A DNA stretch of 64,000 nt, from assembly GCF_004382795.1 (NCBI RefSeq), contig NZ_SMSG01000001.1, forward strand, positions 248,001 to 312,000, given 5' to 3'. Position numbers and translations under genes: made by a program. Positions within the stretch are counted from its first letter, which is position 1; each line of letters opens with the position of its first letter. This DNA is from Cumulibacter soli (lineage in GTDB: Bacteria > Actinomycetota > Actinomycetes > Mycobacteriales > Antricoccaceae). Of the stretch, positions 1 through 64,000 are shown one piece after another. The notes under the pieces were generated by a model. That model worked only from the letters and a program-made list of their open reading frames with translations, had not been told where the DNA came from and ran no database searches.

Positions 1-1
1 C

Positions 2-502
2 GAACCCGTCGACATTGCCGAACTCACCATGGAGTTGGACGCGAAGCTGCAGGGTCTGGCCGATCGCCGCTGGCTCGTCGGCAGCGTCGCCGACGGCGAG
101 GCGATCATCGACGCGCAGCGCATCTCGCAGGCGATTCTGCAGCTCGCCACCAACGCGACACAACACACCGCGGCGGGCTCGACCATCACGCTGAGTTCGG
201 CATTCCACACCGCAGCCGATGGCTCCGAACAACTCGTGTTGACCGTTGCAGATGAGGGATCCGGCGTGCCCGAAGCCGACGTACACCGCATCTTTGAACG
301 ATTCGGCCGGCCGGCCACGGAGGCGGCATCGCCTGGCGCTGGCCTGGGCCTGGCCATCGTGAAGTCGATCGCCGAGGGTCACGGCGGAACCGTGCACGTG
401 CAAGGTACCCCTGGCGGTGGAGCAACCTTCGTCATCGCCGTACCCACCCGGATCAAGGCACCGCAGAGAGGACTGAGCGATGAGCCGAGTGCTGATAGCT
501 GA
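2..502 (+). CDS. Sensor histidine kinase, C-terminal part (5' end outside window)
   Basis: This is the ATP-binding end of a two-component sensor kinase. The reading frame is open from the first bases of the window (E-P-V-D-I-A-E-L-T before the first Met), so the sensor and dimerisation domains lie upstream. The HATPase_c elements appear in order: an N box (LATNATQHT, with its Asn), a G1 box (DEGSGVPEAD), an F box around FERFGRP, and a G2 box (GAGLGLAIVKS). It would phosphorylate the regulator encoded next, whose ATG lies 23 bases inside this gene, which indicates translational coupling. The stimulus cannot be judged from this fragment. Confidence 0.9.
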   Translation, partial: EPVDIAELTMELDAKLQGLADRRWLVGSVADGEAIIDAQRISQAILQLATNATQHTAAGSTITLSSAFHTAADGSEQLVLTVADEGSGVPEADVHRIFERFGRPATEAASPGAGLGLAIVKSIAEGHGGTVHVQGTPGGGATFVIAVPTRIKAPQRGLSDEPSADS

Positions 503-1154
503 GGACAACCACCAGATCGCCGCTTTCGTGCAGAAAGGTCTGCGGGCGGCCGGTTATCAGACCGAGGTTGTCGGCGATGGAATCTCGGCCCTGCACGCGG
601 CGTTGGATGGCGACTTCGATCTACTCGTGCTCGACCTCGGGCTGCCGGGGAAGGACGGATTCGCCGTACTCGACGAACTTCGTGGCCAGGGCGCCACGAT
701 TCCCGTGGTCATCCTGACCGCTCGTGACACCGTGCAGGACACGGTCGCGGGCCTCGAGGGTGGCGCCAACGACTACGTCACCAAACCATTCCAGTTCGCC
801 GAACTGTTGGCCCGAGTCCGGCTGCGGTTGCGCGAAAGCGACGAATCGGCGGCGCCTATTGGCGGCGCGACAGTGTTGCGCGCCGGCGGCCTCGAACTTG
901 ATCTGCACACGCGCGTGGTGCGGGCGCCGTCCGGAGACTACGAACTGACGGCTCGGGAGTTCGCGATGCTGGAGGTGCTGGTTCGTCATCCCGGCCAGAT
1001 CCTCAGCCGACAACAGCTGTTGGGACACGTGTGGGGCGTCGACTTCGAGACGACCTCGAACGTCGTGGATGTGTGCGTTCGAAGTCTGCGCCGCAAGATC
1101 GGCGCCGACCGGATCCAAACCGTCCGCAACGCCGGCTATCGGTTGACAACCTGA
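480..1154 (+). CDS. OmpR/PhoB-family response regulator
   Basis: A 224-residue two-domain regulator. The N-terminal receiver domain has the acidic pair in IAEDN near residues 8-9, the phosphoacceptor Asp in LVLDLGLPG near residue 52, the conserved Thr in ILTARD and the Lys in TKPF. The C-terminal half is a winged-helix DNA-binding domain ending in the typical VDVCVRSLRRKI and TVRNAGYRL segments. It overlaps the kinase gene by 23 bases, so the two form one operon. It presumably binds direct repeats near its targets once phosphorylated; the targets are unknown. Full length for the family. Confidence 0.95.
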   Translation: MSRVLIAEDNHQIAAFVQKGLRAAGYQTEVVGDGISALHAALDGDFDLLVLDLGLPGKDGFAVLDELRGQGATIPVVILTARDTVQDTVAGLEGGANDYVTKPFQFAELLARVRLRLRESDESAAPIGGATVLRAGGLELDLHTRVVRAPSGDYELTAREFAMLEVLVRHPGQILSRQQLLGHVWGVDFETTSNVVDVCVRSLRRKIGADRIQTVRNAGYRLTT

Positions 1155-1175
1155 CCGTTCGGCGTCAAGGGTTGC

Positions 1176-1194
1176 TTAGCCATGCCTACCCTGA
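1176..1194. promoter_or_regulatory. Possible IdeR/DtxR iron box upstream of sdhCAB
   Basis: The 19-mer TTAGCCATGCCTACCCTGA agrees with the IdeR/DtxR consensus TTAGGTTAGGCTAACCTAA at 12 of 19 positions, including both outer arms. It lies about 107 bases before the sdhC start. DtxR control of sdhCAB is known in corynebacteria; its role here is inferred and the match is only moderate. Confidence 0.3.
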
Positions 1195-1300
1195 GACGGA
1201 GCAATCCGGCAACACCCGCGCTACACAAGGTCTACAATCTCACACGATTTTTGCAGGGTGCGACTCGATTCGTTACCACCGCTAGCGATAACGTGCAATC

Positions 1301-2014
1301 GTGGCCAATACAACTCTCTCTCAGCGACCGAACACGGCCAGTCGCACGACGGTGTTCCTCAAACTATTGATGGCAACGTCCGGCGCCGTGTTCGTGCTCT
1401 ACGTCCTCCTGCACATGTACGGCAACCTCAAGGCCCTCTGGGGCGAGGAAGCGTTCAACGAGTACGCGCATCACCTGCGTACCATCCTGATGCCAATGCT
1501 GCCGTACGGCGGTCTGCTGTGGATCATTCGCGTCGTACTCATCGTCGGTGTCGTCGCACACGTCTACGCAGCCTTCAAGCTGTGGTCGCGCGCGAACCAC
1601 GCCCGTCCGACCCGGTACGCCGTCGCGTCGGCGAGCAAGGCGGCGCTGAAATCGAAAATGATGCGCTGGGGCGGAGTGGCGCTACTCGCGTTCATCATCT
1701 GGCACCTGCTGCAGTTCACCATCGTGAAGTTCAACGTGAACGGCGACGTGAGCGGACCGGACGTCGAGAACAACCCATTCGGGCTGCTGCACGCGGCATT
1801 CCAGGTGTGGTGGGTCGTGCTCATTTACGTGGTGGCGCTGATTGCGCTCGGCATGCACCTTTTCCACGGCGTGTGGAGCATGGCGCAGACCTGCGGCTGG
1901 ACCAGCACCGCGAGCCGCCGCAAGGCCTGGAAGACGATCGGCGCCGTGATCGCGCTCGTCGTCTCGATCGGCTTCATCATCCCGCCGCTCGCCATCGCCT
2001 TCGGCGCCATCTAG
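1301..2014 (+). CDS. sdhC: Succinate dehydrogenase cytochrome b subunit
   Basis: A 237-residue membrane subunit that anchors succinate dehydrogenase and passes electrons to menaquinone. About five hydrophobic helices are visible. Several histidines lie in or next to them (HMYGNL, HHLRTIL, HVYAAF, WHLLQF, HLFHGVW), as expected for the b558-type single-subunit anchor carrying two haems. The GTG start is the first start codon after an in-frame TAA ten bases upstream; no convincing Shine-Dalgarno sequence precedes it, so a short or absent leader is possible. sdhA follows after 22 bases and sdhB overlaps sdhA, making a sdhCAB operon. No separate sdhD is present, in line with this family. Confidence 0.95.
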
Positions 2015-2036
2015 GCACGAGAGTCGAAAGAGAATC

Positions 2037-4043
2037 ATGACTGCAAATACCTCTGAGCTCGTTGAGGGGCTCTACAACGTTGGCGAGCCGATCGCTGACA
2101 CCAAGGCCCCGGGCGGGCCGATCGACAAGAAGTGGGGCCAGCGCAAGTTCGATGCGGCACTGGTCAACCCAGCGAACCGCCGCAAGCTGAGCGTCATCGT
2201 CGTCGGCACCGGCCTGGCCGGTGGCGCTGCGAGCGCCACCCTGGGCGAAGCCGGCTACCACGTCAAGTCGTTCTGCTACCAGGATTCCCCCCGACGTGCG
2301 CACTCCATTGCCGCGCAGGGTGGCATCAACGCCGCGAAGAACTACAAGGAGGACGGCGACTCGATTCACCGCCTCTTCTACGACACGGTCAAGGGCGGCG
2401 ACTACCGCTCTCGCGAGACCAACGTCTACCGCCTCGCTGAAGTCTCGGCCAACATCATCGACCAATGCGTCGCGCAGGGCGTGCCGTTCGCGCGCGAGTA
2501 CGGCGGTCTGCTGGATAACCGCTCGTTCGGTGGCGTGCAGGTCTCCCGCACGTTCTACGCCCGCGGGCAGACAGGTCAGCAGCTGCTGATCGGCGCCTAC
2601 CAGGCACTCGAGCGTCAGATCGCCGCCGGCACCGTGGAGGCATTCACCCGCCACGAAATGCTCGAGTTGGTCATCGTCGATGGCCGCGCGCGCGGCATCA
2701 TCGCACGCAACATGGTCACCGGCGAGATCGAGACGCACCTGGCGGATGCCGTCGTACTCGCCTCGGGTGGTTACGGCAACGTGTTCTTCCTGTCCACCAA
2801 CGCGATGGGTTCGAACGTCACCGCCTCGTGGCGCGCACACCGCAAGGGCGCGTACTTCGCCAACCCGTGCTACACCCAGATCCACCCGACCTGCATTCCG
2901 CAGTCCGGGGCGCACCAGTCGAAGCTGACCCTGATGTCGGAGTCGCTGCGTAACGACGGCCGCATCTGGGTGCCGAAGGATCCGGCGGACGCCGACAAGG
3001 ATCCTCGCCAGATCCCGGAGGAGGCGCGCGACTACTACTTGGAGCGCATCTACCCGAGCTTCGGCAACCTGGTCCCCCGCGATATCGCCTCCCGTGCCGC
3101 GAAGTATCAGTGCGACGACGGCAAGGGCGTCGGCCCGGCCGTCGAGGAGACCGACGCCGAGGGCAACACTCGGATGGTTCGACGCGGTGTCTATCTGGAC
3201 TTCGCCGAGGCCATCTCGCGTCTGGGCAAGGACGCCGTGGCCGCGAAGTACGGCAACCTGTTCGATATGTACCTGCGGATCACCGGCGAGAACCCATACG
3301 AAGTGCCGATGCGCATCTACCCCGCCGTGCACTACACGATGGGTGGCCTGTGGGTGGACTACGACCTGCAGTCCAGCATCCCGGGCCTGTTCGTCGCCGG
3401 CGAAGCCAACTTCTCCGACCACGGCGCGAACCGCCTCGGTGCCTCGGCGCTGATGCAGGGTCTGGCCGACGGATACTTCGTACTGCCGAACACGATCCGC
3501 GACTACCTGGCCAAGGGTCCGTTCGACAAGGTCACCACGGACAACCCGGAGGTCACCGCCGCACACAAATCGGTCACCGACCGCGTGCAGCAGTTCCTGT
3601 CCATCCAGGGCACCCGCAGCGTCGACAGCTACCACAAGGAGCTCGGCGCGATCATGTGGGAGTACTGCGGCATGGAGCGCACCGACGCCGGGTTGCGTAA
3701 AGCGATCGATCTGATCCGCGAGTTGCGCGCCGACTTCTGGAAGAACGTGCGCGTGCTTGGCAAGAACGAGCAGCTCAACCAGAGCCTGGAAAAGGCCGGC
3801 CGTGTCGCCGACTTCCTCGAGCTCGGTGAGTTGATGTGCATCGACGCCCTTCACCGGCGCGAGTCCTGCGGTGGTCACTTCCGCGCGGAATCGCAGACGG
3901 AGGACGGCGAGGCACTGCGTCACGACGACGAGTTCGCGTACGTCGGCGCATGGGAATGGGGCGGCGAGAACGGAGCACCGGTCCTGCATAAGGAAGACCT
4001 CGTGTACGAGGCGATCGAGATGAAGCAACGGAGCTACAAGTGA
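2037..4043 (+). CDS. sdhA: Succinate dehydrogenase flavoprotein subunit
   Basis: A 668-residue flavoprotein that oxidises succinate to fumarate on the cytoplasmic face. The Rossmann motif [19 protein letters not shown] lies near residue 50. [11 protein letters not shown] contains the His that usually binds FAD covalently. QIHPTCIP and [11 protein letters not shown] carry the substrate-binding His and the catalytic Arg. The dinucleotide-binding end [20 protein letters not shown] is intact. An N-terminal extension of about 45 residues and the overall length match the actinobacterial Sdh1 type. The start is ATG after a GAAAGAG-type purine run. It overlaps sdhB by four bases. Confidence 0.97.
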
Positions 4044-4783
4044 ACCTCACCCTCAAGATCTGGCGTCAGGAAGGACCGCGTGCGGCGGGCAAGCTGGTCA
4101 CTTACCAGGTCAAGGACATCTCGGAAGATATGTCCTTCCTGGAAATGCTCGACGTACTCAACGAACAGCTCAACGACAACGGCGACGAGCCGATCGCGTT
4201 CGACTCCGACTGCCGCGAAGGTATCTGCGGCATGTGTGGCCTGATGATTTCAGGTTCGGCACACGGTCCGGAGAAGACCACGACCTGCCAGTTGCACATG
4301 CGCAGCTTCAGTGACGGCGAGACCATCACGATCGAGCCGTGGCGGGCCGAGGCCTTCCCCGTCGTTCGCGATCTGGTCGTCGACCGTGGCGCATTCGACC
4401 GCATCATCCAGGCTGGCGGATTCATCTCGGTCAACACTGGTGCTGCCCCTGAGGCGCACTCGGTACCGGTGCCGAAGGTCAAGGCTGACCGCGCCTTCGA
4501 AGCCGCCGAGTGCATCGGCTGCGGCGCCTGCGTCGCTGCCTGCCCGAACGCGTCGGGCATGCTGTTCATGGGCGCGAAGATCACCCACCTGGGCGAACTT
4601 CCGCAGGGCCAGCCCGAGCGCTACTCGCGCGTCGTCGACATGGTCAACCAGCACGACGCCGACGGCTTCGGTGGTTGCACCAACATCGGCGAGTGCTCCT
4701 CGGCCTGCCCGAAGGGCATCCCGCTGGACGTCATCTCGACGCTGAACGGCGACCTGCGTCGCTCGCTGGCGCGCAAGGCGTAA
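4040..4783 (+). CDS. sdhB: Succinate dehydrogenase iron-sulfur subunit
   Basis: A 247-residue iron-sulfur subunit linking the flavoprotein to the membrane anchor. The N-terminal ferredoxin fold has the 2Fe-2S ligands in [12 protein letters not shown] and CQLHMR. The C-terminal domain has [13 protein letters not shown] and [14 protein letters not shown] for the 4Fe-4S and 3Fe-4S centres. The GTG start overlaps the sdhA stop (GTGA), so translation is probably coupled. A strong hairpin 17 bases downstream marks the operon end. Confidence 0.97.
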
Positions 4784-4799
4784 CACCTAGTACGGCCAC

Positions 4800-4835
4800 C
4801 CGAGAGCCCTGTTCCTAACGGAACCGGGCTCTCGG
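4800..4835 (+). terminator. Terminator hairpin after sdhCAB
   Basis: A 16-base arm (CCGAGAGCCCTGTTCC) pairs with GGAACCGGGCTCTCGG around a TAAC loop, with a single mismatch. No T tract follows, which is common in high-GC actinobacteria. Confidence 0.75.
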
Positions 4836-5002
4836 CGTTCGTGCGCGTCGCAGTCCATCGGAACCTGCCCGACACACCCAGCTGGTCGGGACGCCACCTG
4901 GGCGGACGCGACTTTGTCGGACAACACAGCGCAAAGCGGACCGAACAAGTCGACGCAGGATACTGATGGCGAGACCTGATCCCGACTCCCGGCTCTGATC
5001 CT

Positions 5003-5075
5003 GCAAAAAACGCAGAGAATTTGAGGGGGCATCGTCCAGTGATCGATGCCCCCTCGATTTCGCTGCGTCTTTTGC
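5003..5075. terminator. Bidirectional terminator-like inverted repeat
   Basis: The inner stem is a perfect 12-base pair (GAGGGGGCATCG with CGATGCCCCCTC, 5023-5034 and 5044-5055) around a 9-base loop. An outer arm, GCAAAAAACGCAG at 5003, pairs with CTGCGTCTTTTGC with one mismatch. The A tract on one side and the T tract on the other suit termination from both directions between sdhB and the convergent thioesterase gene. Confidence 0.65.
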
Positions 5076-5096
5076 GACACCCCTCACCGCTCGAGC

Positions 5097-5165
5097 AATG
5101 ACCGGATGAGTACCCGCTTACGCGTTGACCGACTGGAGTACCCGCTTAGGCACTGACCGGATGGG
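5097..5165. repeat. Short degenerate tandem repeat
   Basis: Two and a half copies of a roughly 28-base unit, each beginning TGACCG and containing GAGTACCCGCTTA. The third copy is cut short at TGACCGGATGGGAG. It lies just downstream of the thioesterase gene. Function unknown. Confidence 0.5.
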
Positions 5166-5229
5166 AGCCTCGTCCGTCCCGGGCACGGGTGCCTTCGACG
5201 CCGTCGGTACCGCGACCAACGGCGGTTCG

Positions 5230-5640
5230 TTACTTCGGGCGAAGGACCGTCTGCGTCTGAGTGGTCTTGCCGACCAGTTTGTCGCCATTGCGCAGTTCGG
5301 TCTCGACGACGATCGTCGTCCGGCCCACATGGAGCGGGGTGGACGTGGCGACTAGCGTGCCACCTCGAACCGCACCCAGGAAGTTCGTCTTCGATTCAAT
5401 GGTCGACGTACCGGCAGCGTCCTCGGGCAGGTTCTCCACCGCGCACGCGGCACCGGACGCATCGGCGAGCGCCATCACCGTGCCGCCGTGGATCATGCCG
5501 TTGGAGGTGCACAGGTCCTCGCGCCACTCGAGCGTCAGCACCGCCTTCTCGGCGCTCACCGTCACCGCCTGTACGCCAAGCGTCGCGCACAACGGCATCA
5601 GAGAACGGATCTGTTCGGTTGCCTTCTCATCGTGAGTCAT
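5230..5640 (-). CDS. PaaI-type hotdog thioesterase
   Basis: A 136-residue single-domain hotdog protein expected to hydrolyse acyl-CoA thioesters. The family signature NGMIHGGTVMALADAS is present, as is the terminal strand region VGRTTIVVETELRNGDKLVGKTTQTQTV. The chosen start, ATG at 5640 (MTHDEKATEQ), gives the usual family length; the frame is open for another 44 codons, but that part would run into the divergent gene starting at 5690 and looks non-native. The substrate cannot be inferred. It shares the 49-base gap with the aldolase-like gene, so the promoters are likely divergent. Confidence 0.88.
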   Translation of the reverse strand: MTHDEKATEQIRSLMPLCATLGVQAVTVSAEKAVLTLEWREDLCTSNGMIHGGTVMALADASGAACAVENLPEDAAGTSTIESKTNFLGAVRGGTLVATSTPLHVGRTTIVVETELRNGDKLVGKTTQTQTVLRPK

Positions 5641-5689
5641 CTCCGCAGTATTGCGTACGATCGGCCCGCCGGGAATGATCCCAGGGGTG

Positions 5690-6724
5690 ATGGACAACAG
5701 CGGAATCGCGCTATTGAGCGACAACGCGGCGGGCGTACACCCGCGCGTGATGACCGCCCTGGCCACGGCCAACGACGGCTACGCGGCCGCCTACGGCGCG
5801 GACAGCGTGACTTCACAGGCGATCGAGCTACTGCAGGCGGAGTTTGGTAATCGCGCGCAGGTCGCGCTGACAACCACCGGAACAGCGGCGAACGTATTAG
5901 GACTGCGGGCCGTCACAGACTCGTTCAACGCCGTCATCTGTGCGCAGTCGGCGCATCTGCATCGCGATGAATGTGGTGCGCCGGAGCACTTCTGCGGCTG
6001 CACCCTGCTCACCGTTCCGGCCACGGACGGAAAGATCGGCGTCGACGACCTCGACGGTGTGCTCGCTGATCACCAGATGGTGCATCGAGTGCAGCCCCGA
6101 GTCGTCTCGATCAGCCAGTGCACCGAATGGGGCACCGTCTACTCTCCCGATCAGCTCGACGCCCTAGCGCGGTGGTGTCACGCAAACGATGTGCTGTTGC
6201 ACGTGGACGGCGCTCGCTTGGCCAACGCAGCGGCCGCGTTGGGGTGCTCGCTGGCCGACGCGGCGAGCGGAGCAGACCTGATCTCGTTCGGATGTAGTAA
6301 GAACGGCGCGATGAACGCCGAGTCGGTGATTCTCGCCAGCGATGCCGCGCGAACCTCGGCACTCGGCTTTCATCAGAAGCAAGCGATGCAGTTGACATCG
6401 AAAATGCGGTTCGTCGCCGCGCAGGTTGTAGCGATGCTGACCGGTGAGCTGTGGCTGCGCAACGCGCGGCACGCCAACGCGATGGCGAGTCGGCTCGCCG
6501 ACGGAGTACGCGCGGTCCGCGGCGTACGCCTCGCGGTCGGCCAGGTCACCAACTCCGTGTATGCGCACCTTCCGGACGCCGTACTCGACCGGATCAGCGC
6601 TGAAGTTTCCATCCATATCTGGGATCGCCAGAGTGGCGTGATTCGACTGATGACCTCATACGCGACGACACCACAGGACGTCGATCGCTTTATCGCCGAC
6701 CTAACCGCGGCGGCGCGAACCTGA
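5690..6724 (+). CDS. Threonine aldolase-like PLP enzyme (beta-eliminating lyase family)
   Basis: A 344-residue fold-type I PLP enzyme of the low-specificity threonine aldolase family, which cleaves L-threonine or allo-threonine to glycine and acetaldehyde. Visible features are the N-terminal LLSDNAAGVHP, the PLP-stacking region HLHRDECGAPEHF, the Asp and Arg of HVDGARLANAA, and the Schiff-base Lys in SFGCSKNGAMNAE. I chose ATG 5690 (MDNSGIALLS) because family members start directly before this segment; a GTG lies at 5687 and an in-frame ATG at 5651. The M24 gene follows 18 bases downstream with its own AGGAGG ribosome-binding site, so the two are probably co-transcribed. Confidence 0.82.
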   Translation: MDNSGIALLSDNAAGVHPRVMTALATANDGYAAAYGADSVTSQAIELLQAEFGNRAQVALTTTGTAANVLGLRAVTDSFNAVICAQSAHLHRDECGAPEHFCGCTLLTVPATDGKIGVDDLDGVLADHQMVHRVQPRVVSISQCTEWGTVYSPDQLDALARWCHANDVLLHVDGARLANAAAALGCSLADAASGADLISFGCSKNGAMNAESVILASDAARTSALGFHQKQAMQLTSKMRFVAAQVVAMLTGELWLRNARHANAMASRLADGVRAVRGVRLAVGQVTNSVYAHLPDAVLDRISAEVSIHIWDRQSGVIRLMTSYATTPQDVDRFIADLTAAART

Positions 6725-6742
6725 CACCTAGGAGGCCAAACG

Positions 6743-8011
6743 ATGAAGCCGTTCAACGCCGACGAGTACGCCGACCGACTTCTGCGCGTCCGGCAAGCAA
6801 TGTCCGAACATGGCCTCGACGGAATCATCATCACCAATCCGGAGAATATTTACTATCTCACGGGTCTCAACCACCAGGGCTATTTCGCCTACACCTCGCT
6901 CATCGTGCCGCTGGAGAGCGAACCCGGACTGATTACTCGCGCCATGGAACAGGCGATCGTGCGAGACACGGTCAGCGGCGTACGACACTTCCCTTACAGT
7001 GACGGGGTCGCGCCGCTCCCCCAACCAGAACAGCCGCTGGAATCTTCCTCGGCGGCGGCGGCGATCGACCCGTCACCGATGAGCATCGGCATCTCGGTGA
7101 CCGAGACGGTTCCCTCGGCGCCAGACTTCGATGCACCCGTCGACGCGACGTGCGATGCGCTGCGCCAAGTGGGATTGACAACGGGTCGCGTCGCGTTCGA
7201 GCGCTCCAGCACCTACCTGCCGTACCGGATCGCAGATGGCTTCGTGCGCCGCATGCCGCACATTTCCTGGGCGGACGCCGATGGACTGGTCGCCGACTGC
7301 CGCAGCATCCAGTCACCGGCCGAACTGGCATGTACCCGCCAGGCTGCTGCCATTTCCGATGCGATGATCATGGCCGGTACCGCGATGGCTGGGCCGGGGA
7401 TCCGCGAGCAGGACGTGATGGCCTCGATCTACCAGGTCATGTTCCAGCGCGGCGGCACCTACCCCGCGTTCGTGCCACTAGTGCGTTCAGGTCGCGCGAT
7501 CTCGCACGAGCACGGCACCTGGGATCAGGTCGGTCTGCGACGTAGGGACCTGCTGTTCATGGAGATGGCCGGGTGTCGATACCGCTACCACGCCCCGATC
7601 GGCCGCCTGACGTACATCGGCGGGGTGAGCCGGGAGTCGGCGCGGATCTACCAGGTCGCGCTGGACGCGCTGTACGCCGCGGCCGACGCGCTGCGGCCCG
7701 GGACGACCGCCGGCGCGGTGTACGACGCATGGCAGGCCGTCGTCGACCGCGCCGGACTGCACCATTACGGCCGGCATCACTGCGGCTACATGGTGGGGAT
7801 CGGGTTCCCGCCCAGTTGGTCAGGTTCCGGCGTACCGCGCGGGCTACGTCGCGGGTCAGATCTCGTGATTCGTCCCGGCATGGTCTTTCACCTGATGTCG
7901 TGGTTGCTGCGCACCGGTCGTGGCGACGCGTTTTTCTCCGACACGGTCACCGTCACCGAGGACGGCTGCGAGTTTCTCACCCGCGCACCGCGCGACCTCA
8001 TCGTCCGCTGA
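6743..8011 (+). CDS. M24-family creatinase-like hydrolase (ectoine-hydrolase/DoeA-like)
   Basis: A 422-residue protein with the two-domain pita-bread layout: an N-terminal creatinase domain (GLDGIIITNPENIYYLTGL) and a C-terminal M24 domain from about residue 200. The metal-binding residues of true Xaa-Pro aminopeptidases are largely absent. The region that normally supplies the paired Asp reads MEMAGCRYRYHAPIGR, and the late metal-binding Glu is an Asp in FFSDTVTV. The RYHAP segment and HCGYMVGIGFPPSW resemble the metal-free creatinase and ectoine-hydrolase branch. Hydrolysis of a small amide or cyclic amidine is therefore more likely than dipeptide cleavage. It follows the aldolase-like gene, with an AGGAGG site before the ATG. 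No other ectoine gene is nearby, so the substrate is open. Confidence 0.75.
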   Translation: MKPFNADEYADRLLRVRQAMSEHGLDGIIITNPENIYYLTGLNHQGYFAYTSLIVPLESEPGLITRAMEQAIVRDTVSGVRHFPYSDGVAPLPQPEQPLESSSAAAAIDPSPMSIGISVTETVPSAPDFDAPVDATCDALRQVGLTTGRVAFERSSTYLPYRIADGFVRRMPHISWADADGLVADCRSIQSPAELACTRQAAAISDAMIMAGTAMAGPGIREQDVMASIYQVMFQRGGTYPAFVPLVRSGRAISHEHGTWDQVGLRRRDLLFMEMAGCRYRYHAPIGRLTYIGGVSRESARIYQVALDALYAAADALRPGTTAGAVYDAWQAVVDRAGLHHYGRHHCGYMVGIGFPPSWSGSGVPRGLRRGSDLVIRPGMVFHLMSWLLRTGRGDAFFSDTVTVTEDGCEFLTRAPRDLIVR

Positions 8012-8079
8012 GACCAGGTATCCATCGTCCACAAACACTCGCCACCGATTGCGCCCGCGGCGGCTGACCGTCGCGCAAC

Positions 8080-10389
8080 TCAGGAGTCGAGGCCCGCGAG
8101 GCGTCGCTGGACGCATAGGCGCTCGTCGGCATTCAGCGGCCGAGCGCCGTCCCCCTGCAAATAGAACGCATCGACCACGGTTGGACCGTAGGACTCGATC
8201 ACTGCTGCGCGCACCCGCACGCCGGCGTCCTCGATCGCCTGTAGCAGCTGAAACAACAGAGCCGTACGGTCGCTGGCCAGTACCTCGACGACGGACGCAT
8301 CGGTCGCCGCCCCCTCGGCCCACCGCACTGTCATTGGTCGGCTCCTCGGCTTGTCGTACGCCGCTGCCTTCTGCGCCAACCGTTCGGTGAGGTCCAGGGC
8401 GCCGTCGGTGGCTCGGCGCAACTGTTCGGTGAGTTCGACCGCGGCGGGCATTGAGCCGAACTGGGGTTCGACGATCAAGTCCAATAACAATGTGCCGTCG
8501 ACATCGGTGAGGCGCGCACGCTGGATGGTCACCGAACGCAACGCGAGCACCCCCGCCACCGAGGACACTCGCACCCGCTCGTCACGGATCGCGACCAACA
8601 ACTGTTGATACGCCCCGGGGGCGCGACCGATCACCATCGCGAACGGCTCGTCCGGTGCAGCACCGAGCACGTGACCGGCCAGATCGTCGATCACATCGAG
8701 ATCCTCGACGATCTCCCCCGCCATCGTCGCCTTGACCCGGGTCACGAGTTCGACTTGTAGCGCGGTCTTCCACGGGGAGTGAGCACCCGGACCGGTGGCA
8801 CGCCCATCGGCGAGCGTAAGCGCATGCAACAGGTCGACGACCAGCGGCGACGGACCAAGCGAATCAATGACCTGTTCCACGGTGCGTGGATCGGACAGGT
8901 CCCGCCGCTGCGCCGTGGTCGACAGCAACAGGTGATGCAGCACAACCCGCTGGACCACTTCGCGGTCGCGCTCGCTAAATCCCATCCGCGCCATCACGGC
9001 GCCCGCGATTCGGGCTCCGACAACGCTGTGATCGCCCGGCTGTCCCTTGCCCAGGTCATGCAGTAGCGCACTGATTCGGACCAGGTCGGGCCGACTGGAC
9101 TGCACATCGACCACATCGGTCTCCAGCACGGTCTGCAGCAGGTGCCGGTCGACGGTGAACACGTGCACCGCGTTGTGTTGCGGGAGGGAGCGCACGTGGC
9201 GCCATTCCGGCAGCAATCGCTCCAGCAGCCCGTGCTGATCGAGTGAGTCCCACACGGCCAGCATCGGCGCACCGGCCGCGAGCAACGCATCGAGGTCGCG
9301 GCGCATTTCCTCACTCCACACGCCGAGGTCTGCTGGTCCTTCGATCCGAAGCCTGTCCAAGGTAAACGTCGAGATCGGCAAGTCAGCGTTCGCCGCCGCT
9401 CGCGCGACGCGCAGCAGCAGGCCCACATCGGACGCCGGTGACGCGCTGCGGGCGAGCACTACCTCGCCGTTCTGCGCGACGACGTCCTTGGCCAGGCCGC
9501 GGCGCAGCGAGCCCACTCGACTCGGCCGGCGCAACCGCTCACGCAGGCTCGCCGGCTCCTCGGCCCGACGACGAGCCGCCCGCCGAAACGCGGTGTCCAG
9601 CGCGTACGCGATCGCCCGGCCCGCGGAATTCACCTCCCGCAACAGTTGCGTTGCGGAGTCGATCCCCAGTGCGTCGGCGATCGCGGGGCGGTCCTGCGCG
9701 AGCAACAGGTCGTTACGCTTACCGGCGTGCCGGTGCACTTCACCGCGCACGTCCAGCAACAAGTTGACCGCATCGTCGAGCCCGCGTCGTACGTCGATAA
9801 GTTGCGCTCGCGCCAGCGCACGCAAGATCGTCGCGTCCCGCAGACCGCCGTACGACTGCTTGAGATCCGGTTGCAGCAGGTAGGCGACCTGGCCGAACAG
9901 GTCCGCGCGTTCGCGAATCATGAGTTGCAGTTCCGCTGCACGGGTCGCCGCGTTCACCCGCCACGCCTCAGCCACCCGGCCGCGCGCCTCGGCCGCGATA
10001 TCCGCCGACCCTGCGATGAACCGCAGGTCCAGCATGCCCAGCGAGACCTTGATGTCCGAAGCCGCCAATGTCGCGGTTTCGCGGACGGTACGCACGGAGT
10101 GATCGAGTCCCAGGCCGCTGTCCCAGACCGGGTACCAGATCGCATCGGCGACCTCGGCAACCTGCGAACGCCCCAAGTCATGCAACAGGACCAGGTCCAG
10201 ATCACTGTGCGGTGCGGGTTCCTCCCGCCCGAGGCCACCGACCGCTACCAGTGCGACCGGGCGATCCGGCGGCACGAGCTCGGTGAGCCATCCGTCGTAC
10301 AACTCGGTGAGCCGTCGCCGCAACTCACGACCGACCAGGTGGCTATTAGCCAACAGTCGGTCGCGAGCCTCGCGGATCGAGGGACCCAC
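8080..10389 (-). CDS. glnD: [Protein-PII] uridylyl/adenylyltransferase
   Basis: A large sensor enzyme that modifies and de-modifies PII in response to glutamine. Domains in order are a nucleotidyltransferase (VGGLGREEPAPHSDLDLVLLHD, with the GG and DxD motifs), an HD phosphohydrolase (ISALLHDLGKG with its HD pair) and two ACT domains (one around VSSVAGVLALRSVTIQRARL, one at the C terminus). In actinobacteria the modification is adenylylation of the PII Tyr. I prefer the GTG at 10389 (769 residues), which has a GAGGGG site nine bases upstream and does not overlap glnB; an in-frame GTG at 10422 would add 11 residues, overlap glnB by 20 bases and has no visible ribosome-binding site. Last gene of the amtB-glnB-glnD operon. 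Confidence 0.93.
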   Translation of the reverse strand: MGPSIREARDRLLANSHLVGRELRRRLTELYDGWLTELVPPDRPVALVAVGGLGREEPAPHSDLDLVLLHDLGRSQVAEVADAIWYPVWDSGLGLDHSVRTVRETATLAASDIKVSLGMLDLRFIAGSADIAAEARGRVAEAWRVNAATRAAELQLMIRERADLFGQVAYLLQPDLKQSYGGLRDATILRALARAQLIDVRRGLDDAVNLLLDVRGEVHRHAGKRNDLLLAQDRPAIADALGIDSATQLLREVNSAGRAIAYALDTAFRRAARRRAEEPASLRERLRRPSRVGSLRRGLAKDVVAQNGEVVLARSASPASDVGLLLRVARAAANADLPISTFTLDRLRIEGPADLGVWSEEMRRDLDALLAAGAPMLAVWDSLDQHGLLERLLPEWRHVRSLPQHNAVHVFTVDRHLLQTVLETDVVDVQSSRPDLVRISALLHDLGKGQPGDHSVVGARIAGAVMARMGFSERDREVVQRVVLHHLLLSTTAQRRDLSDPRTVEQVIDSLGPSPLVVDLLHALTLADGRATGPGAHSPWKTALQVELVTRVKATMAGEIVEDLDVIDDLAGHVLGAAPDEPFAMVIGRAPGAYQQLLVAIRDERVRVSSVAGVLALRSVTIQRARLTDVDGTLLLDLIVEPQFGSMPAAVELTEQLRRATDGALDLTERLAQKAAAYDKPRSRPMTVRWAEGAATDASVVEVLASDRTALLFQLLQAIEDAGVRVRAAVIESYGPTVVDAFYLQGDGARPLNADERLCVQRRLAGLDS

Positions 10390-10402
10390 CTTGGTGAGCC
10401 CC

Positions 10403-10747
<345 letters not shown>

Positions 10748-10755
10748 TTACCTTC

Positions 10756-12096
10756 TCATTCCTTCTCGGATGGTGCGGAGGGCAGCAGGTCCCGTCCCGA
10801 GGCGCCCCGGCTCGAATCGCCGAACTCGTACGCCGTCTCACTGTGCATGGCCTGGTCCAGGCCAGTGATTTCGGTTTCGGTGTCGACACGGTGCGGTAGG
10901 AGGAATCCGATCAACTTACCGAGAATGAATGTACCGATGAATGAGAACGCCATCGCCGCGACAACGGCGAGCAGTTGCTTGCCGAGCAGTACCGCACCAC
11001 CGCCGACGAGCAGTCCGTCGTCGGTCACGACCGAGTTGATCGAGGAGGTCGCGAACAGGCCGACGGCCAGCGATCCCCAGAGTCCACCGATCAGGTGCAC
11101 GGCCACAACGTCGAGCGCATCGTCGACCTTGACCTTCTCCTTCAGTCCCAGGCTCGCAGCGCACAGTACGCCGGCGATGAGGCCGATCGCGATCGCCGCG
11201 AGCGGACTGACGAAGCCGGCACAGGGCGTGATCGCGACCAAGCCCGCGACGGCGCCGGAGGCAGCACCGAGTGTGGTTGAGGAACCGTGCCGCAGTTTCT
11301 CGTAGCCGAGCCAGCCAGCCATCGCGGCGGCCGGGGCGACGGCGGTGTTGATGAACGCGATCGCTGCCAGTTGCGTGTTGCCATCATTCACGCCAAGCGC
11401 CGAGCCGGCGTTGAACCCGAACCACCCGAACCACAGCAGGCCCGCACCGAGCAGCACCAGCGGCATGCTGTGACCGCGCATCGCGTCCTTGCCGTAGCCG
11501 CGGCGTCGTCCCAGCACGATCGCCATCGCCAGGCCGGCGACGCCCGCGTTGATGTGGACGACAGTTCCACCGGCGAAGTCCAGCGCACCCAGTTCGGCGA
11601 TCCAGCCCGACGGCGACCACACCCAGTGCGCCAGCGGCGCGTAGATCACGGTCAGCCACAACACACCGAACAGCACGAACGCACCGAACCTCCAGCGGTC
11701 CGCGGTGGCTCCGGTCACTAGCGCGAGCGTGATGATCGCGAACGTCATTTGGAATGCGGCGAAGACCAACGGAGGTACAGCAAGGTCCTCAAGCCCAGGA
11801 ATAGCCTGCGACGGATCGGTCATGCCGAAGAAGTCCAGGTTGCCAATGAAGGCATTCCCGTCGCCGAACGCGAGCGAGAACCCGATGACGACCCACACGA
11901 CGGCACCGATCATGATCGCGGCAAAGTTCTGCATGAGCATCGCCAGGACGTGTTTGGCGCGCACCATCCCGCCGTAGAAGAACGCCAATGCGGGGGTCAT
12001 GAGGAATACGAGTGCTGCGCTGATGAGGACCCAGGCAATCGACCCTGTGTCGAATCCAGCCTCCTCAGCCGGCGCAGCGAGTACCGAGGTCAGCAT
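10756..12096 (-). CDS. amtB: Ammonium transporter
   Basis: A 446-residue Amt/MEP/Rh channel for ammonium uptake, with about eleven transmembrane helices and an outside N terminus. Signatures include TPALAFFYGGMVRAKHVL near the N terminus, the pore Trp-Gly-containing stretch WFGWFGFNAGSAL, and DDALDVVAVHLIGG with a pore His. The open frame runs to 12213, but I place the start at ATG 12096 (MLTSVLAAPAEE): it is preceded by AAGGAGAG and leaves a family-typical N terminus. First gene of amtB-glnB-glnD, under a likely GlnR site at 12172-12210. Confidence 0.94.
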   Translation of the reverse strand: MLTSVLAAPAEEAGFDTGSIAWVLISAALVFLMTPALAFFYGGMVRAKHVLAMLMQNFAAIMIGAVVWVVIGFSLAFGDGNAFIGNLDFFGMTDPSQAIPGLEDLAVPPLVFAAFQMTFAIITLALVTGATADRWRFGAFVLFGVLWLTVIYAPLAHWVWSPSGWIAELGALDFAGGTVVHINAGVAGLAMAIVLGRRRGYGKDAMRGHSMPLVLLGAGLLWFGWFGFNAGSALGVNDGNTQLAAIAFINTAVAPAAAMAGWLGYEKLRHGSSTTLGAASGAVAGLVAITPCAGFVSPLAAIAIGLIAGVLCAASLGLKEKVKVDDALDVVAVHLIGGLWGSLAVGLFATSSINSVVTDDGLLVGGGAVLLGKQLLAVVAAMAFSFIGTFILGKLIGFLLPHRVDTETEITGLDQAMHSETAYEFGDSSRGASGRDLLPSAPSEKE

Positions 12097-12406
12097 CTGC
12101 GGCCTCTCCTTCGTGCTGAATGTGTGGACGCGCGATCGCATCCGGGGATTCGTAAAGTTTGTGCGAGGGTTGTTTCCTGACCCGGTGCGCTGCAGTTTCC
12201 GCTCCGTAACCAACCGGCGGCTTGGATGAACATCGTGTTACAAGGCGCTCACGGCCTACTCGCCCGTACACTCGCCAGCTATCACAATCGGTCGCAGTAC
12301 CAACACCTGGGGCCGAGTGTCACAATGGGTAATACGCCTCTCGCACGGTCGGTCTGGCTTGCCCGTACATCGGGTGTTCTCGATATAGGAATGGGGTCGC
12401 TTGTCG
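12097..12406. other. Divergent intergenic region between amtB and korA
   Basis: About 310 bases without a gene. It contains the GlnR-like elements (12172-12210) nearer amtB and the presumed promoters of both divergent operons. No other hairpin or repeat stands out. Confidence 0.6.
12172..12210 (-). promoter_or_regulatory. GlnR-type nitrogen-control box before amtB
   Basis: Read on the plus strand, GTTTC at 12195 is followed after exactly six bases by GTAAC at 12206. This is the reverse complement of the actinobacterial GlnR half-site GTnAC-n6-GAAAC. A second GTTTC lies 23 bases away at 12172, close to the 22-base period of the full four-element motif, but its partner element is poor. The site lies 76-114 bases before the amtB start, the usual position for GlnR activation of amtB-glnK-glnD. 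Confidence 0.6.
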
Positions 12407-14263
12407 ATGGCGAAGGAAACCAAACAGCTGCAGCGCGTCGTGATCCGTATCGCTGGCGATTCAGGTGACGGTATGCAGTTGACCGGGGACCGATTCACTA
12501 CCGAGACGGCCGCGTTCGGCAACGACCTGTCCACGCTGCCCAACTTCCCCGCCGAGATCCGCGCTCCTGCCGGAACCCTCGCTGGCGTGTCCAGTTTCCA
12601 GCTTCATTTCGCTGACTACGACATCGTTACGCCCGGCGATGCGCCGGACGTACTGGTCGCGATGAACCCGGCCGCACTCAAGGCCAACATCAACGACGTC
12701 CCGGACGGTAAAGACGTCATCGTCAACACCGACGAGTTCACCAAACGTAATCTGTCCAAGGTCGGCTACGGTTCGAACCCGCTGGAGGACGACTCGCTCG
12801 AGCGGGTCCGCGTGCACCCGGTACCGCTGACGTCGCTGACCGTTGACGCGCTGGCCGAGTTCGAGATCGGCAAGAAGGACGCCCAGCGGTCGAAGAACAT
12901 GTTCGCGCTCGGGCTGCTGTGCTGGATGTACAACCGGCCGACCGAGGGCACCGCGGAATTCCTACATAAGAAGTTCGCGAAGAACCCGGTGATCGCTGAG
13001 GCGAACATCGCCGCGTTCAACGCCGGCTGGGCGTACGGCGAGACCACCGAGTCGTTCTCGGTCTCGTACGAAGTCGCCCCCGCGAAGCTGCCCGCCGGGA
13101 CCTACCGCACCATCACCGGGAACAAGGCGCTCGCGTACGGCCTGGTCACCGCCGCGGACCGCGCGGGCCTGCCGATCTTCCTCGGCTCGTACCCGATCAC
13201 CCCGGCCTCGGACATCCTGCACGAGCTATCGGCGCTGAAGTCATTCAACGTGCTCACCTTCCAGGCCGAGGATGAGATCGCTGGTGTCGCGTCCGCGCTC
13301 GGCGCCGCTTTCGGTGGCCACCTCGGCGTAACGACGACTTCTGGCCCCGGTGTGGCGCTGAAGGCCGAGACGATCGGGCTAGCGGTTTCGCTGGAGTTGC
13401 CGCTACTGATCGTCGATGTGCAGCGCGGCGGCCCGTCCACCGGACTGCCGACGAAGACCGAACAGGCTGATCTGCTGCAGGCGGTGTACGGACGCAACGG
13501 CGAATCACCGGTGCCGGTGATCGCTGCGCAGTCGCCCGGCGACTGCTTCACCACCGCGATCGAGGCGGCGCGGATCGCGCTGACCTACCGCACGCCAGTG
13601 ATCCTGCTATCGGACGGATACCTCGCTAACGGCTCGGAGCCGTGGCGGGTGCCGACCGTAGAAGACATCCCCAAGATCGACCTGAACCTCGCCACCGAGC
13701 CCAACGGCCCGGATGGATCGTTCTTGCCGTACAAGCGTGATGAAGGAACGCTGGCTCGCGCATGGGCCATCCCCGGCACCAAGGGCCTCGAGCACCGCGT
13801 CGGCGGTATCGAGAAAGCCAACGAAAGCGGCGAGATCTCCTACGATCCGGACAATCATGACTTGATGGTGCGGCTGCGCCAGGCCAAGGTCGACGCGGTC
13901 GCGTCGACGTACAACGCCACCGAGATCGACGACCCCTCGGGATCGGCGAAGGTACTGGTGTTGGGCTGGGGCTCGACGTACGGCCCGATCACCGCCGGCG
14001 TACGCCGTGTCCGCGCGTCCGGGGGCAAGATCGCTCAGGTACATCTGCGGCACGTCAACCCCCTGCCGGAGGACCTGGGCAAGATCCTGGCCGAGTACCA
14101 GCGGGTGATCATCCCCGAGATGAACCTCGGGCAATTGCGGACGCTGGTCCGCGCGAAGTACTTGGTGGACGCCGAGGGCTACAACATGGTGCGAGGGCTT
14201 CCGTTCGGCGCCGCCGAACTGGCCGACGCATTCGGCGAGATCCTGATTGAGGTGGAGGGCTGA
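12407..14263 (+). CDS. korA: 2-oxoglutarate:ferredoxin oxidoreductase, alpha (gamma-alpha fused) subunit
   Basis: A 618-residue subunit of the enzyme that oxidatively decarboxylates 2-oxoglutarate to succinyl-CoA and reduces ferredoxin, an oxygen-tolerant alternative to the dehydrogenase complex in actinobacteria. The N-terminal gamma-type domain (VVIRIAGDSGDGMQLTGDRF) is fused to the alpha domain, which begins around GNKALAYGLVTAADRAGLPIF and includes GSYPITPASDIL, QAEDEIAG and TTTSGPG. ATG 12407 has a GGGG-containing purine run about ten bases upstream; TTG 12401 is an alternative. It overlaps korB by one base (TGATG). Confidence 0.94.
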   Translation: MAKETKQLQRVVIRIAGDSGDGMQLTGDRFTTETAAFGNDLSTLPNFPAEIRAPAGTLAGVSSFQLHFADYDIVTPGDAPDVLVAMNPAALKANINDVPDGKDVIVNTDEFTKRNLSKVGYGSNPLEDDSLERVRVHPVPLTSLTVDALAEFEIGKKDAQRSKNMFALGLLCWMYNRPTEGTAEFLHKKFAKNPVIAEANIAAFNAGWAYGETTESFSVSYEVAPAKLPAGTYRTITGNKALAYGLVTAADRAGLPIFLGSYPITPASDILHELSALKSFNVLTFQAEDEIAGVASALGAAFGGHLGVTTTSGPGVALKAETIGLAVSLELPLLIVDVQRGGPSTGLPTKTEQADLLQAVYGRNGESPVPVIAAQSPGDCFTTAIEAARIALTYRTPVILLSDGYLANGSEPWRVPTVEDIPKIDLNLATEPNGPDGSFLPYKRDEGTLARAWAIPGTKGLEHRVGGIEKANESGEISYDPDNHDLMVRLRQAKVDAVASTYNATEIDDPSGSAKVLVLGWGSTYGPITAGVRRVRASGGKIAQVHLRHVNPLPEDLGKILAEYQRVIIPEMNLGQLRTLVRAKYLVDAEGYNMVRGLPFGAAELADAFGEILIEVEG

Positions 14264-15327
14264 TGAGCAACGAAGTGCTACTAGGCATGCCAAAGGTCGG
14301 CGGCATGGACGGAGTCCCGCTCACAGACGATAAGCAGACCCGCAAGGAGTTCACCTCGTCCTCTGAGGTCCGCTGGTGTCCCGGATGCGGTGACTACGCG
14401 ATCCTCGCCGCCTTCCAAGGTTTCTTGCCCGAACTCGGGGTCAAACGAGAGAACGTCGTGATGATCTCCGGTATCGGTTGCTCGTCGCGATTCCCGTACT
14501 ACGTCGACACCTACGGAATGCACTCCATCCACGGCCGAGCACCTGCGATCGCGACCGGTTTGGCTACTGCCCGCGAGGACCTATCAGTATGGGTCATCAC
14601 CGGCGACGGTGACGCACTGTCGATCGGCGGCAATCACCTCATCCACGCGCTTCGACGCAACGTGAACATCAAGATCTTGCTGTTCAACAACCGGATCTAT
14701 GGACTCACCAAGGGCCAGTACTCCCCTACCTCCGAGCCCGGCAAAGTCACCAAGTCCACCCCGGTCGGTTCATTGGACACGCCGTTCAACCCGGTCTCAC
14801 TCGCACTCGGCGCCGAGGCGTCTTTCGTCGCGCGGACGATCGATTCCGATCGCAAACACCTGACCTCCGTACTCACCGCCGCCGCGCATCACAATGGATC
14901 TGCTCTGGTGGAGATCTACCAGAACTGCAACATCTTCAATGATGGCGCATTCGAGATCCTGAAGAACCCCGATACCCGCGACGAAGCGATCGTGCCGCTC
15001 GAGCACGGCCAGCCACTCGTCTTCGGTACCGAGCGCCCGCGCGCCGTCGTGCAGCGGGGATTCTCTCTCGAGGTTGTCGACGCGGACTCGGTGGATGCGT
15101 CCGAGATCGTCGTCCACGACACCACGATCAAGGACCCGTCGTACGCCTACGCGCTGTCGCGACTGTCCGGTACCGACCTCACGCATACCCCGATGGGTAT
15201 CTTCCGGCAGATCAAGCGTCCGACGTACGACTCGGCCGCGCAGCAGCAGCTGAAAGCGCAGATCGAGGCCGGACCGAACGACCTCAACGCGTTGCTGCAC
15301 GGCAACAACACCTGGACCATCGCCTAA
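14263..15327 (+). CDS. korB: 2-oxoglutarate:ferredoxin oxidoreductase, beta subunit
   Basis: A 354-residue catalytic beta subunit. WCPGCGDYAIL and the later Cys of GIGCSSRFPYY provide iron-sulfur ligands. GDGDALSIGGNHLIHALRRN followed by LFNNRIYGLTKGQYSPT is the thiamine diphosphate and Mg binding motif. SDIL and SPT motifs place it with 2-oxoacid oxidoreductases. Actinobacterial KorAB lacks a separate ferredoxin-like delta subunit, and none is seen here. Start ATG overlaps the korA stop, so the two subunits are co-translated. Confidence 0.95.
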   Translation: MSNEVLLGMPKVGGMDGVPLTDDKQTRKEFTSSSEVRWCPGCGDYAILAAFQGFLPELGVKRENVVMISGIGCSSRFPYYVDTYGMHSIHGRAPAIATGLATAREDLSVWVITGDGDALSIGGNHLIHALRRNVNIKILLFNNRIYGLTKGQYSPTSEPGKVTKSTPVGSLDTPFNPVSLALGAEASFVARTIDSDRKHLTSVLTAAAHHNGSALVEIYQNCNIFNDGAFEILKNPDTRDEAIVPLEHGQPLVFGTERPRAVVQRGFSLEVVDADSVDASEIVVHDTTIKDPSYAYALSRLSGTDLTHTPMGIFRQIKRPTYDSAAQQQLKAQIEAGPNDLNALLHGNNTWTIA

Positions 15328-15455
15328 CGCCCACCCGGCTGCGACGCCGGCGCCTGGCGACGCGCGGCCGACGGAGCACGCCGACGGTTAAGTAGCGTGA
15401 CGTGTCGCTGGCGCACGTCGCCGTCAGGTGCCGAAAGCCTCAGATGCCGACGGCG

Positions 15456-15962
15456 TCAAATTCCGAAGGCGTCGGCGTACACAATCGGCCCACGAGGAGT
15501 GGCGCGGTCGGGATCGAGCGCCAACGCGAGGAATGCATCATCTGGTACGTCGAAAGGCGCGCTCACGCCGAAGCCGGACGCCGGGGTGAACCCGAACCGC
15601 GGGTAGTACTCGGCGTGCCCGAGTACGACGACCAGGTTCTCGCCGAGGTCTGCGGCAGCCGACAAGCCAGAGCGGATCGCGGCGGACCCGGCACCGGTGC
15701 GTTGCAGTGTCGGCGCGACCGCGCACGGAGCGAGCGCGAGTGCCGGTTCACCGCCCACTGTGCAGCGGGTCAATAGCGCGTACCCCACGACGTCGTCGTG
15801 CTGACCGACCGTCACGATCGACAGTTCGCCGATCCATGCGCCGGGGTCTGCGCGGAGCGCGTCCACGAGGTCAGCCTCGTCCTCGCGCTCGAATGCTGCG
15901 GCGTTGATGCGGTGGATCGCCCGGATATCGTCGGGCCGCTCGGGCCGCGTAGTCCAACTCAT
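15456..15962 (-). CDS. GNAT-family N-acetyltransferase
   Basis: A 168-residue acetyltransferase. The acetyl-CoA-binding motif A region is seen as ALAPCAVAPTLQRTGAGSAAIRSGL, followed by GHAEYYPRFGFTPA, a pattern typical of the YhbS-like branch. It would use acetyl-CoA to acetylate an amine of unknown identity. It stands alone: korB converges on it from the left, with 128 bases between the stop codons, and 223 bases separate its start from the polyprenyl synthase gene. No regulatory clue. Confidence 0.82.
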   Translation of the reverse strand: MSWTTRPERPDDIRAIHRINAAAFEREDEADLVDALRADPGAWIGELSIVTVGQHDDVVGYALLTRCTVGGEPALALAPCAVAPTLQRTGAGSAAIRSGLSAAADLGENLVVVLGHAEYYPRFGFTPASGFGVSAPFDVPDDAFLALALDPDRATPRGPIVYADAFGI

Positions 15963-16036
15963 CCGGTTACCGTTTCACACAGTGTCGGCGTACGTCGACG
16001 GATTTAGTACGCCTGCAGTTGATGCGCGGGCCGCCG

Positions 16037-16110
16037 ACACTCGCGTCCAGCGGCGCCACCCCAGTTGAGCGGTGGCCGGGATACTCACGTCCAGCGGCGT
16101 CTCCGCTCGT
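16037..16110. repeat. Pair of short direct repeats (CGTCCAGCGGCG)
   Basis: ACACTCGCGTCCAGCGGCG and ATACTCACGTCCAGCGGCG lie about 45 bases apart. The second runs into GCGGCGTCTCCGCTCG (16094-16109), a 16-mer also found at 53177. The stretch lies downstream of the polyprenyl synthase gene and upstream of the GNAT gene. Confidence 0.45.
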
Positions 16111-16185
16111 TCCGGGCTCCCCTCGCACCCACTCGGCGACCGAGTGGGGCGATGGGGCTGGCGAGTTATGGGACCGGCTTGGGTC

Positions 16186-17202
16186 CTAATTGGAGCGGGT
16201 CTGCATGAAGTCGACGAGCGCCTCCAGCGATTCACGCGGGACGCCTTCGGGCAACAAAGCGAGTTGCGCGCGGGCCCGTTCGACGTACTGCCCCAGCACT
16301 TCACGCGCCTGCGACATTCCATGTGAGTTACGCAGTAGCTCAAGCGCTTCGCGGTGCGGTGCGTCCTCGGTAAGCGGTCCGGACTGCAGCAGGGCCCGCA
16401 ACCGTTCATCGCTTGACGGATCAGCCAAGGTAAACAACATCGGCAACGTATGCACACCCTCGCGCAGGTCCGTGCCGGTCGCCTTCCCGAGATCCTCCTC
16501 CTCGGAAGTGATGTCGATCAGGTCATCCGAGAGTTGGAACGCCATACCGATGGCCTCACCGAACTCGGTCATCGCCGTGACAATGTCCGGTGACGCTCCG
16601 GCGAACATCGCACCGAACCGACCGGACGTCGCGATCAACGAGCCGGTCTTGCCGGCGAGCACCTGAAGGTAGCGGTCGATCGGATCGACGCCTTCGGGAG
16701 CGGCCACCGTCTCCTGGATCTGCCCGGTCACCAACCGCTGGAAGGTTTCCGCTTGGATCCGGACTGCCTCCGGTCCGAGTTCAGCGACCAGGATCGAAGC
16801 GGCGGCGAACAGGTAATCGCCGGCGAGGATGGCGATGCTGTTGTCCCAGCGCGCGTTCGCGCTCATCGCGCCGCGGCGGATCTCGGCCTCGTCCATCACG
16901 TCGTCGTGATAGAGCGTGGCCAGGTGGGTCAGTTCGACCACTACCGCGGCCTTATCGACGTCTACGCTGCCCGGCCTACCCAGTTGCGACGCGAGCAGCA
17001 CCAACAGCGGCCGGAACCGCTTACCGCCTGCCTGGGCGAGGTGCTTGGCCGCCTGGTCCAGCGTCAAATCGTCGCTAGAGCAGGCCTGCATCAACATCGT
17101 CTCGACGCGTTCCAGCCCCGAACGCAACGACTGGGCGATCCGCTCGTCGCCGAACTCAACTCCGGCGACGATGCGGCTCGAACCACCCACGGCAGAGGGC
17201 AT
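16186..17202 (-). CDS. Polyprenyl diphosphate synthase (menaquinone side chain)
   Basis: A 338-residue trans-prenyltransferase that builds the long isoprenoid chain for menaquinone. The first Asp-rich motif is LYHDDVMDEAEIRRG and the second is QLSDDLIDITSEEEDLG. GGKRFRPLLVLLASQ and the LAGDYLFAAA helix are also family hallmarks. Small residues before the first Asp-rich motif (HLATLYHDD) fit a long-chain rather than a farnesyl product, but exact chain length cannot be read. It starts three bases after the nuoN stop, so it is probably the last gene of the nuo operon, matching the actinobacterial arrangement often named grcC or hepT. Confidence 0.9.
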   Translation of the reverse strand: MPSAVGGSSRIVAGVEFGDERIAQSLRSGLERVETMLMQACSSDDLTLDQAAKHLAQAGGKRFRPLLVLLASQLGRPGSVDVDKAAVVVELTHLATLYHDDVMDEAEIRRGAMSANARWDNSIAILAGDYLFAAASILVAELGPEAVRIQAETFQRLVTGQIQETVAAPEGVDPIDRYLQVLAGKTGSLIATSGRFGAMFAGASPDIVTAMTEFGEAIGMAFQLSDDLIDITSEEEDLGKATGTDLREGVHTLPMLFTLADPSSDERLRALLQSGPLTEDAPHREALELLRNSHGMSQAREVLGQYVERARAQLALLPEGVPRESLEALVDFMQTRSN

Positions 17203-17205
17203 CTG

Positions 17206-18762
17206 CTAGCCCACGAACTGCGTGGCCTTGGCCACCAGGTCAAGCAGCGGTCCGGGGAACACACCGAACAGCACGGTCAGCGCGGTGGTCACCCAGATGA
17301 CGACGTCCGTGGAGGTACCCGGCTCTTCGATGAGTGCGACGTCCTCTTCCGGCGCATGGAAGTACATCAGCACGATCAACCGCAGGTAGAACACCGCAGT
17401 CACCGCGCTCAGCAGCAGCGCGACAACGACCAGCCAGGCGTAGTCGGCCTCGATCGCGGCGCTGAATGCCTGGAACTTACCGATGAAGCCGGCGGTCAAC
17501 GGGATACCGGTCATCGACAGCATCAGGATGGTCATGATGCCGGCCAGCAACGGCTTGCGGCGACCCATCCCCTTCCAGTCAGACAATCGCGACGATTCGC
17601 CGTCCTGGCGGCGGACCAGGCTGACGCACGCGAATGCGGCGATCGAGCTCAGACCGTAGGTGATGATGTAGAACATCACGGCACTCACGCCGGACTCGGT
17701 GTTGGCCAGCACCGCGACCAGGATGAACCCGGCGTGGGCGATCGACGAGTACGCCAGCATCCGCTTGAGGTCGGTCTGCGCGATACCGAACAGACCACCG
17801 ACGAGCATCGACACGATGGCGAACGCGGCCAACACGGGCTGCCACTGCGTGGGTACGGCGGTGTACCCGATGTACAGCACGCGCAGCAGCGCCACGAACG
17901 CGGCCAACTTCGTCGCCGCGGACATGAAGCCCGCGATCGGGGTCGGCGAGCCCTGGTAGACGTCCGGCGTCCACTGATGGAACGGCGCGATACCCGCCTT
18001 GAAGAACAAGCCGACCAGCAGTAAGCCCAACCCGATCAGCATCAACGGGTCTTGCCCGAAGTTGTTGGTCGTTTCGCTGAAGATGTCCCGCAGGTCGACC
18101 GAGCCGGCGTAGCCGTAGATCAGCGCGATGCCGTAGATGAAGAAGCCGGAGCCGAACGAGCCAAGCAGGAAGTACTTGACCGCGGCCTCCTGCGACAGCA
18201 GGCGGCGCCGACGGTTCAACCCGGCGATCAGGTACAGCGGCAGCGAGAAGACCTCGAGCGCGATGAACATGACGATCAAGTTGTTGCTCGCCACGAAAAT
18301 CATCATGCCCGCGATCGCGAACAACGACAGCGGGAAGACCTCGGTTTGCACGCGCTGTGATGCCAGCAGCGCGCGATCGGCGCGGGAGCCGACCGGCAGC
18401 GCGGCTTCAGCCACGAAGTGCGACACGCGGTTATTGCCGACCTTGTCCAGGCTGCGGTCCGCGTAGAGCATGGTCGCCAACAGGCCGAACACCAGCAACG
18501 CAGCCATACTCAGCAGCGCGGGCGCATCGATCGCAATCGCGCGGCCAAGGGTCAACGTATGCGTGGAGCGCTCGGCAAAGATGGCGATCAACGCGGCGAA
18601 AATCGCCACGACGCTGAGGCCGACCTGCGATGGGAATCGCGCCGCACGCGGTGCGAACGCCTCCACGAGGACGCCGATGCACGCGGCAGCCAGCATGATC
18701 AATATCGGCGACAGCGCCGAGTATGCGATCGACGGGAGCTCAATCGCGGCTAGGTGGTTCAC
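17206..18762 (-). CDS. nuoN: NADH-quinone oxidoreductase subunit N
   Basis: A 518-residue Mrp-antiporter-type membrane subunit of complex I, with about fourteen helices forming a proton channel. The key segment FKAGIAPFHQWTPDVYQGSPTPIAGFMSAATK carries the conserved Lys and His. LYLIAGLNRRRRLLSQEAAVKYFLLGSFGSGFF has the family Lys on helix 7. YSSIAHAGF is also conserved. The ATG overlaps the nuoM stop by four bases. Final membrane subunit of the nuoA-N operon. Confidence 0.96.
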   Translation of the reverse strand: MNHLAAIELPSIAYSALSPILIMLAAACIGVLVEAFAPRAARFPSQVGLSVVAIFAALIAIFAERSTHTLTLGRAIAIDAPALLSMAALLVFGLLATMLYADRSLDKVGNNRVSHFVAEAALPVGSRADRALLASQRVQTEVFPLSLFAIAGMMIFVASNNLIVMFIALEVFSLPLYLIAGLNRRRRLLSQEAAVKYFLLGSFGSGFFIYGIALIYGYAGSVDLRDIFSETTNNFGQDPLMLIGLGLLLVGLFFKAGIAPFHQWTPDVYQGSPTPIAGFMSAATKLAAFVALLRVLYIGYTAVPTQWQPVLAAFAIVSMLVGGLFGIAQTDLKRMLAYSSIAHAGFILVAVLANTESGVSAVMFYIITYGLSSIAAFACVSLVRRQDGESSRLSDWKGMGRRKPLLAGIMTILMLSMTGIPLTAGFIGKFQAFSAAIEADYAWLVVVALLLSAVTAVFYLRLIVLMYFHAPEEDVALIEEPGTSTDVVIWVTTALTVLFGVFPGPLLDLVAKATQFVG

Positions 18763-20459
18763 TTGCCGTCTCCGTTCGCGGACGCGTTGACGGGGGCGCC
18801 CGGATTATCGATACCGACATCGGTCTGCAGGGTCTGCTCAACCGCAGGGTTGATGATGTCCAACACCGGCTGCGGGTAGAAGCCCAGAATGAACACGATC
18901 GCGACCAAGGGGCCCAGGACCCACGACTCGCGCGCCGTCAGGTCACCGAACGCGCGTTGACGAACCGACTTCTTGGTCCGCTCCTTCACCGCGACACCGG
19001 CGTCGGACTCCAGGACTTCCTCATCGATGACGGCATCGTGATCGAGGTCGTCGTCCGTGTTCGGCACGACTCCGCGGGCGGGTCCGTGCAGCATCCGCTG
19101 GACGAGCCACAGAATGTACAGCGCGGCCCACACGATGCCGATGGTCGCCAGAATCGTGAACACCGGCTCACGGCCGTACGAGCCGATCAACACCAGGAAC
19201 TCCGATACGAACGAGTTCGTACCTGGCAACGCAAGGCCAGCGAGACCGGCGATGAAGGTGATGCCAGCCAGCCAAGGGGCCACTCGGAACACGCCACCGT
19301 AATCGGAGATCTTGCGGCTGCGACCGCGGGCGATGATCATGCCGACCGCGAGGAGCAACAGGCCGGTGGAGATGCCGTGGTTGAACATGTACAGCACGGC
19401 GCCGGCCAACGACTGCGTGGTGAACGCGAAGATGCCCAACGCGATATAGCCGAAGTGCGCGATCGAGGTGTAGGTGACGAGTTTCTTCACGTCGTCCTGC
19501 CCGATCGCCTGGAACGCGGCGTAGAAGATGCCGATCACTGCCAGCACCAGTACCAGCGGCGCCAGATCACGCGATGCGTCCGGGAACAGTCCGAGACAGT
19601 AGCGCAGGAAGCCGTAGGTGCCGACCTTGTCCAGGATGCCGACCAGCAGCACGGTGGTGCCGATCGGGCCTGCACCGCCGGAGGCCGGCAGCCAGGTGTG
19701 CAGCGGTACCAGTGGTGCCTTGATTGCTAGCGCAATGAAGAAGCCGAGGAACAGCCAGGTCTGTGTCGTGCTGGACAACTCCAGTTGGCTCAGCGCCTCC
19801 CAGGAGAAGGTCGCCTCCCCCAGCTGATCCTTGCTCACGACGTACAGGCCGATGACGCTGGCCAGCATCACCAGACCACCGACGAGGCTGTAGATGATGA
19901 ACTTCATCGCGGCGGCGCGACGACGCGATGCGCCGTACCCACCGATCAGGAAGTACGTCGGAATCAGCATCGCTTCGAAGAAGACGTAGAACAGGAACAC
20001 GTCGGTCGCGGCGAACACGCCGATCATGAAGACCTGCAGCACCAGGATCCAGGCGAAGTACCGGGCCTGGTTACCGACGGCCGGGATCGAGTCTTCATCG
20101 TCGCCGGGCTGGTTGATGTCATCGCCGAGCGAGCGACGCTTCCACGATGCGATCATCACGATCGGCACCAGGATCGTGGTCAGCAAGATCATCAGCAGCG
20201 CGATGCCATCGACACCGAGCGAGAAACTGACGCCGAGCGAGTCGATCCAACCGACGCTGGAGGTGAACTGCAGTCGTGCACCGTCGGCGTCGAAGGTGAG
20301 GACCATCGCGATGGCGATCAACAGTTCTAGCAGCGCGAAACCGACGGCTGCCTTCTTGGCAATCTGCTCCCCCGCCTCGTCGCGGCCGACCACGGCCACC
20401 ACGATCGCGCCGAGTAACGGCAGCAGGATCAGCAGGAAGAGGAAAGGAAAGTTGCTCAC
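18759..20459 (-). CDS. nuoM: NADH-quinone oxidoreductase subunit M
   Basis: A 566-residue antiporter-like subunit of the complex I membrane arm. The conserved channel Glu is in FFEAMLIPTYFLIG. The Lys/His pair is in IKAPLVPLHTWLPASGGAGPIGTTVLL, and YTSIAHFGYIALG follows. The C-terminal part has an unusually polar stretch, about residues 455-500, rich in Asp and Glu (NTDDDLDHDAVIDEEVLES), before the last helix. It overlaps nuoL and nuoN by four bases each. Confidence 0.96.
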   Translation of the reverse strand: MSNFPFLFLLILLPLLGAIVVAVVGRDEAGEQIAKKAAVGFALLELLIAIAMVLTFDADGARLQFTSSVGWIDSLGVSFSLGVDGIALLMILLTTILVPIVMIASWKRRSLGDDINQPGDDEDSIPAVGNQARYFAWILVLQVFMIGVFAATDVFLFYVFFEAMLIPTYFLIGGYGASRRRAAAMKFIIYSLVGGLVMLASVIGLYVVSKDQLGEATFSWEALSQLELSSTTQTWLFLGFFIALAIKAPLVPLHTWLPASGGAGPIGTTVLLVGILDKVGTYGFLRYCLGLFPDASRDLAPLVLVLAVIGIFYAAFQAIGQDDVKKLVTYTSIAHFGYIALGIFAFTTQSLAGAVLYMFNHGISTGLLLLAVGMIIARGRSRKISDYGGVFRVAPWLAGITFIAGLAGLALPGTNSFVSEFLVLIGSYGREPVFTILATIGIVWAALYILWLVQRMLHGPARGVVPNTDDDLDHDAVIDEEVLESDAGVAVKERTKKSVRQRAFGDLTARESWVLGPLVAIVFILGFYPQPVLDIINPAVEQTLQTDVGIDNPGAPVNASANGDGK

Positions 20460-22405
20460 GCGAACCTCACCGCCAGTAGCGCGATGATCACAGCGACCAC
20501 GCCCACGAGCATTGACAATGCATAGCTACGAACCGCTCCGTTCTGGATGCGGCGTACGCGCGTCGAGGTAGCGCCCACGCCACCCGACAGTCCGTTGACG
20601 GCGCCGTCTACACCGTGGTCCTCGATCCACAGCGAGGCGCGGGTAAGCGCCAGGCCCGGCTTCTCGAACACCGCTTCGTTGAACTTGTCGCCGTACAGGT
20701 TGGCGCGAGCGGCGGCCACCAGTGGCGAGACCCTCGCCGGGGCAACCTTCGGGATCTCACGCTTCGGGCCGAAGAGCAGGACGCCCAGTGCGACACCGCC
20801 GACGATGAAGACCAGCGTGATGGCCAGCAACACGCCCGACGGAATCGGGCTCTCCTCCATCGCATGGTGCAGGTCGATCGGAGCACCCAGGCTGGTAGCT
20901 AGCCAGTCCGGCAGCACCGCGGCCAGCCACACACCACCGCCGAGCGAGCCGATCGCCAGGATCATCATCGGAACCGTCATGGTCGCGGGCGACTCATGCG
21001 GGTGGACGTCGTCGTCCCACCGTGGCTTACCGAAGAAGGTCATGCACATCAGTCGGGTCATGTAGAACGCCGTCAGACCGGCGCCGAGCAGCGCCGCACC
21101 GCCGAGCAGCCATCCTTCGACCCCACCGCGTGCGAACCCGGCCTCGATGATCGGGTCCTTAGAGAAGTAACCCGACAGCGGCGGAATGCCGATCAACGCG
21201 AGGTAGCCGAGCGTGAAGGTCACGAACGTGATCTTCATGTGCTTCCACAAGCCGCCGAACTTGCGCATGTCCACTTCGTCGTTCATGCCGTGCATGACCG
21301 AACCGGCACCGAGGAACAGACCGGCCTTGAAGAAGCCGTGCGCGACGAGGTGCACGATCGCCAGGGCGTATACGCCGGGGCCAAGACCCACAGCGAGGAA
21401 CATGTAACCGATCTGCGAGACGGTCGAGTACGCCAACACCTTCTTGATGTCGTCGTACGCACAACCGGCCACGCAGCCATACAGCAACGTGATGGCGCCC
21501 ACGATCGTGACGACCAGGCGCGCCGTATCGGTCGCGTCGAAGATCGGGTTCGAGCGGGCGATCAGGTAGACGCCTGCGGTCACCATCGTTGCCGCGTGGA
21601 TCAGCGCCGACACCGGAGTCGGACCTTCCATCGCGTCCGGCAGCCACGCTTGCAGCGGGACCTGACCGGACTTGCCGCAAGCACCGAGCAACAGCAGCAG
21701 GCCGATCGCGGTGACCAGTCCGCCGGTGAGCGTGCCGACGGAGTTGAACACGTCGGCGTACTGAGTGCTGCCAACCTTGGTGAACATGATGAAGATGGCG
21801 ATCGCCAGACCGACGTCACCGACGCGGTTCATGATGAACGCCTTCTTCGCGGCGGTAGCCGCAGCCGGACGCTTGTTCCAGAACGAAATCAGCAGGTACG
21901 AGGCGACACCGACGCCTTCCCAGCCGAAGTACAGCGCGACGTAGGAATTACCGAGCACCAGCAGCAACATCGCGGCGACGAACAGATTCAAGTACGCGAA
22001 GAACTTGCGGCGTTCGGGGTCATGGCTCATGTAGCCGATCGAATAGATGTGGATCAACGATCCGACACCGGTAATCAGCAGCACGAACGTGATCGACAGC
22101 GGATCGAGCAAGAGACCGGCGTCGATCTTGAGATCACCCGAAGCCGTCCAGGTGAACATGTGCAGGTTCTGCGCCCGCGAGTCGGTGCCCTTGAGGTGGA
22201 AGAAGAGGAACAGCCCGAGCGCGAACGACAGGATGGGCATAGCGCAACCGAGCAGGTGGCCCCACGCGTTCGCGCGTTTGCCGAGCAACAGCAGCACGAT
22301 AGCGCCGGCCGCCGGCAACGCGATCAGCAGCCACATGAGGTTGAACGGTGCACCCGCGGTGACCGCGTCAACCTGATCGGCGGCGAGATTCATAGAGGTC
22401 GTCAC
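20456..22405 (-). CDS. nuoL: NADH-quinone oxidoreductase subunit L
   Basis: A 649-residue antiporter-like subunit with the long lateral helix at its C terminus. Signatures include YFGWEGVGVASYLLISFWNKRPAAATAAKKAF, GKSGQVPLQAWLPDAMEGPTPVSALIHAATMVTAG and YSTVSQIGYMF. It is the distal proton channel of complex I. The track start is GTG at 22405; the ATG at 22393 (MNLAADQ) is an equally possible start. The gap to nuoK is nine bases, and the C terminus overlaps nuoM. Confidence 0.96.
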   Translation of the reverse strand: MTTSMNLAADQVDAVTAGAPFNLMWLLIALPAAGAIVLLLLGKRANAWGHLLGCAMPILSFALGLFLFFHLKGTDSRAQNLHMFTWTASGDLKIDAGLLLDPLSITFVLLITGVGSLIHIYSIGYMSHDPERRKFFAYLNLFVAAMLLLVLGNSYVALYFGWEGVGVASYLLISFWNKRPAAATAAKKAFIMNRVGDVGLAIAIFIMFTKVGSTQYADVFNSVGTLTGGLVTAIGLLLLLGACGKSGQVPLQAWLPDAMEGPTPVSALIHAATMVTAGVYLIARSNPIFDATDTARLVVTIVGAITLLYGCVAGCAYDDIKKVLAYSTVSQIGYMFLAVGLGPGVYALAIVHLVAHGFFKAGLFLGAGSVMHGMNDEVDMRKFGGLWKHMKITFVTFTLGYLALIGIPPLSGYFSKDPIIEAGFARGGVEGWLLGGAALLGAGLTAFYMTRLMCMTFFGKPRWDDDVHPHESPATMTVPMMILAIGSLGGGVWLAAVLPDWLATSLGAPIDLHHAMEESPIPSGVLLAITLVFIVGGVALGVLLFGPKREIPKVAPARVSPLVAAARANLYGDKFNEAVFEKPGLALTRASLWIEDHGVDGAVNGLSGGVGATSTRVRRIQNGAVRSYALSMLVGVVAVIIALLAVRFA

Positions 22406-22414
22406 ATTCGTCCC

Positions 22415-22714
22415 TTAGTACTTCAGCAAGTTCGCATCGTCGACCGAGGCCGAACGGCGGGTACGGAAGATGGCCATGATGATCGCCAGACCCACGACGA
22501 CTTCCGCCGCGGCAACCACCATCACGAACAGCGCCATAACCTGGCCTTCGAGCTGACCATGCATGCGGCCGAACGTCACCAGGGTCAGGTTCGCCGAATT
22601 GAGCATGAGCTCGATCGACATGAACACCACGATGGCGTTTCGGCGGACGAGCACGCCGATCGTGCCGAGCGTGAACAGGATGGCCGCGAGGACCAGATAA
22701 GCGACGGGGTTCAC
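22415..22714 (-). CDS. nuoK: NADH-quinone oxidoreductase subunit K
   Basis: A 99-residue three-helix membrane subunit. The two membrane Glu residues that carry protons are visible in [13 protein letters not shown] and [13 protein letters not shown]. The length is exactly that of the family. Start ATG overlaps the nuoJ stop by four bases. It works with NuoA, NuoJ and NuoH near the quinone site. Confidence 0.96.
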
Positions 22715-23529
22715 GCGTCCTGCCCTTCCTGCGTGGTGGTCTTGACCTGCCGCAGCGTGCCATCAGATGCACGGCCGATCAGGTGTCCTCGGGACATCGG
22801 CAGCATTTCAACGCCGGTGGACTGGCTCTCCGGGGCAATCGTGCCGTCAGGCAGCAAGGCCGGCGTAGCGACCGAGTGTGAGGTCGCGAATACGCCCGGT
22901 CCGGCGAGCGGATGTGGCGCATCGGATGCGAACCGCTCCAGCGCACGCGCCTTCTGTCCCTTGGGCTTGCCGCGCTCGATGTGTGCGAGCACCATCGCGC
23001 CGACGGTGGCGGTAATCAGCAACGCGCCCGTCAGTTCGAACGCGAACAGGTAATCGGTGAAGATCAGCGCGGCGAGCCCCTCGACGTTTCCGCCGGCGGC
23101 AGCGGTCGCGTCATTGAGGCCGAGCGAGGGCACACCGTGCGTGGACTTGTAGACGACCACGCCCACCAGGCTGGCGAAGCCCACGCCGAACCACGCGGCG
23201 TACGCGCGTTGTCCGCGCAACGTCTCGATCAGCGAGTCGGACGCGTCGCGCCCGACCATCATCAGCACGAACACGAACAGAATCATGATCGCGCCCGTGT
23301 AGACGATGATCTGGGTGACCCCGAGGAACGGTCCCATCTGCGCCATGTAGAACACGCCCAGGCTGAGCATCGTCGCGACCAGCCACAGCGCCGAATGGAT
23401 CGCGTTGCGGGAGAACAGCATCCCGATCGCGCCGAGCACCGCGACCGGCGCCATTACGTAGAACAGCGCCGTCTCGCCGCTGGACATCACCCCCGGCGCG
23501 TTCGCCAGGATGGTCGTCAGTTCGGTCAT
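22711..23529 (-). CDS. nuoJ: NADH-quinone oxidoreductase subunit J
   Basis: A 272-residue membrane subunit with five N-terminal helices. [24 protein letters not shown] is the conserved third helix with the pi-bulge region. The roughly 100-residue hydrophilic C-terminal tail (after [11 protein letters not shown]) is longer than in E. coli and is common in actinobacteria. It overlaps nuoI and nuoK by four bases each. Confidence 0.95.
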
Positions 23530-24089
23530 TTAGCCGACTCCTCCTGAGTACGCAACGAGCCGTTCTCGAAGTCGCGCAGTAACTCCGGCCCGTTCACGTA
23601 GTAATCCTTCTCGTCCTCGCCGAGGCGCATCGGATGCGGTGGCTGCTCCATCCCCGGCAACAGCGGGGCCAGCAGATCCTCCTTGGTCCAGATGAGGTCC
23701 TGACGGTTGTCATTCGCGAGTTCGTAGTCGTTGCTCATGGTCAGCGAACGTGTCGGGCACGCCTCGATGCACAGTCCACAACCGATGCACCGCAGGTAGT
23801 TGATCTGGTAGATCTTCCCGTAGCGCTCACCGGGCGAAAAGCGCTGCTCGTCGGTGTTGTCGCCACCTTCGACGTAGATCGCGTCAGCGGGGCAAGCCCA
23901 TGCGCACAACTCGCAACCGACGCACTTCTCCAGGCCGTCCGGGTGACGATTGAGTACGTGCCGGCCGTGATAGCGCGGCTGAACGTCAACCTTGACTTCC
24001 GGGTATTTCAGCGTCGCACGCTTACGGAACATGGTCGTGAAGGTCAGCCCGAAACCCTGCAGGGGGCCGGGCAGGAAGCTCTTAGCCAT
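23526..24089 (-). CDS. nuoI: NADH-quinone oxidoreductase subunit I
   Basis: A 187-residue 8Fe ferredoxin-like subunit carrying clusters N6a and N6b, which relay electrons to N2 in NuoB. Both ligand motifs are complete: [23 protein letters not shown] and [39 protein letters not shown] precedes the first motif, as is usual. It overlaps nuoH by eight bases and nuoJ by four. Confidence 0.96.
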
Positions 24090-25413
24090 CGGAGGACTCC
24101 TTCGCTGAGATCGCGCCGGACGACGTACGACCGCTCACCCGGGGGGTGCGCCCACCGCTGGTGGGCCGCGCGCCCGGCACGGCGAGGTTCATTGGCGGGA
24201 TCGGGAACGCGGGGTTGGCGTTGATGTTGTCGATCGGTTTCTCCGGGCGCTTGAAGTAGAGCACGGCGCCCGCGATCACCAGCACGGCGAAGATTCCGGA
24301 AGCGATCCAGCCCCAGGTCGGCATCTTGTCGCCGTTCTGCAGCATGCCGGTGCGGATCAAACCGAGGAACATCGTCCACGCCAGAGCGGCCGGGATCAGT
24401 ACCTTCCAGCCCAACGCCATGAACTGGTCGTAGCGCATACGCGGCAGGGCGCCTCGCAGCCAAACGAAGAACGACAGGAACAGCGCGGTCTTGCCCAGGA
24501 ACCAGAGCATCGGCCACCAGCCGGAATTCGCGCCCTCCCAGAACGTGTCTATCCAGAACGGCGCTCGCCACCCGCCGAAGAACATCGTCGTCGCCAGCGC
24601 AGACACAGTCGCCATATTGATGTACTCAGCGAGGAAGAACATCGCGAACTTCATCGAGGAGTACTCGGTGTGGAAGCCACCGACTAGTTCGGACTCGGCC
24701 TCGGCGAGGTCGAACGGCGCGCGGTTGGTCTCGCCCACCATCGCGATCACGTACAGGATGCAGCTGATTGGCAGCATCCAGAAGAACCAACCGCGGATCC
24801 CCTGCGCAGCAACGATTTCCGAGGTCGACATGGTGCCGGCCCACATGAAGACGCCGACGATCGCCAAGCCCATCGCGATTTCGTAAGAAATAATCTGCGC
24901 GGTCGAGCGCAAACCACCGATCAAGGGATAGGTCGAACCGGACGACCAACCGGCCAGGATGATGCCGTAGGCGCCGACCGACGCGCACGCGAGGATCACC
25001 AGGACGCCGACCGGGGTGTCGGTGAGTTGCAGCGGCGTCTGTTCACCGAACATGCTCACCATCGGGCCGACCGGAATGACCGAGAACGCCATATATGCCG
25101 GTACCGCGACGATCACCGGCGCGATCCAGTACACCGGTTTGTCGGCCATCTTGGGGATGACCTCTTCCTTGAAGGCCAGTTTGATGCCGTCGAACAGCGA
25201 CTGCAGCAGAGCCCAGGGGCTGTTGCGGTTCGGTCCGGTCCGGTTCTGCATGTAGCCGATGAGCTTGCGTTCCCACACGATCATCGCCAACACGATCAGC
25301 ACCAGCAGCACGAAAACGCCGACAGCCTTGATCAGCGTGATCCAGAACGGATCGTGCCCGAAATCCTCAAGGGTGGGTACGTCCGCCGGCAGTGCAGCAG
25401 CGAGCGAGTACAT
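24082..25413 (-). CDS. nuoH: NADH-quinone oxidoreductase subunit H
   Basis: A 443-residue membrane subunit that forms much of the quinone chamber. [30 protein letters not shown] carries the conserved Arg/Glu-rich loop; [31 protein letters not shown] is the family hallmark. About eight helices precede a soluble C-terminal extension of roughly 45 residues rich in Arg, Ser and Gly. It overlaps the nuoG stop by one base and nuoI by eight. Confidence 0.96.
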
Positions 25414-27851
25414 CAGTTCTGACCTCCGGCCGAGATACGTACAGCGGAGCCGATCGCCACTTGCAGCTCGCGCCGCACATGGCTACCTGGTGAGTTCATC
25501 GGGAGCCACACGACACGATCGGGCATATCAGTGACTTCCAGCGGAAGGCTCACCGCGCCATGGTCGCTGCCGACGGTCACGATGTCGCCGTCGACCGCAC
25601 CGATCTCGGCAGCGGTATCCGGCGAGAGGCGCACGATCGAGGGGCGCGCGGTGCCTTGCAGGTGCTTTTCCTCCACCTGCAGGCTGCCGGAGTCGACGAG
25701 TCGGCGCCACGAGGACAGGATCGCCGATCCAGCTGCTGGCTGCTCCGGCAACGGTGCGGCCGTCGTGTGGATCGGGTTCGGCCGGCGCTCGGTTGAACCG
25801 AGCCGATCGATTTCCGCGATGGCCTGCGATGCAGTCAGCACACCCAGCTCGATATTCAGCTCGTCAGCGAGCATGCTCAGCACGCGCGCATCGGACGGTA
25901 CGCCGACGGAGTGGATCGTCGCCTCGAATGGACGGCGACGTCCCTCCCAGCTGATGAACGTGCCGGACTTCTCGACCACGGGCGCGACCGGGAGAACGAC
26001 GTCCGCCCATTCCGTCGCGGCGGACGGCAGCATTTCCAGGCTGATCACGAACTTCGACGCCTTCATCGCGTCGATAGCCAACTGAGGGTCTGGCAGGTCG
26101 TACGGGTCGACACCGCCGATCAACAAACCGCCGAGGTCGCCGTCGCGGGTCGCCTCCAGAATGCCGGTCGTGTCACGACCGACTTCGCCGGGGATCGACG
26201 TACGCCACACCGTCTCCAACTCGGCCCGAGCACCGATGTCGGCCACCAGTCGTCCGCCGGGCAACATCGACGGCAGCGCGCCGGTATCGATCGCGGCCCG
26301 CTCGCCTGCGCGACGTGGAATCCAGGCGATACGGACACCGTCTCGCAACAGTGCCGAGGTGGCCCGCAACGCGCCGGGAATCTCGGCCAGACGTTCACCG
26401 ACGAGCACCAGGCAGCTGCCGTCGGCAATCGCCTGCGCCGCTCCGGCACCAGCACCACCTGCGGTTCCGTCGCCGATCGCGGTGAGGACAGCGGCCTCGG
26501 CGCCCGGCGTGGTCATGATGACCTCGGCGTCCAGCTTGTCGGTGGCCGGCGTCGCAAACGGCGCGACCGAGTAGACCTTCAGGCCGTTCTTGCGGACGGC
26601 CTTGCGCAACCGCAGGAAGACCGTCGATGCCTCTTCTTCCGGCTCCAGCCCGAGCAAGATGACTGACTTCGCACGATCGAAGTCGGCGAACGTAACGGCA
26701 CCGTCTTCGAGGCCGACACCGGCGACGTGAGTGGCGAGGAACTCCAGCTCCTCGTCGCTGTGCGCACGGGCGCGAGCGTCGATGTCGTTGGTGCCGAGCA
26801 CTACGCGGGCGAACTTCGCGTAGGCGTAGGCATCCTCGGCAGTCAATCGCCCACCCGGCAGGACGCCGACTCCGCCGGCCTGCTGCGCAGTGCGCAGCCC
26901 GGCCGCAGCGACCTCGAGGGCCTCGGGCCAGGACGCGGCAACCAACTGGCCGTTCTGATCGCGCACCATCGGTGTCATGATCCGCTCGTTGCTCTGCGCA
27001 TAGTTGAACGCGAAGCGGGTCTTGTCGCTGATCCACTCCTCGTTGACGGCCGGATCATTACCGGACAAGCGGCGGGTGACACGCTTGCGCCGCCAGTCCA
27101 CGCGGATCGCCGCGCCACTCGACTCGTGCTCGTCGACGACTGGCGTCGACTGTAGGTCGAACGGGCGTGCACGGAACCGGTAGTCAGCGCTGGTCAGCGC
27201 GCCGACCGGGCAGATCTGGATCGTGTTACCGGAGAAGTAGGAGTCGAACGCCTCGCCGTCGCTGATCGATACCTCTTCGTGCGACGTCCGCTCGAACAAC
27301 TCGATCAAGGGGTCACCGGCTACCTGGGCCGCGAATCGGGTGCAACGCGCACACTGCACGCAGCGTTCGCGATCAAGCAGGATTTCGGTCGACAGCGGCT
27401 TCGGCTTCGGCCAGGTCCGCTTCTGCTCCACCATCCGCGATTCGCCACTACCGGTGGACATCGACTGGTTCTGCAGCGGGCACTCGCCGCCCTTGTCGCA
27501 GATGGGGCAGTCCAACGGGTGGTTGACCAGCAGCAGCTCCATGATGCCCCACTGGGCGCGGGCGGCCACGTCGCTGGTGAGCTGGGTCTTCACGACCATG
27601 CCCTCGGCGATCTCCATCGTGCAGGAGGCCTGAGGCTTGGGCATCGGGCGACCGCCCATTTCCACCTCGACCATGCACTGGCGGCACGCGCCGACCGGGT
27701 CCAGCAGCGGGTGGTCGCAGAACCGCGGGATGTTGATCCCGACCTGCTCTGCCGCCCGGATGATGAGCGTGCCCTTGGGCGCGGTTACCGAGATGCCGTC
27801 GATCGTCAGCGTGACGGTCTCGACCACCTCTGCGGTCTGGTCAGTAGTCAT
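25413..27851 (-). CDS. nuoG: NADH-quinone oxidoreductase subunit G, lacking the N7 cluster ligands
   Basis: An 812-residue peripheral-arm subunit. The N-terminal 2Fe-2S domain ([16 protein letters not shown]) supplies N1b. [20 protein letters not shown] gives the His/Cys ligands of N5, and [10 protein letters not shown] with the later ICPVGAL gives N4. A molybdopterin-oxidoreductase-like domain follows. The off-pathway N7 cluster, normally held by C-x2-C-x3-C-x27-C, is gone: the four positions are Asp240, Glu243, Ala247 and Ser275 at exactly conserved spacing, while the surrounding residues (EH..SG, NEEW..DK) are kept. Electron flow to N2 should still be possible because N7 lies off the main chain. 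It lies four bases after nuoF. Confidence 0.95.
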
Positions 27852-27854
27852 GAC

Positions 27855-29174
27855 TTAGCGAACTCCCGCGGCGGCCGGCTCGGCGTCGGCGCGCTTCTCG
27901 TCGGTGGCGTCGACGCCGCCGTTGGCGATGGCATCGACGTACTCCTGCCGGAAATGCTGGATCGAGGCCTGCAGGCAACCAACACCACCATCGGCCAGCG
28001 CGCAGAACGAGCGGCCGCCGATCGTGACGGTGATGTCCAGCATCTGGTCGATCTCGGACTCGAGCGCCTCACCGTCTTCGAATCGGCGCAAGATTCGCTC
28101 GAGCCAGTAGTTACCTTCGCGGCACGGCGTGCACTTGCCGCAGGACTCGTGCGCGTAGAACTCGATCCACTTGCGAGTGGCGCGCACGTTGGAATCACTA
28201 TCGTCGAAGATCATCACAGCGCTGGTGCCATTCATCGACCCCGCTGCGGCGACCGCATCGAAGTCGAGCGGTACGTCAAGGTGCTCATCGGTGAAGCACG
28301 GAGTCGACGACCCGCCTGGCGTCCAGAACTTGATCGTGTGGCCGTCGCGGATGCCGCCGGCCATCTCGAGCAGTTCACGCAGCGTGGTGCCCATCGGTGC
28401 TTCGTACTGCCCAGGGTTCTTCACCCGACCGGACAGCGAGTAGATGGACGTTCCCGGGCACTTCTCCGGGCCCATCTCCTTGAACCAATCGGCGCCACCG
28501 AGCACGATCCCGGGAACGGAAGCGATACTCCCGACGTTATTCACCACAGTGGGCGATGCGTACAGGCCGGCAACCGCCGGGAACGGCGGCTTGAGACGCG
28601 GCTGCCCCCGGCGTCCCTCCAGGGACTCCAGCAGCGCGGTCTCCTCGCCGCAGATGTATGCGCCCGCACCGGCGTGTACGACGATGTCGAGGTCGAACCC
28701 CGAGTCGAGGATGTTCTTGCCGAGATACCCCGCGGCGTACGCCTCCTTGACGGCGTTCCGTACCCGGCGGATCGCGTGGATAGCTTCGCCGCGAATGTAG
28801 ATCGCGCAGTAGTTCGAACGGATCGCGTAGGAGGAGATGATGCAGCCCTCGATCAGCGCATGCGGATCGAGCATCATCAGCGGCAGATCCCGGCACGTGC
28901 CCGGTTCGCCTTCATCGGCGTTCACGACGAGGTACTTCGGCTTCGCGCCAGGTCCCTCGGTGCCCTGCGGCACGAATGACCACTTCAGGCCGGTCGGGAA
29001 GCCCGCACCGCCTCGTCCGCGCAGGCTGGAAGCCTTCACCAACTCGATCAGTTCGTCCGGGGTGGCCTTCAACGCCTTCGGAAGTGCCTTGTAGCCGTCA
29101 AGGGACTCGTACGTCTCGATCGTCCACGGCTGGTCGGCGTCCCAGCGGTTGCTCAACACAGGAGTCAGTGGCAT
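27855..29174 (-). CDS. nuoF: NADH-quinone oxidoreductase subunit F
   Basis: A 439-residue subunit that binds NADH and FMN and carries cluster N3. The nucleotide site is LRGRGGAGFPTGLKWSFV; NADEGEPGTCRD and AYICGEETALLESLEG belong to the FMN pocket. N3 ligands are in HESCGKCTPCREG plus the Cys of GGVGCLQAS. Start ATG overlaps the nuoE stop by one base. The C terminus carries a short extra tail (DEKRADAEPAAAGVR). Confidence 0.97.
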   Translation of the reverse strand: MPLTPVLSNRWDADQPWTIETYESLDGYKALPKALKATPDELIELVKASSLRGRGGAGFPTGLKWSFVPQGTEGPGAKPKYLVVNADEGEPGTCRDLPLMMLDPHALIEGCIISSYAIRSNYCAIYIRGEAIHAIRRVRNAVKEAYAAGYLGKNILDSGFDLDIVVHAGAGAYICGEETALLESLEGRRGQPRLKPPFPAVAGLYASPTVVNNVGSIASVPGIVLGGADWFKEMGPEKCPGTSIYSLSGRVKNPGQYEAPMGTTLRELLEMAGGIRDGHTIKFWTPGGSSTPCFTDEHLDVPLDFDAVAAAGSMNGTSAVMIFDDSDSNVRATRKWIEFYAHESCGKCTPCREGNYWLERILRRFEDGEALESEIDQMLDITVTIGGRSFCALADGGVGCLQASIQHFRQEYVDAIANGGVDATDEKRADAEPAAAGVR

Positions 29175-29866
29175 TACTTGTTCTCCTCCTTAGCGGCGAT
29201 TGGCGTGTTGTAGTCCGCCGCCGGCGCAGTTTCGCCGCGTTCGCGAGCGAGTTTCAGACCACGCAACGAAGATTCGATGTTGTCCACCGAAGCAACCTTC
29301 GCGGCCACCAGTTCGTCGTCGAGGACGCCGGCGAGTTCCAGTTCGGCCTCACGGAACGACGTAATTTGCGCACCGCGGGTGGGCTTCGGTTTCTGCCCGG
29401 CACGCAACGACGCGACTAGTTCCTTCGCGGATTGCACAGACTGCTTGTCGAAGAATTCGTAGTTCACGGTCACCACTGGGGCGTAGTCGCAAGCGGCCAG
29501 GCATTCAGCGTGTTCGAGCGTGATCGTGCCGTCGTCGGTGGTCTCGTTATGTCCTACGCCCAACTCATCGGAGAGCTCGGCGTAGATCTTGTCGCCGCCG
29601 AGCATCCCGCACAACGTGTTCGTACATACGCTCACGAGGTGTTCACCGGTGGGACGACGCTTGTACATGGTGTAGAACGTCGCCACGCCGCCAACTTCGG
29701 CCGCGGAGATGCCCAGTACCTCGGCGCAGAACTCGATTCCGGCCTGACTGACGTAACCTTCCTCGCCCTGCACCAGATGCAGCATCGGCAGCAACGCCGA
29801 ACGCGACTGGGGGTAGAGGTCGATGATCTTCTGCGCGAGCGCGCGCGTGTTCTCGTCAAGTGCCAT
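29174..29866 (-). CDS. nuoE: NADH-quinone oxidoreductase subunit E
   Basis: A 230-residue thioredoxin-fold subunit with the 2Fe-2S cluster N1a. Ligands are in CTNTLC and CLAAC (C-x4-C and C-x3-C). I set the start at ATG 29866 ([10 protein letters not shown]), which overlaps the nuoD stop as TGATG; the open frame has an additional in-frame start at 29878 inside nuoD. The C-terminal 60 residues after the thioredoxin fold are an actinobacterial-style extension of unknown role. Confidence 0.95.
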   Translation of the reverse strand: MALDENTRALAQKIIDLYPQSRSALLPMLHLVQGEEGYVSQAGIEFCAEVLGISAAEVGGVATFYTMYKRRPTGEHLVSVCTNTLCGMLGGDKIYAELSDELGVGHNETTDDGTITLEHAECLAACDYAPVVTVNYEFFDKQSVQSAKELVASLRAGQKPKPTRGAQITSFREAELELAGVLDDELVAAKVASVDNIESSLRGLKLARERGETAPAADYNTPIAAKEENK

Positions 29867-31194
29867 CAGCGGTCGCAACCTCCCATGACTGGATCCAGTG
29901 AGGCCACCGACGCGATGACGTCGGCCAGCAGACCACCCTCGGACAGCGCAGGCAGCGCCTGCAAATTGATAAAGCTGGGTTCACGCAGGTGCACGCGCCA
30001 CGGGCGGGTGCCGCCGTCGGAAACCACGTGCGCACCGAGTTCGCCGCGCGGGCCCTCGATCGCCACGTATGCCTGGCCGGCTGGAACGCGGAAGCCTTCG
30101 GTCACCAACTTGAAGTGGTGGATCAACGCCTCCATGGACTGGCCCATGATGTGCTTCACGTGCTCGAGCGAGTTGCCCATGCCGTCGGCGCCGATGGACA
30201 ACTGGGCGGGCCACCCGATCTTCTTGTCCTCGACCATCACCGGGCCGGGACCTTCGGACTTGAGGTGCTCGAACGCCTGGCGGCAAATCTTCAACGACTC
30301 GCGCATCTCGGCGACGCGTACGACGTACCGGGACCAGCAGTCGCCGGCGTCATGCGTCGGAACCTCGAAGTCGTACTCGTCGTAGGTCAAGTACGGTTCG
30401 GTCTTGCGCAGGTCCCACCCGAGACCGGCGGCGCGCAGCATCGGACCGGTCACGCCTACCTGCAGACAGCCCGGAACGTTGAGGAAGCCGACGCCCTTGA
30501 GGCGGCGGATCCAGATCGGCTGACCGGTGAGCAGTCGCTCGACACCGTCGATCTCGTCGTCCATCTTGTCGGCCCACCAGGTGAAGGCCTCATCGAAGTC
30601 GGCTGCCAGATCCTGCGCTACCCCACCCGGACGGATGTACGCGTGGTTCATCCGCAAGCCGGTGATGTTCTCCAGGATGTCCAGACAGTAGTTGCGTGCT
30701 CGGAATCCGTTCGTCGCGGCGGTGGTCGAGCCGAGCTCCATACCGCCGGTCGCCAGCCAGATCCAGTGCGAGGAGATACGGCAGATCTCCATGGTGATGA
30801 CGCGGATGATGTCGGCGCGGATCGGTACGTCGGCGTTCAGCAGGCGCTCGACGCTCATCGCGTACGACGCCTCGGTGAACAGCGGCGACAGGTAGTCGGC
30901 GCGAGTCAGGAAGGTGGGCGCCTGCGTGTAGGTGCGGTACTCGACGTTCTTCTCGATACCGGTGTGCAGGTACCCGACGACGGCGCGCGCCTTCTCCACG
31001 GACTCACCGTCGAGGTCGCACACGATGCGCAGCACGCCGTGGGTCGAGGGGTGCTGTGGGCCGAGGTTGATGACGAGTTTCTCGTCCTCCAACGGATCGC
31101 CGGTCTCGTCGAACAGGTCGTCCCAGTCGCCGCCGGTAACGGTGTAGACCTTGCCCTCGTTCGTCTGCCGTGAATCGGCGGTGGGGGTGCTCAT
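29866..31194 (-). CDS. nuoD: NADH-quinone oxidoreductase subunit D
   Basis: A 442-residue 49-kDa-type subunit lining the quinone pocket. [14 protein letters not shown] near residue 47 contains the quinone-site His residues. Further hallmarks are [21 protein letters not shown] and the C-terminal [22 protein letters not shown] 31194 has GGGAGG upstream, fits family length, and follows nuoC by 31 bases, whereas the open frame extends 31 codons further into untranslated-looking sequence. It overlaps nuoE. Confidence 0.96.
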
Positions 31195-31225
31195 CGCGTC
31201 CTCCCAGAAGTGATGATGGTTCGCA

Positions 31226-32260
31226 TTACTTGTAGGACCTCCGCTGATCCGGCGGCGGAATGCTCGCGCCCTTGTACTCGACGTCAATGCCGCCGAGCGG
31301 ATAGTCCTTGCGCTGCGGGAATCCGTTCCAGTCGTCAGGCATCAAGATGCGGGTGAGCGCATGATGCCCGTCGAAGATGACGCCGAACATGTCGTACGTC
31401 TCACGCTCCTGCCAGTCTGCAGTCGGGTAGACCTCGCTGACCGTTGGCACGTGCGGATCCTCGACCGTCGTCGCAACCTCGAAGCGCACCCGGCGACGGA
31501 AGGTCATCGAGGTGAGGTGATAAACAACGTGCAATCGCTGCTTGCGGTACTCATCCTGCTGCGGGTCACCGGTAGACGACACTCCGCCGTCGCCGCGGTA
31601 GTAGTCGACGCCGGACAGTGAGGACAGCAGCTCGAATCGCAAACTGGAGTTGTCGCGGGCAATCTGCATGATCTTCGCGATGTGCGACTTCTCGACGTAG
31701 AAGGTGATCTCGCCACGGTCGACCATGGTCGCCAGGTGCGCCTTGTTCCACTGCGGATACGCCTTGGCGAAGATGTCCGCGACCTCGTCGAACCATCCAC
31801 CGTACGGCCGCGGCGACGAAACACTCGGGATTCCGGAGCCGGCTTGGGTGACCAAACCGCCCATACCGGAGGTATCGCCGCTGCCCTCGACACCGAACAG
31901 TCCGCGGCGACCGGAGGCCTGCGGCGCGGGCGTTGGGTCGAACTCGGAGCGAGCGTGCGAGACGAACGCGGTCGGATCGGTGACGCGCGCGGCTACCTCA
32001 TCGCCTTCGGCTGCCCCCTGCGGTTTGGAGCCCTCCGGGGCCGCGGCATCCTTCGCGTCGGAGGCCTGGCCATCGTCGGCCGGCTGCTCAGCGGCGTCGG
32101 TGGCCGGGGTCGCCTCGGTGGCGGTTTCGTCCCGCTTCGCGGACGAGCCGGAGCCCCGACGCTGGCGCCGCGCGGACGGACGCGGAGGGGCCGCGTTTTC
32201 CTTGGTGTCTTCGCGGGTCTCGTCCTTGCCCGAATTCGGGTTAGGCGTGCTGATGCTCAT
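31226..32260 (-). CDS. nuoC: NADH-quinone oxidoreductase subunit C with long acidic N-terminal extension
   Basis: A 344-residue peripheral-arm subunit. The conserved 30-kDa domain occupies roughly residues 150-335 and includes [39 protein letters not shown] and [21 protein letters not shown]. The first 110 or so residues are low-complexity and rich in Ala, Glu, Asp, Pro and Lys, so they are probably disordered. Longer NuoC N termini are frequent in actinobacteria, though this one is at the long end. It overlaps the nuoB stop by four bases. Confidence 0.94.
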
Positions 32261-33000
32261 CGGCGACCTTCAACTTCTTTGCGCGTGGGCGAGGCGAGCT
32301 CGCGCTGCTTCGCGGCCAGTTTCTTCTGCGGGGAGTCCTGCTCGAGCATGAACTGCTTCTCGCGACCTTCGCCCTTGGCCTTGATCCAGTCCTCGCGCAA
32401 CGTGTCGCCGGACTTGCGCTTGGTGGGATTCCACGACTTGTGGAACGGGGTGTAGCCGGCGCGACGCACGCTCGAGGGCATATCGACGTGCAGGTTCGCG
32501 TTGCGCTCGGCGACCTCTTTCGCGCGCTTGGCATTGATCGGCTCGTGCAACACCTTGTACTGCAGTTTCAGGATTGCATCGAGCAGCATTTCCGGTCGCG
32601 GTGGGCATCCGGGCAGGTAGATGTCGACCGGAACAATATGGTCGACGCCCTGCACCACCGAGTAGTTGTTGAACATGCCGCCCGAGCTGGCGCAGACGCC
32701 CATCGCGATGACCCAGCGCGGTTCGGGCATTTGGTCGTAGACCTGACGGACGACCGGGGCCATTTTCTGCGTCACGCGGCCGGCGACGATCATCAGGTCG
32801 GCCTGACGTGGCGTGGCGGAGAACCGCTCCATACCGAAGCGCGCAAAGTCGTGCATCGGTCCACCGGTCGTCATCATCTCGATTGCGCAGCACGCCAGAC
32901 CGAAGGTCGCCGGCCACATCGAAGCCTTACGCGCGTAGTTGCCGAGGGCCTCGACGGACGTCAGCAGCAGTCCACCGGGAAGTTTCTCTTCAATACCCAT
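32257..33000 (-). CDS. nuoB: NADH-quinone oxidoreductase subunit B
   Basis: A 247-residue subunit carrying cluster N2, the direct electron donor to quinone. Ligands are the tandem Cys pair in [11 protein letters not shown], the Cys in [13 protein letters not shown] and the Cys in [13 protein letters not shown] basic C-terminal tail of about 75 residues follows the core domain. nuoA lies 15 bases upstream. Stop overlaps the nuoC start (ATGA). Confidence 0.97.
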
Positions 33001-33015
33001 TGTCTTGCGACCTCA

Positions 33016-33378
33016 CTAATTCCAGTTGAGTCCGCCGCGACGCCATTCGTAGGCGTAAGCGACCGTGACGAGCGCGATGAAGATGGTGATCTGGATGAGA
33101 CCAAACCAGGCCAATTGCCCCATCGCGACGGCGAACGGGTACAGGAACAACATCTCGACATCGAAGATGATGAACAGCATCGCCGTGAGGTAGTACTTAA
33201 TCGGGAAACGCCCGGAGCCTGACGGCTGCTCCACCGGCTCGATACCGCACTCGTACGGGTCGTACTTCGCCTTGTTATAGCGCTTGGGCCCCACGATCGT
33301 CGCTAGACAGACCGAGAAGACCGCGAACCCGAGGGCGAGTACACCCAGCGTGATCAGTGGGACGTAAATGTCGAGCAC
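33016..33378 (-). CDS. nuoA: NADH-quinone oxidoreductase subunit A
   Basis: A 120-residue three-helix membrane subunit and the first gene of the nuo operon. KYDPYECGIEPVEQPSGSGRFPIKYYLTAMLFIIFDVE is the family signature, with the Cys-containing loop that contacts NuoH and NuoD and the Asp/Glu of helix 2. The start is GTG at 33378, preceded by a GGTGG run. The 119-base region upstream should contain the operon promoter; I could not assign it firmly. Confidence 0.96.
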   Translation of the reverse strand: MLDIYVPLITLGVLALGFAVFSVCLATIVGPKRYNKAKYDPYECGIEPVEQPSGSGRFPIKYYLTAMLFIIFDVEMLFLYPFAVAMGQLAWFGLIQITIFIALVTVAYAYEWRRGGLNWN

Positions 33379-33497
33379 TTAGCCACCCATCCTTGTCAGC
33401 ATGTGTTGCATGGACGCCGCCGTTTCCACTGTATGGGTCGGTCGGTAGGTGTTTGAACCCTCGCCGTAGCGCATCACATTCGTTGTCGAACCGTTCA

Positions 33498-34817
33498 TCA
33501 TGACCGCACCGCCGGGGTCATTTTTTGCAATCCGATCAGGATCCGGTCCATCGCATCACCGTCGCGGGGGTCGGTGAGGTTGGCCATCATCTTCAGGACA
33601 AACTTCATGAGTGTCTTGCGCGGCAGGCCGTACTTGGTCGCCGCGCGCATCACGTGCTCGTTACCGATCAACTTCACGAACACACCGCCGAGGCGGTAGT
33701 AGGAGCCCAGGTGATCAGCCATCGCCGAGTTGTAGCCCTCGAGGGCGCGTTCACGGGCTGAATCCGTGCGACGTCCGTACGCCTGTGCCACGGCCTCGGC
33801 GGCGAGTTGGCCGGTTTCCATCGCATACGCAATGCCCTCGCCGTTGAACGGGTTGATCGCACCGGCGGCATCGCCGACGAGCAGCAGCCCATCCTTGTAG
33901 TGCGGGTGTTTGTTGAAGCCCATCGGCAGGCCACCACCACGGGTCGGCCCCGTGGCGTTCTCCTCGACGTATCCCCACTCTTCGGGGAGCCCGCCGAGCC
34001 AGCGCACCAACAGATCGCGGTAGTTGAGGTCCTGGAAGGACGCCGAGGAGTTCAAGATGCCGAGACCGACGTTAGACGTACCGTCGCCGACACCGAATAT
34101 CCAGCCATACCCGGGAAGCAGGCGCTTGTCGCCGCCGGGAAGTTCCTCCCAGAGCTCCAGCCAGGACTCAAGGTAGTCATCGTCGTGTCGCGGAGACTTG
34201 TAGTAGCGGCGTACGGCGACACCCATCGGACGCTTTTCGTCGCGGAGAATGCCGGCCCCCAGGCCCAAACGGCCGCTCATCCCGTCGCAGGAGATGACCA
34301 TCGGCGCCCGGTACTCACGCAGTTCCTTACCGGGCCCCACCTTGGCAGTGACTCCGACAATGCGGCCGCTGGGATCGTTGATAGCGCCGGTGACGTTGCA
34401 ACTCTCCACTAACTTCGCGCCGACCTGCTGGGCGCGGCGAGCAAGTAGTTCGTCGAAGTCCGATCGCGGGCGCACCAGCCCGTAATCGGGGAAGGACGCC
34501 AGTTCGGGCCAGTCGAGTTCGAGACGAACATTGCCGCCGATCACACGCAGACCCTTGTTGCGGATCCATTTGCCTTCCAGGTCGACTCCGTCGAGACCGC
34601 TGGCGCCCTCGGTCGTGTCGATCCCCATCCCGATGATGCTCTTCACCGCGCGGGGGGTGAGGCCATCGCCGCAGACCTTGTCGCGCGGGAACGAGGACTT
34701 CTCCAGCAGCAGCACCTCAAGGCCTTGGAGAGCCGCGTAATAGGCGGCGGCCGATCCGCCGGGGCCGGCGCCGACGACGATGACGTCCGCGTCCTGCTGC
34801 GCGCTAATTGCGCTCAT
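33498..34817 (-). CDS. menJ: Geranylgeranyl reductase family flavoprotein, probable menaquinone reductase
   Basis: A 439-residue FAD-dependent reductase. The Rossmann motif VVGAGPGGSAAAYYAALQG is at the N terminus, KVCGDGLTPRAV is the family motif and LLVGDAAGAINPFNGEGIAYAMETG is the second FAD motif. Mycobacterial MenJ, of this family, saturates one isoprene unit of the menaquinone side chain. The position here, between the nuo operon and menG, makes that role the best guess, although archaeal-type lipid or chlorophyll side-chain reductases share the fold. Start ATG; the 129-base upstream gap contains an IdeR-like sequence. Confidence 0.85.
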   Translation of the reverse strand: MSAISAQQDADVIVVGAGPGGSAAAYYAALQGLEVLLLEKSSFPRDKVCGDGLTPRAVKSIIGMGIDTTEGASGLDGVDLEGKWIRNKGLRVIGGNVRLELDWPELASFPDYGLVRPRSDFDELLARRAQQVGAKLVESCNVTGAINDPSGRIVGVTAKVGPGKELREYRAPMVISCDGMSGRLGLGAGILRDEKRPMGVAVRRYYKSPRHDDDYLESWLELWEELPGGDKRLLPGYGWIFGVGDGTSNVGLGILNSSASFQDLNYRDLLVRWLGGLPEEWGYVEENATGPTRGGGLPMGFNKHPHYKDGLLLVGDAAGAINPFNGEGIAYAMETGQLAAEAVAQAYGRRTDSARERALEGYNSAMADHLGSYYRLGGVFVKLIGNEHVMRAATKYGLPRKTLMKFVLKMMANLTDPRDGDAMDRILIGLQKMTPAVRS

Positions 34818-34923
34818 GGATCCCTACTCCAGGCATGCTACTGAGGCGTCCAAGGACGCGCTTGTGAAAACGTGCACGATCTAACATCGGAGAGTTTACG
34901 GGTCACCGTTAAGCCTGCGCGAA

Positions 34924-34942
34924 CTTAGGCGAACCTTACCGA
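34924..34942. promoter_or_regulatory. Possible IdeR/DtxR box between menG and menJ
   Basis: TTAGGCGAACCTTACCGAT agrees with the IdeR consensus at 12 of 19 positions, mostly in the TTAGG arm and the CCT/ACC arm. It lies about 107 bases before the menJ start. Only moderate similarity; no supporting experiment. Confidence 0.22.
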
Positions 34943-34946
34943 TCGC

Positions 34947-35687
34947 TCAGCGCGCGCTGGCGGTCGATTTCGGCTTCTTCGCCCGGTGCAGTGCAACGAT
35001 TCCGCCGGTCAGATTGCGCCACTGCGCCGCCGTCCAACCCGAGTCATTAATCAACTCGGCGAGAGCTTGCTGGTCGTGCCACGCCTTGATTGAGTCAGCC
35101 AGATATTCATAGGCCTCCGGGTTACTGCTCGCCCGGCGCGCCAGTTGCGGGATCAGCTTGAGCGCAGCGTTGTAGTACGCCACGCGAAGCGGCGCCCAGC
35201 TGGGTCGGGAGAACTCGCACACGACGAGGGTTCCGCCGGGGCGAACCACACGCGCCATCTCAGCGAGCGCATCGCCGGTCCGCACGACATTTCGCAGGCC
35301 GAAGGAGATCGTCGCCGCGTCAAACGCCTCGTCCGCGAACGGGAGGTGCAAGGCGTCGCCGGCCAGCAGCGGCACGTTCGCACGCTGCACCGCCGAGGTG
35401 TGTTTACCCGCGGCGAGCATGCCGAAGGTCAGGTCGGATCCGACGGCGTACGCCCCGGAGCGCGCGAGTTCGACCGTGGACACGCCGGTACCGCAGGCGA
35501 GGTCCAGCACTCGCTGTCCGGGCTGCAGTTCGAGCGCGTTTCGGGTCGCCCGGCGCCACACCCGATCCAGACCGCCGGACTGCAAGGTGTTCATCAGGTC
35601 GTAGCGCTTGGCGACGCCTTCGAACATCGCCTGCACTTCCTGCGGCTTCTTCTCTAGCGTGGCGCGAGTGGCATGTTGGTCTGGCAC
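34947..35687 (-). CDS. menG: Demethylmenaquinone methyltransferase
   Basis: A 246-residue class I SAM-dependent methyltransferase of the UbiE/MenG family, which adds the methyl group to demethylmenaquinone in the last ring-modifying step. The SAM motif [16 protein letters not shown], the family signature [26 protein letters not shown] and SFGLRNVV are present. I chose GTG 35687 (reading V-P-D-Q-H). The sequence TATAGT ends seven bases before it, so the message may be leaderless. The open frame reaches 35738, which would put that promoter-like hexamer inside the gene. Confidence 0.92.
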
Positions 35688-35750
35688 GCACGCGACTATA
35701 GTCGCCGGGTGCGGTCCGACGGGCCTCGACGGCGGCATACAAGCCGGACG

Positions 35751-35786
35751 AATTAAGACGTCGCCGCCCCGCTGCGACGGCTAATT
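35751..35786 (-). terminator. Terminator hairpin at the end of the serpin gene
   Basis: AATTA and CGTCGC on one arm pair with GCGACG and TAATT on the other across a 9-base loop. The structure begins within the serpin stop codon region and precedes the menG promoter area, so it should stop transcription from the serpin gene. Confidence 0.5.
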
Positions 35787-37079
35787 ATCGCTGGGGTTCT
35801 GGATTGCCGCGACGAAGGCGATACTGCCGGTCGCGATGACCCGCACCGCGAACAGGAACGGTCGGTCGAGGCGAATCTCCACCGAGTCGTCGGGGTTCGC
35901 TGACGAGGCCTCCATCCCGCCGGCGGTGGCCGCCGCGCCCTCGGTCCCCTTCTCCGCGACTTTCAGCCAGGCCTCGTGCTGCACGAACGACAACTGGGTT
36001 GGCTCGTCGGCGAGCGCCGAGAAGTCGGCCACGTCAGCATCGAACGCATCGACGATCCCCAACTTCTCCAACGCGGATGACAACTCGATGCGCTGCTTCG
36101 CCTCGAAGACCGGTATGTAGAGCTGCGCCTCGGTCTCCGCCAACTGCTCGACTACGTCGCTCACGCTTTCCGGAGTCAGCGACCCGATCGCCTCGGCGAG
36201 GTCAGTGTCTTCGGCCGGGAGGTAGAACAGGGCTACCAGGCCGTCGTCCTTGTATGGCAGCTCGAATGCGATGGCGCCGTCCTGCTCGACGTACGGCACG
36301 TGCCGGTGATCCTGCATGTAGTCGGCCTCGGATGTCGAGCCATCGCCAAGGGTGAAGGCATCTGCGGAGGTCTTGTCCGGGTTGAAGTCCTGCGCCCATA
36401 GCGCGTTCAGGTACAGGGCGTTGACCAGCACCGTGCGGGTGTCCGGCGTGACTTGGCCGGATTCGAGCAGGTCGGGAATCTTGTCGTTGGTGCGCTGCGC
36501 GACCCAATCGTTGATCGTCGCGGTGGCCCCGGACGGGTCGCTGAAGTCAACCGAATGTGGGGCGACCCCGAACCACTGCGCGACGATCGACGCGTAGTCG
36601 TCCTTCACCGCGAACGAGTCACTGACGAACGACGTATTCGCCATATCGAACTGCGCTTGCTGCAGTGCCGCAATCGCAGTGATCTCGGCGTTCGCGCCGG
36701 TGCGCAGTTCGGTGGCGTCGGCGCAACCGAACGCCTCGGCGATCTGGGTGAGCGTGTCGCCGTCGGCCCCTTGCGCGATCAACGCCATGCACTGACTGAT
36801 GGATAACGGCGAGATCACAGCATTAGCCGCGGGCTCCGCGGCGACGGCTTCCGCGAGCATGGCGAGCGCGAACCCGGTGGTGCCCGCCTGGTACGCCGCC
36901 GCGGCTGGATCGTCCGCTGCGGTTTGCATGCTCGCTGCATCTGGATCATCGAAACCCTCGGGTGAGGGTTCTGGTTTATCTGGTTCCGCAGAGCACGCCG
37001 CCGCGGCCACGATGAGGGCCAGGCCGCCCGCCAAACCCAACGCCGCGCGCCGCGTCACCGCTCGTTGTCCCAGATTCAT
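35781..37079 (-). CDS. Serpin-family protease inhibitor, predicted lipoprotein
   Basis: A 432-residue serpin. The N terminus (TRRAALGLAGG followed by a hydrophobic run and AAAC) is a lipoprotein signal with Cys29 as the anchor and a twin-arginine-like start. Serpin landmarks follow: ANAVISPLSISQCMALIAQGA, NDWVAQRTNDKIPDLL, LVNALYLNALWAQDF and, at the end, LDRPFLFAVRVIATGSIAF. The reactive-loop hinge EKGTEGAAATAGG has the small residues required for loop insertion, so it should be inhibitory; counting from the hinge puts the scissile bond near M-E-A-S-S. ATG 37079 has GGGGAG upstream and begins directly before the signal peptide. It is a single gene with its own terminator. The target protease is unknown. 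Confidence 0.9.
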   Translation of the reverse strand: MNLGQRAVTRRAALGLAGGLALIVAAAACSAEPDKPEPSPEGFDDPDAASMQTAADDPAAAAYQAGTTGFALAMLAEAVAAEPAANAVISPLSISQCMALIAQGADGDTLTQIAEAFGCADATELRTGANAEITAIAALQQAQFDMANTSFVSDSFAVKDDYASIVAQWFGVAPHSVDFSDPSGATATINDWVAQRTNDKIPDLLESGQVTPDTRTVLVNALYLNALWAQDFNPDKTSADAFTLGDGSTSEADYMQDHRHVPYVEQDGAIAFELPYKDDGLVALFYLPAEDTDLAEAIGSLTPESVSDVVEQLAETEAQLYIPVFEAKQRIELSSALEKLGIVDAFDADVADFSALADEPTQLSFVQHEAWLKVAEKGTEGAAATAGGMEASSANPDDSVEIRLDRPFLFAVRVIATGSIAFVAAIQNPSDN

Positions 37080-37394
37080 GCTCAAGCTCCCCAAAAAAGT
37101 GACTGCGCCGTGGTGTGTGGCAACGTCGCGTGCCCCCGCACCGTGGCCGGTTATCGCGTAGGACCGGTCATCTTGGAAGCGGGTTCCCACTCACCCTGCC
37201 ACGACTGACGCGATCCTGAACCGATCGACGTTGGGTCAACCAGCGGTCGCCGCTCGGCGCGGTGCAGCGACTCGCGCGCCTGCCCAGAACAACTACTAGG
37301 ACGTGCTACCAACGAAGGCGGTGCGGTCAGCACTAAACTCAGAGGTCCCATCGGCGTCCCGGCCGGTGGCCGTCCCTGGCCCAGGAGGCGCCCC
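37080..37394. other. Divergent promoter region between serpin and fabH
   Basis: About 315 bases with no supported gene. It should contain the promoters of the serpin (minus) and fabH (plus) genes. TAAACT at 37334 is a candidate -10 element for fabH, but no clear -35 accompanies it. Confidence 0.4.
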
Positions 37395-38339
37395 GTGATT
37401 GGAAGCAAGATCCTGTCGGTCGGCCATTACCAACCGCCGCGGATCGTCACTAACGACGAGATCGCCAAGATGGTCGACACCAACGACGAGTGGATTCAGC
37501 GCCGGGTCGGCATTCGGGAGCGGCGCTGGGCAGCACCCGAGGAATCTGTCGACACTATGGCCACCAAGGCCGCCGAGGACGCACTCGCCAAAGCAGGGCT
37601 CGCCGCAAACGAGATTGACGCGATCTTCGTGGCCACGTGCACAGCGCTCGATCGCTCGCCGAATATGGCGGCCCGGGTTGCCGCAGCGCTGCAGATCACC
37701 AGTAATCCGGCGGCGTTGGACATCAACGTGGCATGTTCGGGGTTCTCGCACGCGCTAGCGCTCGCACAGCAGGCGATTGCGGTCGGCAACTCCCGGAAAG
37801 CATTGGTAATCGGTTCGGAGAAGCTGACCGATATGACCGATCCCACCGACCGCTCCACGTGCGTACTGACCGCCGATGGGGCGGGCGCGATGGTTCTGGA
37901 AGCCTCCGAGGAGCAGCACATCTCCCCCGTCGTGTGGGGGTCGATCCCCGAGATGGGCGATGCAGTTCGAATTGAACGCAGCAATAACGACAAGTTCGCC
38001 CAGAACGGGCAGTCCGTATTCCGCTGGACGACCGTGCAGTTACCGAAGATCGCACTGCAGATCCTTGAACGCGCCGACGTACGCCCCGAAGACGTGGGCG
38101 TGATCGTGCTGCACCAGGCCAACCTGAGAATCATCGAACCGTTGGCACGCAAAATCGGCGCCGAAAACGCGATCGTCGCCACGGACGTCGTCGAATCCGG
38201 GAACACTTCCGCGGCATCCGTTCCGCTGGCGCTATCGAAGCTGTTGGAATCCGAGTCGATTCCCAGCGGTACGCCGATCCTGATGTTTGCCTTTGGCGGC
38301 GGGCTGTCCTACGCCGGTCAGGTCATCAAGGCTCCGTAG
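37395..38339 (+). CDS. fabH: 3-oxoacyl-ACP synthase III (KAS III)
   Basis: A 314-residue thiolase-fold condensing enzyme that starts fatty-acid synthesis by joining an acyl-CoA with malonyl-ACP. The catalytic triad is visible: Cys in INVACSGFSHAL, His in VLHQANLRIIE and Asn in ESGNTSAASVPLAL. The C-terminal FGGGLSYAGQVI is typical. The start is GTG with AGGAGG upstream. It stands apart from other fab genes; related FabH-like enzymes prime specialised lipids, so the exact substrate is uncertain. Confidence 0.9.
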   Translation: MIGSKILSVGHYQPPRIVTNDEIAKMVDTNDEWIQRRVGIRERRWAAPEESVDTMATKAAEDALAKAGLAANEIDAIFVATCTALDRSPNMAARVAAALQITSNPAALDINVACSGFSHALALAQQAIAVGNSRKALVIGSEKLTDMTDPTDRSTCVLTADGAGAMVLEASEEQHISPVVWGSIPEMGDAVRIERSNNDKFAQNGQSVFRWTTVQLPKIALQILERADVRPEDVGVIVLHQANLRIIEPLARKIGAENAIVATDVVESGNTSAASVPLALSKLLESESIPSGTPILMFAFGGGLSYAGQVIKAP

Positions 38340-38474
38340 CCGAGGGAACGCCGCCTCGCGTGACGAAATACCCGTACACGATGCTGGTCGACGGGTCGCA
38401 GCGGGTCACGATCCGGCGGTGGTGATGTTCTCACCGCAACCGAGCACGCGGACTACGTATGCGGACTACCCGGG

Positions 38475-40133
38475 CTAGGCGTGGGTCGCGTCCGCGGCGG
38501 CGATAACCCGACGCGCGAAATCCGCGCGGCGCTCCCGCTCGTGATCCCGACTCACCTGCACCTCGATCACCCGAATACCACGGGTCGTCCCAGCGAGGGC
38601 TGCGCGCAGTGATTCGCGGTCACGGCAGCGCACATGAGGCGTACCGCTCGCCGCACAGAGCGCCGCGATGTCCACGCCCAGTGGCGTTCCGAAAACCCGT
38701 TCGAAGTCATCCGCGTACGCGGATGCACCCTGTTCCAGGCTCGCGAAGATCGCGCCGCCGTCGTTATTGATCACCACGATGCTCAGATCGGGTCGGGGCT
38801 CGGATGCGGCGATCAACAGGCCGTTGCTGTCATGCAGAAACGCTAGGTCGCCCAGCAGCGCGGTCACCGGCTCGTTGTGCTCGCGCTGATGTGCCAGCGC
38901 CGCGCCGATCGCCGTCGAGACCATCCCGTCGATCCCCGCGGCTCCGCGATTCAATAGAACTCGCCGTGCCCGGCGTGCGGCCCGGGTATCTAGATCACGA
39001 ATCGGGTTGGACGACGCTACAACCAACAGGCCCGGGTACGTGTCGGCGACCTGGTGCGCGGCGGCGCCTGCGTCGAACCTCCGCGCCGACTCCTCGTCGA
39101 TCACCGTGGCCGCAGCCAGATCGGCGCGGCGCCACACAGCGGCGAACTCCGGGTCGACCGGACCGGTGAAGGACACCGCGGACGCCAACCGGGCAGCATG
39201 GCCAGTCTGAAAGGCATCGGCCAGGTTGCCCTGGTCATGTACGACCGTAACGTCGATATCGCTCTCGGTCGCCAACGCCGGGATCGCACGCCCCAGCGTC
39301 GGCCTGCCCACGATCACCAGATGCTCCGGACGCCAGCGCGACAATAACGCCGAGGACAACAAGAACGCGCCGCTGCGCAGGCACTCCTCGTTGGCCCACC
39401 CCAATGCGCTACTGGCCTCGACATGAACAGGGAATCCGGCCGCCGTCGCCGATTCAATCGACGAAGCGGCCAGCGCTGCGCCGCATTCGGCTACAACTAC
39501 CACGGTGCGCGGTGGCAGCGCGACGTCCACTAGTTCGGGGAGTTGTTCGCGGGGATTGCCTTCATGCTGGGGATCGGCAAGTTCATGAAGGCGCCAAGGA
39601 GCGTCGGGAACCAGTGGTGCGGTAAAACCGAGGTCGATCTGCACCGGTCCCGCTCCGCCGCTGGCACTGGTGAGTTCGGTGACAGCCTCCTTCAGCAAGA
39701 CCGCCCAATCGCCGGGGCGCTGATCATCCAGATGGACCGCCGCGCGAGTCGCACTGCCAAACATACCCACCTGATCGATGGTCTGATTCGCTCCGGTACC
39801 TAGCAAGCCCAACGGACGATTTGCTGATATTACGACGATCGGCGTATGGGACGTCGACGCTTCGACCACCGCAGGATGAAGGTTAGCCACGGCCGTTCCC
39901 GATGTGGTCACCACTGCGGCGGGCACCCCGCCGGCCTTCGCCAGTCCAAGCGCCAGGAAACTCGCCGAGCGCTCGTCGATACGCACGTGCAACCGCAGGA
40001 CGCCGGCCCGCTCGGCGGCGGCCAACTCCAGCGATAGCGGGGTATTTCGCGATCCGGGGCTAAGGACGTAATCGCGAATACCCGCATCCAGCAACGCACG
40101 CAGGGTTTCGTGTGCCAGCTCGACCGCGCTCAT
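38475..40133 (-). CDS. menD: SEPHCHC synthase (menaquinone step 2)
   Basis: A 552-residue thiamine-diphosphate enzyme that adds the succinic-semialdehyde unit from 2-oxoglutarate to isochorismate. SPGSRNTPLSLELAA is the family start, SGTAVANLHPAVVEAS contains the catalytic Glu, and GDLAFLHDSNGLL with INNDGGAIF forms the ThDP/Mg site. It is the downstream partner of menC, with an ATGA overlap, so the two are co-translated. Length is typical for the family. Confidence 0.96.
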   Translation of the reverse strand: MSAVELAHETLRALLDAGIRDYVLSPGSRNTPLSLELAAAERAGVLRLHVRIDERSASFLALGLAKAGGVPAAVVTTSGTAVANLHPAVVEASTSHTPIVVISANRPLGLLGTGANQTIDQVGMFGSATRAAVHLDDQRPGDWAVLLKEAVTELTSASGGAGPVQIDLGFTAPLVPDAPWRLHELADPQHEGNPREQLPELVDVALPPRTVVVVAECGAALAASSIESATAAGFPVHVEASSALGWANEECLRSGAFLLSSALLSRWRPEHLVIVGRPTLGRAIPALATESDIDVTVVHDQGNLADAFQTGHAARLASAVSFTGPVDPEFAAVWRRADLAAATVIDEESARRFDAGAAAHQVADTYPGLLVVASSNPIRDLDTRAARRARRVLLNRGAAGIDGMVSTAIGAALAHQREHNEPVTALLGDLAFLHDSNGLLIAASEPRPDLSIVVINNDGGAIFASLEQGASAYADDFERVFGTPLGVDIAALCAASGTPHVRCRDRESLRAALAGTTRGIRVIEVQVSRDHERERRADFARRVIAAADATHA

Positions 40134-41098
40134 GCACCCACACCCGTCAGCGATATCGCTGATATCCGGTCGATCCAGCGTTGACGGGTAGTCGCGTCCG
40201 CGCGGACGTGGTCAAGTCGGTCAGGCACAATCCGCTCCTGCGGTACGGCGATCTCACCGTCGGCCGCGATCAGGCTGGTGCTACACGCATCATCGGTGAG
40301 CAACTGCGCAGTGTTGAGACCGCAGGCGTAGGGCAGTTCCGGCAGCGCCGCGGCCAGCGCTACGGACATTGCCAGTCCGACGCTGGTTTCCAGGGCCGAT
40401 GACACCACCAACGGCAACGTCAGCTGCTCCGCGAGTTGCAGCGTGGCGGCAATCCCGCCCAGCGGCTGCACCTTGATGATTGCAACGTCCGCGGCTTCCT
40501 TGCGTTGCACGAGAAGTGGATCCTCGGCGCGACGGATCGACTCGTCCGCGGCGATCGGCGTGTCGACCGAGCGTCGTACGGCCGCGAGCTCGTCGACTGT
40601 TGCGCAGGGCTGTTCGGCGTACTCCAGCCCGCCGGCAGCGGCGTCGATCGCCCGGATCGCGTCGATCGCATCGGTCACAGTCCAGCCGGCGTTGGCGTCT
40701 ACCCGGATCTTGCCCCCGGGTCCGAGCACGTCGCGGACGGCGGCAACTCGGTCGCAGTCCTCGCGCAGCGACCCTCCGGGCTCCGCGACCTTGACCTTCG
40801 CCGTACGGCACCCGCCGGAATCTCGTATAACCTGCTGCGCGCGCTCGGTACCGACGGCGGGGACGGTGCAGTTGACCGGGATCGACGTACGCCTCGGCGC
40901 CGGGAACGGATGCTGCGCACCATCGATGGCCGCGCGCAACCAGGGAGCAGATTCGTCCGGGCCGTAATCCCAGAACGGCGAGAATTCAGCCCACCCCGCC
41001 GGCCCCTTCCAGAGCACACCTTCGCGCACGGTGATTCCGCGGAATCGGGTCCGCATCCCGATGGAGTAGACGAAGAGCTCGTCGGGGTCAGGAATCAC
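40130..41098 (-). CDS. menC: o-Succinylbenzoate synthase
   Basis: A 322-residue enolase-superfamily enzyme that dehydrates SHCHC to o-succinylbenzoate. The catalytic Lys motif is RTAKVKVAEPG; Mg ligands are Asp in IRVDANAGW, Glu in EYAEQP and Asp in PIAADESI; the second Lys is in VAIIKVQPLGG. The start is GTG 41098. It lies 83 bases after rpmJ on the same strand, so read-through from the rpmF-rpmJ promoter is possible. The intervening MenH is not seen here. Confidence 0.94.
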   Translation of the reverse strand: MIPDPDELFVYSIGMRTRFRGITVREGVLWKGPAGWAEFSPFWDYGPDESAPWLRAAIDGAQHPFPAPRRTSIPVNCTVPAVGTERAQQVIRDSGGCRTAKVKVAEPGGSLREDCDRVAAVRDVLGPGGKIRVDANAGWTVTDAIDAIRAIDAAAGGLEYAEQPCATVDELAAVRRSVDTPIAADESIRRAEDPLLVQRKEAADVAIIKVQPLGGIAATLQLAEQLTLPLVVSSALETSVGLAMSVALAAALPELPYACGLNTAQLLTDDACSTSLIAADGEIAVPQERIVPDRLDHVRADATTRQRWIDRISAISLTGVGA

Positions 41099-41181
41099 CC
41101 AACTAGTTTAGTTCGACTGGTTTTGGTTAGGCGGCCCTGACTGACCGATAGATTGTGATCCGCCAGTCAGGGTCGACACGC

Positions 41182-41304
41182 TTAGCCCTGTCGGGCCTTG
41201 AAGCGCGGATTGCGCTTATTGATTACGAAGGTTTTGCCGTGCCGCCGCACGACCTGGGACCCAGGACGGTTTTTCAACGAACGAAGACTCTTGCGGACCT
41301 TCAC
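41182..41304 (-). CDS. rpmJ: 50S ribosomal protein L36, zinc-free paralogue
   Basis: A 40-residue ribosomal protein starting [10 protein letters not shown]. It has no cysteines; the zinc-binding form of L36 has three Cys and one His as ligands. [20 protein letters not shown] is the typical zinc-free (type B) sequence. The GTG start overlaps the rpmF stop as GTGA, so the two are translationally coupled. In actinobacteria such cysteine-free paralogues replace their zinc-containing versions when zinc is scarce, which matches the Zur-like site upstream. An open frame extends through this gene to 41412 but the extra part is rpmF in another frame. Confidence 0.9.
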
Positions 41305-41468
41305 GGCAGTTCGACCCTCCCCTCGCACACCGCGCGTACCAGCCTGCGCGGCACCGAATGCTGCACCCCATCGACGACGATCGGCACGAGATCTGGCGCA
41401 CTTGCCCGCCATCGCGCGCGTCTACTACGAGTGTTGCTGCGCGACGTACGCCGCTTCGGAACAGCCAT
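41301..41468 (-). CDS. rpmF: 50S ribosomal protein L32, cysteine-poor (zinc-free) paralogue
   Basis: A 55-residue ribosomal protein reading [20 protein letters not shown] at the start, then DLVPIVVDG and VPRRLVRAV. It is short enough to be missed by ORF length filters. Only one cysteine is present, not the four of the zinc-ribbon form. The ATG has a perfect AAGGAGG site eight bases upstream. It overlaps rpmJ by four bases (GTGA). The Zur-like palindrome at 41483-41497 sits immediately before it, so expression is expected under zinc limitation. Confidence 0.9.
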
Positions 41469-41482
41469 ACCAACCTCCTTAT

Positions 41483-41497
41483 TGAGAACGATTCTCG
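41483..41497. promoter_or_regulatory. Zur box controlling rpmF-rpmJ
   Basis: TGAGAACGATTCTCG is a near-palindrome matching the actinobacterial Zur consensus TGAAAATGATTTTCA at 11 of 15 positions. It lies 15 bases before the rpmF ATG, next to a TACTAT -10-like hexamer (minus strand, 41498-41503), so a bound repressor would cover the transcription start. Context (zinc-free ribosomal paralogues) strongly supports Zur rather than Fur. Confidence 0.75.
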
Positions 41498-41548
41498 ATA
41501 GTACAGGATGGCGTCGTGCAGGTTCGGGTCGCTACGTAGACTCACGTC

Positions 41549-42490
41549 GTGACTGATAGCGCGCCCGCGAACGGCATCTCAGAGATCTTCGACCCGTCGT
41601 CCTGGCAGGAGGTGTCGGGATTCGACTTCACCGATATCACCTACCACCGCAGCGTCGGCGACGCCGAGACTAAATCTCGCGGCGTCGTACGTATCGCGTT
41701 CAACCGCCCCGAGGTGCGCAATGCGTTCCGCCCGAATACTGTCGACGAGCTCTACCGGGCGCTTGATCATGCCCGCATGTCTACCGATGTCGGCGCGGTC
41801 ATCTTGACCGGTAACGGACCGTCTCCCAAGGACGGCGGCTGGGCGTTCTGCTCCGGCGGCGACCAGCGGATCCGCGGCAAGGACGGCTACAAGTACGCCG
41901 AAGGAACCACCAGCGACACCATCGAACCCGCACGGGCCGGCCGTTTGCACATCCTGGAAGTGCAGCGGCTGATCCGCACCATGCCGAAAGTTGTCATCTG
42001 CGTTGCGACCGGCTGGGTCGCCGGGGGCGGGCACTCGCTGCACGTCGTTGCCGACCTGACCATTGCCTCGGCCGAGCATGCGCGGTTCAAGCAGACCGAC
42101 GCCGATGTCGCGTCCTTCGATGCCGGCTATGGCTCCGCATACCTCGCGCGTCAGGTCGGGCAGAAGTTCGCCCGTGAAATCTTCTTCCTCGGCTCGGAGT
42201 ACTCGGCCGACGACGCCCATCGGATGGGCATGGTCAACAAGGTCGTGCCGCACGCCGAACTCGAGAAGGTTGCACTGGAGTGGGGCCGGACGATCACCCG
42301 CAAATCCCCCACCGCTCAGCGGATGCTGAAGTTCGCGTTCAACATGATCGACGACGGTTTGATGGGGCAGCAGGTATTCGCCGGCGAAGCAACTCGCCTG
42401 GGCTACATGACCGATGAGGCGGCCGAAGGCCGCGACTCATTCCTGCAGAAGCGCGACCCCGACTGGTCGGCGTACCCGTACCACTTCTAA
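41549..42490 (+). CDS. menB: 1,4-Dihydroxy-2-naphthoyl-CoA synthase
   Basis: A 313-residue crotonase-family enzyme that closes the naphthoquinone ring. FCSGGDQRIRGKDGYKY and ATGWVAGGGHSLHVVADLTIAS build the oxyanion hole; DADVASFDAGYGSAYLARQVG carries the catalytic Asp of the bicarbonate-independent type. The C terminus (EGRDSFLQKRDPDWSAYPYHF) is characteristic. The start is GTG at 41549, 81 bases from the divergent rpmF start. menE follows after five bases. Confidence 0.96.
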   Translation: MTDSAPANGISEIFDPSSWQEVSGFDFTDITYHRSVGDAETKSRGVVRIAFNRPEVRNAFRPNTVDELYRALDHARMSTDVGAVILTGNGPSPKDGGWAFCSGGDQRIRGKDGYKYAEGTTSDTIEPARAGRLHILEVQRLIRTMPKVVICVATGWVAGGGHSLHVVADLTIASAEHARFKQTDADVASFDAGYGSAYLARQVGQKFAREIFFLGSEYSADDAHRMGMVNKVVPHAELEKVALEWGRTITRKSPTAQRMLKFAFNMIDDGLMGQQVFAGEATRLGYMTDEAAEGRDSFLQKRDPDWSAYPYHF

Positions 42491-42495
42491 CGACC

Positions 42496-43623
42496 GTGCA
42501 ACTCCTGCGACCGTACGTCGTACAAGCGGTCCCGACGCGTGCCGATATCGCCGAAGTCGCGTCGGTGCTCGGCGCACCACGAGACATCCTGCTGCCGGTG
42601 GACGCCGCTGATCGCGAGCGCGTCCTCGCTGCCGCTCGGGTCACCGATCCGGTCATCGGCGACCAGGAGCCCCTCGTGCTCGGCGTCGCCACGACTGGGT
42701 CGACCGGAGCACCGAAAATCGTGCTGCACACCGCGCGTTCGCTGCGCGCATCGGCTGATGCCGCCATCGAGTTCCTCGGCGGACACGGCCAATGGCTGCT
42801 GTGCCTGGGTATCAACCACATCGCCGGCATTCAGGTCGTACTGCGCTCCGCGCTCGCAGGGATCGACCCGGTCGTCTGCCCGGCCGGTGGTCCATCGTTC
42901 GTCGACCAGTTCACCGCGGCCACCAACCAACTCACCCACGCTCGCCGGTACGTGTCATTGGTCCCCACCCAGTTGCAACGCCTCATCGACGGCGGCGCGT
43001 TGGATGCCCTGCGTTCGCTAAGCACCATCCTGCTCGGTGGGGCGGCGGCGGATCCGGGCCTGCTGGCGCGCGCCAGAGACGCGGGGGTCAACGTGGTGAC
43101 AACGTACGGCGCGAGCGAAACGGCCGGCGGTTGCGTGTACGACGGCATTCCGCTGCGGGGCGTCGAGGTCGACACCACCGGCGGTATCGTCCGACTCAGC
43201 GGTGATGTCGTCGCCAGCGGCTACCGCGATCCGGTAGCGCAGGACCCGCTCGACGGGCGCACGTTCACCACCTCGGATCTCGGCGAGATAAGTGACGGCC
43301 GGCTGCGGGTGCTGGGACGTGCCGACGACATCATCAACACCGGCGGCAAGAAAGTCTCGCCGCTGCGGATCGAGCAGGCGCTCCGCACCCTGCCTGGCAT
43401 CGATGACGCGATCGTGGTCGGGATCCCGGACCTCGAATGGGGGCAGCGGGCTATCGCGCTCGTCAGCGGTCCCGGTTGCGATGAACCCCGCGAAGCGTTA
43501 CGAACCTTGCTTGCACCGCACGAATTGCCTACCCAGTTCTTGCTGCTGCCGGAGTTGCCGTACAAAGGTATCGGCAAACCGGATCGCGCTCAGGCGTTGC
43601 GGATCGCGCTCGAGAATGCGTGA
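42496..43623 (+). CDS. menE: o-Succinylbenzoate-CoA ligase
   Basis: A 375-residue acyl-adenylate-forming enzyme that activates o-succinylbenzoate. The P-loop TTGSTGAPKIVLHT, TYGASETAGGCVYDG, DLGEISDGRLRVLGRADDIINTGGKKVSP and the C-terminal YKGIGKPDRAQ with the catalytic Lys are all present. It is shorter than the 450-490 residue E. coli and Bacillus enzymes, as is usual for actinobacterial MenE. GTG start, directly downstream of menB. Confidence 0.92.
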   Translation: MQLLRPYVVQAVPTRADIAEVASVLGAPRDILLPVDAADRERVLAAARVTDPVIGDQEPLVLGVATTGSTGAPKIVLHTARSLRASADAAIEFLGGHGQWLLCLGINHIAGIQVVLRSALAGIDPVVCPAGGPSFVDQFTAATNQLTHARRYVSLVPTQLQRLIDGGALDALRSLSTILLGGAAADPGLLARARDAGVNVVTTYGASETAGGCVYDGIPLRGVEVDTTGGIVRLSGDVVASGYRDPVAQDPLDGRTFTTSDLGEISDGRLRVLGRADDIINTGGKKVSPLRIEQALRTLPGIDDAIVVGIPDLEWGQRAIALVSGPGCDEPREALRTLLAPHELPTQFLLLPELPYKGIGKPDRAQALRIALENA

Positions 43624-43932
43624 TCAGTCGGCTTTCTTGCCGGTCGACCGGAACTCGTCGCGCATGCTGAGTTGTTTCTCCTTGCGCTGCGACATTCCTT
43701 CCGCGACGCGGACGCGCATCTTCGACAGCGCGAAGAAGGACACCGGAATGGACACGATGGCCGCCGCGACCGCACCCGGCAGACCTCGGAAACCGATCAG
43801 CCAGAACCCCGCCAGAATCAGCGCGAAAATACCGAGCCGCGCGATGAAGTAGCTCAGGGCGAGGCCGGTGGTGGACTGCTTCTGCTGCGGGGCCTCGGAC
43901 GAGGATTCGGGAGTGTCGCTCACGGCCGCCAT
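43624..43932 (-). CDS. DUF4229-like small membrane protein
   Basis: A 102-residue protein with two hydrophobic helices (LALSYFIARLGIFALILAG and GAVAAAIVSIPVSFFALS) followed by a basic tail (RVRVAEGMSQRKEKQLSMRDEF). This layout matches the actinobacterial DUF4229 family, which is frequently found near menaquinone genes. Function unknown. It converges on menE; the stop codons are adjacent. A conserved link to menaquinone enzymes is an inference from position only. Confidence 0.7.
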   Translation of the reverse strand: MAAVSDTPESSSEAPQQKQSTTGLALSYFIARLGIFALILAGFWLIGFRGLPGAVAAAIVSIPVSFFALSKMRVRVAEGMSQRKEKQLSMRDEFRSTGKKAD

Positions 43933-44066
43933 TATCGCACTGACTGCGCCGCAGGCGGTGAGATGTCGCGCACCGGCCCCTCACCCGATGCGAGTCATTG
44001 CCGCCACAGCGCGCCGCGGAATACCGAGTTAAAGTAGACCAGCACAGCACGACCGGAAGGCCCGCC

Positions 44067-44318
44067 ATGTATGCGCTCTTCGCCGCGTTGATCGCCATAG
44101 CCGTGGTCACCATGATGTGGCGCTATTTGGAGCGTGAAACGCGTGCTGGTGACGATGACGACGGCGATCTTCAGGCCCGTCGACCCCGACCGGCCCTGCC
44201 CCGTCGCGCGCCCAAGACACGCACCCTCGCTCCGGACGACGATCCGGACTTCCTGCGCGAGTTGGGCAAACGGATCCATAAGGACCCCAACGACGAGCCC
44301 CGGCCCGACTCGAACTAA
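44067..44318 (+). CDS. Small single-helix membrane protein
   Basis: An 83-residue protein with one N-terminal helix (MYALFAALIAIAVVTMMW) and a charged, probably cytoplasmic tail ending in DPDFLRELGKRIHKDP. The ATG has GGAAGG eight bases upstream; an open frame continues upstream but lacks a ribosome-binding site. I do not recognise a named family. It lies between menaquinone genes and the convergent cytochrome c maturation cluster. Confidence 0.6.
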   Translation: MYALFAALIAIAVVTMMWRYLERETRAGDDDDGDLQARRPRPALPRRAPKTRTLAPDDDPDFLRELGKRIHKDPNDEPRPDSN

Positions 44319-44425
44319 CCAACCGGCGGCCAGCCGCCTGCGCTGCTGAAAACGCAGTCTGAGCGGCGCCTCATCGCTGTATGTGGCTTAACTGCACGCC
44401 TGGACTGCGACTTCAGCAGGCTGGA

Positions 44426-45475
44426 TCACAGGCCGCTGTAGGAGTGCAGGCCGGAGATGACCGTGTTGACCACGACGAAGTTGAAGATCATCGTCGCAGC
44501 GCCCAGCAGGTTGATGTACGCCGCGCGCTTACCCTTCCAGCCTGCGGTCGCCCGCGCGTGCAAGTACACCGCATACACGACCCACGAGATGAACGCCCAG
44601 GTTTCCTTCGGGTCCCAGGCCCAGTAACGGCCCCATGCGGACTCCGCCCAAATCGCGCCGGTGATGATCGCGAACGTCCAGATCGGGAAGGCAAACGCCA
44701 TGGTGCGCGCCGCGAGCCGATCCAGCACCCCCGACGACGGTAGGTTCCCGGCGATCCGCGACGGTACGTAGTCCTCGGTCTCCCGCTCACGCGCCTCATG
44801 CTTGGCCTTCACCAGGTACAGCCACGACGCGACCGCGCTCACCAGCAGAATTCCGCTGGCGATCGTCGCTGCCGTGACGTGCACAGCAAGCCAGTACGAG
44901 CGCAGGGCAGCCACGACTGGCCCCGCCTCGGCGTAGAACTGAAGTCCGATAACTACCAGGATCAGAATCACTGGGGGCAGGACGAACACGCCAAGGAAGC
45001 GTCGGGACGACTTCGCCGTCGAGAGCACGAGATAGGTCGTCACCGCGCAGATGCAGATAGCGGACGCGAACTCGAACATGTTGCCCCAGGGCAGTCGGTT
45101 CGTCGCGATACCGCGCGCCACCAGGGCGGCGACCTGCAGTGCCAGGCCGAGGATCGTCAGCACGAACCCGATCAGCCCGAGTCGGGGACCCCACACCGAC
45201 TTCGACGGTGGCGGTTCGTTGGGTTCGACGGGTTCGTCTTCGACGAGACCGCCGGCAGCGGACGTCGAAGCTCCGACACTCGCCAGGTCGCGCTCGGTGG
45301 CCTCAGCGCGCAACACACGCTGGCGCTCGCGGGCCGCGGCCTTCGCGGCAGCACGCCGCTCCCCCTTACCAAACGCGTAGTCACCGCACAGGGCGAACAA
45401 GCCCGCGGAGTAGGCGACGATCGCGCCGGAGAACAAATGATCCGATACGGCCGCCAGCGACGCGTTGACGCTCAT
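44426..45475 (-). CDS. ccsB: Cytochrome c maturation protein CcsB/CcsA (haem handling)
   Basis: A 349-residue multi-helix protein of system II cytochrome c synthase. The tryptophan-rich haem-binding motif WGRYWAWDPKETWAFISW is intact; conserved His residues occur in WLAVHVTA and VYLHARAT. Between the first and second helices is a roughly 85-residue hydrophilic insert rich in Arg, Glu and Ala, which is common in actinobacterial homologues. It overlaps the resB stop by one base and is the last gene of the ccd/res/ccs cluster. Confidence 0.92.
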   Translation of the reverse strand: MSVNASLAAVSDHLFSGAIVAYSAGLFALCGDYAFGKGERRAAAKAAARERQRVLRAEATERDLASVGASTSAAGGLVEDEPVEPNEPPPSKSVWGPRLGLIGFVLTILGLALQVAALVARGIATNRLPWGNMFEFASAICICAVTTYLVLSTAKSSRRFLGVFVLPPVILILVVIGLQFYAEAGPVVAALRSYWLAVHVTAATIASGILLVSAVASWLYLVKAKHEARERETEDYVPSRIAGNLPSSGVLDRLAARTMAFAFPIWTFAIITGAIWAESAWGRYWAWDPKETWAFISWVVYAVYLHARATAGWKGKRAAYINLLGAATMIFNFVVVNTVISGLHSYSGL

Positions 45476-47181
45476 CAGGCCTCCTCATCTGGTGCAGGGT
45501 CGTCATAGAGAATACGCGCACGTAATCCGGCGAACTCATCGCCGAAGGCCGCGTGACCGGAGTGTGCGAGACCGCCGACCTCGATGCGGCGTACGCCGTC
45601 CTCGACATCTCGCACACGCACCCAGAGCCGGCGGCGCCGCAGGAACAGCGTGCCCATCAGTCCGATCAACGCGGTGATCGCGAACGCCAGTACCCAGCCC
45701 TGAGCGGGGTCATGGCTGATCTGGAAGGCCGCCCATTCGGCGACCCGATCGAAGGTGATCGTGGTGCCGTCCGGCAGGGTCACCGACTCGCCCGGAGACA
45801 GGTTGACCGACTCGACCCGCTCCAGCAATCCGTCCTCGATCACTTGCTGATCGAGCGTGTAGACCGACTGCGGAACACCGGTGTCGAGGCCGGTATAGCC
45901 CTGGTAGATGAACAACGCGACCATCGGGTTCAGCAACCGCGGGTCGGTGGACACGATCACGCCGTCCCCCGCGTCCTGCGCGGTCGGGGCGAGGAACCCT
46001 TCCATCGCCAAGGAGTTTTCCGCGTCCCCGGTGTCGATCTTCAAGGCGCCCTCGGAGCCGAAGTTCTGCTGATCCGACGGCAAGAACGGTGCCTGCTCCT
46101 CGCGGACGGTGCCGTCGGGCATCTCGATCGTGAAGACCGGCGCATATCCGTGCCCGGTGACATAGGCGCGGACGCCGTCCGTACGTAGCGGGTCGTTCGT
46201 TCCAATCACCTTGTGAGCACCGGTCGAGTCAGCAGCCGGGCCGTAGTTCACGTCGGAGAGGAACTGCGCCGGAGTGAGGTCGGCCTCGTACACCGTCTCG
46301 AACGAGTTCAGCGTGATGCACAGATCGGCCATATCGGCGCCGTCGACGAACGTTCCCCCGGCGAACGAGTCGTACGCCATCTGCGTATTGCAGAACTCCT
46401 CGCCCTCGATCGCGATGCGCGTGGCCTCGTAGCCATTGACCTTGCCGACGGCGAGCGCGATGAGCAGTCCCAGCAGGCTCAGGTGGAAAACCAGATTCCC
46501 GGCTTCCTGCAGGTAGCCCTTCTCGGCGCTGAGCGTTTCACCGTTGGCGTCGTGGCGGCGTACGACGCGCCACCGTTTGCCGCGCAGGGTCTTCTGCGCG
46601 TCATCGAGTACGGCGCCGGATTCCAGTTCGGTGGTCGCGTCGCCGTACTCGGCGAACCTGGACAGGTTCCGCGGCGCTTTCGGCGGTTTAGCGCGGATCC
46701 CGCGCAGATAGATCGAGATCCGCGGCACCAGGCAGCCGACGAGCGAGATGAACAGCAGCAAATAGATCGCGGCGTACCACGGCGAGGAGAACACCTCGAA
46801 CAGGCCGAGCCGGTCGATCCATGGGGCGAGAGTCGGATGGTCGGCGTAATACTCACGGATCTTCGACGGACTCAGATTGCGCTGCGGCAATAGCGAGCCA
46901 GGTACGGAGGCCACGGCGAGCAAGAACAGCAGGATCAGTGCCGTACGCATCGAGGTGAGCTGGCGCCACCAGTAGCGGCCGATCTCGCGCGCGGAGTGAA
47001 TCACCGGCTTACGCGGCGAGGCATCCTCGCGCCAGAGCACGTCCTCGCGCGGTTCGGGTTTGGAGTTCAGCGTATCGGCGTCGCGCTCGACATCGGCCTC
47101 CGCACGGGCATCGACAGAGTCGCTCCCCTGGACCTCGTCCTCGCGGCTGTTGGTCTCGGCATCGTGTTCGTCGCGGGTCAC
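45475..47181 (-). CDS. resB: Cytochrome c biogenesis protein ResB
   Basis: A 568-residue membrane partner of CcsB that brings reduced apocytochrome to haem. It has a polar, Glu/Asp-rich N-terminal tail of about 60 residues, then helices around ALILLFLLAVASVPGSLLPQ and YAAIYLLLFISLVGCLVPR, a third near GNLVFHLSLLGLLIALAVG, a large extracytoplasmic domain and a final helix (VLAFAITALIGLMGTLFL). The true start is GTG 47181, which overlaps the ccdA stop (GTGA). The open frame continues 131 codons further, but that part is the antisense-frame of ccdA. Confidence 0.92.
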   Translation of the reverse strand: MTRDEHDAETNSREDEVQGSDSVDARAEADVERDADTLNSKPEPREDVLWREDASPRKPVIHSAREIGRYWWRQLTSMRTALILLFLLAVASVPGSLLPQRNLSPSKIREYYADHPTLAPWIDRLGLFEVFSSPWYAAIYLLLFISLVGCLVPRISIYLRGIRAKPPKAPRNLSRFAEYGDATTELESGAVLDDAQKTLRGKRWRVVRRHDANGETLSAEKGYLQEAGNLVFHLSLLGLLIALAVGKVNGYEATRIAIEGEEFCNTQMAYDSFAGGTFVDGADMADLCITLNSFETVYEADLTPAQFLSDVNYGPAADSTGAHKVIGTNDPLRTDGVRAYVTGHGYAPVFTIEMPDGTVREEQAPFLPSDQQNFGSEGALKIDTGDAENSLAMEGFLAPTAQDAGDGVIVSTDPRLLNPMVALFIYQGYTGLDTGVPQSVYTLDQQVIEDGLLERVESVNLSPGESVTLPDGTTITFDRVAEWAAFQISHDPAQGWVLAFAITALIGLMGTLFLRRRRLWVRVRDVEDGVRRIEVGGLAHSGHAAFGDEFAGLRARILYDDPAPDEEA

Positions 47182-47948
47182 AGCAGGAGCTCCCCGGCCG
47201 GGAACCAACCTTGAATGGTGGCGACGATGTCGATCCACCAGCCCGTCAGCAGCACGATCCCGAGCAGGATCAGCATCACGCCACCGATCTTCATCAGCGC
47301 GCCGGCGTGCTTGCGCGCGAAACCGGAGGCCTTCATCGCCCAGCCGAATCCAGCGGCGATCAAGATGAACGGAAGTCCCAGGCCGATGCAGTACAGCGCG
47401 GTCAAGAACGCGCCGCGTTCGGCACTGCCCTCCTGATACGAGAGCGTGAGAATCGCGGTGAGCGTCGGACCGATGCACGGTATCCAGCCGATCGCGAAGA
47501 ACGCCCCCAGCAGCGGTGCACCGACGAGTCCGGCGGCGGGCAGCTTGTGGAAGCGCCACTCGCGCTGCATCCACGGCAACTTCCCCAGAAAAGCGATGCC
47601 CATGATGATGATCAGCACGCCCATCACCTTGGTGATGGTTGCCTCGTATTGCCGCAACCAGTTTCCGGCCTGGCCGAACAGCGTGCCGTACGACACGAAG
47701 ACCGCGGTGAACCCGAGGACGAACAGTGAGGCGCCGAGCATGACGCGGCGGCGGGCAGGTTGCTGCCGCGCGGCGGGTTCGGTCCCCGATTCGCCCGCGA
47801 CGGTCGCGACATAGGACAGGTAGCCCGGCACAAGCGGCAACACGCAGGGAGATGCGAAACTCACCAGGCCTGCCGCGAGCGCGAGCAGGCTCGCCAGCAG
47901 TAGCGAGCCTGCGGTGACGGTGGTGTCGATGTCGGCGAGGAGGGTCAT
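47178..47948 (-). CDS. ccdA: Cytochrome c biogenesis thiol transporter CcdA
   Basis: A 256-residue six-helix DsbD-like protein that carries reducing power across the membrane to ResA. The two reactive cysteines are in FASPCVLPLVPGY and GWIPCIGPTLTAIL, the expected positions at the start of helices 1 and 4. It sits between resA and resB with four-base overlaps on both sides, so the cluster is translated as a unit. Confidence 0.95.
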   Translation of the reverse strand: MTLLADIDTTVTAGSLLLASLLALAAGLVSFASPCVLPLVPGYLSYVATVAGESGTEPAARQQPARRRVMLGASLFVLGFTAVFVSYGTLFGQAGNWLRQYEATITKVMGVLIIIMGIAFLGKLPWMQREWRFHKLPAAGLVGAPLLGAFFAIGWIPCIGPTLTAILTLSYQEGSAERGAFLTALYCIGLGLPFILIAAGFGWAMKASGFARKHAGALMKIGGVMLILLGIVLLTGWWIDIVATIQGWFPAGELLL

Positions 47949-48514
47949 TCGGCCAGCAGCTTCTCGATCGTGCTGGTCAGATCGTCGAGGTTGACCGGGG
48001 CGGTGTACGCCGCAGCGACGCGACCTTCAGCGTCGAAAACGACGGTCGACGGGATGGCTGCGAGCGGGTAGTTATTCAGCTGCAGTCCGATCTTGGTACT
48101 CGGGTCGAACAGGCTCGGGTAGGTCAGTCCCTCTTGTTTGCTGTAGGTCTCACCCTGGCCCTTTGAGTCGCGGACCAGGACGCCGATCAGTTGCACACCC
48201 TGCGGTTGGTAGGTCTCGTACACCGCCTGCAGGTCCGGCGCCTCGACGCGGCACGGTGGGCACCAGGTGGCCCAGAAGTTCATCACGACGATCGTGTCGG
48301 CGTAGTCGTCGAGTTCGAACGGTTCGCCATCCAGCAGCTCGCCACTGATATTCGGCGCGTCCTGCCGCTCGTCGACAGGAATGACCTCGCCGTGCGGGGT
48401 GCCCTCCACGAACCGGAACTCGCTGCCGCCCTCAGGGGCGTCGGTGCTGGCCGAGCAGCCCGCGAGTGCAAGCGCCGAAACGAGGAATGCGGTCAGTATC
48501 CGTACGAGCCTCAT
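47945..48514 (-). CDS. resA: ResA/TlpA-type thiol-disulfide lipoprotein
   Basis: A 189-residue membrane-anchored thioredoxin-fold protein that reduces the CxxCH haem-binding site of apocytochromes. The signal peptide ends in the lipobox LAGC (Cys20). The active site is NFWATWCPPCRVEAPDL, and the cis-Pro loop is AAIPSTVVFD. It overlaps both neighbours: histidine phosphatase upstream and ccdA downstream, each by four bases. Confidence 0.93.
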   Translation of the reverse strand: MRLVRILTAFLVSALALAGCSASTDAPEGGSEFRFVEGTPHGEVIPVDERQDAPNISGELLDGEPFELDDYADTIVVMNFWATWCPPCRVEAPDLQAVYETYQPQGVQLIGVLVRDSKGQGETYSKQEGLTYPSLFDPSTKIGLQLNNYPLAAIPSTVVFDAEGRVAAAYTAPVNLDDLTSTIEKLLAE

Positions 48515-49140
48515 GCGCCGACTCCGTTACCGCCGTCGCCGCACGGTTCGACGTACTCGACGTGTGAGACGACCTCGCCCTCGAAATGCAGTGAGGTCAC
48601 GGACGCGAGCGCGCACTGACGACTGCGCGGATCGTGCCATAGCCTGCGACCCTGCACGGCGCAACGCATTGTCCAGATCGGCAGTTGGTGTGACACGCAC
48701 ACCGCCTGGTGACCGCGTGCCTGCTGGCGGGCGGCTTCGACGGCCATGCTCATCCGCACCACGATGTCGACGTACGGCTCGCCCCAGGAGGGCTTTATCG
48801 GGTTGCGTAGGTGCGGCCAGTTGCTCCGGCGGCTCAGGATCCCGCCCTTGCCTCCCCAGCGCTGGCCCTCGAAGGTATTAGCTGCCTCGATCAACCGTTC
48901 ATCAACGGCGACTGGTAAATCCTTGGCACGTGCCAGCGGCGCTGCCGTGTCTTGGGCTCGCTGCAGCGGGCTGGCGACGAGGTAGCGAACGTCGCGATCG
49001 GCGAAATAGTCCGCTACCCGTTGCGCCATCTTCGCCCCGTCGTCGGACAGCCGGAACCCGGGCATCCGCCCGTAGAGGATCCCGTCCGGATTGTGCACCT
49101 CGCCGTGCCGCACGAGGTGGACGACGGTTTGCTCGCCCAC
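48511..49140 (-). CDS. Histidine phosphatase superfamily protein
   Basis: A 209-residue phosphoglycerate-mutase-like phosphatase. The phosphohistidine motif is VHLVRHGEVHN; a further catalytic Arg is in VASPLQRAQDTA and the second His is in VCVSHQLPIW. The substrate is unknown. This gene is regularly found between hemL and the cytochrome c maturation genes in actinobacteria, as here (two bases after hemL, four-base overlap with resA). Start is GTG at 49140. Confidence 0.88.
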   Translation of the reverse strand: MGEQTVVHLVRHGEVHNPDGILYGRMPGFRLSDDGAKMAQRVADYFADRDVRYLVASPLQRAQDTAAPLARAKDLPVAVDERLIEAANTFEGQRWGGKGGILSRRSNWPHLRNPIKPSWGEPYVDIVVRMSMAVEAARQQARGHQAVCVSHQLPIWTMRCAVQGRRLWHDPRSRQCALASVTSLHFEGEVVSHVEYVEPCGDGGNGVGA

Positions 49141-49142
49141 CG

Positions 49143-50468
49143 TTACCGCGCCGCGGCCGCGGCGCTGGCGGCGTAGGGCAGCGCCTCATCGATCCGCGCC
49201 AGCACGGCATCGTCGTGCACGGACGAGAGGAACCAGCATTCGAATCCGGACGGCGGCAGGTACACACCGCGCGCGAGCATCTCGGCGAAGAACGCGGCGA
49301 ACCGGGTCGAGGACTGGGTCCGCGCGAGTGCGTAGTTGGTGACTTCGGGCGCCTCGGTGTCATCTTCGAACAAGAAGACCGAGAACATCGTGCCGGCGGT
49401 CTGGATGCGGTGCGGTACGCCTGCGTTGAACAGCGCCGCGGACACCATGCCTTGCAACTGGCTACTGGCTGCCGCGATCTTGCCGTATGCCTCATCGGTG
49501 GACAGTTGCAGGCTGGCCAGCCCAGCAGCGGTCGCCAACGGGTTACCGCTGAGGGTGCCCGCCTGGTAGACCGGCCCGGCCGGGGCCAGCATCGACATCA
49601 CGTCTGCACGGCCACCGAATGCAGCGGCAGGCAGTCCGCCGCCCATCACCTTGCCGAAGGTGAACAGGTCAGCGGTGACCGGGTCCAGTCCATACCAACC
49701 AGTGGCCGATGCCCGGAAACCTGTCATCACCTCGTCGCTGATCATCAGCGCGCCATGCGCCTCGGTGACTTCTCGGATGACCTGGTTGAACCCAGCAACC
49801 GGCGGTACGACACCCATGTTGCCCGGCGCTGCTTCGGTGATCACACAGGCGATCTCGGCACCTCGCTCGGCAAACAGCGCGCGCAACGCGGACGCGTCGT
49901 TGTACGGCAACACGAGGGTCTCAGCGGTCTGGGTCTGCGTAACGCCCTTCGTCTCCGGGATAGCCAGCGTCGCGACCCCCGATCCGGCTTCAGCAAGCAG
50001 CGAGTCGACGTGCCCGTGGTAGCAGCCGGCAAACTTGACGACCAGGCTGCGCCCGGTGAAGCCGCGGGCAAGGCGAATCGCGGACATCGTGGCCTCGGTC
50101 CCCGAGTTGACCAGTCGGATCGCTTCAACCGGGCTGCGCGAGACGATCTCCTCGGCGAGCAGCACTTCGTTTTCCGTCGGGGTGCCAAAACTCGTGCCAC
50201 GCTGCGCCGCGCGAGTGACCGCCTCGACTACCTCCGGGTGCGCGTGCCCATGCAGCAGCGGTCCCCAAGAGCCGACGAGGTCGACGTACTCGCGGCCGTC
50301 GACATCCGTCATGAATGCGCCTTTACCGGAGGCTATGAACCGCGGCGTCCCGCCGACAGATTTGAACGCGCGGACCGGAGAGTTCACCCCACCCGGAACG
50401 ACCTCGCTCGCGCGGGCGAACAGTGCGGCGGACGCGGGGGCTTCATCTGGATATGGCACGTTCGTCAT
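49143..50468 (-). CDS. hemL: Glutamate-1-semialdehyde 2,1-aminomutase
   Basis: A 441-residue PLP enzyme of the C5 haem pathway making 5-aminolevulinate. [62 protein letters not shown] and the PLP Lys in [17 protein letters not shown] are all intact. I use ATG 50468 (MTNVPYPDE) because this codon is conserved in the duplicated 5-prime fragment at 52329, whereas the ATG at 50480 is CTG there. The first 50 codons and about 50 bases upstream lie inside the 205-base duplication. Confidence 0.94.
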
Positions 50469-50521
50469 TGTCCCACCCATGAGGCCGTCGTGCTCCCTCA
50501 GGCAGCGGTGGCCCGCACCAC
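50317..50521. repeat. Direct repeat copy A: hemL 5-prime region (intact gene)
   Basis: This 205-base stretch covers the N-terminal codons of hemL and its leader and is matched at 52178-52382 with a constant offset of 1861 bases and about seven differences. The coding part is almost identical (one difference); the leader carries the rest. It forms the left border of the AT-richer island. Confidence 0.9.
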
Positions 50522-50613
50522 TCTGCTCTTCGCAGCACCGATCCTACGCACTAACGCACCCATCACATCGCATCGACGGCGTGCGGGCATAAGGTCAGTA
50601 ATTTCATAAACAT

Positions 50614-50624
50614 TTGAGAACGAT
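50614..50624. promoter_or_regulatory. Zur-box-like half site TTGAGAACGAT in the island
   Basis: The 11-mer is identical to part of the rpmF Zur box. Here it continues as GAAATTCAA rather than TTCTCGA, so only one arm is conserved. It lies about 105 bases before the small secreted protein gene. Confidence 0.2.
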
Positions 50625-50728
50625 GAAATTCAATTCATTGCGATTTTCCTCGCCGACACTTAACTTGACGGGGGTCGACCTAGAAATCACTGCTACAAGA
50701 GAAACAACGAGATCAGGTGATTAACGAA

Positions 50729-51103
<375 letters not shown>

Positions 51104-51575
51104 TAATAGTTAATAACCAGGACCAGCTTGATCAGAAAAACCCTGATCATCAGTCGATGGGAGTATTGCGACCCGAACCGCAATGCTCTCATCGACTCAT
51201 GACCAGTTGACACACCAAAGGAGCGTGGAACGTCGGGTTGCCATATGAGGGTCTACAGATCACCACAAAGCTGTATCGTCTGCGTCCGTTCCCGACATTC
51301 CTGTTTCACGCGAGTTGTACGTCATCCATTAATAGATCGCCACCGCGCAGGATCAAACGTTAGCCCGCACCCGGTGAGGCTCGATGACTTGCCAGCGCAG
51401 TCCGCGTCGGGATCGCTCGGTTTATCTATAGCAGGAACCATAGTCACCGCGCGGTTACCGCCTCCCGCTCGATTCAGACGTCATCGGCCGTAATTCACAC
51501 ATGTACGCGTTCGCTGTCCTTCACGCCAGATGGCATAGTGGTGCGTAGTCCTCGCATTCCAACCCGAAGGCCAAC
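51104..51575. other. Intergenic region of the island
   Basis: About 470 bases. Two hairpins lie near the left end (TGATCAG/CTGATCA at about 51128-51150 and the long one at 51153-51196). The rest, to 51575, shows no supported gene; an 82-codon open frame at 51245 has no ribosome-binding site at a usable distance and no family features. CATAGT near 51534 is a weak -10 candidate for the next gene. Confidence 0.5.
51153..51196 (+). terminator. Long hairpin after the secreted-protein gene
   Basis: GTCGATGGGAGTATTGCG pairs with CGCAATGCTCTCATCGAC (16 of 18 pairs) around an 8-base loop, 50 bases after the stop codon. No T tract follows; it is probably a terminator. Confidence 0.6.
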
Positions 51576-52094
51576 ATGCGCCGCCCCTACATCGCTCAGC
51601 GTCTACTGGTTGCCTGCCTCATCATGATCGCCCCGGTCGCAGGCTGTAAGTCATCCAACGCCTCGCCAAGTTCCGGGCCGAGCCCGAGCGTCGCCGAACG
51701 GATCGATTCGGCATCGCTCGACTGGATCGACAGCGTTCCAGACCTACACACGCTCGGAAAGCCAACTGTCATCAATTTCTGGGCAACGAATTGTGGGCCC
51801 TGCGTCGAGGAGATGCCGATGCTGCAGGAGTTCGCGAGCGTGCACACAGCCGACGTAGCGGTAATCGGGATCGCCATGGAGCGATCAAGTTCAACTGTCG
51901 AGTCTTTCATCGACGAATACGGTGTGACCTACCCAATCGGCGTGGACGCAAAGTCAACCGTGGGAAGCCTTTTCCCAGAAGTGGTTGGGCTTCCGGTCTC
52001 CCTTTTCATTGATTCGAGCGGGCGCGTAGTCGAGACGCACATAGGGGCGCTCACAGCGTCAGATCTCGACGGATTCTTGGCACCCGCCCGTTAG
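51576..52094 (+). CDS. TlpA-like thioredoxin-fold lipoprotein
   Basis: A 172-residue exported protein. The signal peptide ends in the lipobox VAGC (Cys24), then a Ser/Pro-rich linker, then a thioredoxin fold with NFWATNCGPCVEEMPML as the redox site and LPVSLFIDSSG as the cis-Pro loop. The active-site dipeptide is Gly-Pro, unlike the Pro-Pro of the ResA encoded at 47945. GAAGG precedes the ATG. A second TlpA/ResA-like protein so near the cytochrome c cluster could be a paralogue or a foreign redox partner for the cysteine-containing secreted protein; both ideas are inference. Confidence 0.85.
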   Translation: MRRPYIAQRLLVACLIMIAPVAGCKSSNASPSSGPSPSVAERIDSASLDWIDSVPDLHTLGKPTVINFWATNCGPCVEEMPMLQEFASVHTADVAVIGIAMERSSSTVESFIDEYGVTYPIGVDAKSTVGSLFPEVVGLPVSLFIDSSGRVVETHIGALTASDLDGFLAPAR

Positions 52095-52177
52095 CCATGA
52101 GCCGGCCTGGCTCATCCGACTACCGCAACATTGCCACCCGGATGTTCCATGTGTCGCCATCGACGACCGTCAGGTCC

Positions 52178-52329
52178 GCGCCTTTACCGGAGGCTATGAA
52201 CCGCGGCGTCCCGCCGACAGATTTGAACGCGCGGACCGGAGAGTTCACCCCACCCGGAACGACCTCGCTCGCGCGGGCGAACAGTGCGGCGGACACGGGG
52301 GCTTCATCTGGATATGGCACGTTCGTCAT
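52178..52329 (-). pseudogene. hemL: hemL 5-prime fragment (truncated)
   Basis: The first 50 codons of a hemL copy (start ATG at 52329, [20 protein letters not shown]), followed by sequence that no longer matches the enzyme. An open frame runs on to 52120 but only gives about 19 unrelated residues. It lacks the PLP site, so it is a non-functional remnant. Compared with the intact gene it has one amino-acid change (A to V) in the preserved part. Confidence 0.85.
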
Positions 52330-52382
52330 TGTCCCACCCAGGAGCGGGTCGTGCTCCTTCAGGCAGCGGTGGCCCGCGCCAC
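52178..52382. repeat. Direct repeat copy B: hemL 5-prime region (truncated)
   Basis: The partner of 50317-50521. The near-identity ends abruptly at 52178, where the hemL frame continues into unrelated sequence. Bases beyond 52382 also diverge from copy A after a few shared positions. It marks the right border of the island. Confidence 0.9.
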
Positions 52383-52404
52383 TCTGGCTGCCGTAGCGGC
52401 GTCG

Positions 52405-53124
52405 TCACGCCTCAATTGCGCCGGCCACCTTACGTTCAAGCGCAGCCATACCGCGGCGCGGCAGTACGACGATTCCGTTGATCTCCTCGCGTCCACGCCC
52501 CAGTGCCTGAGTGCGTTCCTGTGCAGAGGCGCCGTCATCAGCGGCGAGATCGAACAGTTTGCGAGCGCGGTTCAGATGCGCCTGATCGGCGACATCGAAG
52601 TCGCTGAATCCGCGCCTAATCGCTTCAGCCTCGGCTGCGCGGAACGCGGTCTGCAAGGTATGGACCGCGGCTCGGTACTGGTCGACATCGTCACGATCAG
52701 TGAGATCCTCGGCGCTGCCCGGCCGCAGACTGTCAGCAGTGAGCATCGCGTGATGGAAGGCCGACACGAGCGGGTCGCGCACATCCGCCATCACCGGATA
52801 CTCCAGCATCCGCTGAGGGTCGAGTTCGTACGCAGCCCACTCGTCGATCGTTTCCTGATGCTGCCGCATGAGAGTCCGCACCTCACGCGTACGAGTAGCC
52901 CCTTGTTCGAGGGCCGACCCCTGCGCCTGCACTTTCGCGAGGCGGACCTCCTGCTTGAGTCGGTAGCGCTCCTGGGCCCGTTCGGCCCGGCGCTCGTTCA
53001 TCGCCTCAAGCCGATTGATCGCAGTCGAGATCACCCCGCCGAAGACGGGGATGATCCAGAACAGATGCCACATCCATTGCACGCCGCTAGTATGCGCCCG
53101 TTGAACGGCTCCGGCATCTGCCAT
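52405..53124 (-). CDS. Membrane-anchored coiled-coil protein, unknown function
   Basis: A 239-residue protein with one N-terminal helix (MWHLFWIIPVFGGVIST) followed by a long charged coiled-coil-like segment (about residues 38-90, rich in Arg, Glu and Gln) and a helical C-terminal domain. No known catalytic motif. ATG 53124 has no visible ribosome-binding site; GTG 53082, 6 bases after CATACT, would give a leaderless message starting just before the membrane helix. Directly beside the right border of the hemL duplication, so it may have been the original upstream neighbour of hemL. Confidence 0.7.
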   Translation of the reverse strand: MADAGAVQRAHTSGVQWMWHLFWIIPVFGGVISTAINRLEAMNERRAERAQERYRLKQEVRLAKVQAQGSALEQGATRTREVRTLMRQHQETIDEWAAYELDPQRMLEYPVMADVRDPLVSAFHHAMLTADSLRPGSAEDLTDRDDVDQYRAAVHTLQTAFRAAEAEAIRRGFSDFDVADQAHLNRARKLFDLAADDGASAQERTQALGRGREEINGIVVLPRRGMAALERKVAGAIEA

Positions 53125-53176
53125 ATGTCACGGCCCGCACGGAATCTCCCCCGAAACGCGCGCGACGGCGGACCCT

Positions 53177-53409
53177 GCGGCGTCTCCGCTCGCTCGTACC
53201 TCGCTCAGTCGACGGCCGGTCGAGCAGGAATACCCCACAACCCGGTCACCGACGGCAGCGCACCCCCCCAATCCGGTCATCGACCGAAGCGGCGACGAGG
53301 AACGAGGAACCGCGCAGCGGAGATGCCCGCAAGACACCCACACACCAACACCCCGCGACGTCTCCGTTCGCTCGTACCTCGCTCAGTCGACGACCGTACA
53401 AGCAAGAAC
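53177..53409. repeat. Pair of 54-base direct repeats
   Basis: Copies at 53177-53231 and 53355-53409 (offset 178) share GTCTCCG-TCGCTCGTACC and the following CTCGCTCAGTCGACG, with about eight differences over 54 bases. A 16-base part, GCGGCGTCTCCGCTCG, recurs at 16094. This looks like a dispersed intergenic element. Confidence 0.7.
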
Positions 53410-53451
53410 GACCGGATAAGCAGGGACGACCGGCTGGGCAGGGACGACCGG
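53402..53451. repeat. Three tandem 18-base repeats
   Basis: GCARGRACGACCGG appears at 53402, 53420 and 53438 with an exact 18-base period, at the 3-prime end of the two-helix membrane protein gene. Confidence 0.7.
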
Positions 53452-53452
53452 T

Positions 53453-54106
53453 TCAGAGGTCGTATGGGGCGAAGAAGTCCGGTCCCGATTTGCGGCCGTC
53501 AACATCAGTTCGCTGGGTATGCGGCTGCGCAGGATGAGCACCCGCCTGATCCCCCGGCAGCGTGGCCGGTCCAGGTGCAGCATTGGGGATCGGGGCCAGA
53601 CCGATTCCGGGCAACGGGAACATCCCGGGGAAACGTCGCGCGAGTTGCTGGCGCGCCATCTCGCGGTTCCGGGCGTCCTGTGCACGCATTCCGGTAGCTA
53701 CCCACCACACGCCGATCACGATGACTACCGCCGACATCGGCAACACGAACCAACTGAGCACCCTGAGCCCGGTCGGCGTCCCCTCCCGCAAGGGCGAATA
53801 GAACGAGCCGTCCTCCGGCGCAGATACAACTATCGATTGACCGCCGGAATAGCTGCCGAGAATCACTCCGGTATGCCACGTCCCGTCGATCTGGTAATCG
53901 ACCTTCCACGCGCCGTACTCACCATCAGCGACCGTGTCCTCGGCGCTGAGCGCGTCGGGGCTGACTCCCCACTGCACCACGCCATCGGCGTCCACCCGCG
54001 ATGACAACCGGTCGGCGAAATTCAACGGCCCGAACGAGAGAACTAGTCCGCCAACACCGAGCACGAGCAGCAGGATTCCGAACCGAATCCGCCACGTTTC
54101 GCTCAC
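53453..54106 (-). CDS. Two-helix membrane protein with extracytoplasmic domain (DUF3592-like)
   Basis: A 217-residue protein. The first helix is FGILLLVLGVGGLVLSFGPL, the second WFVLPMSAVVIVIGVWWVATG. Between them is a roughly 95-residue beta-rich domain containing WKVDYQIDGTWHTGVILG, a layout like DUF3592-type proteins. The C-terminal tail is Pro-, Ala- and Arg-rich. The GTG start is preceded by GGGAGGT. The 18-base repeats lie just behind it. Function unknown; the family assignment is tentative. Confidence 0.7.
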   Translation of the reverse strand: MSETWRIRFGILLLVLGVGGLVLSFGPLNFADRLSSRVDADGVVQWGVSPDALSAEDTVADGEYGAWKVDYQIDGTWHTGVILGSYSGGQSIVVSAPEDGSFYSPLREGTPTGLRVLSWFVLPMSAVVIVIGVWWVATGMRAQDARNREMARQQLARRFPGMFPLPGIGLAPIPNAAPGPATLPGDQAGAHPAQPHTQRTDVDGRKSGPDFFAPYDL

Positions 54107-54248
54107 CGCTACCTCCCGCTACCAGCCCTCGACCGGTCCCAGCCTAATCGTCGGCGCGATCGGCTGACTGGTGCCGCGGGGACTATCGCAGCGGGGCACC
54201 ACGGACGCATACTGCCTAGCAATCATCGACAACAACGGAAGAGAGCCC

Positions 54249-55073
54249 ATGTCTGCGGCGAACGCAACCACCATCGATCTCGACAGCAACGGCACGGTCC
54301 TCGCCCAGTTACGCGGACACACCATGTTGATCACCCTCAATCGGCCAGAAGCGCGCAATGCGGTCAATGTGCAAGTGGCTTACGGGCTTGGTGAAGCGCT
54401 CGAGTACGCCGAGCGCACCACCGACGTCTGGTGCGTGGTGCTCACAGGTACCGGCGACAAGGCGTTCTGCGCAGGCGCCGACTTGAAAGCATCGGCCGCA
54501 GGCGACTTCGACAAGGCCGATGAACGGCTCAGCCGGTGGGGCTTTGGCGGCTACGTGCAGCACCCGATCAGCAAACCGACGATCGCGGCCGTGAACGGCT
54601 TCGCGCTCGGTGGCGGTACCGAACTCGTGTTGGCCAGCGACCTGGCCGTCGCCGCCGAGTCCGCCAGTTTCGGACTGCCTGAAGTGAAGCGCGGAATCTT
54701 CGCCGCGGGCGGTGGCGCGTTCCGGCTCCCCCGCCAGATTCCCGCCAAGGTCGGCATGGAGGTCATGCTGACGGGCCGTCCACTCACCGCTGAACGCGCA
54801 TTGGCGCTGGGGTTGGTGAACGCCGTCGTGCCCGCCGAGCAATTGCTGGACGCCGCATTCGAGTTAGCGGACGCGATCAACGAGAACGCTCCGCTCGCCG
54901 TCCAGGCGACGAAACGAACCGCACTGGGGATCACCGACGGCAACATCGCTACCGAAAACGACGACTGGGCCCGCAACGGCTATGAACGCGAACGGCTGAT
55001 GCAGACCGCAGATTCGATGGAGGGCCGGCTGGCTTTCGCCGAGAAGCGCGCTCCTCAGTGGACCGGACGCTAA
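54249..55073 (+). CDS. Enoyl-CoA hydratase/isomerase family protein
   Basis: A 274-residue crotonase-fold enzyme. The oxyanion-hole segments are KAFCAGADLKA and AAVNGFALGGGTELVLASDLAVAA, followed by FGLPEVKRGIFAAGGGAFRLPRQIP, which carries the Glu expected of the hydratase catalytic site. It most likely acts on a CoA thioester in fatty-acid or aromatic degradation. ATG 54249 has GGAAGAG upstream; the open frame begins 26 codons earlier without such a signal. It is a single gene with no obvious partner nearby. Confidence 0.88.
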   Translation: MSAANATTIDLDSNGTVLAQLRGHTMLITLNRPEARNAVNVQVAYGLGEALEYAERTTDVWCVVLTGTGDKAFCAGADLKASAAGDFDKADERLSRWGFGGYVQHPISKPTIAAVNGFALGGGTELVLASDLAVAAESASFGLPEVKRGIFAAGGGAFRLPRQIPAKVGMEVMLTGRPLTAERALALGLVNAVVPAEQLLDAAFELADAINENAPLAVQATKRTALGITDGNIATENDDWARNGYERERLMQTADSMEGRLAFAEKRAPQWTGR

Positions 55074-55168
55074 CGCGAATTGGAGCGGTCCGGGTTGGCG
55101 AAATGACCGCCAGCCCGGGCCGTACTGCGTGGTTGGCCGAGAATCCGCATCGATTCGCGGCCGAGAGC

Positions 55169-55202
55169 AACCTGGACAATCGTTCGTTAAGTTAGGAATA
55201 CT
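55169..55202 (+). promoter_or_regulatory. Shared promoter-like block before the first solute-binding gene
   Basis: TGGACA at 55173 is followed by ATCGTTCGTTAAG and then AATACT. The same block (TGGACA, CGTTCGTTAAG, GATACT) occurs before the second copy at 56843-56876. The hexamers resemble -35 and -10 elements 17-18 bases apart; the conserved spacer suggests a common operator. Confidence 0.45.
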
Positions 55203-55252
55203 CCGACGCAGTACCCGACATCCTCGATGTCACGCCATGCGAAGGAGTACTT

Positions 55253-56827
55253 ATGCGTCGAAGCCTCGTACTGTCCGGTGGGCTGCTTTCGATCGGGATG
55301 GTTCTGGCCGCCTGTGGAAACAAGCCCGACGAGTCGACGTCGAGTCCCAACGAGTTCAGCGACAGCATCGCTGCGGCGGACGACTTCGATGCCGACGGGC
55401 ACTTCGACTTCGCATTTAGCGTGTTCGCGCCCACCTGGGACCCGATCGAAAGCATCGGCGGCGTCGACATGACGTTTTACGAACCCGTGTACGACAGCCT
55501 GCTGCACGAGAACAAAGACGGCGGGATCGAGCCGATGCTCGCCACCGACTTCACTCCGTCCGAAGACAACAAGACCCTGACGCTCACCCTCCAGGAAGGC
55601 CTGAAGTTCTCCGACGGGGAAGCGTTCAACGCCGATGCGGTCAAGTTCAACCTCGATCGTGCGAGGCAGACAACCAGCCGCGTCGCCGGCGACCTGTACA
55701 TGGTCGACGAGGTAACCGTCACGGGCGAGTACACCCTCGAACTACATCTATCGGGCGCGATCGGGTCGCTGCCGACCGCCCTCGCAAACGCGGCGGGCAT
55801 CCAGGTCTCACCCAAGGCGGCCGAGGCAGGGATTCTCAGCGAGAAGCCTGTCGGGATCGGCCCGTTCGTGGCTACCAATATCGAACCTGGGGCACGCGTT
55901 GACTACGAAGCGAGCCCCGACTACTGGGATCCCGACGCTCAGCGAGTCGCCACGATGAGCTACCAACTCATGGCCGACGATCAGACCCGGATGAACGCAC
56001 TGAGATCCGGCGAGATCGACGGCGCAGCCGTCACACCGATCGATATCGACTCTATCGCAAGCGACGGCTACACGACGCTCGTCAAACCGTCCTCGCAGAT
56101 CGTGTACCTCAGCGTCAACGGCTCGAAGGGCAAGCTGGGCGATCCCGAAGTACGCAAGGCATTGAACATGTCGATCGACCGCGAAGCCCTTTCCGAGGGG
56201 TTGTACGACGGCTACTGCGTGCCCCAAATACAGCCGTTTCCCGAGTCAAGTGCCGGCTACAGCGAAAAAATCGGCGATGGATCGGACGCCTATCCATACG
56301 ACCCCGAAAAGGCGAAAGACCTGCTCGCAGCGGCCGGCGCCAGCGATATGAGCCTCAAACTCGTCACGGGTAATGACACCCGAAATACTCAGCTTGCCGA
56401 GGTCGTGCAGGCGCAATTGACGGACGTCGGCATCGATGTGCAGGTCGAGATCATGCCGCCCGTCCCGTTGGTCGAGGCCTACACCGAGACCGAAACCATG
56501 GACATGCTGGCCTCCCAGTCGAACGGTCTCAATGATCCGGGCGTCATGGTGCAGCGTTATCTGACGCCCGAAGCGCTGTTCAATCCGGGCGATCTGGAAT
56601 ATCCCGAACTCGCGAAGTTGGGCAACGAAGCCGCTGCCACACTCGACCCGGAGGTCCGCAAGGCGGGATACGAAAAGTTCATGGACGCGTGGGTCGAGGC
56701 CCCGCCACACTTCGTTCCGCTGTGCCTGAGCAGCAACGCGGCCGCCTACGCGGCGGGCGTCTCCGGCGTGACGCAGAAGGCAAACGGACTGCCTGGTCTG
56801 CGGGGCGTCGCCGTCACCGAGCAGTAA
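55253..56827 (+). CDS. ABC-type solute-binding lipoprotein, family 5 (copy 1)
   Basis: A 524-residue extracytoplasmic binding protein of the oligopeptide/dipeptide/nickel type. The signal peptide ends in the lipobox LAAC (Cys21). Family features include FAPTWDPIESIGG, EPMLATDFTPSEDNKTLTLTLQEGLKFSDGE, AGDLYMVDEVTV and the C-terminal ALNMSIDREALSEGLYDGYC. GAAGGAG precedes the ATG. No permease or ATPase gene lies nearby, so it must work with components encoded elsewhere. It is followed by a close paralogue; the two are about three-quarters identical, and far more so in the last 70 residues. Confidence 0.9.
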   Translation: MRRSLVLSGGLLSIGMVLAACGNKPDESTSSPNEFSDSIAAADDFDADGHFDFAFSVFAPTWDPIESIGGVDMTFYEPVYDSLLHENKDGGIEPMLATDFTPSEDNKTLTLTLQEGLKFSDGEAFNADAVKFNLDRARQTTSRVAGDLYMVDEVTVTGEYTLELHLSGAIGSLPTALANAAGIQVSPKAAEAGILSEKPVGIGPFVATNIEPGARVDYEASPDYWDPDAQRVATMSYQLMADDQTRMNALRSGEIDGAAVTPIDIDSIASDGYTTLVKPSSQIVYLSVNGSKGKLGDPEVRKALNMSIDREALSEGLYDGYCVPQIQPFPESSAGYSEKIGDGSDAYPYDPEKAKDLLAAAGASDMSLKLVTGNDTRNTQLAEVVQAQLTDVGIDVQVEIMPPVPLVEAYTETETMDMLASQSNGLNDPGVMVQRYLTPEALFNPGDLEYPELAKLGNEAAATLDPEVRKAGYEKFMDAWVEAPPHFVPLCLSSNAAAYAAGVSGVTQKANGLPGLRGVAVTEQ

Positions 56828-56842
56828 CCTTTCCGGGAACTG

Positions 56843-56876
56843 GACCTGGACAAACGTTCGTTAAGGTCCGATACTC
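56843..56876 (+). promoter_or_regulatory. Shared promoter-like block before the second solute-binding gene
   Basis: TGGACA at 56847, 17-base spacer containing CGTTCGTTAAGG, then GATACT at 56870. Closely matches the block at 55169-55202, so both copies probably have separate but equally regulated promoters. Confidence 0.45.
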
Positions 56877-56934
56877 GCCAAGCAGTACCCGAACGTGACG
56901 GGCGTCGCGTTCGGCGAGTTGCGAAGGAGTGTCC

Positions 56935-58506
56935 ATGCGCCGAACCCTCACGTTCACCAGCGCCTTAGTTGCCGCGGGGCTGCTACTCACCGCCTGCGGG
57001 GACAAGCCGGAATCGACGTCCGCAGATTCGAACGAATTCGCCGACAGCATCGAGGTCGCTGAGGATTACGACCCCGAAGGCCATTTCGATTTCGCCTACA
57101 CCACGTTTGCGCCCACATGGGACCCCATCGAGAGCGTCGGCGGCGTCGACATGATCTTCTATGACCCCGTCTATGACCGGCTACTGAGCGAGAACAAGGA
57201 CGGCGAGATCGAACCGATGCTCGCCACCGAGTTCACGCCGTCCGAGGACAACAAAACGCTGACACTCACCCTTCAAGAGGGCTTGTCGTTCTCCGACGGT
57301 GAACCTTTCGACGCCGAAGCAGTCAAGTTCAACCTGGAGCGCACCCAGGAGCCCACCAGCCGCGTAGCCGGCGACCTGTACATGATCGACGAGATCGAAA
57401 TCGTCGACGACTACACCGTGGCCCTGCACCTGTCCGGCTCGATCGGGTCGCTGCCGACCGCACTGGCGAACACGGCGGGGATCATGGTCTCACCCAAGGC
57501 GGCGAAGGCCGGGATCCTCGGTGAACAGCCGGTTGGCATCGGCCCGTACACCGCTACCGCCATCGAACCTGGTGCGAGCGTGGATTACGAACTGACACCG
57601 GACTACTGGGACCCGGACGCCCAACGAACCGCAACGATGACCTACCAACTCATGTCCGACGACCAGACCCGCATGAACGCCCTGAAGTCCGGTGAGATCG
57701 ACGGGGCGACGGTGAGTTCTACCGACATCGACTCGATCTCCGACGAGTTCACGACGATCATGAAGCCGTCCTCGCTGATCATCTACATCAGCGTGAACGG
57801 GTCGAAAGGCAAGCTCGGCGACCCCGAAGTACGCAAGGCGTTGAACATGTCGATCGATCGCGAAGCCCTTTCGCAGGGGCTTTTCGACGGCTACTGCGTG
57901 CCGCAAGTACAGCCGTTCCCGCAGTCAGGTTTCGGATATAGCGAGAAGATCGGCGACGGGTCGGACGTCTTCGGTTATGACCCCGAAAAGGCCAAGGAGA
58001 TGTTCGCCGACGCGGGTGCCGCCAATATGAGTCTCAAACTCATCGCCAGCAACTCCACGATGACCAGTAAGCTCGCCGAGGTCATCCAGGAGCAACTCAG
58101 CAAGGTGGACATCGATATCAAGGTAGAGACGATGCCCCCAGTCCCGCTGGTCGAGGCCTTTACCGAGAGCGAAAGCGCCGAGATGCTCACCTCAATGTCC
58201 AGCGGTATCAACGATCCCGGCGTGATGGTGCAGCGCTACCTGACGCCGGAGGCGCTGTACAACCCGGGCGATCTTGAGTATCCCGAACTCGCGAAGTTGG
58301 GCAACGAAGCCGCAGCCACACTCGACCCGGAGGTCCGCAAGGCGGGATACGAGAAGTTCATGGACGCGTGGGTCGAAGCCCCGCCACATTTCGTGCCGCT
58401 GTGCATGATCAGCAACGCGGCGACGTACGCCGACGGTGTGTCCGGCGTCGCCCAAAAGGCAAACGGTTACCCGGACCTGCGTGGGGTTGCGGTCGCCAAG
58501 GAGTGA
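56935..58506 (+). CDS. ABC-type solute-binding lipoprotein, family 5 (copy 2)
   Basis: A 523-residue paralogue of the preceding gene. The lipobox is LTAC (Cys21) and the same family motifs occur in the same order. I chose ATG 56935, seven bases after GAAGGAG-type sequence; GTG 56929 lies in frame just before. The N-terminal and middle parts differ from copy 1 at many positions, whereas the C-terminal 70 residues and the underlying codons are nearly the same. Ligand specificity may therefore differ. It ends 4 bases before a clear bidirectional hairpin. Confidence 0.9.
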   Translation: MRRTLTFTSALVAAGLLLTACGDKPESTSADSNEFADSIEVAEDYDPEGHFDFAYTTFAPTWDPIESVGGVDMIFYDPVYDRLLSENKDGEIEPMLATEFTPSEDNKTLTLTLQEGLSFSDGEPFDAEAVKFNLERTQEPTSRVAGDLYMIDEIEIVDDYTVALHLSGSIGSLPTALANTAGIMVSPKAAKAGILGEQPVGIGPYTATAIEPGASVDYELTPDYWDPDAQRTATMTYQLMSDDQTRMNALKSGEIDGATVSSTDIDSISDEFTTIMKPSSLIIYISVNGSKGKLGDPEVRKALNMSIDREALSQGLFDGYCVPQVQPFPQSGFGYSEKIGDGSDVFGYDPEKAKEMFADAGAANMSLKLIASNSTMTSKLAEVIQEQLSKVDIDIKVETMPPVPLVEAFTESESAEMLTSMSSGINDPGVMVQRYLTPEALYNPGDLEYPELAKLGNEAAATLDPEVRKAGYEKFMDAWVEAPPHFVPLCMISNAATYADGVSGVAQKANGYPDLRGVAVAKE

Positions 58507-58510
58507 CCAC

Positions 58511-58544
58511 CGGTGAGGTGATCGGTTAGTCGATAACCTCACCG
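58511..58544. terminator. Bidirectional terminator between solute-binding gene and hemB
   Basis: CGGTGAGGTGATCG pairs with CGATAACCTCACCG (13 of 14) around a 6-base loop (GTTAGT), between convergent genes. Confidence 0.75.
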
Positions 58545-58549
58545 TGCGG

Positions 58550-59527
58550 TCAGCGCGATCGACGAGCAACTTCCACGGCGTAGTAGGTCAAGATCATCGA
58601 GGCTCCGGCACGAGTGATCGCTGTCAGTTGCTCGTCGATCATTCGATCGCGCTCGATCCAACCGTTCGCCGCAGCCGCTTCGATCATCGCGTATTCGCCG
58701 GAAACCTGGTACGCCGCGACCGGTAGATGGGTCGCCTCGCGCACATCGCGAATGACATCGAGGTAGGTCGAGGCGGGCTTGACCATGACGATGTCGGCAC
58801 CCTCGTTGACGTCCAGTTCCAATTCGCGCAGTGCTTCACGAGCGTTGCCCGGGTCCTGTTGGTAAGTACGTCGATCCCCGGTCAGCTGCGAATCCACAGC
58901 TTCGCGGAATGGCCCGTACAGCGCCGAGGCGTACTTCGCCGTGTACGCCATCAGCGACACATCCTGGTGTCTGGCAGCATCCAGCGCCTCGCGCATCACG
59001 CCAATCTGCCCATCCATCATCCCGCTCGGGCCGATGATGTGCGCGCCGGCGTCAGCCTGCGCAATCGCCATATCGGCGTACACCTCGAGGGTCGCGTCAT
59101 TATCGACTCGGCCCCGATCATCCAGGACGCCGCAATGGCCGTGATCGGTGAATTCGTCCAGGCAGCCGTCGCTCATCACCACGGTCTGCTCGCCGACCTC
59201 GGCGATCAGATCAGCGATACCGAGATTAAGGATTCCGTCCTGGCGTACCGCCGCGCTCCCGACGGCGTCCCGCTGCGCCGGCACGCCGAACAGCATGAGC
59301 CCGCCGACCCCCGCGTCGACGGCCTCCGCGGCGGCACGACGCAGTGAGTCACGGGTGTGCTGCACGACACCCGGCATCGAGGCGATCGGTCGTGGCTCGG
59401 TGATGCCTTCGCGCACGAACATCGGCAGGATCAGTCCGGCCGGGTCGATCCGTGTCTCGGCGACCAATCGACGCATGGCGGCGGTGTTGCGTAACCGGCG
59501 AGGACGTGACTGCGGGAACTGGCTCAT
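58550..59527 (-). CDS. hemB: Delta-aminolevulinate dehydratase (porphobilinogen synthase)
   Basis: A 325-residue TIM-barrel enzyme joining two 5-aminolevulinate molecules. The active-site Lys residues are in [16 protein letters not shown] and [13 protein letters not shown]. The metal region reads [17 protein letters not shown], with Cys and Asp/His in the mixed zinc/magnesium pattern. ATG 59527 ([15 protein letters not shown]) has AAGGAG nine bases upstream; the open frame beyond it is non-native. Seventy bases separate it from the hemD stop, so it is part of, or shortly behind, the hemA-C-D-B operon. Confidence 0.94.
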
Positions 59528-59597
59528 CGGCGTACTCCTTGGTTTCACGACGATTGGCTTGCGCCACACGGTGCGCTCGCCCCGACGCGCACCGCTG

Positions 59598-61151
59598 CTA
59601 CTGCGTCTTACGGGCCCGCGACTTGGTCTTCCGTGGCGGCTTGTCGTACCCCTCCACCTCGCGCAGGTTGATCGCGTATGCGGCCAGCGCGTCAATCACC
59701 GAGGGGATGTCCGCGGTCTCCGGCTGCACATCGACGCGCAGTCCGAATTCGGTCGCGGTGGCCGCGGTCGCCGGACCGATGCATGCCACAACCGTGCGAG
59801 CATGCGGCTTACCCGCGATACCGACCAGGTTACGGACGGTCGAGCTCGACGTGAAGCACACGGCGTCGAAGCCGCCGCCCTTGATCGACTCGCGGATATG
59901 CGCGGCAGGCGGTGCGGCGCGCACCGTGCGGTAGGCCGTCACGTCCTCGATCTCCCAGCCGCGCTCCTTCAGCCCCTCGGCGAGAGTTTCGGTCGCGATG
60001 TCTGCACGCGGCAACAAGATCTTGTCGATGGGGTCGAGCACATCGTCGTACGGCGGGAACACCTCAAGCAGGCCGAGGCTGGATTGTTCACCGTCGGGCA
60101 GTAGTTCGGGAGTGACCCCGAAGGCCTGGACGGCGGCTGCGGTCGAGGCGCCAACGCACGCAATCTTGACGCCGGCGAACGCGCGCGCATCCAACCCGAA
60201 TTCCTGGAACTTCTCCCACACGGCCTTGACCGCGTTCGTCGAAGTAAACACGATCCACGAGTACCGGCCGTTGACCAGACCCTTGATCGCACGTTCCATC
60301 TGCGCCGGGGTCCGCGGCGGCTCGACCGCTATCGTCGGTACCTCGATCGGAATCGCGCCGTGCTCGGCGAGCATCTCGCTCATATCGGCGGCCTGATCCT
60401 TGGTGCGCGGCACCAGGACCCGCCAGCCGTACAACGCGCGCTTCTCCCACCAAGCGAACTTGTCGGCCTGCGTGACACCGGCTCCGACGGTCAATTGGGC
60501 CGGCCCTTCGAGGGCCTTCACCTCTGGATTACTGCCGACCAGGTCACCCAGTACCCCAGAGACCGTCTTCTGCTGCAGCGAGGTCCCGTTCACGGTCACG
60601 GCCGCGGGCGTGTTGTCGGCTAGGCCGGCCTCGATCAACGCCTTCGCGATCGCCTTGACATCGGCGAGGTCGAACGACGCCAGCAGAGTCCCGCCGGGGG
60701 TAATGAGGTTCGACAACGAGGTGCCGGCGGTGAACCCGCGAAGGTCGGTCGAGGTGACCGGACCGACGGTGGGGATCCCGGCGTACGAGGCGATCACGGA
60801 GCGAGCCGAAGCGGCAGCGAGCACCTGATATGGAACGGCTGAGCGGCTGACCGCGGTGATTTCTTTGACCATGCGGTCGCTGGCGAGTATGTCGCCGGTC
60901 GCTACCCGGGCGATCCGCTTGCCCGTCTTCGCATCAGCGACAAGCTGCTTGGCGACGGTCGCTGGGACCTCATCGGTCTCGATGACCTCGCCGACCGCAA
61001 GCACGCGCACCTCCTCGGGTACGTCGCTGTCGACGATCAACTCGTCGGCTTCCTGAATCGCCTCGATCGCCCGGCCGGTCAACAGGTTGGCATCGGCGGG
61101 ACCGCATCCGACGAACTGGATCCGGCCACCGGTTTTACGTGCCCGCGTCAT
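59598..61151 (-). CDS. hemD: Uroporphyrinogen-III synthase with N-terminal methyltransferase-like domain
   Basis: A 517-residue two-domain protein. The N-terminal 250 residues resemble uroporphyrinogen-III methyltransferase ([25 protein letters not shown]), but the GDP and PGxTS loops of active enzymes are replaced ([15 protein letters not shown]), so methylation is doubtful. The C-terminal half is a full uroporphyrinogen-III synthase: [42 protein letters not shown] and [20 protein letters not shown]. This architecture is known in mycobacteria and relatives. ATG 61151 overlaps the hemC stop by four bases; the longer open frame is antisense sequence. Confidence 0.92.
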
Positions 61152-62077
61152 CGCGTGCTCCCCATAAGTTCCGTGGCGCCGTCCTCGAGCATCAAGCGGG
61201 CAAGCCGCTGTCCGAGTCCGGCAGCATCTGTGAGTGATCCGACGGCCGACTGGCGGATGGCATCGCTGCCATCGTGCGCAGTGACGGACGCGCGGAGTGA
61301 TAGTTCGAGACCAGCCTCGGCCTCCACTACCTCGGCGAGGGCTCCCACCGGCGATGAGCAACCGGCTTCGAGCTCGGCGAGCAATGCTCGCTCAGCCTCG
61401 ACGCAGAGACGACTGTAGTGATGATCGAGCCCTCGCACCAAATCGAGAACGTCGCTGTTGTCAGAGACACACTCCACGGCCAACGCGCCCTGACCGGGTG
61501 CGGGCAACATTTGAATGGGGTCCAGGAACTCGGTGACGCGCTCGCGCCAGCCAAGCCGGCTCAATCCGGCAGCGGCCAAGATCACCGCGTCAAGCTCGCC
61601 GTCTTTGACCCTCGCGGCACGCGATTCGACATTGCCACGGATCGGCACAACCTCCAGCCCGAGACCTAGCGCCAGCAATTGCGCGCCACGACGCAACGAA
61701 CCGGTGCCGACCTTCGAGCCGGGCGGTAACTCGGCGAGCGTGAGCCCGTCGCGCGCGATCAGCGCGTCGCGCGGGTCGACCCGCGGCGGAATCGCCGCCA
61801 CGACGAGACCCGCGGCCTCGGCGGTCGGTAGGTCCTTGAGCGAGTGGACGGCGAAATCAACGTTGCCGGCCAGCAGTTCATCGCGCAGGGCCGACGTGAA
61901 TACGCCTTGACCGCCGAGCGTGTGCAACGGTGCGCTGGTGACGTCGCCCTGCGTGGTCACGGTAACGAGTTCAACTTCGCGTCCGGTTGCGGCGGTCAGC
62001 GCATCGGCGACATGCTGCGACTGGCCCTTCGCGAGCGCACTGCGCCGCGTACCGAGCCGTAAGGGCACCACACTCAT
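61148..62077 (-). CDS. hemC: Porphobilinogen deaminase (hydroxymethylbilane synthase)
   Basis: A 309-residue enzyme that polymerises four porphobilinogens. RLGTRRSALAKGQSQHVADAL is the family start, FAVHSLKDLPT contains the catalytic Asp region and LEAGCSSPVGALAEV carries the cofactor-attachment Cys. It overlaps hemA and hemD by four bases each (ATGA), in the order hemA-hemC-hemD. Confidence 0.96.
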   Translation of the reverse strand: MSVVPLRLGTRRSALAKGQSQHVADALTAATGREVELVTVTTQGDVTSAPLHTLGGQGVFTSALRDELLAGNVDFAVHSLKDLPTAEAAGLVVAAIPPRVDPRDALIARDGLTLAELPPGSKVGTGSLRRGAQLLALGLGLEVVPIRGNVESRAARVKDGELDAVILAAAGLSRLGWRERVTEFLDPIQMLPAPGQGALAVECVSDNSDVLDLVRGLDHHYSRLCVEAERALLAELEAGCSSPVGALAEVVEAEAGLELSLRASVTAHDGSDAIRQSAVGSLTDAAGLGQRLARLMLEDGATELMGSTR

Positions 62078-63381
62078 CCGGGAGTTCCGTTCGTCAGGTT
62101 TCTCGCGGATACGCCAACGCCGCTGGCGGCGGCATCCCGGGTCGGCGGCTCCCCCAGTTCGAATAACGCTCGTAACGCTTCGGCGTACGCCTCACCGTTG
62201 GGTGTTCCGGCGCTCTCACGTACCCGCACCTGCGGGGCATGCAGCATTTTGTCGACGACTCGCTCGACGGCGTACTCAATTTCGGACATCGCTCGGGCGT
62301 CAACATCGGGAATCCGGTGACGCAGCCGATCGAGTTCGGAGTCGATCACTTCCTTGGCCCGCGCTCGCAACGCGGCGATGGTCGGCGCGACTGAGGCGCT
62401 GCGCTGCCGCGCGACGAACGCGGCAACTTCCTCAGCGATCACGTCATCGGCGCGGGCACCGTCGACGGCTAGCTCGAGGCTCTGGGCGCGTTCACGGATC
62501 TTCTCCATCCCGATATAGGAGATGTTGGCCAATTCGGCGGCCGCGACGGTGACGTTCTTCGGCAGCGCGAGATCGACCAGGACCGTCGCCCCGGCCGCAC
62601 GGGCCAACTCTTCGGTGACGAAGCCCGGTGAGGAGCCCATAGCAGTCACAACGACGTCGGCCCGGCCCAAGGCGGCGCCGAGGTCCTCGGTCGCCTCGCC
62701 GTCAAATCGCTCGGCGAGGGCCTCAGCTTTCTCCACCGATCGGTTCACGATCTGTAACTGACTCACGCCCTGATCGCGCAGCGCACCGGCTGCCAGGGTG
62801 GCCATCGCGCCGGCGCCAACCACCAGCGCGGACTTGCCGCTGAGTCCGCCGGCGGCACTACCTGCCGCGTCGACACCGACTGATGCGATATTGCGCCCGA
62901 CTTCGTGCATCCCAAGATCGGAATGCACCCGCTTACCGACCCGCAGTGCGTGTTGCGACAGCGCATGCAATTGCCGGCCCACGGCCTCACGGTCAGTGGC
63001 GTCGAGGTAGGCGGTACGCAACTGTCCCAGGATCTGGGGTTCACCCACGATCATTGAGTCGAGGCCGCTGGCCACACGCATCATGTGCTCGATCGCGTCC
63101 TCGTCGTACGACACCTGGAGGTACTTCGCGAGTTCGTCAGCGGAGGTGTCCAGACGATCGGAGAGCCATTCGACCACGGCGTCCAGGCCGGGGTGGAACT
63201 TCTCGACGTTGGTATAGAGCTCGACGCGGTTGCAGGTCGAGAGAATCATCGCTTCGGTGACCTGCTCGTGCGCGAGCACCCGAGCGAGAGTGTTGTCCAG
63301 CTCCGCGGGCGTGACCGCCGCACGTTCGAGAATGTCGAGCGGCGTATGCCGATGCGTCAGTCCCACGACGAGAAAGCTCAT
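62074..63381 (-). CDS. hemA: Glutamyl-tRNA reductase
   Basis: A 435-residue enzyme that reduces glutamyl-tRNA to glutamate-1-semialdehyde, the first committed step of the C5 haem route. The catalytic Cys is in ILSTCNRVELY, GLDSMIVGEPQILGQLRTAY is the family motif, and SALVVGAGAMATLAAG binds NADPH. The C-terminal dimerisation helix includes LRARAKEVIDSELDRLRH. It overlaps rex upstream and hemC downstream by four bases. Confidence 0.96.
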   Translation of the reverse strand: MSFLVVGLTHRHTPLDILERAAVTPAELDNTLARVLAHEQVTEAMILSTCNRVELYTNVEKFHPGLDAVVEWLSDRLDTSADELAKYLQVSYDEDAIEHMMRVASGLDSMIVGEPQILGQLRTAYLDATDREAVGRQLHALSQHALRVGKRVHSDLGMHEVGRNIASVGVDAAGSAAGGLSGKSALVVGAGAMATLAAGALRDQGVSQLQIVNRSVEKAEALAERFDGEATEDLGAALGRADVVVTAMGSSPGFVTEELARAAGATVLVDLALPKNVTVAAAELANISYIGMEKIRERAQSLELAVDGARADDVIAEEVAAFVARQRSASVAPTIAALRARAKEVIDSELDRLRHRIPDVDARAMSEIEYAVERVVDKMLHAPQVRVRESAGTPNGEAYAEALRALFELGEPPTRDAAASGVGVSARNLTNGTPG

Positions 63382-64000
63382 GATGCACCTTTCGTGGACG
63401 GCGAATTGAGCCTGAGATTGAAAGCCAGAATCTGCAATTCGCTGGCTAGGTCGACGCGGCGTACCTCGACCCCTTCCGGGGCCCGCAGCGTCGTTGGCGC
63501 GAACGAAAGAATTCCGGTGATACCGACACGCACGAGGGTGTCCAGCGCGTCCTGAGCGGCGTTCGCCGGCGTCGCAATGACACCGATGCTGGAGCGATAC
63601 GTCTCGGCCTTGGCGATAAATTCGCTGATCGGGCGCACTTCAATGCCGGAAACGATCTCGCCGACGCGCTCCACGTCGAAGAGTCCGACAACGCTGAAAC
63701 CGCGCGCCGGCAAACCTTGGTAACCGGCGAGCGCATGGCCGAGATTTCCGACGCCGATGATGACCACAGTGCGCGGTTCGCTGACCCCGAGAACCTCGCC
63801 GAGCCGGGTGCGCAACATGTCGACGTCATATCCGACGCCGCGGGTACCGACAGTGCCGGTGAAGGAGAGGTCACGCCGCAACATCGCCGGGTTAACGCCG
63901 CTGAGTTCGGCAAGTTCGTCGGAGTTGACGCTGTCGCGTTCAGCCAACTGGTCGATCATGCGCAGATAAAGTGACAGTCGACCCAACGTCGCTTCGGGGA
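63378..64000 (-). CDS. rex: Redox-sensing transcriptional repressor Rex (5' end outside window)
   Basis: The C-terminal 207 codons of Rex. The frame remains open to the window edge (reading P-E-A-T before LGRLSLYLRM), so the true start lies outside; the TTG at 63986 is internal. Winged-helix motifs LAELSGVNPAMLRRDLSFTGTVGTRGVGYDVDML and the Rossmann NAD(H)-binding motif VVIIGVGNLGHALAGY are present. Rex represses respiratory and haem genes when NADH/NAD+ is low. It is the promoter-proximal gene of rex-hemA-hemC-hemD, so it probably regulates this operon. Confidence 0.93.
   Translation of the reverse strand, partial: PEATLGRLSLYLRMIDQLAERDSVNSDELAELSGVNPAMLRRDLSFTGTVGTRGVGYDVDMLRTRLGEVLGVSEPRTVVIIGVGNLGHALAGYQGLPARGFSVVGLFDVERVGEIVSGIEVRPISEFIAKAETYRSSIGVIATPANAAQDALDTLVRVGITGILSFAPTTLRAPEGVEVRRVDLASELQILAFNLRLNSPSTKGAS

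Follow-up and report, generated by a model that had tools for sequence, protein, structure and literature searches.

The nuoG gene of Cumulibacter soli raises the question of whether a bacterial complex I has lost its iron-sulfur cluster N7 and, if so, when, by which steps and with what in its place. The gene lies in the window, by which we mean the whole stretch of 64,000 nucleotides that was analysed. According to the accessible parts of three papers (PMC5123574, PMC7613608, PMC10212512), N7 lies off the electron path, is dispensable for activity and is required for stability in E. coli. The accessible text of two of them (PMC7613608, PMC10212512) regards the cluster as probably a vestige, so that the view given in the initial annotation, of N7 as a relic outside the main path, is indeed in print. 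The bovine enzyme lacks N7, as stated in the accessible part of PMC12348165. By EPR, an N7 signal has reportedly not been observed in intact complex I.

The window encodes a complete 14-subunit respiratory complex I (Table 1). NuoA, B, C, D, E, F, H, I, J, K, L, M and N each reached at least one curated NCBIfam cut-off. NuoG scored 1216.6 bits against NF005895 (cut-off 802) and was also above the cut-off of TIGR01973, and its residues 234-282 matched Pfam PF22151, the 4Fe-4S domain of the N7 place.

Table 1. Features of the complex I operon and of the N7 site of NuoG, in window coordinates
Feature	Position	Strand	Basis
nuoN, M, L, K, J, I, H (rest of complex I operon, downstream)	17206..25413	minus	NCBIfam
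nuoG, complex I subunit G, 812 aa	25413..27851	minus	NCBIfam, Pfam, 8e9g_G matches
nuoF, E, D, C, B, A (rest of complex I operon, upstream)	27855..33378	minus	NCBIfam
N7 ligand 1, Cys to Asp240 (GAC)	27132..27134	minus	translation, alignment
N7 ligand 2, Cys to Glu243 (GAG)	27123..27125	minus	translation, alignment
N7 ligand 3, Cys to Ala247 (GCG)	27111..27113	minus	translation, alignment
Linked change T251V (GTG)	27099..27101	minus	alignment columns
Linked change N274I (ATC)	27030..27032	minus	alignment columns
N7 ligand 4, Cys to Ser275 (AGC)	27027..27029	minus	translation, alignment
Linked change G278T (ACC); Cys here in both intermediates	27018..27020	minus	alignment columns

The best solved relative of the window NuoG was chain 8e9g_G (E 2.4e-274, query residues 9-809), which we take to be the Mycolicibacterium smegmatis chain. 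Because this chain aligns gap-free through the segment, the register of the N7 site is certain. The N7-containing 8e9g_G reads CEHCASGC...NEEWNCDKG, whereas the window NuoG reads DEHESSGA...NEEWISDKT; the motif C-x2-C-x3-C-x27-C is present in the closest solved relative by sequence and absent here, with unchanged spacing. The initial annotation had claimed that all four cysteines were lost with spacing and segment kept, and that mycobacterial NuoG has the motif; both claims were borne out, the second if the chain is that of M. smegmatis. The ligands of the other clusters are kept, namely C45, C56, C59 and C77 of N1b, H111, C115, C118 and C124 of N5, and C164, C167, C170 and C214 of N4. All 12 are also present in the related proteins of genomes G001, G002 and G072, and they are invariant across the 62 N7-bearing rows and the 22 rows of a large N7-less clade in the alignment described below.

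We also considered other cysteines occupying the N7 site, and rejected them: beyond the N1b, N4 and N5 ligands, the window NuoG has the lone C480. A second, N7-bearing NuoG in the same genome (G000) was likewise rejected, as there is a single full-length NuoG match there. Four other matches (30, 32, 31 and 25% identity), at two other places of this genome, cover stretches past query residue 254 and nothing earlier; our guess is that they are molybdenum enzymes. An assembly error is unlikely, because a separate genome, that of the congener G002 (NuoG 78% identical), has D, D, A and S at these places.

To place the loss, we read the site in related genomes. The family sample comprised five genomes: the window genome, its congeners G001 and G002, and G003 and G004 from other genera. 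Both G003 and G004 keep the four N7 cysteines, and their NuoG proteins are 68-69% identical to that of the window. G002 is N7-less (DEHDSSGA...EEWISDRT). The other congener, G001, is intermediate (CEHCSSGC...EEWISDKC), with three cysteines kept, the fourth replaced by serine and a new cysteine at position 278. In a genome of another family (G072, locus L158), the segment CEHCAGGD...EEWISDKC gives C/C/D/S plus Cys278, a partial N7 motif with Asp at the third ligand place.

The order sample comprised 200 genomes, 190 of them with NuoG. The three-cysteine block CEHCxxGC, counted per genome, anywhere in the genome, and blind to the fourth ligand (G001 passes), was present in 182, and the 10 genomes without NuoG also lacked it. 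Eight NuoG-bearing genomes were without the block (G000, G002, G005, G032, G072, G114, G128 and G160); G005, G032, G114 and G128 are N7-bearing, with CEGC or CELC, and the NuoG of G160 is a fragment whose match reaches residue 211 at most. Direct reading gave four cysteines in all 26 further order loci (L093-L118). The proposal that N7 was lost in a lineage that usually keeps it therefore stands, with the block in 182 of 190 NuoG-bearing genomes, but the loss is not confined to the window genome, since G002 is N7-less as well. In the class sample of 296 genomes, the pattern was present in 223 and absent in 73, including the window genome. NuoG was found in 52 of the other 72 pattern-negative genomes, and the N7 site was read in 44 of these 52. 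Forty of the 44 are N7-less (19/20 from family f32, 19/26 from f37, G372 and G404), three are nonetheless N7-bearing (G205, G232 and G435), and the NuoG of G371 (L221) is a fragment in which the fourth cysteine is the one visible. The order thus usually keeps N7, as had been supposed, but within the class the loss is not restricted to the window lineage.

In a search for more intermediates, the pattern EEWIxD(K/R)C was rare, with matches in 2 of 397 order genomes and 0 of 388 class-sample genomes. The broader EEWIxD(K/R) matched one of 17 genomes in the family of G072, which was G072 itself, and none of the other 16. In the phylum sample, EEWI(S/T/C and few others)D(K/R) had matches in 10 genomes out of 346; in nine of them the residues are Cys and Gly, and the tenth is the window. 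This pattern presumes EEWI and is therefore no survey of N7 loss: the N7-less G220 (EEWVTDKD) is in the sample and unmatched. Two further observations concern NuoG matches: one genome of family f7 has two near full-length NuoG matches (G010:C1:1891937-1894267 and 2174458-2176767), and the NuoG match at G187:C50:219635-222016 carries one in-frame TGA.

The large N7-less clade of actinobacteria consists of families f32, f37, f51 in part, and f54. Like the window NuoG, its members lack N7 and have Ser or Thr at the fourth ligand place and, in most rows, Val251 and Ile274. Unlike the window, they mostly have Ala at the first ligand place (18/22 rows; range A/S/T/G) and Asp at 278; the second ligand place holds Asp, as in G002, where the window has Glu243, and position 247 is split between Ser and Ala. 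A further difference is a single cysteine that 19 of the 22 rows carry at the position aligned to window residue 245, which lies between the second and third ligand places. The NuoG tree and the NuoD/E/F tree both put this clade well away from the family of the window. The N7-less NuoG of G404 (L220, f54) lies in a matched frame about 70 residues longer than usual, and a NuoG-matched frame of 1055 residues in G327 (L205) is about 240 longer than usual. The N7-bearing NuoG of G416 (L208, f51) is on a long branch, and the NuoD/E/F of this genome adjoin those of the N7-less G372.

Mitochondria and alphaproteobacteria offer the other comparison. A scan of genome contigs with the window NuoG returned 576 relatives, the best 80 of which are titled as Alphaproteobacteria or members of that class, or as Proteobacteria or Pseudomonadota. 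The N7 set was absent in all of these best 80 of 576, a set biased by the use of EEWISDKT as one search peptide; in 79 of them all four ligand places are free of Cys, and L034 has a single one (D/D/C/S). Twenty-five aligned NuoG rows of alphaproteobacterial type share 35-40% identity with the window NuoG, against the 68-69% of N7-bearing G003 and G004, and three aligned mitochondrial chains share the alphaproteobacterial-type N7-less site. NDUFS1 and NuoG of this type resemble the window protein in having Asp and Ser at the first and fourth ligand places, Ile274, Thr278 and, in most cases, Val251, and their complex I likewise keeps the main-chain cluster ligands. The window differs in having Glu at ligand 2 (Asp in G002) and in having Ala at ligand 3, where that type has Ser. 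Against the mitochondrial-kind Asp/Asp/Ser/Ser, the D/E/A/S of the window is identical at two of four places and the D/D/A/S of G002 at three. The window also differs from that type in the actinobacterial residues in between, in its recent origin and in having an intermediate congener. Common descent with the mitochondrial-type site was not what we found: in NuoG and NuoD/E/F trees of actinobacteria only, the closest relatives of the window are N7-bearing or intermediate actinobacteria or the N7-less G002.

To compare the sites column by column, we aligned 88 actinobacterial NuoG rows with 14 loci from the best 80 of 576 alphaproteobacterial-type relatives (the 14 alphaproteobacterial rows here and below). 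The fragment L221 of G371 and L243, a separate C-terminal piece of the NuoG of G001, were dropped beforehand, and frames longer than 830 residues were cut at 830. Four N7 cysteines are present in 62 of the 88 rows. At column 251, these N7-bearing rows have Thr in 53 and Val in 6, and Val is found in the window, in G002, in 20/22 rows of the N7-less clade and in 10/14 alphaproteobacterial rows. At column 274, they have Asn in 55 and Ile in 4, and Ile occurs in the window, G002, G001, G072, 21 of the 22 clade rows (Val in the remaining one) and all 14 alphaproteobacterial rows. At column 278, all 62 N7-bearing rows have Gly, the intermediates G001 and G072 have Cys, all 22 clade rows have Asp and all 14 alphaproteobacterial rows have Thr. 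Column 243 is Asp in G002, in the whole N7-less clade (22/22) and in all 14 alphaproteobacterial rows. Measured against the N7-bearing consensus, 20 columns are altered alike in the window and G002, and six of these columns are at the site (240, 247, 251, 274, 275 and 278). The N7-less clade departs at 240, 243, 251, 274, 275 and 278, and also at 247, where it is split; its departures at 406, 409 and 733 are not shared by the window and G002. The same seven positions are altered in each full N7 loss.

The alphaproteobacterial consensus differs from the N7-bearing consensus at 103 columns, 12 of which lie within 236-282. Both the window and G002 carry the alphaproteobacterial residue at five of these 12 site columns (240, 251, 274, 275 and 278) and at none of the other 91, a localised convergence with a Fisher p of 9e-6, in a test that takes columns as independent and in which 251, 274 and 278 weigh more than the ligands, because the N7-less groups were picked for ligand loss. 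The N7-less clade carries the alphaproteobacterial residue at 243, 247, 251 and 274, all within the 12 (p 1.1e-4). N7-bearing rows do so at a mean of 0.21 of the 12 site columns, with a maximum of 2. Outside the site, the window singly has 3 alphaproteobacterial matches and G002 has 1, against a mean of 1.23 and a maximum of 6 in N7-bearing rows. Judged from the residues, the window replacements together with T251V, N274I and G278T appear to copy the alphaproteobacterial and mitochondrial site, a resemblance that the initial annotation did not mention. At column 410 (codon 26622-26624, minus strand), 84% of the N7-bearing rows have Ile, and the window, G002, G001, G072 and 59% of the N7-less clade have Thr, which is not the alphaproteobacterial consensus. 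The shared changes are thus not all at the N7 site, and column 410 is possibly a linked change outside it.

The intermediates bear on the order of the steps. Ile274 and Ser275 are common to the three congeners and G072, and one-base codon steps are possible for N274I (AAC-ATC), C275S (TGC-AGC) and G278C (GGC-TGC). Both intermediates combine Cys278 with the original Cys240 and Cys243, and G072 has Asp247; the window and G002 are changed further, to D/(E or D)/A with T251V and Thr at 278. Because Ser275 stands in the intermediates with Cys240 and Cys243 still there, the fourth ligand was probably altered before the others. The initial annotation had asked whether the loss was coordinated; it was not one coordinated event, since G001 has lost the fourth ligand alone. 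The loss in the window NuoG is real and recent, and the protein comparisons place its origin within the window's genus, apparently by steps. At least one more large group of actinobacteria, as well as Alphaproteobacteria and mitochondria, lost N7 with the same result.

How often this happened was read from trees. There were four changes between the N7-bearing and other states in a NuoG tree without the N7 columns and five in the NuoD/E/F tree, from which L191 was excluded. The window genus, G072 and the large N7-less clade fall apart in both. The number of losses within that clade is unsure: in the NuoD/E/F tree, G404 groups with N7-bearing families and the N7-bearing G416 with the N7-less G372. 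For G404, this position leaves either a separate N7 loss or a transferred nuoG, and for G416 either retention or re-acquisition of N7. Within the genus, a tree of 27 genes (10,537 columns), the frames of which were picked by us from 69 reciprocal matches with the remainder taken as shadow frames or doubtful, pairs G001 with G002 and leaves the window outside (99.6/99). The grouping of the window with G002 was rejected by these data (AU p 0.007). Support for G001 with G002 in 14-row trees was 75/62 (NuoD/E/F) and 84/73 (NuoD/E/F/G), and NuoG alone is almost evenly split, with 7 sites for window with G002 and 6 for G001 with G002. A single N7 loss in the genus, which we favoured at first, does not fit simply with the 27-gene tree, which implies that the first three cysteines were lost twice in the genus, or that there was some exchange or other history.

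An alternative to convergence is that recombination brought in the N7-less segment, either from the nuoG of an alphaproteobacterium or through transfer between G002 and the window and between G001 and G072. A single loss in the genus being at odds with the 27-gene tree speaks for it, as does the presence of the same replacement residues in the window and G002, with even the same codons at 240, 247, 251 and 278; moreover, G001 and G072 have the 24 nucleotides GAGGAGTGGATCAGCGACAAGTGC in common. However, the residues between the changed sites are actinobacterial and not the DVMDAVGSNIRVDSRG-like alphaproteobacterial ones. Furthermore, among codons for the same residue, the use of the same codon is not raised in the segment, for window and G002 (28/41 against 202/322 in the rest) or for G001 and G072 (25/36 against 178/255), which argues against a recent recombination tract. 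An old tract, or a very short one of a few codons, would still be compatible with these counts, and we consider import as a whole improbable.

It seems equally unlikely to us that N7 simply ceased to be of use, leaving its ligands to drift at random. Neutral decay of this kind would agree with the position of N7 off the electron path (accessible parts of PMC7613608 and PMC10212512) and with the variation at 240 (A/S/T/G) and 247 (S/A) in the other N7-less clade, but N7 is reported as necessary for stability in E. coli (accessible parts of PMC5123574, PMC7613608 and PMC10212512). In addition, the same few residues recur across separate lineages at 243 (Asp), 274 (Ile) and 275 (Ser/Thr), and there is no drift at 246, 250, 252, 270, 273, 276 or 279 in any group. 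Clusters and metals can have carboxylate ligands, and with two carboxylates, Ser275 and Thr278 the site remains polar. That its Asp, Glu and Ser residues now bind some other metal or cluster is nevertheless very improbable, given that the surroundings of the site are free of cysteine in both the window and G002, that Ala240 in 18 of 22 rows of the other N7-less clade would remove a ligand, and that ovine complex I with Asp/Asp/Ser/Ser has waters at the N7 place (accessible part of PMC8357420).

We regard as highly probable the reading that this is a complete complex I, that its NuoG is unable to bind the [4Fe-4S] cluster N7 by the known mode and has a polar pocket instead, and that this state was reached by a convergent, stepwise loss. 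According to the accessible part of PMC8357420, Cys228/231/235/263 of E. coli correspond to Asp229/Asp232/Ser236/Ser264 of the ovine enzyme, where three waters replace N7. By analogy, we infer that a hydrated polar pocket replaces N7 in the window NuoG: Asp240, Glu or Asp243, Ser275 and Thr278, with water, would take over the structural job of the cluster. This pocket would resemble the ovine one without being identical to it, as Glu243 and Ala247 stand against ovine Asp and Ser. An AlphaFold2 model from the window and the 25 alphaproteobacterial-type rows had a mean pLDDT of 51.9, and about 32 over the N7 segment, too poor for the site. With N7 off the path, main-chain electron flow in the N7-less complex I of the window would be unaffected. 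If few combinations keep the fold stable without the cluster, the same substitutions could have arisen independently in other Actinomycetes and in Alphaproteobacteria.

The likely first step would be a move of the fourth ligand from 275 to 278. Cys278 is present in both intermediates and in 0/62 N7-bearing rows, and is a candidate substitute ligand. Each intermediate then has four candidate ligands, C-x2-C-x3-C-x30-C in G001 and C-x2-C-x3-D-x30-C in G072, and a modified N7 in G072 may include an Asp ligand. A plausible scenario, somewhat short of probable, is that N7 persists in the intermediates in such a modified form, its fourth ligand displaced, and that the cluster was then lost and a mitochondrial-type polar set acquired, perhaps twice in the genus.

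Among open-licence papers, our literature searches found no N7 loss in Actinobacteria, no convergent N7 loss, and no repeated, convergent and stepwise loss with living intermediates; neither N7 nor the term NuoG appears in the accessible part of a survey of prokaryotic complex I (PMC12361115). From mitochondria, complex I without N7 is already known, and the convergence and the two intermediates are the point of specialist interest. Complex I of E. coli is reported to need N7 for stability, whereas mitochondria do without it, and our results suggest that the mitochondrial N7-less site is one of few workable solutions, not a historical accident. The coexistence of N7-bearing, part-way and N7-less NuoG in one small family is a natural experiment, with which one can test what substitutions make up for the missing cluster, in which order they came and whether the fourth ligand can move.

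A menaquinone neighbourhood flanks the nuo operon (window 16186-17202, 33498-34817, 34947-35738 and 38475-40133), with matches to polyprenyl diphosphate synthase, the geranylgeranyl reductase family, demethylmenaquinone methyltransferase and MenD. A frame of 469 aa (window 35781-37190, minus strand), which separates the genes for the methyltransferase and the MenD-like protein, has no NCBIfam match at 1e-15 and has matches in G001, G002 and G003.
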